From: a bacterium
GTDB lineage: Bacteria; JAHJDO01
Reading direction: 5' to 3'
Length of the DNA stretch: 23,138 nucleotides
Assembly (NCBI GenBank): GCA_030611945.1
Contig: JAUWOV010000020.1
Span: 1-23,138 of the forward strand
Position 1 is the stretch's first letter, and each line of letters opens with the position of its first letter. A model generated the notes under the pieces. The model made no database searches, was not told the origin of the DNA, and saw nothing but the letters and a program-made list of their open reading frames with translations. The position numbers and the translations under genes were made by a program. Below, piece after piece: positions 1 through 23,138 of this stretch.

Positions 1-128
1 TTGGCACTGCATTGCTTGGTTATAAAGCTGGAGACATTATTAAGTGGAAGGTGCCAGCAGGATTGACGAAGTTGAAAGTTGAAGATATCTTATATCAGCC
101 AGAGGCTGCTGGAGATTATCACTTATAG
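1..128 (+). CDS. rnk: Rnk/GreA-type transcription factor, C-terminal part
   Basis: The gene enters from the left edge. The reading frame starts at base 3 and gives 41 residues before a TAG stop. It reads GTALLGYKAGDIIKW, then a V-P-A-G turn, and ends YQPEAAGDYHL. This is the C-terminal FKBP-like domain of the GreA/GreB family. The ending YQPEAAGD-hydrophobic is typical of Rnk (regulator of nucleoside diphosphate kinase), which binds RNA polymerase near the secondary channel but lacks the long GreA coiled coil. The N-terminal part is outside the window, so Rnk cannot be separated from a full GreA-like protein with certainty. It converges on nagB across 43 bases with no clear terminator hairpin. 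Confidence 0.72.
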   Translation, partial: GTALLGYKAGDIIKWKVPAGLTKLKVEDILYQPEAAGDYHL

Positions 129-171
129 ATAATTAAGTATAGTGAATGTTGGGATTTTATTTCTCATTATT

Positions 172-918
172 TTATACTGTCTCATGATTTAATGTTAGTT
201 GCGCTGCGCAGTCCTCAGTTATAACATAAGTTACAAATCTATGCAGTTGAAGCGCGCTTGCCGGACAAATTGATGCAATAGGCCCCTCAAGCGCTGCTTT
301 AACAGCGTCAGCTTTGTTTGCGCCATTTGCCAAAAGCACTACTTTTTTTGCCTTCATTGTAGTTCCAATCCCCATTGTTATTGCCTGTGTTGGAACATCT
401 TCTTTTTTCTCGAAGAACCGCGCGTTAGCTGATATTGTCTCATCAGTCAGGGTCTTTATTCTTGTCAAAGACCCAAGGGAAGAACCCGGTTCATTGAATC
501 CAATATGTCCGTTGCCCCCAATTCCAAGAACCTGATAGTCAATACCTCCTATTTCATCTATCATTTTTTCGTATTCCTGACAGGATGCATCAATATCCTC
601 TGCCATGCCGTTTGGAACATGGGTGTTTTCCTTTAATATATTGACGTGGTCAAACAGATTCTCATCCATGAAGTATCTGTAACTCTGGTCGTGAGCCGGC
701 TCAAGTCCTACATATTCGTCAAGATTAAATGTTGTTACAGTAGAAAAATCCATTTCTCCGGCTTTATTTCTTCTTATGAAGTCTTTGTAGAGCGACAGAG
801 GAGTGCTGCCCGTTGCAAGACCCATTACAAAACTGGTTTTTTTCTTCATTTCCTCTGCGATCAAATCAGCTGCCTTCTTTCCCATCTCTTCTGTGTCTTT
901 TACGACTATGATTCTCAT
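172..918 (-). CDS. nagB: Glucosamine-6-phosphate deaminase
   Basis: Converts glucosamine 6-phosphate to fructose 6-phosphate and ammonia in the cytoplasm, linking amino-sugar breakdown or wall recycling to glycolysis. The 248-residue length is normal for the short bacterial form. Visible motifs are the phosphate-binding GLATGSTP at 33-40, NLDEY with the catalytic Asp at 67, and GIGGNGHIGFNEP at 132-144 with catalytic His138 and Glu143. The Asn in GGNGH replaces the Asp of the E. coli enzyme, as is common in Bacillus-type NagB. The ATG at 918 has a good ribosome site, AAAGGAG, at 928-934 on the minus strand. No nagA or transporter is adjacent, so it stands alone, divergent from the kinase gene. 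Confidence 0.96.
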   Translation of the reverse strand: MRIIVVKDTEEMGKKAADLIAEEMKKKTSFVMGLATGSTPLSLYKDFIRRNKAGEMDFSTVTTFNLDEYVGLEPAHDQSYRYFMDENLFDHVNILKENTHVPNGMAEDIDASCQEYEKMIDEIGGIDYQVLGIGGNGHIGFNEPGSSLGSLTRIKTLTDETISANARFFEKKEDVPTQAITMGIGTTMKAKKVVLLANGANKADAVKAALEGPIASICPASALQLHRFVTYVITEDCAAQLTLNHETV

Positions 919-964
919 TTTTCTGTCTCCTTTTCTAGTTTATGTCCCACCTGATTAAATAAAT

Positions 965-992
965 TTTGCAACTTGATTTAATTGTGTATAAT
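965..992 (+). promoter_or_regulatory. Promoter of the Ser/Thr kinase gene
   Basis: A perfect -10 box TATAAT lies at 987-992. The best -35 is weak: TTTGCA at 965-970 (16-base spacer) or TTGCAA at 966-971 (15-base spacer). The predicted start near 999 lies 36 bases ahead of the ATG at 1035. This shows that a TTG at 966, in frame with the kinase, is inside the promoter and cannot be its start. Confidence 0.5.
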
Positions 993-1034
993 ATACAAAA
1001 ACTTGTTTCAAGTAAAGTATATTGGGCGCGTAAC

Positions 1035-1832
1035 ATGAAACTTGCTGGATATGAGGTCATTAGAAAGATTGCTTCCGGTGGTATGAGCGATGTGTTTCAG
1101 GCAAAGCGGCTCTATGATAATAAACCGGTTGCGGTGAAACTAATGCGCGACAGCATATCAAAAAACAAAGAAGCTGTGAAAAGATTTTACGCAGAAGCTG
1201 AGCTTGTGATGGGATTGAATCATCCTAATATTGTCAAGGTTTTTTCTGTGCAAAAGGATGGAAATACTCCTTTCATAACAATGGAGTATATAGAGGGAAA
1301 AACATTAAGGGAGCTTCTTAATAAAAAACGTTTACTTGATAATCAGACCATTGTAAATATTAGCCTGGATATAACAAAAGGACTGGAATATATTCACTCT
1401 AAGGGAATTATTCATAAAGATATAAAACCCAAGAATATTCTTATTACAGATACCACAGCCAAAATAAGTGATTTTGGAATTGCTTCCTGTGGGCCCACTG
1501 CATATTCTCATAGACAGGGAGCTCCCAGCTATATGTCTCCGGAACAAGTCAAGGGAAGAGATATTGACCACAGGACTGATATATACAGCCTTGGAATTAC
1601 AATGTATGAAATGGCAGCCTGTCAGGTGCCCTTCAAGGGATCAGGAGATAGGGAGATACTGACAAAGCATCTAAGTTTTAAGCCCAGACCCATAAAACAG
1701 ATCAATAACAAAATACATCCAAATATTGAAAGCGCCATTATGAAAATGCTTGAAAAATTACCTGCAAATAGATATCAGACTGCAAGCATGCTGCGGCTTG
1801 ACTTATTTGAAATCAATATGGAACTCTCCTAG
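1035..1832 (+). CDS. Stand-alone Ser/Thr protein kinase (PknB-like catalytic domain)
   Basis: A eukaryotic-type (Hanks) protein kinase of 265 residues that is almost only the catalytic domain. It has a glycine-rich loop IASGGMSDVF at 12-21, ATP-binding Lys in VAVKL at 35, catalytic loop HKDIKPKN at 127-134, metal-binding DFG at 146-148, SPE (in place of APE) at 168-170, and the conserved Asp of helix F at 182. The arginine of HRD is lysine here, a mild departure; such kinases often depend less on activation-loop phosphorylation. There is no transmembrane helix, PASTA repeat or other sensor, so it should be cytosolic and need another protein for its signal. The frame extends upstream to a TTG at 966, but that overlaps the -10 box, so the ATG at 1035 was chosen. 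Its ribosome site is weak. Substrates cannot be read from context. Confidence 0.9.
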   Translation: MKLAGYEVIRKIASGGMSDVFQAKRLYDNKPVAVKLMRDSISKNKEAVKRFYAEAELVMGLNHPNIVKVFSVQKDGNTPFITMEYIEGKTLRELLNKKRLLDNQTIVNISLDITKGLEYIHSKGIIHKDIKPKNILITDTTAKISDFGIASCGPTAYSHRQGAPSYMSPEQVKGRDIDHRTDIYSLGITMYEMAACQVPFKGSGDREILTKHLSFKPRPIKQINNKIHPNIESAIMKMLEKLPANRYQTASMLRLDLFEINMELS

Positions 1833-1874
1833 CAGATTACATTTTATTTTTATCTAACAAATGGGATTTCCCAC

Positions 1875-1902
1875 TTGACAAATTTTCCTATAATGTTATA
1901 TA
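1875..1902 (+). promoter_or_regulatory. Promoter of the AbrB/RelE toxin-antitoxin pair
   Basis: A perfect -35 TTGACA lies at 1875-1880. It pairs with TATATA at 1897-1902 (16-base spacer) or TATATT at 1899-1904 (18). Transcription would start near 1909, just ahead of the ribosome site GGAGGTG at 1911-1917, giving a very short leader. The TATAAT at 1889-1894 is only 8 bases from this -35 and cannot pair with it. Confidence 0.55.
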
Positions 1903-1923
1903 TTTATACTGGAGGTGAAAAAT

Positions 1924-2253
1924 ATGAGAACATATGAGGTAGATGAAGAAATCGCTAAAGAAAAATTCACATCAATAGGATATACCACTTTGGATTCCAA
2001 AAACAGAGTGACCCTGGGAAATAGGATTATGGAAAAAGCGCCATTAGGTCACATGGAGGTTGATGCCTTTGGAATTCTTATAGGAAGTGAAGGAGATATT
2101 CTGTTAAGACCAATGGCAAACGTTCCCAGCAGAGAACTATGGATATATCAAAACCCAAATGTCTTAAAAAGCATCCAAAAGGGGTTACAAGATGCCCAAG
2201 AAGGGAAAATTACTGAGGTAAGAGATGTTAAAGAATTTCTTAAAAAGTTGTGA
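1924..2253 (+). CDS. AbrB/SpoVT-like antitoxin
   Basis: A 109-residue protein. Residues 15-60 look like an AbrB-type swapped-hairpin DNA-binding fold: TTLDSKNRVTLG, then a GxILIGSEGDILLRP strand pair that is a hallmark of these antitoxins. The C-terminal half, SIQKGLQDAQEGKI followed by a charged helix, is like the toxin-binding tail of many antitoxins. It ends in a GTGA overlap with a RelE-like toxin gene, which is the normal antitoxin-first order. An in-frame GTG at 1915 is inside the ribosome site GGAGGTG, so the ATG at 1924, seven bases after that site, is the start. The protein likely represses its own promoter at 1875-1902. Confidence 0.8.
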   Translation: MRTYEVDEEIAKEKFTSIGYTTLDSKNRVTLGNRIMEKAPLGHMEVDAFGILIGSEGDILLRPMANVPSRELWIYQNPNVLKSIQKGLQDAQEGKITEVRDVKEFLKKL

Positions 2254-2549
2254 AATTCACACTGGGATTCACTAACGCCACAAAAGAACAGTTAAAAAAC
2301 TTAAAAGATGATCTTGGCTTAAAAAAGCAAAAAAAGGCCGTAGCAAAGACGTTAGAATTGCTAGAACAAAACCCAAGGCATCCAAGTTTACAAACTCATC
2401 CTTATTATTCACTTAATGGCCCTAACGGCGAAAAAGTTTTTGAGGCATATGCAGAGCAACATACACCAGCTGCCTATAGAATCTTTTTCTATTACAGTTC
2501 TACTTCTAAGGGCAAAATTGTAATTTTAACGATAACTTCGCATCCTTAA
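2250..2549 (+). CDS. RelE/ParE-family toxin
   Basis: A 99-residue basic protein beginning at a GTG that overlaps the antitoxin stop (GTGA), so it is probably made by translational coupling; there is no separate ribosome site. The core KTLELLEQNPRHPSLQTH, followed by FEAYAEQHTPAAYRIFFYY and a last strand ending ITSHP, is the usual pattern of RelE/ParE-superfamily toxins, with the R of AYRIF and the basic N-terminal helices. Members of this superfamily either cut mRNA on the ribosome or poison gyrase; the sequence alone does not say which. It converges on rpoN with 8 bases between stops. Confidence 0.82.
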   Translation: MKFTLGFTNATKEQLKNLKDDLGLKKQKKAVAKTLELLEQNPRHPSLQTHPYYSLNGPNGEKVFEAYAEQHTPAAYRIFFYYSSTSKGKIVILTITSHP

Positions 2550-2557
2550 TCATAAGT

Positions 2558-3952
2558 TTATTTTCTGAGACTGGATGGCAGAATATTCAAAGACTCTTTG
2601 TACTTAGCGACTGTTCTGCGAGCAATATCTATACCTAAAGTGTTAAGTTTATCTGCAATTTTCTGATCACTGATTGGTTTATTGTGGTCTTCGTTCTCAA
2701 TAAGATGACGTATTTTTGCCTTTATGTATGTTGATGATGCAGAATTAGGCACTCCGCCGCTAAAGAAATATTTGAGAGACAAAAGCCCGTGAGGAGTTTG
2801 AATATACTTATTTGAAATTGCTCTGCTTATAGTAGACTGATGCATTTCAAGCGCATCTGCCACTTCCTTTAATATCAGGGGCTTTAAATGAGATAATCCT
2901 TTTTCTAAAAATTCCTTTTGGTATTTGATAATATATTTTGTTACTCTGGATATCGTTGTCTGTCTTTGTTTAATGCTTTTCAGAAACCATATTGCTGATT
3001 TAAATCTCTCAAACAGGAATCTCTTAGCTTTTTCTTCCCCACAGGATTTCATTAGCTTTTTGTATAACGGATTTATTCTGAGCATCGGTAATTCTTCATT
3101 ATTAATTGCAATTGTATATTCGTCCCCCTCAGTCATCTTTTTAAGAGTAACGTCAGGCGTAATATATTTTGTCTGAACAGGGTTATACTGTCTTCCTGGT
3201 TTTGGCTCAAGAGAGCATATAAATTTAGATTCTTTAATTACTTCATCTTCAGAAATCTTAAGCGCCTTGGCAATATTCTTATAATTTTTTTTGCCTATAT
3301 CTTTTAAGTAATGCTTAACCATTTTCTGATTATAAGCATTTTCCTTGCCCATGGATCTTATCTGAATAAGCAAACATTCATCAATTGTTCTTGCTCCAAC
3401 TCCAGCAGGGTCAAATTGCTGTATTATCTCTAAAATCTTCTCAATGCTCTTTGATGATATGTTTGCAATAGATGCCAGCTCATTCACTGAACTTTGGAGA
3501 TAACCATCGTTATTTATTTCATTAATAATTATCTCTCCGATTCTATAATCATCATCTGATAATTTAACAAGATGCAGCTGCTTAAACAGATGATCTCTCA
3601 AGCTTAAACTATAGGTGATTAAGGTTTCCGCATAGTCCCTTTTCTCCTGCTTTCCTCTTATGTCTTCCTTCTCATGCTCCTGTCTATAATATTCCTGCCA
3701 ATCTCGCTCAAGTTTGGCGAATTGCTCCGGTTCTTCTTTTATATGTGCGTCAAGGCTTTCTTCAATGCTATCTTCTGTATTAACAGTATCTGTTTCTTTC
3801 TTTAGCTCAAGCATGGGATTTTCTACCAGTTCCTGTTCTATTGTTTCTTTTAATTCCAGAAGAGGCATTTGCAGCATATGCATAGACTGCTGCATCTCTG
3901 GAGTCATTACTAGCTTTTGCGTTTGTTTTAAAGATAATTCCTGTTTTAACAT
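2558..3952 (-). CDS. rpoN: RNA polymerase sigma-54 factor
   Basis: Directs RNA polymerase to -24/-12 promoters and needs AAA+ activators. From the chosen ATG it has 464 residues. Region I (LKQTQKLVMTPEMQQSMHML) is at the N-terminus, followed by an acidic region II, the core-binding region with FDPAGVGARTIDECLL, the helix-turn-helix EVADALEMHQSTISRAI, and the RpoN box ARRTVAKYKE at 444-453, one conservative change from ARRTVAKYRE. An upstream in-frame ATG at 3982 adds ten residues, but these are coded by a short repeat and have no ribosome site. The ATG at 3952 starts the protein where the family usually starts and has GGAG at 3956-3959, though only 3 bases away. The gene is not beside lptB or hpf, its common partners. 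Confidence 0.95.
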   Translation of the reverse strand: MLKQELSLKQTQKLVMTPEMQQSMHMLQMPLLELKETIEQELVENPMLELKKETDTVNTEDSIEESLDAHIKEEPEQFAKLERDWQEYYRQEHEKEDIRGKQEKRDYAETLITYSLSLRDHLFKQLHLVKLSDDDYRIGEIIINEINNDGYLQSSVNELASIANISSKSIEKILEIIQQFDPAGVGARTIDECLLIQIRSMGKENAYNQKMVKHYLKDIGKKNYKNIAKALKISEDEVIKESKFICSLEPKPGRQYNPVQTKYITPDVTLKKMTEGDEYTIAINNEELPMLRINPLYKKLMKSCGEEKAKRFLFERFKSAIWFLKSIKQRQTTISRVTKYIIKYQKEFLEKGLSHLKPLILKEVADALEMHQSTISRAISNKYIQTPHGLLSLKYFFSGGVPNSASSTYIKAKIRHLIENEDHNKPISDQKIADKLNTLGIDIARRTVAKYKESLNILPSSLRK

Positions 3953-3982
3953 AGGCTCCGTAGGCTTCGCACTAATAGCCAT

Positions 3983-4003
3983 TAGCTGATAGCTGTTAGC
4001 TAC
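3983..4003. repeat. Three tandem 7-base units TAGCTRN
   Basis: The units are TAGCTGA, TAGCTGT and TAGCTAC, with a degraded further copy to the left in the first codons of the longer rpoN reading frame. It lies directly upstream of rpoN. This looks like simple repeat DNA spreading into a gene end; no function is evident. Confidence 0.6.
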
Positions 4004-4007
4004 CAGT

Positions 4008-4037
4008 GGGCTTTAGCCCCTATGTTACTACGGGGCT
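4008..4037. repeat. Overlapping small hairpins, REP-like
   Basis: GGGCT/AGCCC (4008-4012 and 4015-4019, two-base loop) and AGCCCC/GGGGCT (4015-4020 and 4032-4037, 11-base loop) share an arm and exclude each other. There is no T-run, so they are not an obvious terminator. GGGGCTAAAGCCC-type palindromes recur between genes in several uncultivated lineages, so this is probably a dispersed repeat. Confidence 0.5.
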
Positions 4038-4101
4038 GGAAGAGTGTAAAGATAAAACTAGTTCGTGGGAATTATTGGCTTTTATATTTATAAAGGAATG
4101 A

Positions 4102-4107
4102 TATAAT
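4102..4107 (+). promoter_or_regulatory. Probable -10 box of tRNA-Leu
   Basis: A perfect TATAAT lies 20 bases ahead of the mature tRNA 5' end. No good -35 is found at 16-18 bases; TTGGCT at 4075-4080 is 21 bases away. Confidence 0.4.
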
Positions 4108-4127
4108 ATTTTTTGTATTATTAAGAT

Positions 4128-4211
4128 GCCGAAGTGGTGAAATTGGCAGACACGCATGGTTCAGGACCATGTGGAGGCAACTCCTTGGGGGTTCAAATCC
4201 CCCCTTCGGCA
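4128..4211 (+). tRNA. tRNA-Leu (anticodon CAG)
   Basis: An 84-base class II tRNA. The acceptor stem is GCCGAAG (4128-4134) with CTTCGGC (4204-4210) and discriminator A at 4211. The anticodon stem CATGG/CCATG (4155-4159 and 4167-4171) encloses the loop TTCAGGA, with anticodon CAG at 4162-4164, reading CUG. The variable arm TGGAGGCAACTCCT is long, as leucine tRNAs require. The T arm is GGGGG-TTCAAAT-CCCCC. CCA is not encoded. A T-rich tract (CTTTTGTTTTTT) follows at once and may end transcription. Confidence 0.97.
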
Positions 4212-4253
4212 CTTTTGTTTTTTAACTCCACGTAATTTATCTATGTCATAGAT

Positions 4254-4282
4254 TTGACAGACTTAAAAAAGTGCCATAGAAT
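4254..4282 (+). promoter_or_regulatory. Strong promoter of hisD-hisC
   Basis: A perfect -35 TTGACA at 4254-4259, a 17-base spacer, and TAGAAT at 4277-4282 (5 of 6). The start would be near 4289, about 27 bases ahead of the hisD ATG. The rpsT promoter has the same pair of boxes. No leader peptide rich in His codons or attenuator is visible in the short leader. Confidence 0.75.
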
Positions 4283-4315
4283 GCTTTAAATTGACTTAAA
4301 TCTGCTGAGGTTATA

Positions 4316-5542
4316 ATGAATATAGAGCAAACAGTAAAAAAGATTATTAATGATGTCAGAGCCAATGGTGATAAGGCGCTTTTAAGCTACACTAAAAAGT
4401 TTGACGGTGTTTCTATGACAAAGACCCAATTAAAGGTTTCAAAACAGGAAATAAAAGACTCAAGGTCTGTTCTGAGAGACGATATTTTCAAAGCAGTGAA
4501 AGAAGCAAAACGCAATATAGAGAACTTCCACAAAAAACAGATTCATGGAAGAAAAACCTGGTATCGCGGTAGCACAAAGACTGTTTTGCTGGGGGAAAGA
4601 TATACTCCTATTGAAAGTGTAGGTGTATATATTCCCGGGGGCACTGCGCCTCTTGTATCTTCTGTGTTGATGACTGTTATTCCTGCAAGGTTAGCTGGAG
4701 TTAAAAGGATTGTTGCAGTTACGCCGCCACAAAAGAATAAGCAAATCAATAAATACATATTAGCTGTGCTTGATTTTTTAAGGGTAAGAGAAGTATATAG
4801 AATCGGAGGAGCGCAAGCAATTGCTGCGCTTGCTGTTGGAACAAAGACAATCTCAAAAGTAGATAAGATTGTTGGGCCTGGGAATATATACGTGTCAGTT
4901 GCTAAGAAACTGGTTTATGGAGCAGTTGATATTGATATGATTGCGGGACCAAGTGAAATAGTAATTATTGCAGATAAGGATGCAAATCCCAAATATATTA
5001 CAGCAGACCTTATTTCTCAGGCTGAGCATGGAGAAAATGGAAAGTTTATCTTAATCACAACATCAAAACTTGTTGCAGAAAAAGTCAATGCTTTGATAAA
5101 AAAACAAGTTGCCTTATTTCCTGGAAAAAAAGCTATTGAGAAATCGCTGGATAAAGGTAAAAAGATATTAATTGTAAAAACCTTGGATAATGCAGTATCA
5201 ATAGTAAATCAAATAGCTCCTGAGCATCTGGAACTTCATGTTTCAAAGCCGCAGAGACTGGCAAAGAAGATAAAGAATACAGGAGCGATCTTTCTTGGAG
5301 AATACAGCCCTGTAGCAGTAGGGGATTACATTGCAGGGCCAAATCATGTCTTGCCAACCGGGGGCATGGCAAGGGTTTTCTCTCCATTGAGTATTGATGA
5401 TTTTTTGAAAAAATCTTCTGTTATCTGTTACAGTAGAAAGGGGCTCAAGAATGTTAAGAAGTCATTGAGTTTGCTGGCAGATTTAGAGGGAATGGACGCA
5501 CACAAAAAATCTTTGTTAATAAGATTGGAACATGAATCGTGA
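4316..5542 (+). CDS. hisD: Histidinol dehydrogenase
   Basis: Catalyses the last two steps of histidine synthesis, oxidising L-histidinol to L-histidine with two NAD+. It has 408 residues, about 25 fewer than the E. coli enzyme, with the shortening at the N-terminus. Seen in order: GVYIPGGT at 103-110, GGAQAIAALA at 164-173 of the NAD region, the zinc ligands Gln235 and His238 in QAEHG, the catalytic pair Glu303-His304 in PEHLE, Asp337 in GDYIAGPNHVLPT, and His396 in GMDAHKKSL. All key residues are kept. The ATG has GAGGT 4-5 bases upstream and a strong promoter at 4254-4282. Its stop overlaps the hisC start by 4 bases. Confidence 0.97.
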   Translation: MNIEQTVKKIINDVRANGDKALLSYTKKFDGVSMTKTQLKVSKQEIKDSRSVLRDDIFKAVKEAKRNIENFHKKQIHGRKTWYRGSTKTVLLGERYTPIESVGVYIPGGTAPLVSSVLMTVIPARLAGVKRIVAVTPPQKNKQINKYILAVLDFLRVREVYRIGGAQAIAALAVGTKTISKVDKIVGPGNIYVSVAKKLVYGAVDIDMIAGPSEIVIIADKDANPKYITADLISQAEHGENGKFILITTSKLVAEKVNALIKKQVALFPGKKAIEKSLDKGKKILIVKTLDNAVSIVNQIAPEHLELHVSKPQRLAKKIKNTGAIFLGEYSPVAVGDYIAGPNHVLPTGGMARVFSPLSIDDFLKKSSVICYSRKGLKNVKKSLSLLADLEGMDAHKKSLLIRLEHES

Positions 5543-6612
5543 AAACAAATTTTGACTTAATACTTAGGAAGAACATAAAAAAATTAAAATCTTATTCAAC
5601 TGAGAAAGTTGATTGTAAGGCCAAGCTTGATGCTAATGAAAATCCCTTTGATTTCCCCATGGAATTAAAAGAGATTATATTAAAGGATTTACTTAAACAC
5701 TTATTTAATAGATATCCGGATCCTGATTCCTCTGAAATAAAAGGACTGCTTTCAAAGGAAATAAATATAAATAAGGATAGAATTGCAGTAGGAAATGGTT
5801 CTGATGAGCTGATTCAATCATTGACGCTGGCTTTTGGCACCAGAGGCTCATTGTCTTTTTATCCATCATTTTCAATGTATGGGATAATATCAACAGTATG
5901 TAACACGAATCCTAAAGTTATAAGTCTTGATAAGAACTTTGACATAGATATGAACATAACATTATCATATATCAAGAAGAATCAGCCTAGCCTTATTTTT
6001 ATCGGATATCCTAATAATCCAACAAGCAACAGCTTTTCCGAAGATAAAATAACAAGTATTATAGAAAGTTCATCAGGACTCGTTGTAATGGATGAAGCTT
6101 ATTCGGAATTTTCAAAAAAGACATTTCTGCCATTGATTAATAAGTATGATAATCTGGTTGTATTAAGAACGTTTTCTAAAGCATACGGTCTTGCAGGTTG
6201 CCGTATAGGTTATATGATAGCTTCAGAAAAGATAGTGGAACAGGTTAACAAAGTAAAGCTACCATTTAATTTGAATTCCATCTCACAGCGTATAGGAATT
6301 ATAGCCTTAAAGCACAAGAGAAAATGCAATAAAGCCATTAAAATTATTATCTCTGAAAGAACCAGACTCTTGAAAGAGATAAAAAAAAGCAGTATGCTCT
6401 ATACGTTTCCAACAGAGGCAAACTTTATTCTATTCAGGACAAAGATTTCATCCAAAACTGTGTTTAATAAGCTTCTTAGTAACGGTATTCTTATACGCGA
6501 TGTGGCTGATAATAAATTGCTTAAGAATTGTCTGAGAGTCACTGTTGGAAAGCCGTCTGAGAATGACGCATTTCTTCGTGTTATAGAAAAAATGAAGCTT
6601 CTGTTTGTGTAG
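5539..6612 (+). CDS. hisC: Histidinol-phosphate aminotransferase
   Basis: A PLP enzyme that moves an amino group from glutamate to imidazole acetol-phosphate, giving histidinol phosphate. It has 357 residues, normal for HisC. Motifs are the substrate-binding LDANENP at 30-36, AVGNGSDE at 83-90 around the PLP phosphate site, YPNNPT at 157-162, MDEAYSEF at 184-191, the PLP lysine in TFSKAYGLAG at 214, and CRIGY at 221-225. It starts at a GTG overlapping the hisD stop (GTGA), so the two are translationally coupled. The usual next genes (hisB, hisH, hisA, hisF) do not follow; rpsT does, from its own promoter. The other his genes must lie elsewhere. Confidence 0.95.
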   Translation: MKTNFDLILRKNIKKLKSYSTEKVDCKAKLDANENPFDFPMELKEIILKDLLKHLFNRYPDPDSSEIKGLLSKEININKDRIAVGNGSDELIQSLTLAFGTRGSLSFYPSFSMYGIISTVCNTNPKVISLDKNFDIDMNITLSYIKKNQPSLIFIGYPNNPTSNSFSEDKITSIIESSSGLVVMDEAYSEFSKKTFLPLINKYDNLVVLRTFSKAYGLAGCRIGYMIASEKIVEQVNKVKLPFNLNSISQRIGIIALKHKRKCNKAIKIIISERTRLLKEIKKSSMLYTFPTEANFILFRTKISSKTVFNKLLSNGILIRDVADNKLLKNCLRVTVGKPSENDAFLRVIEKMKLLFV

Positions 6613-6639
6613 ATTTTTTTGATGAGATAATTCACTCTA

Positions 6640-6667
6640 TTGACAAAAACTCTTTAATATATAGAAT
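6640..6667 (+). promoter_or_regulatory. Promoter of rpsT
   Basis: A perfect -35 TTGACA at 6640-6645, a 16-base spacer and TAGAAT at 6662-6667. The start would be near 6674, leaving a leader of about 24 bases that carries AAGGAG at 6683-6688. Confidence 0.72.
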
Positions 6668-6697
6668 TGCGTTATAAATAATAAGGAGATTGTACAC

Positions 6698-7024
6698 ATG
6701 GAAAGACATAAGTCAGCTCTTAAGAGAGTAAGAACTAATAAAAAAAGATACAAAAAAAATAGAGCAACAAAGGCAACTATTAAAGCTGCTGTAAAGAATA
6801 CTGATCAGCTTATAAATAAAAAAGCAAGCGCAGCAGACCTGCAAAAATCCATAAGTAAATCCGTTTCTTTGATAGACAAAGCTGCAACAAAGGGGATTAT
6901 TAAGAAGAATACCGCTCGCAGAAAAAAATCCCTGATAATGCGAAAAGTGAATGAACATAACAAAGAAGAATCTTCATCCAAGAAAAGCAAAGAAATAGAG
7001 AAAACCGGTTCTACCAAAAATTAA
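6698..7024 (+). CDS. rpsT: Small ribosomal subunit protein S20
   Basis: Binds 16S rRNA in the small subunit. It has 108 residues and is very basic. The N-terminal HKSALKRVRTNKKR and the later IDKAATKGIIKKNTARRKKS are standard S20 signatures of the three-helix bundle. The last 20 or so residues (EESSSKKSKEIEKTGSTKN) are a hydrophilic tail beyond the usual S20 end. The tail's last 14 bases overlap the 3' end of the convergent LptE-like gene. The ATG has the good ribosome site AAGGAG and its own promoter, so it is a single-gene unit. Confidence 0.96.
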   Translation: MERHKSALKRVRTNKKRYKKNRATKATIKAAVKNTDQLINKKASAADLQKSISKSVSLIDKAATKGIIKKNTARRKKSLIMRKVNEHNKEESSSKKSKEIEKTGSTKN

Positions 7025-7511
7025 CAACTTCACTTACAATATTTCTTGCCAGATTTTCAATAGCCTCATCTGCCGCTGCTTTCTCCGACATTCCTAATCT
7101 GCCGGAAGTATAATAAGCAGTACTGCCGTCAATAGTCTGAGTCCAGATAATTTCATCTTTCTTAAGATTTCTAAATACAACTTCTGCAGTTACCACCATT
7201 CTATATTGTTCTACGTCATTATTTTTATCATATCCAAGCGGCTCCGTCTTGTATCTTATTACTTTCCCTTCAAGTATGGTGTCTGCTTCTTCATGCTTTA
7301 CAAGTCTCAGATTTCCATCCAGAATAAGTTCATTTATGACAGCATCTGTTGCTGTTACATGAACATTATGCTCATAGGTATCATTCTTAAACATTGGCAC
7401 ATATATAAAGCTTATTCCAACGCTTTTCACTGTGCTGGTAGTATATCCACATCCTGCCAAGACAATAGGAATTAAAAATACAATTAAAATTTTGGTTATC
7501 TTCCCACTCAT
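7011..7511 (-). CDS. lptE: LptE-like outer-membrane lipoprotein
   Basis: LptE plugs the LptD barrel that places lipopolysaccharide in the outer leaflet. The 167-residue product has a lipoprotein signal peptide with lipobox LAGC and lipidated Cys21. The mature part matches the LptE-family pattern: IYVPMFKNDTYEH, VINELILDGNLRLV, EADTILEGKVIRY and a C-terminal AIENLARNIVSEVVNFW. A longer frame opens at 7550, but AAAGGAGG at 7517-7524 sits five bases from the ATG at 7511, which also puts the signal peptide at the N-terminus. It is the last gene of the pilus-type cluster, which is unusual, and overlaps rpsT tail to tail. The family match is good; LPS transport itself is inferred. Confidence 0.82.
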   Translation of the reverse strand: MSGKITKILIVFLIPIVLAGCGYTTSTVKSVGISFIYVPMFKNDTYEHNVHVTATDAVINELILDGNLRLVKHEEADTILEGKVIRYKTEPLGYDKNNDVEQYRMVVTAEVVFRNLKKDEIIWTQTIDGSTAYYTSGRLGMSEKAAADEAIENLARNIVSEVVNFW

Positions 7512-7546
7512 TTTCGCCTCCTTTGGTTTGTTTGCTTTTTTAAGAA

Positions 7547-7762
7547 TCACGTCTTAGCTAATACATAGGCAATAAAGAATAAAAAAAAGCTCACGAGAAT
7601 CAGACATACGCCTATTCCCACTCGCAGTTTAAGTACAGTCTCATCTACTGAGAAAATACGATTTAAAAAAGCAGATAAGCTTAAAAGAACAAAGGGCAGA
7701 AAGAGCAAAAGAATGGAAAAAACTAAGCATAAAATCCCTATTTCTATCAAAATTATGTTCAT
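7547..7762 (-). CDS. Small two-helix membrane protein (copy A)
   Basis: A 71-residue protein with two membrane helices (about 4-30 and 47-68) joined by a short loop, LNRIFSVDETVLKLRVG. The same plan, with NR, then DE, then R and GI, occurs in the 79-residue protein at 13011-13250, so the two are probably paralogues. Its ATG overlaps the stop of the coiled-coil/TPR gene (ATGA), and the LptE-like gene follows after 35 bases. No known family is recognised. Position suggests a small accessory of the envelope machine, for example a platform stabiliser, but this is inference only. Confidence 0.72.
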   Translation of the reverse strand: MNIILIEIGILCLVFSILLLFLPFVLLSLSAFLNRIFSVDETVLKLRVGIGVCLILVSFFLFFIAYVLAKT

Positions 7763-8706
7763 TTTTTATTTTGAATCTTAAGAACCCACTCTTTTACCAA
7801 GGAGACATCTTTTGCGTCTGGAGAAAATTTTATATACTGTTGATAATGATGGACCGCCTTTTTATTATTTCTCAGATGATCATCATAAAGAACTCCCAGG
7901 TTATAATGTACAGCTGAGTTATTTGGGTCAAAAGAGAGGACTTTCATATACTCTTTTTCTGCCTCTTTATAACGGTCTGTTTTCTGATAAACCAAAGCTA
8001 ATTTGTAACGCATAGCTATGGATTCTTTCCGCAGCTGACGTTCATCTCTCTTTTTTTCTCCCTCAGCTATCTGTTTTAAAAGCATTGCTTGCTCCGATTT
8101 CTTTTGGGAACTAGAAACTTCTCCCTGTACTTTAGCAAGTTTTTTATTAAGTTCATGGATAGTCTCCATATACTCTTTCTTCTGGTTATCTAAAAGGGTC
8201 TGTAAGTCTTTCTTCTCCTGTTGCTGTCCTAATGTTTTTTGTTCCCACTTATCTTCAGAGATTTCCGTACGAGTTTCTAGCTGTTGTATCCGTTCTTCCA
8301 AATCTTTTTTTTCTTCAACTGCTTTAATCACTTTCTTTCCAAGTCTATCTTTATGTTTTCTTAATCCTTTTGCCTCTCCCTCCAACCGGTTTTTTTCTTT
8401 ATTCAGTCTTCTCTGTTTCGCCTTTAAAACTGCATGGTCTTTATCCAAGTCTTCATTTGTTTTCTCTAACTTCCTATTCTTTTTCTCTAAGATAAGAATG
8501 GTTTTTTCTTTTTCCTTTGATTGAGTTTCCACAGATTCAATGTAAGTTTCCAGCCATTTTGATCTCTGTTGACTTCTTTCTACTTCTTCTTTTAATTCCT
8601 TCGTCGCTGTCGCTCCCTCTTGTTTCTGGTCTGAGAAAGCTACACCAATTGGCTTCAGGCCTATAAGTAAAAATACAACCATCAAACCCACTACTCTTTT
8701 CTTCAT
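7759..8706 (-). CDS. Secreted coiled-coil protein with C-terminal TPRs
   Basis: A 315-residue protein with a Sec signal peptide (KKR, a hydrophobic run, then AFS), a long charged coiled coil at about 35-225 rich in K, E, Q and R, and two or more tetratricopeptide units from about 230 (YKLALVYQKTDRYKEAEKEYMKV, then YNLGVLYDD). There is no lipobox Cys. An outer ATG at 8736 overlaps the secretin stop, but AGGAG at 8715-8719, eight bases ahead of the ATG at 8706, and a clean signal peptide favour 8706. It lies directly after the secretin gene. Known PilQ pilotins (PilF, PilW, Tgl) are TPR lipoproteins, so a role in secretin assembly or in spanning the periplasm is plausible but not shown. Confidence 0.8.
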   Translation of the reverse strand: MKKRVVGLMVVFLLIGLKPIGVAFSDQKQEGATATKELKEEVERSQQRSKWLETYIESVETQSKEKEKTILILEKKNRKLEKTNEDLDKDHAVLKAKQRRLNKEKNRLEGEAKGLRKHKDRLGKKVIKAVEEKKDLEERIQQLETRTEISEDKWEQKTLGQQQEKKDLQTLLDNQKKEYMETIHELNKKLAKVQGEVSSSQKKSEQAMLLKQIAEGEKKRDERQLRKESIAMRYKLALVYQKTDRYKEAEKEYMKVLSFDPNNSAVHYNLGVLYDDHLRNNKKAVHHYQQYIKFSPDAKDVSLVKEWVLKIQNKK

Positions 8707-8732
8707 AACTCTATCTCCTATGTTTTTACATT

Positions 8733-10235
8733 TCATCTACTCATTTTCTCCTTCAGTTTCTTAGGTCTCAGCCCAAACTCTTTCTTCAATTTTTTAGAAG
8801 TTTCTTCAAGGCTGCTTCTTTCTCCTTCAGTAAGCTTGGGAGTATCCATTATTGTTGGTGTAATGAAGATGAGCAATTCCATTTTTTCAGTTACTTTTTT
8901 CTCTCTCCTGAAAAGCCATCCCAAAATCGGAATATCGCCAATAAGAGGAACTTTATAGTGTATTACGGTTTCCTTATTCTTTATAAGTCCGCCAATTACA
9001 ATCGTCTCCCCGCTATTGACAGTTATATTCGTATCAAGCTCCCTTGTTGTGATTCGGTTCACTGTTAAAAAGCTGCCTGTAACCTCATCCCCAAGTTCAG
9101 TTACTGCAGGATGAATTGACATATTAACCCTGCCGTCTTCCCATATTATAGGAACAACCTTTAATGTTATGCCAATCGGTTCATAATGGGCAAGCGATTC
9201 ACTTGTGACCGCTCCTGTTTCAGGTGAAACATCGGTTGTCAGTATTGGGTATTTCTCTCCCACAAGAATTGTAGCTTCATGCCCGTTAATAACCAGTATT
9301 TTAGGATTTGAGAGGATATTTGCCTTGCCTTTCTCTTCCAATGCGTTAATAGCTGCTTCAAAACTTGGAGCTTTTAGGCGTTTGTACGTAGCTGTAAGCC
9401 CTGTAAAACCTGCTGAAGGGGCTGTTACAGTTCCCCCTACTGTCGCTGCGCTTAATTCCTGTCTGCCTTTGCACCCAATAAGAATGTCTCCCAGCGCGTC
9501 CCCTGCCTTGTTAAGAGTTGTCCAGTCAATCCCTATATCCCTTGTCAGGTCATGGCTTACCTCTACAATTAAGGTTTGAATAAGAACCTGTTTTGGAGGA
9601 TTATCAAGTTCTTCAACAAGTTGTCTTATCTTCGTGAGATACTCAGGAAAATCTCTCACTATGAGTATCCTTGAAAATTCTTCCTTTTTGTTCTCAGTTC
9701 TCGGGACAACTCCCATAGTCGCTTCGCCGCCTATTCCTCCTACCGGCCAGCCGCTGCGTATGGTGCTGTAATAAACAGTTGTGCTTCCTTTTGATGAGAG
9801 CAAACTTTTAACAACCTTTTCAATCTCTTCTGCGTTTACATATTTCAGATAAAAAATCTCAGTAGTTGTTCCGAGAACCGCTTCGTCTTCTGCCTCTTTC
9901 AAAGATTTCAATCTTTCCAAACTGCCTACTTCAATAATATTGCCTCTCTTCAAGTATCCAAAATCTTCCGTCCCCAAAATAACCCTGAGAGCATTCTCTA
10001 ATCTTACCTGATCAAGATGAACAGTTACTTCGCCCTTTACCTCATCACTTACAATGATATTAAGATTATGCTGCTCTGCCAGAACCCGAAGGATATCTCT
10101 AATCTCAGTATTGTCAAAATCCAAGCTGATTAAGAGCTCTTCCTCTGAATACAATATTCCATTCCCTATCCATAGAGGAAACAGAAAAAGCATAATTAAT
10201 AACAGAACAAAAAATTTGCGAATTGCCTTATCCAT
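8733..10235 (-). CDS. pilQ: Type IV pilus-type secretin
   Basis: Forms the gated outer-membrane channel for a pilus or secreted substrate. It has 500 residues: signal peptide at 1-30; a secretin/TonB short N-terminal (N0) domain at about 35-100 (LDFDNTEIRDILRVLAEQ); one N1-type domain at about 125-215 (IFYLKYVNAEEIEKVVKSLL); then the secretin core to about 465, with VPLIGDIPILGWLF at 429-442, the family signature. There is only one N1 domain and no AMIN domain, so it is shorter than Proteobacterial PilQ, and it lacks the N2-N3 domains of GspD. A TTG nine bases upstream (10244) is a possible alternative start. The PilP-like gene ends 14 bases upstream and the next gene lies in a 4-base overlap frame. 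Confidence 0.93.
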   Translation of the reverse strand: MDKAIRKFFVLLLIMLFLFPLWIGNGILYSEEELLISLDFDNTEIRDILRVLAEQHNLNIIVSDEVKGEVTVHLDQVRLENALRVILGTEDFGYLKRGNIIEVGSLERLKSLKEAEDEAVLGTTTEIFYLKYVNAEEIEKVVKSLLSSKGSTTVYYSTIRSGWPVGGIGGEATMGVVPRTENKKEEFSRILIVRDFPEYLTKIRQLVEELDNPPKQVLIQTLIVEVSHDLTRDIGIDWTTLNKAGDALGDILIGCKGRQELSAATVGGTVTAPSAGFTGLTATYKRLKAPSFEAAINALEEKGKANILSNPKILVINGHEATILVGEKYPILTTDVSPETGAVTSESLAHYEPIGITLKVVPIIWEDGRVNMSIHPAVTELGDEVTGSFLTVNRITTRELDTNITVNSGETIVIGGLIKNKETVIHYKVPLIGDIPILGWLFRREKKVTEKMELLIFITPTIMDTPKLTEGERSSLEETSKKLKKEFGLRPKKLKEKMSR

Positions 10236-10249
10236 TTTTCTCAACCTAT

Positions 10250-10738
10250 TTATTCCTGTGTAAGTATAAGTTCCTTTCCGTCCTTTGTCAAAACAACTCT
10301 ATTTTTCTGAATACTGATAACTTTATATTCTCCAACCGCATCCCCTTCTTTTACTATTTTATCCCCAATCAGCGCCATAGGAGTCTTCCCTTTCCACGCT
10401 ATGCCTTTAAGAGCAAGAGAAGCAATATGATGTCCTTTCATCTGTCCTTCTTTTCCTTCTGAAATTTCAGATGAAGGAAAGAATGGGTCTCTTCCATATT
10501 GTTCAGAAGCTTTTTCTTTTTGAAGAGAAATAATTTTCTTCAGTTCAGGAGCAACTTTGGATGACAGGATAACCGCTTTCTGCTTTTCTTTCTTTTGTTT
10601 TTCAACAGAAACTGTACTCTTTCCTTCTTTTGCGGGAGATGCCTTCTTTTTTGCTTTTCCTACTTGATTAATAACAACAAATACCAAAACACCCACTAGA
10701 ACGACAGTCATTATTAACTCTTTAGCAGTTTTACTCAT
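10250..10738 (-). CDS. pilP: PilP/GspC-like periplasmic linker protein
   Basis: A 162-residue protein with one N-terminal membrane helix (about 8-26), a Lys-rich linker, YGRDPFFPSSE at about 81-91 and a C-terminal beta domain (ALKGIAWKGKTPMALIGD, then VKEGDAVGEYKVISI and a final VVLTKDGKELIL). This HR-type domain is shared by PilP and GspC and binds the N-terminal domains of the secretin. True PilP is usually a lipoprotein; here a membrane helix takes that place, which is more like GspC. Its ATG overlaps the pilO stop (ATGA) and the secretin gene follows at once. The family call is from pattern and order. Confidence 0.84.
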   Translation of the reverse strand: MSKTAKELIMTVVLVGVLVFVVINQVGKAKKKASPAKEGKSTVSVEKQKKEKQKAVILSSKVAPELKKIISLQKEKASEQYGRDPFFPSSEISEGKEGQMKGHHIASLALKGIAWKGKTPMALIGDKIVKEGDAVGEYKVISIQKNRVVLTKDGKELILTQE

Positions 10739-11292
10739 TTTCCCGATTCATTTGTAGATAGAAAATAACTGCTCATTATCAGACGAACCATAAGATAAGG
10801 AGCTATTTTCTCGTCCTTTTCAATTTTTAGGTCCTGCACCTTAAATAAGAGAGGTAATTTACTAACGCTCTCCAAATAGTTAGCTAAGGCAAGATAAGTA
10901 AAACAAGCAACAATTTCAATATCCATTCTGCCTATTTCCTCTTCCTCTGTTTTTTCTTTTATATTCGGCGTTAGAGAGATTAATTTTACGTCCAATTTAT
11001 TAAGCTCTCTACTCAATTGGTCAACAATCTCAGGAACATTCACTGTATCCGGCAGTTTTTTATTAAGAGAAGAAAAGCTGCTTTTAGCTTCCTCTATTTT
11101 TTTATGTATTACAGGCAAGGTTGTTACTTCCTTCCGAGCTTTTTCCAATTTGGTTTGAACAGACTCTAAATCCTTCCTCAGTCCATTCAACTCTTTGTTC
11201 CTTGGTAAAAAACCAAAAAAGAAAAATAGAATTAAAGCAATTAATATTACTCCTAAAACTATGAAACTTTTTTCCTGAGGTCCAATCTTCAT
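10735..11292 (-). CDS. pilO: PilO-like inner-membrane platform protein
   Basis: A 185-residue single-pass protein with a short cytoplasmic start, a membrane helix at about 9-29, a coiled coil at about 31-80, and a ferredoxin-like periplasmic domain. LPDTVNVPEIVDQLSRELNK is typical of PilO, as is YLALANYLESVSKLPLLFKV in the second half. PilO pairs with PilN and positions PilP beneath the secretin. AAGG lies six bases ahead of the ATG. The PilMN fusion gene ends 18 bases upstream, and the stop overlaps the pilP start. Confidence 0.9.
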   Translation of the reverse strand: MKIGPQEKSFIVLGVILIALILFFFFGFLPRNKELNGLRKDLESVQTKLEKARKEVTTLPVIHKKIEEAKSSFSSLNKKLPDTVNVPEIVDQLSRELNKLDVKLISLTPNIKEKTEEEEIGRMDIEIVACFTYLALANYLESVSKLPLLFKVQDLKIEKDEKIAPYLMVRLIMSSYFLSTNESGK

Positions 11293-11310
11293 CTTTTGCC
11301 TTTTTACTTT

Positions 11311-13014
11311 TTAATATACTATTTTACAATTCAGTTCAAAATCTGCTTTTCCAGTTTCCATATTCTTTAGAAAAGATAACATCTCCACCTGAGAGAAAAA
11401 CGGAGAAGTTCTAAGCTGTATCATAAATTCTGCCAAAGGGAACTTTTCAATGGAAGCAGAAGAAACAATGCTTCCCTTCATAAACAATTTCATTGCTTCC
11501 TTAGAAGAAGTATCCAGCGACATAGAGCTTAATACTATACCTTCAGGAATAAGTCTGGATATTTCTTTCAAAACTCCTTCCCAAATGGGCTGCTTTCCCG
11601 CTTTAAGAAAAACATTCTTCATCATATCCACTTTCTTTTGCCAATTCTGCAGTTCGTCCAATGCGCTTAATTTCTCCTCAACAGGAGCTAAATATGATTT
11701 GCTGTTCTTAATCAATTCGTGTTGCTGTTTTATTTTTGCTGAGATCAATCCATAAAGAGAAAATAAAGCAAGAGCAAATAAAATAATCCCTATGGTAATA
11801 CCTGTTTTTATACTGGAAAGTTTATAGGTAAGCTTAAGTTGTGGAGGGAGAAGATTAATCTCTTTTTCCTTATCCAAAGCTGCTCCAAGAGCAAAAATTA
11901 GATCTGGTCCGATCTTCTCCAGATTTTCTTTCTGTTCAGGAGGCAATTCCAGAGAAAGATTTTTCAAGAGATTAAAGTGAATTATTTCTGGGTTTAAGCT
12001 TTTACTTAAGAATTCATCTAACCCCTTAAGATTAGAGCCGCCGCCGCATAAGTATATTTTATTCACTTTAGCATTGGTCTCTCTCTCATAAAAACTAAAG
12101 GCTCTATTTGCTTCTCTTAAAAATCGTTCAGAGAAAGGCCTCATCATAGCGGAAATTTGAGAGGAAGGAATATCTCCTTCAATCTCCTTTTTATCTTCTT
12201 CTCCAATTATTCCATACTCTTTCTTTATGGCTTCTGCCTGTGTCCAGGATAATGTCTTTTTCCCTTCCTTTGTAATTATAGGTCTTAGTAAAGCTTTTGT
12301 TATATCATCCCCTCCCATATATACTTCTCTTGTGAGTTGAAACTCGTTCCCTTTAAAAAAATTCATGCTAGTAACTCTGGCCCCAACATTCATGAAGACT
12401 GCCACTTCCTTTTCATCCACTATTTTAGTAATTTTCAGCAGGTTCTGGAGAAGATATCCAACTATATTAAAACTAACAGGAATAAGTTTTGCCTTTTGCA
12501 AGGTATCAACTTTTTCTTCTACTATTTCTTTAGGGCTGACTACTCCTATAATCCTACAGTCATTACTTCCAGGTAAGACAGTAGAACTAAAATCATGGAA
12601 ACTGGTTTTTAAATCAAAACTAGTTTCTTTCTTTAACCTCATTATAACCGCCCCTTCTAAATCTTTGCCGGAAAGGGCGGATGGCAAGGTGAATGAAGAA
12701 ACATTAATCTGCTGGGGACCGCTAACGAAAAAATTTACATTCTTACCTTCAAATTTACCATCTTTCAACATAGCTAGCAGGGTTTGAATGATAAAACGCG
12801 AGACTTCTTCCTTATTCGCTCTTATTTCATTAGGAATTTCTTTATAGGCTGCTCCTGTAAGGCGAGATCCTTTGAACTGAGCGATTTTTATACTGGAAAA
12901 ACCTATATCTAAACCTAAAAAGAGAGGTTTCAAAGTAAATCTCGTTAGAGATTTATTCCGTAACTCTTTATAAATCTTCGTGCCGCGTTGAACTAAAATC
13001 TCTAATGGAGTCAC
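11311..13014 (-). CDS. pilM-pilN: PilM-PilN fusion protein
   Basis: Two platform proteins in one 567-residue chain. Residues 32-381 are PilM, an actin-like ATPase fold, with the first phosphate loop LGLDIGFSSIK and the late CGGGSNLKGLDEF. Next is EINLLPPQ at 385-392, the motif by which the cytoplasmic tail of PilN binds PilM when they are separate. Then come a membrane helix at about 404-424, a coiled coil, and the PilN periplasmic ferredoxin-like domain to 567. The frame is open throughout, so this is a real fusion. GspL of type II secretion has the same order (actin-like, helix, ferredoxin-like). The GTG start overlaps the previous stop (GTGA) and has AGAGGA just upstream. Confidence 0.93.
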   Translation of the reverse strand: MTPLEILVQRGTKIYKELRNKSLTRFTLKPLFLGLDIGFSSIKIAQFKGSRLTGAAYKEIPNEIRANKEEVSRFIIQTLLAMLKDGKFEGKNVNFFVSGPQQINVSSFTLPSALSGKDLEGAVIMRLKKETSFDLKTSFHDFSSTVLPGSNDCRIIGVVSPKEIVEEKVDTLQKAKLIPVSFNIVGYLLQNLLKITKIVDEKEVAVFMNVGARVTSMNFFKGNEFQLTREVYMGGDDITKALLRPIITKEGKKTLSWTQAEAIKKEYGIIGEEDKKEIEGDIPSSQISAMMRPFSERFLREANRAFSFYERETNAKVNKIYLCGGGSNLKGLDEFLSKSLNPEIIHFNLLKNLSLELPPEQKENLEKIGPDLIFALGAALDKEKEINLLPPQLKLTYKLSSIKTGITIGIILFALALFSLYGLISAKIKQQHELIKNSKSYLAPVEEKLSALDELQNWQKKVDMMKNVFLKAGKQPIWEGVLKEISRLIPEGIVLSSMSLDTSSKEAMKLFMKGSIVSSASIEKFPLAEFMIQLRTSPFFSQVEMLSFLKNMETGKADFELNCKIVY

Positions 13015-13250
13015 AATCCTAATCCTCTATAGAGAATGAATGCGCCTGCTAAAAATAAGATTATTCCAACTATTCTACGATAAATAAAAGCCCTTTCGTC
13101 TGAGAAAAGAAGGCGGTTGCCTAAATTGTTTGTTTTTTGAAGCATACCTGGAAAAAACACAAAAAGCAGTCCTAAGAGAAAAAATGCTACTCCCCACACA
13201 ATACATACTATCATATCGCTAACTATACTTAAAACTTTCAGGAAAATCAA
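13011..13250 (-). CDS. Small two-helix membrane protein (copy B)
   Basis: A 79-residue protein with two membrane helices (about 10-34 and 58-76) around a loop, GNRLLFSDERAFIYRRIVGI. The loop shares NR, DE, R and GI at matching positions with the 71-residue protein at 7547-7762. The likely start is a TTG that overlaps the stop of the GGDEF gene (TTGA); an ATG at 13214 would remove most of the first helix. Its own stop overlaps the PilMN start. The tight fit between the cyclase and PilMN suggests co-translation with the platform. No family is recognised and no function is claimed. Confidence 0.72.
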   Translation of the reverse strand: MIFLKVLSIVSDMIVCIVWGVAFFLLGLLFVFFPGMLQKTNNLGNRLLFSDERAFIYRRIVGIILFLAGAFILYRGLGL

Positions 13251-14467
13251 GCACTAACCCGATTACGTCCGGCTTTCTTTGCGCGGTAGAGCGCCTTGTC
13301 TGCGGCTTTAACTACCTGATGCGGACTCGTATGGCGGGCATTTCGTTCCGCTACCCCAATGCTGATGGTAGTAGAGACTTTCTTCTGAGGGCTTTTAATG
13401 GCTTTTGAGTTTTGCGATTTGGCGCGGGAGCGACTGCGGATGCGGACAACAAAGTTAGATAATTCAATCTCTTTTCTTAGCTGCTCCAGGCGCGGTATGA
13501 CTTCATCCATAAATTTACCCGGGAAAATTATTGTGAATTCTTCGCCTCCATAGCGAAATGTTTTACCGCCTCCACTCACTCTGGACAGCTTTGAGGCAAC
13601 CATGTGCAATACCTGATCCCCCACATCATGTCCATACCTGTCATTAAGCTTCTTAAAATAGTCAATATCAAGCATTGAAACTGTGTAGCAATCCTCAAGT
13701 TTGAGAAGCGCCTCGTCTAGAGCCCGCCGCATTGGGAGACCTGTTAATTTATCTTGAAAAGCCATACTGTGAGATGTTTCAATTACTGAGACAATCAGAA
13801 TAAGACTAGCTGTAGCAAAGTACATTGTGGAATGGTATTCAACCCAGCCATTGTTTAAGGCAAAAAATGCCGACATCAATGCCCAGAAAAATCCGCTTTC
13901 AATAGCATCCCGACGCATAATAAAGCGAATAACAATAATGATGAATCCTGCTCCAAAAGCGAACAGAGCCGGCTGGGACATAGATATGCGGCTGAAGAGA
14001 CCGGTATCAATAATTGAATATTCAAGATAATTACAAATGTCAAAATAATGGTAACGACAGATGTGAACTACAATTGACGCCTGCAGGAGAATCAGACTCA
14101 TACGCCATAGACCGCGTATAGTTACAATTCCACGCTCCCTTATCAAAGAGAATACAGCAAGATTCAGCGGCAGCAGAATTGCTGCAGCGTTATAAACAAT
14201 TCGTCCCAGCCCCATGGACATCTCGCTGCCGGAAGCTAAGTGAAACAGCGAGCTATCAGCTAAAGCCAGAACAAGTATAGGGAAAATCAGTCTGCTTCTA
14301 TTGAAACGCCAGCCAATCAATATCCCCGTACCCAAAACTACATACGAATAGACATGAACAATCGCAGGCAGTGATTCAGCCAGCACGTCCAGGTGTACAA
14401 AGACCACTGCTATCAGGAACAGAAGACCGCCCGGCATGAAAAATGATAAGAGCGCTTTTGCAATCAC
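13247..14467 (-). CDS. Membrane-bound GGDEF diguanylate cyclase
   Basis: Makes c-di-GMP from two GTP. The first 230 of 406 residues form about seven membrane helices, a possible sensor. The GGDEF domain follows: DKLTGLPMRR at 239-248, the metal-binding Asp267 in SMLDIDYFKKLN, RYGHDVGDQVL, and the active-site GGEEF at 307-311. The product-inhibition RxxD site expected at 298-301 reads SGGG, so feedback inhibition is probably absent. A basic insert (VRIRSRSRAKSQNSK, then KSPQKK) lies near 341-363. The start is a GTG four bases after the PilZ stop, with no good ribosome site. The gene looks richer in GC than its neighbours and may have been acquired separately. It is adjacent to a PilZ receptor and pilus platform genes. 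Confidence 0.92.
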   Translation of the reverse strand: MIAKALLSFFMPGGLLFLIAVVFVHLDVLAESLPAIVHVYSYVVLGTGILIGWRFNRSRLIFPILVLALADSSLFHLASGSEMSMGLGRIVYNAAAILLPLNLAVFSLIRERGIVTIRGLWRMSLILLQASIVVHICRYHYFDICNYLEYSIIDTGLFSRISMSQPALFAFGAGFIIIVIRFIMRRDAIESGFFWALMSAFFALNNGWVEYHSTMYFATASLILIVSVIETSHSMAFQDKLTGLPMRRALDEALLKLEDCYTVSMLDIDYFKKLNDRYGHDVGDQVLHMVASKLSRVSGGGKTFRYGGEEFTIIFPGKFMDEVIPRLEQLRKEIELSNFVVRIRSRSRAKSQNSKAIKSPQKKVSTTISIGVAERNARHTSPHQVVKAADKALYRAKKAGRNRVSA

Positions 14468-14471
14468 AGAT

Positions 14472-15098
14472 TTATGTAATATAACCTATAAGAGTATTCC
14501 AACTGGCTTGGTCCATAGAGACAAACTCAAAGGCAGCTTGATATTTATCGCTTCCTATTGGATCCAAGCGGATTACTTTCCCTTTTGCTTTTACTGTCTC
14601 TTTTCCAGAAGGAATAAAAAGATTTAATTGAAAAACATCTCCTTTTTTTATTTCATTCCCCGAGAAAGCAGAAAGAAGAGTTCCATTCTCACTTATGTCC
14701 ACGCTCCATTTACTCTTTTCTTCTCCGCTTTCCCACCAGCACCTTACTGGAATCGTTGTTTTATATCTGGAATATTTTCTCCTTTTCTCCCATCCAAATT
14801 TAGCCTCTTTTACAGAAAAACTTATAAGAGGCAGAGGAGTTTCACTATAACGCGTTACAGAAGTATCAATTATTGGAAGTCCTTTTTCTGTATCAAAATG
14901 GGACATTAGGGATATTCTCAACTTTGTGCCGGTAGTAATTAAAGAAGAAATCTCTTCTTCGTAAGGTCCTTCTACTTTTCCAAGATTTGAAGTTATATCC
15001 TTTATCTTTGAGAGAAGCACATAGCGTTTTCCTCCGCTATGAATAAATATTCTCACCTTTTCTCCTGGTTTTAAGAAGCTTATCTCTCCGGGAAACAT
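14472..15098 (-). CDS. PilZ-domain c-di-GMP receptor (YcgR-like)
   Basis: A 208-residue cytoplasmic protein. The N-terminal half (FLKPGEKVRIFI and following strands) is like the PilZN/YcgR-N beta barrel. The C-terminal half is a PilZ domain with both c-di-GMP motifs: RxxxR at 107-111 (RKYSR) and DxSxxG at 134-139 (DISENG). It should therefore bind c-di-GMP. The reading frame opens at a GTG at 15128 without a ribosome site; the ATG at 15098 has GAGAGGTG three bases upstream and was chosen. It comes just before the GGDEF gene and is first in the platform gene set, so it probably links c-di-GMP to pilus assembly. Confidence 0.9.
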   Translation of the reverse strand: MFPGEISFLKPGEKVRIFIHSGGKRYVLLSKIKDITSNLGKVEGPYEEEISSLITTGTKLRISLMSHFDTEKGLPIIDTSVTRYSETPLPLISFSVKEAKFGWEKRRKYSRYKTTIPVRCWWESGEEKSKWSVDISENGTLLSAFSGNEIKKGDVFQLNLFIPSGKETVKAKGKVIRLDPIGSDKYQAAFEFVSMDQASWNTLIGYIT

Positions 15099-15108
15099 AA
15101 CACCTCTC

Positions 15109-15126
15109 GCTTTGCTTGAGCAAAGC
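15109..15126 (-). other. Hairpin next to the PilZ ribosome site
   Basis: GCTTTGC and GCAAAGC form a perfect 7-base stem with a four-base loop, directly ahead of GAGAGGTG (15101-15108). In the mRNA it would abut the ribosome site and could affect initiation, or protect the 5' end of a processed message. No T-run follows, so it is not a terminator. Confidence 0.45.
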
Positions 15127-15172
15127 ACAAAATCCGAAATCCGAATATCAAAATCCTAAACCTGCGTTTCAT

Positions 15173-15610
15173 TTATGAAACCTTTAATAACTCACCTAAA
15201 ACTTGCTTTGTATACTTAACATTCACTTTTTCTGCAACAGCCTTTGTGTGAAAGTGCTTATCTCCAGTAACAAAATAATCTGGGTTCACCACTATAACTG
15301 CTGCCAGAATTTTCAAATCTTTTTTATGTTTGATCAATTTTTTAGCTTCTGGAATATTCTTAAGATATTCTTTGTATTCAATTATTCTATTAAAATCCTG
15401 TAAAGAATGTTCTAATTCTAAAAGAGCAATTTTTTCATTCTCAATTCTTAAGGAGTCAAACTTGCGGATAGCAACTTGTTTGACTTCAGAAATTACAGTA
15501 TCTGACGTAATTAAATCTATGTCTACTAAGGAAAGTAATTTTGCCTCATTTCCATAAAAAAAGGTTCCAGAGATTATTACATTAGTATCTACAAAAACTT
15601 TTTTCCTCAT
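15173..15610 (-). CDS. vapC: PIN-domain toxin (VapC-like)
   Basis: A 145-residue PIN-domain protein, probably an RNase. The acidic active-site residues are present: Asp8 in VFVDTNVIISG, Glu42 in VISEVKQ, Asp98 in HKKDLKILAA and Asp117 in YFVTGDKHF. Its ATG overlaps the stop of the upstream antitoxin gene (ATGA), the standard VapBC plan. The pair sits inside the minus-strand pilus-type cluster, between the minor pilin genes and the PilZ gene. Its targets cannot be predicted. Confidence 0.88.
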   Translation of the reverse strand: MRKKVFVDTNVIISGTFFYGNEAKLLSLVDIDLITSDTVISEVKQVAIRKFDSLRIENEKIALLELEHSLQDFNRIIEYKEYLKNIPEAKKLIKHKKDLKILAAVIVVNPDYFVTGDKHFHTKAVAEKVNVKYTKQVLGELLKVS

Positions 15611-15822
15611 CCTCTTATTTTTCTTGCTTCTTTCAACATCTCGTTTTCAGTAATTCCTAAACCCTTAACTAAACTGCGTAGATACTCTCGACTTTCCTCA
15701 GCGAATACCTTTTTTAATCCTTTAACTACCACCTGAGATTCGTTGGGATACAGTTTTAATCTTACACGTTCTTTTATCTCCGAATATAAATCTCCAGGAA
15801 CTCTAGCCTCTAAGGTTTTCAT
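15607..15822 (-). CDS. vapB: Ribbon-helix-helix-type antitoxin (VapB-like)
   Basis: A 71-residue partner of the PIN toxin. The N-terminus KTLEARVPGDLYSEIKERVRLK has the strand-then-helix look of a ribbon-helix-helix DNA-binding domain, and the charged C-terminal helix (YLRSLVKGLGITENEMLKEA) would block the toxin. The ATG has GGAGG ten bases upstream, and a promoter with a perfect TATAAT lies at 15853-15880. It is expected to repress its own promoter with the toxin. Assignment rests on position and fold pattern more than on motifs. Confidence 0.8.
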   Translation of the reverse strand: MKTLEARVPGDLYSEIKERVRLKLYPNESQVVVKGLKKVFAEESREYLRSLVKGLGITENEMLKEARKIRG

Positions 15823-15852
15823 ATTACAAATCCTCCATTTTTCACTTTTTTT

Positions 15853-15880
15853 ATTATACTTAAAATTCTTATAAAATCAA
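15853..15880 (-). promoter_or_regulatory. Promoter of vapBC
   Basis: On the minus strand, TTGATT (15875-15880), a 16-base spacer and a perfect TATAAT (15853-15858). Transcription would start near 15846, 24 bases ahead of vapB. Read-through from it may also feed the PilZ/GGDEF/platform genes, for which no other clear promoter is seen. Confidence 0.6.
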
Positions 15881-15942
15881 ACACATACCCTCAAGATCCG
15901 AAACACTTTCAGTATTAAGTAAAAAACATCACACACTATAAA

Positions 15943-16000
15943 CTTAATCCTTAGAGCGAAGCGTCTTAATCCTTAATCCTGATTTGATTTGTGCCTTTTT
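15943..16000. repeat. Short direct repeats after the minor pilin genes
   Basis: CTTAATCCTTA occurs at 15943-15953 and 15965-15975, followed by TTTGTGCCTTTTT at 15988-16000. The GTGCC motif also occurs in three copies at 19931-19966, at the other end of the minor pilin genes. Nothing else is seen in the 181 bases between 15823 and 16003 apart from the vapBC promoter. No terminator is visible. Confidence 0.5.
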
Positions 16001-16003
16001 CAC

Positions 16004-18376
16004 TTACTTCGCTTCTTTCCATGTATAGTTAAAGACAACTGCTCCGGGAAGGGCGTTCTCATCCCGGCGGTTGCGTCTGAATACCAAAGTATCTTTAGTA
16101 ACTCTGACATTAGATATAGGACTGGTGGTGTTTATCTTGATGCCGTGCTTGGCGGTTAGGTTTCCGATAATATTTAAATTGGTATAATCCTCTTCCTCCA
16201 ATCTAAAGAAACGATTGGAATGAATGCATGCGTAGATATCAGGCGGAGCTAGTGGAGGTTTGATATAAATTTGCTTTCTGAAAGTGTGTCCTTCAGTAGT
16301 GGTCACTTTAAGATTATACCACCAGTCTTCTGTTGAAGCAGAAGCAGGTAAAGCGAAACGGCATCGGATAGAGTTTGTGCCGTCGGGTTCACCTGTCCGA
16401 GGAAGATTGGGAGGATTAAAAGTGGTATAATTATTGACTTCAATTTGGTTGAAACCGGCAGTAGAAGGGTTATCAGCATACACTTCCAGATATACTGTGT
16501 CTCCATTAGAGAATGCAACTGTTTTAGAAGATTCTAGAAAAGTATTGTCTTCATAAGTCCAGATACTATGTTCTGGGGCAGAAGTACCCACAATCATCAA
16601 TGCGCCAGAACGATCTCGCAAGTTCCCACTGCGCTCTATCTCCACGTAGAAATAGCACCATTCATTATCAAAATCAATAGGTATATTGAAAGTTCTATAA
16701 TATTCTCTTCTACCTCCACCAACATCCCTCTTAAACATCGGAACACGATTGAATATGGTAGCATTGTAAGTTCCTGCAGTGATATAGCCATTCCATCTCC
16801 ATGCTTGGCCACCACCTCTCGATCGTATATAAGAGATAGTACACTGTTCCCTGTTATCAAACTCTATTTTTTCTGAGAGACTATCTACGCCCCCGTCTTT
16901 TATGTGTAATTCTCTTTCTCCTTCCGTATAAGGAGGCTCAACAATCAGATCTTCATATTTATATTTAGTGTCATAAAAAGAAACTAATGCCAATTTAGTT
17001 CTATTTCCACGGGCTGGTTCAATAGCTCCGGTAATCGTAATATCCCCTCCTCCGGAGATGATAGTCCCTGTTCCAACTCTCCCGGGATTTCCCGGGCGAT
17101 GGTATTTTACATTTCCAATCGTTACCTTCCCTTCCACAAAGATAAGGGCTGGACTGTTTGCGCTGCCTAATTTCACTAAATCGGTAAAGGTAGCGTCTCC
17201 GGGATGATAGTTTCCCTGAGCAATTGCCCTTTCCCGATAGTAGTCTCTTGTCTCATCGTCCAGATATGGAGGACAAATTGGGTCAACATAATCCTCCTTT
17301 CCTCTTCTCCATGGAGTCCCGGTCCAGTTTTCTGTAGTGCTTTCTCCGGAAGAATAAACCCGTCCGTCAACCACCCAGCCGCTTCCATCCTTAAAGAGAA
17401 TATCATTATTAGAATGAACATGGGCATTACCGTCGTTATCCCGTCTCGTAGAAAGATTATATTTACTTGCATCAAAGAGAAGGGTAATTACATCTGTCAA
17501 TTGGGTTGCTGTTAAGTTAGTGGAAGTTCCTGAATCGTATATTGCTTTATAGATATCCCCGCCTGTAGCCACCTCTGTCATGTCAGTTGGATTATTATCA
17601 ATTACGGTAATAGTGGTGGCAGTATTGCCAATAATGGTAAAGAGCTTCTCCTGACTGGTATTTGGATTCAGGTCCCTGCCTTTTAAGATATCCTCTGTCC
17701 AATCGGCGCTGTTATCGGTTAATACTGTTGCGGTAAGACTGCTTGATGTTCCCTGCGCGTAAACAGCGTAAGGGTCCCCTGTCGCGGCAACAGTAGTCAT
17801 ATCACCTGCTATAGTGAGGGTGTTTGCGGTATTCGCTGTAATAGTGAAATCCGTTGCCTGTCCTGTATTAGGATTGAGGCTTAAATTTACTAACTCACTA
17901 ACCGGCCAGGACGGACTACTAGTGTTATCGGTGTAGATAGCGTAGGTATAGACAGGATGCGCTCCTTCCTCAATGCCATAGCTTCCCCTAAGTTCTACCA
18001 CACGCATTGCGCGGAAATTATTTTTTTGCGGAACATAGCCTCTGGAGATTATAATCTTTTCATCCTCCACCTCATCGTCATAGACCTCTAATGTGTAGGT
18101 TCCAGAACCAAGCTGTTTCTCAGCAGTTTCGGATGTTACCCAGTATGGATCCTGAGTAGTGAGATACCAGACAGCATACTGCCTTCCTGCTTCAGCGATT
18201 TGCAGAGCCTGCTGAGACTGTAAAAAATTGACCTTGCCGGCGCTTTGCGTGGAAAAAAGCGGACATATCACAAGCCCCAGAAGAGAGAAAAGAATCAGAA
18301 CAAAAACAGCCATAACTGCTGCTATACCCCGATTATTGAGAGCGGTCAGGAAATTTTCCTTTTTCCTTTTTTTCAT
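16004..18376 (-). CDS. Large PilX/GspK-like minor pilin
   Basis: A 790-residue protein with a type III (prepilin) start: NNRG, then IAAVMAVFVLILFSLLGLV, and QSQQALQIAEAGRQYAVWYL at about 53-72, the pattern of PilX/GspK N-termini. Position 5 after the cut is not Glu, as in GspK. The rest is a very large beta-rich body, two to four times longer than usual. It contains two copies of a 60-residue repeat (about 164-294), then NAHVHSNNDILFKDGSG and later strand-rich segments with RGGGQAWRWNGY. It could be a tip adhesin or assembly-priming pilin. The ATG overlaps the pilW-like stop (ATGA) and has GAGG five bases upstream. It is last in the H-I-J-K-type set. Confidence 0.85.
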   Translation of the reverse strand: MKKRKKENFLTALNNRGIAAVMAVFVLILFSLLGLVICPLFSTQSAGKVNFLQSQQALQIAEAGRQYAVWYLTTQDPYWVTSETAEKQLGSGTYTLEVYDDEVEDEKIIISRGYVPQKNNFRAMRVVELRGSYGIEEGAHPVYTYAIYTDNTSSPSWPVSELVNLSLNPNTGQATDFTITANTANTLTIAGDMTTVAATGDPYAVYAQGTSSSLTATVLTDNSADWTEDILKGRDLNPNTSQEKLFTIIGNTATTITVIDNNPTDMTEVATGGDIYKAIYDSGTSTNLTATQLTDVITLLFDASKYNLSTRRDNDGNAHVHSNNDILFKDGSGWVVDGRVYSSGESTTENWTGTPWRRGKEDYVDPICPPYLDDETRDYYRERAIAQGNYHPGDATFTDLVKLGSANSPALIFVEGKVTIGNVKYHRPGNPGRVGTGTIISGGGDITITGAIEPARGNRTKLALVSFYDTKYKYEDLIVEPPYTEGERELHIKDGGVDSLSEKIEFDNREQCTISYIRSRGGGQAWRWNGYITAGTYNATIFNRVPMFKRDVGGGRREYYRTFNIPIDFDNEWCYFYVEIERSGNLRDRSGALMIVGTSAPEHSIWTYEDNTFLESSKTVAFSNGDTVYLEVYADNPSTAGFNQIEVNNYTTFNPPNLPRTGEPDGTNSIRCRFALPASASTEDWWYNLKVTTTEGHTFRKQIYIKPPLAPPDIYACIHSNRFFRLEEEDYTNLNIIGNLTAKHGIKINTTSPISNVRVTKDTLVFRRNRRDENALPGAVVFNYTWKEAK
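17495..17887 (-). repeat. Tandem protein repeat inside the large minor pilin
   Basis: Residues 164-221 and 232-294 both follow the pattern LNPNT-x-Q, FTI-xx-NTA, T-x-T, DMT-x-VA, GD-x-Y, GTS-xx-LTAT-x-LTD. The two copies are diverged at the DNA level, so the duplication is not recent. The repeats split what looks like a continuous stretch between YTYAIYTDN (143-151) and NAHVHSNND, suggesting an inserted module. Confidence 0.7.
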
Positions 18377-18879
18377 AGGTTCCTCGGATAGACCTGAGAC
18401 TGCAACGCTATCTCTTCATCTCCATTTTTAAGAGTAAGGTTTATCTGGATTCTTTTGATATCGCTCATAGTTCCAACGGGCGTGCTCAGGAGATTATTGT
18501 CTTTATCCCTGTATTGAAACTGCAGGGTAGTCAAATCAGAGGATACTAAAACATCACTATTGCGTTTGATTGTGTTACTATCCAGCCAAAATTTTATCCT
18601 CTCCAGATAAGCATCCTCAAAATCTATTTCCTGAGCGTCAGCAGTATAAATACTTTCTGCATCTTCAATCTGCCTGATCTCTCTTGACATCCTTCCCATA
18701 GCTAACTCCCCATCAGATAAAATAACCTCTCTTACAGTTACGAAGCTGTATACCTTCATCACTTCTAACATTAACATCGCAGTAATGCCCGATATTATGC
18801 CTGTTATCACGATTACCATGATAAGTTCAATTATTGTAAAAGCTTTGGAATTAGGAATTAGTATTTTTGATTTTTGCAC
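18373..18879 (-). CDS. Minor prepilin, PilW/GspJ-like
   Basis: A 168-residue prepilin-like protein. After a 13-residue leader it reads FTIIELIMVIVITGIISGI, with Glu5 of the mature form, then a globular domain (VREVILSDGELAMGRMSREIRQIEDAESI). The RMSREIRQ segment and third position in the set suggest PilW/GspJ. The residue before the cut is Ala, not Gly (NSKA then FTIIE), which prepilin peptidases accept less readily. It begins at a GTG three bases after the previous stop, with AAGGA nine bases upstream. It lies between the PilV-like and PilX-like genes with overlap at the latter. Confidence 0.85.
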   Translation of the reverse strand: MQKSKILIPNSKAFTIIELIMVIVITGIISGITAMLMLEVMKVYSFVTVREVILSDGELAMGRMSREIRQIEDAESIYTADAQEIDFEDAYLERIKFWLDSNTIKRNSDVLVSSDLTTLQFQYRDKDNNLLSTPVGTMSDIKRIQINLTLKNGDEEIALQSQVYPRNL

Positions 18880-18882
18880 TTT

Positions 18883-19398
18883 TCAGTATCCTTGCATCAC
18901 TGTAACCAATTCTATATCTCCTATCTGACTGTGGCTAATCGTTACAATAATCTTCTTGAAATCGGTATATTCATTGTTAGCAATTGGAGGATCCGGGTTT
19001 TGATGATTATCTAGGTCATCTGCGTTTACGTAATAAACCTCTACGGAACTGCTGTAATTTGGATAGCCGCTAATAGTGGACTCTGTCCAATCCTTAAAGT
19101 CATCAACGTCGTCAAAGGTGTTTTTATTTACTGCCACTTCACCTGCATCAATTCCTAAATTCTGTTTTAACGTCCACGGAGGACCACTACCAGCCACCTG
19201 AACTTCATCGTAATATTTACTCTCTATCTCTTCAATTAAATCCTGACCTAAAAGAGCAGCTGTGGGGACAAACTGTCCTTCAGCGCTCTTGCTGACCACA
19301 TTACTATACATAACAAGAAGAGGCAGCATAGCTATAGAAAGAACTACTATTACTATAATTATCTCTATTAAGGTCATGCCTCGCTTGTTAGCAATCAT
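18883..19398 (-). CDS. Minor prepilin, PilV/GspI-like
   Basis: A 171-residue prepilin-like protein with a short leader (MIANKRG), then MTLIEIIIVIVVLSIAMLPLLVM. Glu5 is present and Gly precedes the cut. Proline in this helix, AAL and the LIEEIESKYYDEV segment fit PilV/GspI, where the family reads A-x-x-LAQ-x-x-ME. Its ATG overlaps the FimT-like stop (ATGA). It probably forms part of the priming complex with the three neighbouring minor pilins. Confidence 0.86.
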   Translation of the reverse strand: MIANKRGMTLIEIIIVIVVLSIAMLPLLVMYSNVVSKSAEGQFVPTAALLGQDLIEEIESKYYDEVQVAGSGPPWTLKQNLGIDAGEVAVNKNTFDDVDDFKDWTESTISGYPNYSSSVEVYYVNADDLDNHQNPDPPIANNEYTDFKKIIVTISHSQIGDIELVTVMQGY

Positions 19399-19955
19399 TT
19401 GACCATTTCCATCCTTCCAGTATTAGGAGTTATCCGTATAGAAATTTGCTTACCGCTGCATTTTAGCACTACCTCGCCGGTTGCTACTAACGGCGTATCT
19501 GATGCGTCAGAAGGCGTACCAAAGCAATCAAATCTTACTTCATTTCCGCCTGTGAAGTTAGCTGAATACAGATCAACTCCTTTAAAATGTTCATCATCAT
19601 AATCCACAATTAAAGAAGCGCCGGGGCGATGAGGATTTTCTACAGGCGTATCTGCGCCGTCCCGATATACTGTGTATCTCTCTTGAGCGGGTTCAAATAA
19701 AATTCCGTGTGTCTGGTGTCTGGACATTGCCAGCTTTTGGGCGTATTTCATATCAGAAACTAGTTTTCGCCCTGCTCCGTCAAGCTTAAACGAATGGATT
19801 CCTCCAATTTTTGGTATTAGAACTACCGCTAAAATAGAAATAACCAAAATCACCATGATTAACTCAATTACGGTAAAACCCACGCAGCCGCTGGCTGCAA
19901 TTTTTAATTTTAAATTTTTAATTACTTTTTCTTTGTGCCTATGTGCCTTTGCCAC
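19395..19955 (-). CDS. Minor prepilin, FimT/GspH-like
   Basis: A 186-residue prepilin-like protein. It has a long basic leader of 26 residues ending GCVG, then FTVIELIMVILVISILAVVLIP with Glu5, then AGRKLVSDMKYAQKLAMSRHQTHGI, the hallmark of FimT/GspH, and a C-terminal FDCFGTP segment followed by VVLKCSGKQISIRITPNTGRMEM. The start is a GTG with AAAGG six bases upstream. The leader is coded by intergenic-type repeats (GGCACAAAG units), so it is longer and more basic than usual. It leads the four-gene minor pilin set. Confidence 0.87.
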   Translation of the reverse strand: MAKAHRHKEKVIKNLKLKIAASGCVGFTVIELIMVILVISILAVVLIPKIGGIHSFKLDGAGRKLVSDMKYAQKLAMSRHQTHGILFEPAQERYTVYRDGADTPVENPHRPGASLIVDYDDEHFKGVDLYSANFTGGNEVRFDCFGTPSDASDTPLVATGEVVLKCSGKQISIRITPNTGRMEMVK

Positions 19956-19966
19956 TTTGTGCCTTT
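19931..19966. repeat. GTGCC-type short repeats in the FimT-like start region
   Basis: On the plus strand the units are CTTTGTGCC (19931-19939), TATGTGCC (19940-19947), TTTGCC (19948-19953) and ACTTTGTGCC (19954-19963). On the minus strand they provide both the ribosome site (AAAGG) and the first codons of the prepilin. Confidence 0.6.
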
Positions 19967-19973
19967 CTCCATT

Positions 19974-21683
19974 TTAGATATTATCTTCCCGCCTTTCTAA
20001 TTTTTCAAGCAGTTTCTGCGCCGATTCTTTATTCAACTTCAAGTCTTTGTAAAGTATACCCAGCTTAAAACTGACCCTGTCCTGAGAGGGATTGAGTTCC
20101 CTTGCCTTTTCAAGATAGTTTACAGCCTTAATTTTATCGTTCGCGGAGCCGCTTCTGTATATATCGGCCAACATCTCATAATTAATCGCTTCATATGGGT
20201 TTGACTTAATAGCTTTATGAAATGCCGATTTAGCTCTTTCTATGTCTTTCAGCTTAAAATAAGTTTTCCCTAAGTTAGTCCACACAATAGAATTCAAAGG
20301 ACTTGACCTGCTTGCTTTTTTGAAACTTTCTAAAGCTGTGAGAAAATCACCCTTTTTGGACTGCAACTGTCCTTTCTCATTATAAATCTGTCCCTGATAA
20401 GGAAGGCTGCTAATCCAGATAGACAAAAGAAATAAAGTTATAAGACTCGGATAAAGAAACTTCTTGCTTGCAGCAGAAATCGTGAGATTTTTTACCCCTA
20501 AAGAGCTTTCTTTGCCAACGAAAGCAAAATACAGATAAAAAACTACCATTAGCGCGGGAATATATATATTGAATTCCAAAAAACTATGTAGAAAGAAACA
20601 GACTGAGCCCATTGCTATACCAATAAATACAGGTTCTTTTTCTCTTTTTTTGGAAATAATATTAAAGAGAATATAAAGATAAAAGAAAATCAGATAGATA
20701 AAAGCTCCCAGTCCTAAGAGCCCTGTTTCGGAAAGAAGCTGGAGGTAATCGTTGTGAGCAAAATGGTGAGTGCTCGTTTTGAAGCAGGGATGTTTATACT
20801 TGGGATAAATTTGATAGAAAGTTTGGATTCCTGTTCCGAAAGGGAAATTTTCCTTAATAATTTCTGAGCTCGTCTGCCAGTATTTGAAACGCGCCTGAAC
20901 ACTTGAGACTTTATAAGGGGACAGAAGGCTTTTTGTTCTACCGGTAAGCTCAGAGTTCCTAAATGTTTGATCATAAGTAAAAAGCAGCCCTAAAGAGATT
21001 ACTAAAACCAGTAAAGAAATGATGAGCCATTTCCATTTTAGGTATTTAATAACCAGAGGAATAAAAATTAAGAGACTTAAGAGAAAAACTAACCAGCTGC
21101 TGCGAGCGCCTGTCAGTAAAAGAACCAGAAAATTGAATCCTCCTAACCAAAAGAAAAATTTCCTTTCCTTGCCCAGACTTATAGCCAAAGGTAAAGTGAG
21201 AAGAAGATAACAGGCAAAATTGTTGTGATAGGCAAATACAGAATCAACCGCAGGAACTCTCTTTAAAAAATACTCTGCCAGTCCGTATATACTCAAAATA
21301 GTAACCCAGATAACCAAAATTTTAAAGATTGAAAGAAATCTGGAAGCAGAAAGAGTATTCAGCGCTACTAAAAAGATAAGAAGATAAGAGAAGATTCTCA
21401 TAATCTCAGTGAGACTGGAATAAGGATAAATGGAGTAAAAAAAGGACGAACCAATAATGAATAATAAGAGCAATAGCGGAACATAAAAAGGAGTAATAAC
21501 AAAGGAAATCTTACTGTTTCTGACTCCTTCTAAAATAGAGAAGAAGAAAAGAGTTAAGGAGAGAAGCAATGTTAGGGTAAGTATCTTTAAATCAAAGAAC
21601 CCATAATCAAATGGGGTAATTATGATTATAAGGATTAAAACATATTGTATAATTCTTTCCATAATTCTATTTATATTGTTCAA
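19974..21683 (-). CDS. O-antigen ligase-like membrane protein with TPR tail
   Basis: A 569-residue protein with about ten to twelve membrane helices up to residue 425, a large periplasmic loop with HFAHNDYLQLLSETGLLGLG at 307-326 (the Wzy_C/WaaL signature with the key His310) and Arg265 ahead of it, then three or four TPR units at 432-565. The family joins a lipid-linked glycan to another molecule: lipid A, a growing chain, or a protein such as pilin in the PglL/TfpO type. Position at the head of the minor pilin genes favours a pilin-related or surface-glycan role but does not prove it. It begins at a TTG, or at an in-frame ATG at 21662; neither has a good ribosome site. FimT-like coding follows 18 bases after the stop. 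Confidence 0.88.
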   Translation of the reverse strand: MNNINRIMERIIQYVLILIIIITPFDYGFFDLKILTLTLLLSLTLFFFSILEGVRNSKISFVITPFYVPLLLLLFIIGSSFFYSIYPYSSLTEIMRIFSYLLIFLVALNTLSASRFLSIFKILVIWVTILSIYGLAEYFLKRVPAVDSVFAYHNNFACYLLLTLPLAISLGKERKFFFWLGGFNFLVLLLTGARSSWLVFLLSLLIFIPLVIKYLKWKWLIISLLVLVISLGLLFTYDQTFRNSELTGRTKSLLSPYKVSSVQARFKYWQTSSEIIKENFPFGTGIQTFYQIYPKYKHPCFKTSTHHFAHNDYLQLLSETGLLGLGAFIYLIFFYLYILFNIISKKREKEPVFIGIAMGSVCFFLHSFLEFNIYIPALMVVFYLYFAFVGKESSLGVKNLTISAASKKFLYPSLITLFLLSIWISSLPYQGQIYNEKGQLQSKKGDFLTALESFKKASRSSPLNSIVWTNLGKTYFKLKDIERAKSAFHKAIKSNPYEAINYEMLADIYRSGSANDKIKAVNYLEKARELNPSQDRVSFKLGILYKDLKLNKESAQKLLEKLERREDNI

Positions 21684-21703
21684 TCGTAAATAGAAACTGC
21701 TAT

Positions 21704-21709
21704 ATTATA
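21704..21709 (-). promoter_or_regulatory. Possible -10 box ahead of the ligase and pilin genes
   Basis: A perfect TATAAT on the minus strand, 20 bases ahead of the TTG start. No matching -35 is found at 16-18 bases; TTAACA at 21722-21727 is only 12 bases away. Confidence 0.35.
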
Positions 21710-21715
21710 GATTCT

Positions 21716-22945
21716 TTAAACTGTTAATATGTTTTTCCAGTTATAATTTATAATCCCATCTCTAACTGTAAAGTTGTCATCTGAACAGGATATTAGCGCC
21801 GCTGATTTAACTTTTGCGCCTAAACCATTTGCTGTCTTTTTCAGGGACATTATATGTTTTGAGGTAATTGTCATTGAACTTTTTATTTCAAATAAATGTA
21901 GTTTCCCACCTATTTCAATAACTAAATCTACTTCTAATCCGTCTCTTGAACGTATATAATACATAGAAGGTTTTTTGCCAAAATGCAAAAATCTTTTTAA
22001 GAAATCACAAACAACCATTGTCTCAAACAGATTTCCAAAACTTGGTCCTTTTACTAATGCGTCAGCATTGTTAAATCCCAATATATAGGAACATAACGCT
22101 ATATCGGCAAAATAGAGCTTAGGACTTTTTACTATGCGCTTGCCTATGTTTCTATAATAGGGATAAAGAAGATATACTTGATGTCCTGTTTCTAAAAGAG
22201 AAAGCCATCTTTTTGCTGTCGGCACGCTAATCCCGATGTCACGCGCTATTTCAGATAAATTAAGAATCTGGCCTGTTCTAATTGCGCAAGCTATTAAAAA
22301 TCTTTCAAACTGGCTAATGTCTCCTATATTAGCTAGATTTCTTATGTCTCTTTCTAAATATGTAGTAATATAAGAACTGCACCAAAGTCCTCTGTCTACT
22401 TTCTTATTACTGGCAATCTCCGGGAAAAATCCGCGCAGCAATACTTCATTTAGAGAGACTGGCTCAACATATTTGTTATTTGGATTTAAGTTTTCAGTCC
22501 ATGTGGAGATATCCTGCGCATTTTTAGCATTATTAACTCTTTCGGAAACAGAAAAGGGCAAAAGAAAAAGAACTGCTGCTCTGCCTGCCAGAGATTGGGT
22601 AACATTGTGCATAAGAACGAAGTTTTGAGAGCCGGTAAATAGCCACTGTCCAGGCTTTCTATCTTCATCTATCTTTGTTTTTATGTACGACAGCAATTCG
22701 GGTACGTATTGTATTTCATCTATAACTAAAGGAGGTTTATACTGACTTATGAAAGCGTTTGGATCTTCTCTGGCTCTAACTCTTACGTCAGGATTCTCTA
22801 AATTCACAAAGGTATGAGTTTTAGAAAAAAGCATTTTGAAGAGTGTTGTCTTGCCTGATTGACGGGGACCCGTAAGGACTACTGCTGGAAATGTCTCAAT
22901 TGCTTTTAGTATAGTTCGTTCCAATACACGCTGTTTTAATTTCAT
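21716..22945 (-). CDS. AAA-family ATPase with DUF4143 domain
   Basis: A 409-residue protein of the AAA_14/DUF4143 class. Walker A GPRQSGKTT is at 26-34, Walker B LVIDEI at 73-78, and the TGSQN sensor at 104-108. A winged-helix-like segment (LNLSEIARDIGISVPTAKRWLSLLE) lies at 228-252. The C-terminal part carries a restriction-nuclease-like core: Glu309, Asp340 in GLEVDLVIE, and EIK at 353-355. The family is widespread, often in many copies per genome, and its function is unknown. The ATG has no ribosome site and the promoter places the transcript start at or next to it, so the message may be leaderless. Confidence 0.93.
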   Translation of the reverse strand: MKLKQRVLERTILKAIETFPAVVLTGPRQSGKTTLFKMLFSKTHTFVNLENPDVRVRAREDPNAFISQYKPPLVIDEIQYVPELLSYIKTKIDEDRKPGQWLFTGSQNFVLMHNVTQSLAGRAAVLFLLPFSVSERVNNAKNAQDISTWTENLNPNNKYVEPVSLNEVLLRGFFPEIASNKKVDRGLWCSSYITTYLERDIRNLANIGDISQFERFLIACAIRTGQILNLSEIARDIGISVPTAKRWLSLLETGHQVYLLYPYYRNIGKRIVKSPKLYFADIALCSYILGFNNADALVKGPSFGNLFETMVVCDFLKRFLHFGKKPSMYYIRSRDGLEVDLVIEIGGKLHLFEIKSSMTITSKHIMSLKKTANGLGAKVKSAALISCSDDNFTVRDGIINYNWKNILTV

Positions 22946-22951
22946 AGTATT

Positions 22952-22979
22952 ATTTTATACGGAATATTTAATATTGCAA
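22952..22979 (-). promoter_or_regulatory. Promoter of the DUF4143 ATPase gene
   Basis: On the minus strand, TTGCAA (22974-22979), a 16-base spacer and TAAAAT (22952-22957). The start would fall at about 22945, the first base of the ATG. The -35 box sits in the spacer of a 12-base inverted repeat. Confidence 0.5.
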
Positions 22980-22992
22980 GTTAAATATTCCG
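22960..22992. repeat. 12-base inverted repeat, operator-like
   Basis: CGGAATATTTAA (22960-22971) and TTAAATATTCCG (22981-22992) are perfect complements around a 9-base spacer that holds the -35 box of the ATPase gene. A further copy of GGAATATTTAA lies at 23102-23112. The layout fits a repressor site, possibly used by the ATPase's own winged helix. Confidence 0.75.
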
Positions 22993-23045
22993 CGAGCATG
23001 GAAATGGTAAGATACATCCTTACCCCCTAGGTGGAGGATACAAGG

Positions 23046-23077
23046 GACCCCATCCCGAAAGCTTTCGGGATGGGGTC
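23046..23077. repeat. Perfect 32-base palindrome
   Basis: GACCCCATCCCGAAAG is followed without a gap by its exact reverse complement. It is far more GC-rich than its surroundings and has no T-run after it. A dispersed REP-type element is most likely. The gene-free end (22946-23138) also holds a small hairpin, GGTAAG/CTTACC, near 23008-23026. No gene is seen after it. Confidence 0.85.
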
Positions 23078-23138
23078 AGGAAAATATTAATAGTATCTAC
23101 GGGAATATTTAAGGAGATAAAGAAAGAAGCATCATGTT

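Follow-up and report, generated by a model that had tools for sequence, protein, structure and literature searches.

A row of type IV filament platform genes that includes genes for a predicted diguanylate cyclase and a PilZ receptor

Introduction

There is a long-running debate over local action of c-di-GMP versus action from a common pool, and it draws mostly on contacts between proteins of a small number of model species. In the MSHA operon, the gene of a GGDEF-type protein, MshH (CsrD-like), precedes the genes of PilM-, PilO- and PilP-like proteins, a secretin, and a TPR protein. The operon spans mshH-Q (PMC7439477), and MshH, which has both a GGDEF and an EAL domain, has been linked to Csr RNA decay (PMC11386269). 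In Pseudomonas aeruginosa, the membrane cyclase SadC binds PilO (PMC11656802, PMC12533971), and Pseudomonas DgcP is governed by FimV (PMC7033161). Contacts of PilZ proteins with PilB are also known, for example in the Xanthomonas PilB-PilZ-FimX complex (PMC8389850, PMC11656802), and PilB docks in PilM (PMC11656802). Here I describe a bacterial locus in which a cyclase gene and a PilZ gene lie in one row with platform genes.

Results

The window is a stretch of 23,138 nucleotides, contig JAUWOV010000020.1 of assembly GCA_030611945.1. On its minus strand, where all features below lie, ten open genes run from 15098 to 7011 in the order PilZ, GGDEF, sm1, PilMN, PilO, PilP-like, secretin, coiled-coil/TPR, sm2, and LptE. 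This is the order given in the initial annotation, and it was borne out by the open frames and Pfam matches, the PilP-like gene being recognized weakly and by position. The description of mostly 4-base overlaps also holds: such overlaps are found at six of the nine junctions (GGDEF/sm1, sm1/PilMN, PilO/PilP, secretin/TPR, TPR/sm2, and sm2/LptE), and the remaining three are gaps of 4, 18, and 5 bases. The ten genes may be transcribed together. The LptE-like lipoprotein gene (7011..7550; Pfam LptE 8.8e-14), which had been counted as a member of the unit, does overlap sm2 here, but it is absent from this place in a second species of the genus (G004), where a CsgG-like gene is found instead. The 3′ end of the conserved unit is sm2, not LptE.

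The first gene encodes a PilZ receptor (14472..15098; Pfam PilZ 1.7e-10, PilZNR 4.2e-5) with a YcgR-like N-domain and a PilZ domain. It carries both c-di-GMP motifs of PilZ proteins, RxxxR (RKYSR) and [D/N]xSxxG (DISENG), and by these motifs it looks competent for c-di-GMP. The motifs are intact in all three copies, namely that of the window and the two of G004, which are an 84% identical orthologue and a 69% identical paralogue. The start at 15098 is preferable to that of the longest ORF at 15128, as had been assumed, because GAGAGG lies just upstream and the G004 paralogue starts at the same residue. A sequence comparison of the PilZ protein with solved structures gave no match, and the single-sequence AlphaFold models of this protein and of the cyclase, with a mean pLDDT of 42-43, were too poor for use.

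The second gene encodes a predicted membrane diguanylate cyclase (13247..14467; Pfam GGDEF 8.6e-32), which is 86% identical to its G004 counterpart and has, judging from hydropathy, about seven TM helices followed by the GGDEF domain. GGEEF (FRYGGEEF) and the metal Asp (LDIDYFKKLND) are present in both species, and the protein looks competent as a cyclase by motif. An RxxD inhibition site was not found in its GGDEF domain (VSGGGKTFRYGGEEF), there being none five residues before GGEEF. Only three of the seven GGDEF domains of this genome have an intact motif, the platform cyclase among them. Elsewhere, members of this cyclase family stand alone, away from pilus genes.

The small two-TM membrane protein sm1 (13011..13250; 83% identical in G004) and the small membrane protein sm2 (7547..7762; 89%) are paralogues, with an alignment score of 67 that was reached by none of 2000 shuffles (32.9 ± 5.6). 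PilM and PilN are fused into one protein of 567 aa (11311..13014; Pfam PilM_2 4e-28, PilN 9.4e-7; 90%), composed of an actin-like cytoplasmic ring part and a TM/periplasmic PilN part. PilO (10735..11292; Pfam PilO 1.6e-12; 89%) is followed by a PilP/GspC-like inner-membrane protein (10250..10738; 88%), a weak call made from its position before the secretin and from T2SSB, CdsD_C, and GspC matches, those to T2SSB and CdsD_C being below cut-off. The secretin (8733..10244; Pfam Secretin 1.7e-48) is nearest to the PilQ model of NCBIfam at 279.7 bits, which is below the cut-off of 284.35, and then to GspD at 260. A coiled-coil and TPR protein (7759..8736; Pfam TPR_8 1.8e-9; 76%) is encoded in a Tgl/PilW/MshN-like position. 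With PilM, PilN, PilO, and a secretin encoded together, the locus has the composition of a type IV filament (T4P/T2SS-like) platform.

Upstream of the unit lies a pilin operon (16004..21683), recognized by Pfam and present in the same order in G004, which encodes a Wzy/TPR protein, GspH-like and PilV-like proteins, an N-methyl pilin, and a PilX-like protein of 790 aa. A strain-specific, toxin-antitoxin-like cassette of a PIN-domain protein and a small partner (15173..15822; Pfam PIN_2 5.5e-7) stands beside pilZ; it is absent from G004, where other genes occupy that place. Although the intervening cassettes differ, a 39-nt element (37/39) and the 41-nt pilZ leader (40/41) are conserved between the window and G004. 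The 39-nt element contains a promoter-like site, TTGATT-16-TATAAT (15853..15880). A search for a sigma-54 promoter of the platform operon found none.

Is this arrangement common in the genus? The genus is the only one of its phylum, and five genomes were compared, this genome (G000) and those of four other species (G001-G004). The platform order recurs in one of the four, G004, at 76-90% protein identity and with one extra PilZ (PilZ-GGDEF-PilZ2-sm1-PilMN-PilO-PilP-secretin-TPR-sm2). The order PilZ-GGDEF-PilMN is therefore not unique to this genome. G000 and G004 each have the platform, the window-type cyclase, and a motor PilB of 613-615 aa, and none of the three was found in G001-G003. Between the window and G004, dN/dS is 0.18 for the cyclase, 0.19 for PilZ, and 0.17 for PilMN; like PilMN, the cyclase and the receptor are evolving under purifying selection. 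The faster divergence of the pilins raised the question of whether the platform had passed between the two species by horizontal transfer. This was rejected because synonymous divergence of the platform (pS mostly 0.16-0.39; PilP, 0.09) is near the two-genome baseline of other genes (about 0.25-0.40).

Outside the genus, 89 PilM/PilMN loci of other families were searched in all six frames. PilZ was not found near any of the 89; GGDEF was found near four of them, in no case as an adjacent gene of the same direction. A survey based on tiled ORFs, a method that breaks down where G+C is high, gave the same counts. Thus, the linkage of PilZ and GGDEF with a platform is unusual. Since three of the five genomes of the genus lack the order, as do all of the 89 sampled loci, it is lineage-restricted, and it is known from two species of one genus only.

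The likely motor genes form a separate cluster (C116) of PilB, an ExeA-like ATPase, a sigma-54 regulator, PilC, and a pilin, with an exact sigma-54 site before the pilin. Its pairing with the platform is likely, as judged from joint presence and from linkage, the two being about 23 kb apart on one contig in G004. In neither genome is pilZ among the motor genes, and the proposal that cyclase and receptor are encoded with the platform, apart from the motor, agrees with this separation. The motor cluster also encodes a histidine kinase whose GGDEF domain is degenerate, and the PilB of the cluster carries an MshEN domain. In both 24-residue motifs of that domain (RLGxx...LxxxLxxQ), this PilB departs from the consensus at Arg and Gln, yet NF053729, a curated model of the c-di-GMP motif, scores it at 45.6 bits (cut-off 38). 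The two signs disagree on whether direct c-di-GMP binding is lost, and a loss was no longer assumed. Besides the platform cyclase, the cell has two more with an intact motif, and it has 12 PilZ matches and seven secretin systems. A search for EAL domains found none in the five genomes of the genus; two HD-GYP-type proteins are encoded in G000, and c-di-GMP turnover by them is possible.

How does the locus compare with the described systems? PilM, PilN, PilO, PilP-like, and PilQ-like secretin follow the order of type IVa pilMNOPQ. In contrast to that system, PilM and PilN are fused here, PilZ, the cyclase, and a small membrane protein precede the platform genes, the TPR protein and the second small membrane protein come after the secretin, and the motor and major pilin are encoded elsewhere. 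The locus resembles MSHA in having a GGDEF-type gene ahead of platform, secretin, and TPR genes, and in the ExeA/MshM-like ATPase and MshEN-domain PilB of the partner cluster. However, MshH is not an active cyclase, whereas GGEEF is intact here and the genus lacks EAL; the Msh operon is not known to include a PilZ gene; and the secretin scores 170.4 bits on the MshL model TIGR02519 (cut-off 250.2) versus its PilQ score. Neither an MshL-type secretin nor a GGDEF-EAL MshH at the operon head is found here. As with SadC and PilO, a membrane cyclase is tied to the alignment complex, but the tie of SadC is known from contact, not gene linkage, and the present one from gene linkage alone. As in Xanthomonas, a PilZ protein would serve a type IV pilus, but this receptor has a YcgR-like N-domain and intact c-di-GMP motifs, and a FimX-type EAL protein is not found in the genus. 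The likely partner PilB shares the MshEN domain with the MshE ATPases and differs at Arg and Gln, although its score on the family model is above the cut-off.

Discussion

The presence of the cyclase and PilZ genes in the platform row suggests that the machine may carry its own on/off signal. The reading that I prefer, though it is an even call, is that this is one of several type IV filament machines, whose platform is encoded with its own pair for making and reading c-di-GMP and is switched locally. The cyclase would sit in the inner membrane with PilMN and PilO, possibly coupled to them by sm1, which is encoded between cyclase and PilMN. Its TM domain may sense the state of the envelope or pilus, and c-di-GMP would then be made beside the machine. 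Because the cyclase lacks the RxxD feedback site, the usual inhibition by its product would not apply. The PilZ protein, with its two domains, may bind this c-di-GMP and act where the platform faces the cytoplasm, at the PilM ring and the PilB docked there, turning filament assembly on or off. Such local signalling is plausible by analogy with the Pseudomonas SadC-PilO and DgcP-FimV precedents. Gene order, however, is not contact.

The initial annotation had placed control at the platform rather than the motor. This distinction was not upheld: since PilB docks in PilM, binding of a PilZ protein to the platform would bring it into contact with the motor as well, and c-di-GMP-type parts are also encoded in the likely motor cluster. 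PilZ might simply act on PilB as in Xanthomonas, with merely its gene sitting with the platform. The known PilZ-PilB contacts and the docking of PilB fit this idea, and c-di-GMP might come through PilZ instead because the partner PilB departs from the MshEN consensus. I consider it rather unlikely, given the separation of pilZ from the motor genes in both genomes; the NF053729 score also leaves direct binding by this PilB possible.

The signal may also run from pilus to cyclase. The platform would sense surface contact and activate the cyclase, PilZ being a feedback element. Activation of this kind is proposed for SadC-PilO (PMC12533971, PMC11656802), and the gene of the TM cyclase directly precedes sm1 and PilMN; the missing I-site of the GGDEF domain also fits. 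I regard this direction as rather doubtful.

Since the cell has two further cyclases with an intact motif and 12 PilZ matches, the c-di-GMP pool could be common. The cyclase and PilZ would then only be made alongside the pilus by co-transcription, and c-di-GMP, as an output of piliation, would act on other targets such as adhesins and polysaccharide. The stand-alone habit of the cyclase family in other bacteria and the many other PilZ proteins are consistent with this, as is the case of Vibrio, where contact with MshE was seen for none of the cyclases tested and an effect of global c-di-GMP was put forward instead (PMC11656802). It is unlikely, considering that the cyclase has a dedicated receptor as its neighbour, with a copy on either side of it in G004. 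A chance neighbourhood from recent rearrangement is very improbable: the arrangement is lineage-restricted and the cassette insertions beside pilZ mark an active spot, but the same order is kept over substantial divergence in the second species, with both genes under purifying selection, and therefore is not chance.

In a bolder form of the preferred reading, which I advance as a quite doubtful speculation, the platform would hold a self-contained c-di-GMP circuit. The cyclase without a feedback site and one or two PilZ readers would stay bound at the PilMN/PilO ring, possibly with the help of the pair sm1 and sm2, and would switch this machine but none of the others among the seven secretin systems.

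With cyclase, reader, and target machine joined in a single operon, in a cell that has numerous secretin systems in parallel and few cyclases with an intact motif, the locus would be a natural test case for local versus pooled c-di-GMP. Its products are a defined protein set on which contacts and binding can be assayed.

Organization of the platform unit

Ten open genes occupy 15098 to 7011 of the minus strand, in the order given by the initial annotation: PilZ, GGDEF cyclase, a small membrane protein (sm1), PilMN, PilO, PilP-like protein, secretin, coiled-coil/TPR protein, a second small membrane protein (sm2), and LptE. Six of the nine junctions are four-base overlaps, and the remaining three are gaps of 4, 18, and 5 bases. 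PilM and PilN form a single fused protein. The best model for the secretin is PilQ (279.7 bits, narrowly missing the cut-off of 284.35), followed by GspD, while MshL is distant. The PilZ start at 15098 was upheld by an upstream GAGAGG and by a paralogue in another species that begins at the same residue. Since the sm1/sm2 alignment score of 67 was reached in 0 of 2000 composition-keeping shuffles (32.9 ± 5.6), the two proteins are, judged by alignment, paralogues.

The cyclase has about seven predicted transmembrane helices and a GGDEF domain intact by motif (LDIDYFKKLND and FRYGGEEF); inspection of its sequence showed no RxxD inhibition site. RKYSR and DISENG, the two c-di-GMP motifs, are both present in the PilZ protein, whose N-domain is YcgR-like. 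Among the seven GGDEF domains found in this 91% complete genome (G000), GG[DE]EF is kept in only three: the window cyclase and those on contigs C76 and C64. Two HD-GYP-type proteins were found in G000, and a search of the five genus genomes found no EAL proteins. The whole genome (1.66 Mb) has seven secretins, twelve T2SSE-family ATPase matches, and twelve PilZ matches; parallel filament machines are unusually numerous for so small a genome.

Conservation within the genus

The phylum sample consists of five genomes, all of one genus. In genome G004, contig C44 has the platform unit with proteins 76-90% identical, in the order PilZ-cyclase-PilZ2-sm1-PilMN-PilO-PilP-secretin-TPR-sm2. The extra PilZ2 shares 65-69% identity with each genome's first PilZ protein, while those two share 84%; the duplication therefore seems to have preceded the separation of the two species. 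Where LptE would stand, there is a gap of 176 bases and then a CsgG-like gene, so sm2 is the last gene of the conserved unit. The dN/dS values between the two genomes are 0.18 for the cyclase, 0.19 for PilZ, and 0.17 for PilMN, and the synonymous divergence of the unit is close to that of their other genes. Neither an orthologous PilMN, nor a cyclase with the window-type N-domain, nor a PilB of 613-615 aa was found in G001 (62% complete), G002, or G003. With the caution due to as few as five genomes, these three are present or absent jointly.

The likely motor cluster

Contig C116 of G000 encodes a tandem receiver protein, a histidine kinase with a degenerate GGDEF domain, two receivers, PilB (with an MshEN domain), an ExeA/MshM-like ATPase, an NtrC-type sigma-54 activator, PilC, and a pilin. 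In G004, this cluster lies on the same contig as the platform, about 23 kb off. I infer that the C116-type cluster drives the window platform. Its PilB deviates from the published MshEN consensus at the Arg and Gln positions (PMC5013675), yet its score with the NCBIfam model of the c-di-GMP motif exceeds the cut-off, so it may bind c-di-GMP directly. In G000, the exact sigma-54 site TGGCACGTATTTTGCT is found 33 bases 5′ of the pilin gene; it precedes the pilin gene in G004 too. Such sites, before the likely major pilin and with the NtrC-type activator adjoining, are at 8719-8734 of locus L078 and 2942-2957 of locus L077. The window itself encodes rpoN (2558-3982). Beside the motor genes is the gene for the fusion of a histidine kinase to a degenerate GGDEF domain (L078, 956-2437; L076, 14780-16255), and such a fusion is seen again on contig C70.

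The upstream region

In both G000 and G004, a pilin operon lies upstream on the same strand, encoding a Wzy/TPR protein, GspH-like and PilV-like proteins, an N-methyl pilin, and a 790-aa PilX-like protein. The pilin genes (window 16004-19398; L078 8767-9219) diverge fastest (pS 0.46-0.63 vs about 0.3 elsewhere), and the PilX-like protein is only 40% identical to its G004 counterpart, a pattern to be expected of tips that are exposed or recombine.

A variable spot separates this operon from pilZ. It holds strain-specific cassettes: a toxin-antitoxin-like (PIN/antitoxin-like) pair in the window (15173-15822), and a retropepsin-like gene with others in G004 (L055, 15088-16560). The spot opens with a 39-nt element containing TTGATT-16-TATAAT (37/39 conserved between the window and G004), and the 41 nt immediately 5′ of pilZ are conserved at 40 positions. 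TTGATT-16-TATAAT is a candidate promoter by conservation alone, since the whole promoter scan gave no more sites than shuffles. The platform unit probably has its own promoter, behind which the cassettes were inserted.

Other pilus clusters of the genus

In a second pilus cluster (L058, on contig C115 of G000, 9155-19422), the genes for one or two membrane proteins with degenerate GGDEF domains separate those for the secretin and PilB. The arrangement recurs at L060, L065, and L085; in G001, the cluster is divided between contigs C18 and C48. Since four genus genomes have this cluster, GGDEF became linked to pilus genes in at least two systems of the lineage. A third cluster (L079, on contig C70 of G000, 2876-14377) encodes, in one direction, a small PilZ protein, receivers, PilB, PilC, and pilins, and also a histidine kinase whose C-terminus is GGDEF-like.

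Rarity outside the genus

The survey covered 89 loci, all outside the genus: nine came from a PilMN search, and 80 were stretches of 20 kb surrounding canonical PilM genes, in most cases one for each family. Six-frame searches found GGDEF domains near four of the 89 loci, none adjacent and in the same direction, and PilZ near none. These counts are limited by a local PilZ model trained on a single genome, by the shortness of some contigs, and by a sample weighted towards strong PilM_2 matches. A motif search independent of the PilZ model gave only matches that were spurious by eye in the 89 loci, while it recovered seven genus copies as a positive control. The N-domain of the window cyclase is present in several other families, where no adjoining pilus genes were recognised (in the G+C-rich locus L182, the gene calls cannot be relied on).

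Interpretation

Each half of the make-and-read pair has precedents. MshH is a CsrD-like GGDEF-EAL protein. SadC contacts PilO (PMC11656802, PMC12533971), and FimV governs DgcP at the pole (PMC7033161). The Msh operon extends from mshH to mshQ (PMC7439477), and MshH acts on Csr RNA decay (PMC11386269). PilZ proteins work with PilB (PMC8389850), and MshE binds c-di-GMP (PMC5013675). In the open-access literature searched, no description was found of a pilMNOPQ-type operon that combines a cyclase with PilZ. The evidence does not establish control at the platform rather than at the motor, since PilB sits docked in PilM and gene order cannot separate the two sites. The unit is best read as a filament platform that carries its own pair of proteins to make and read c-di-GMP.
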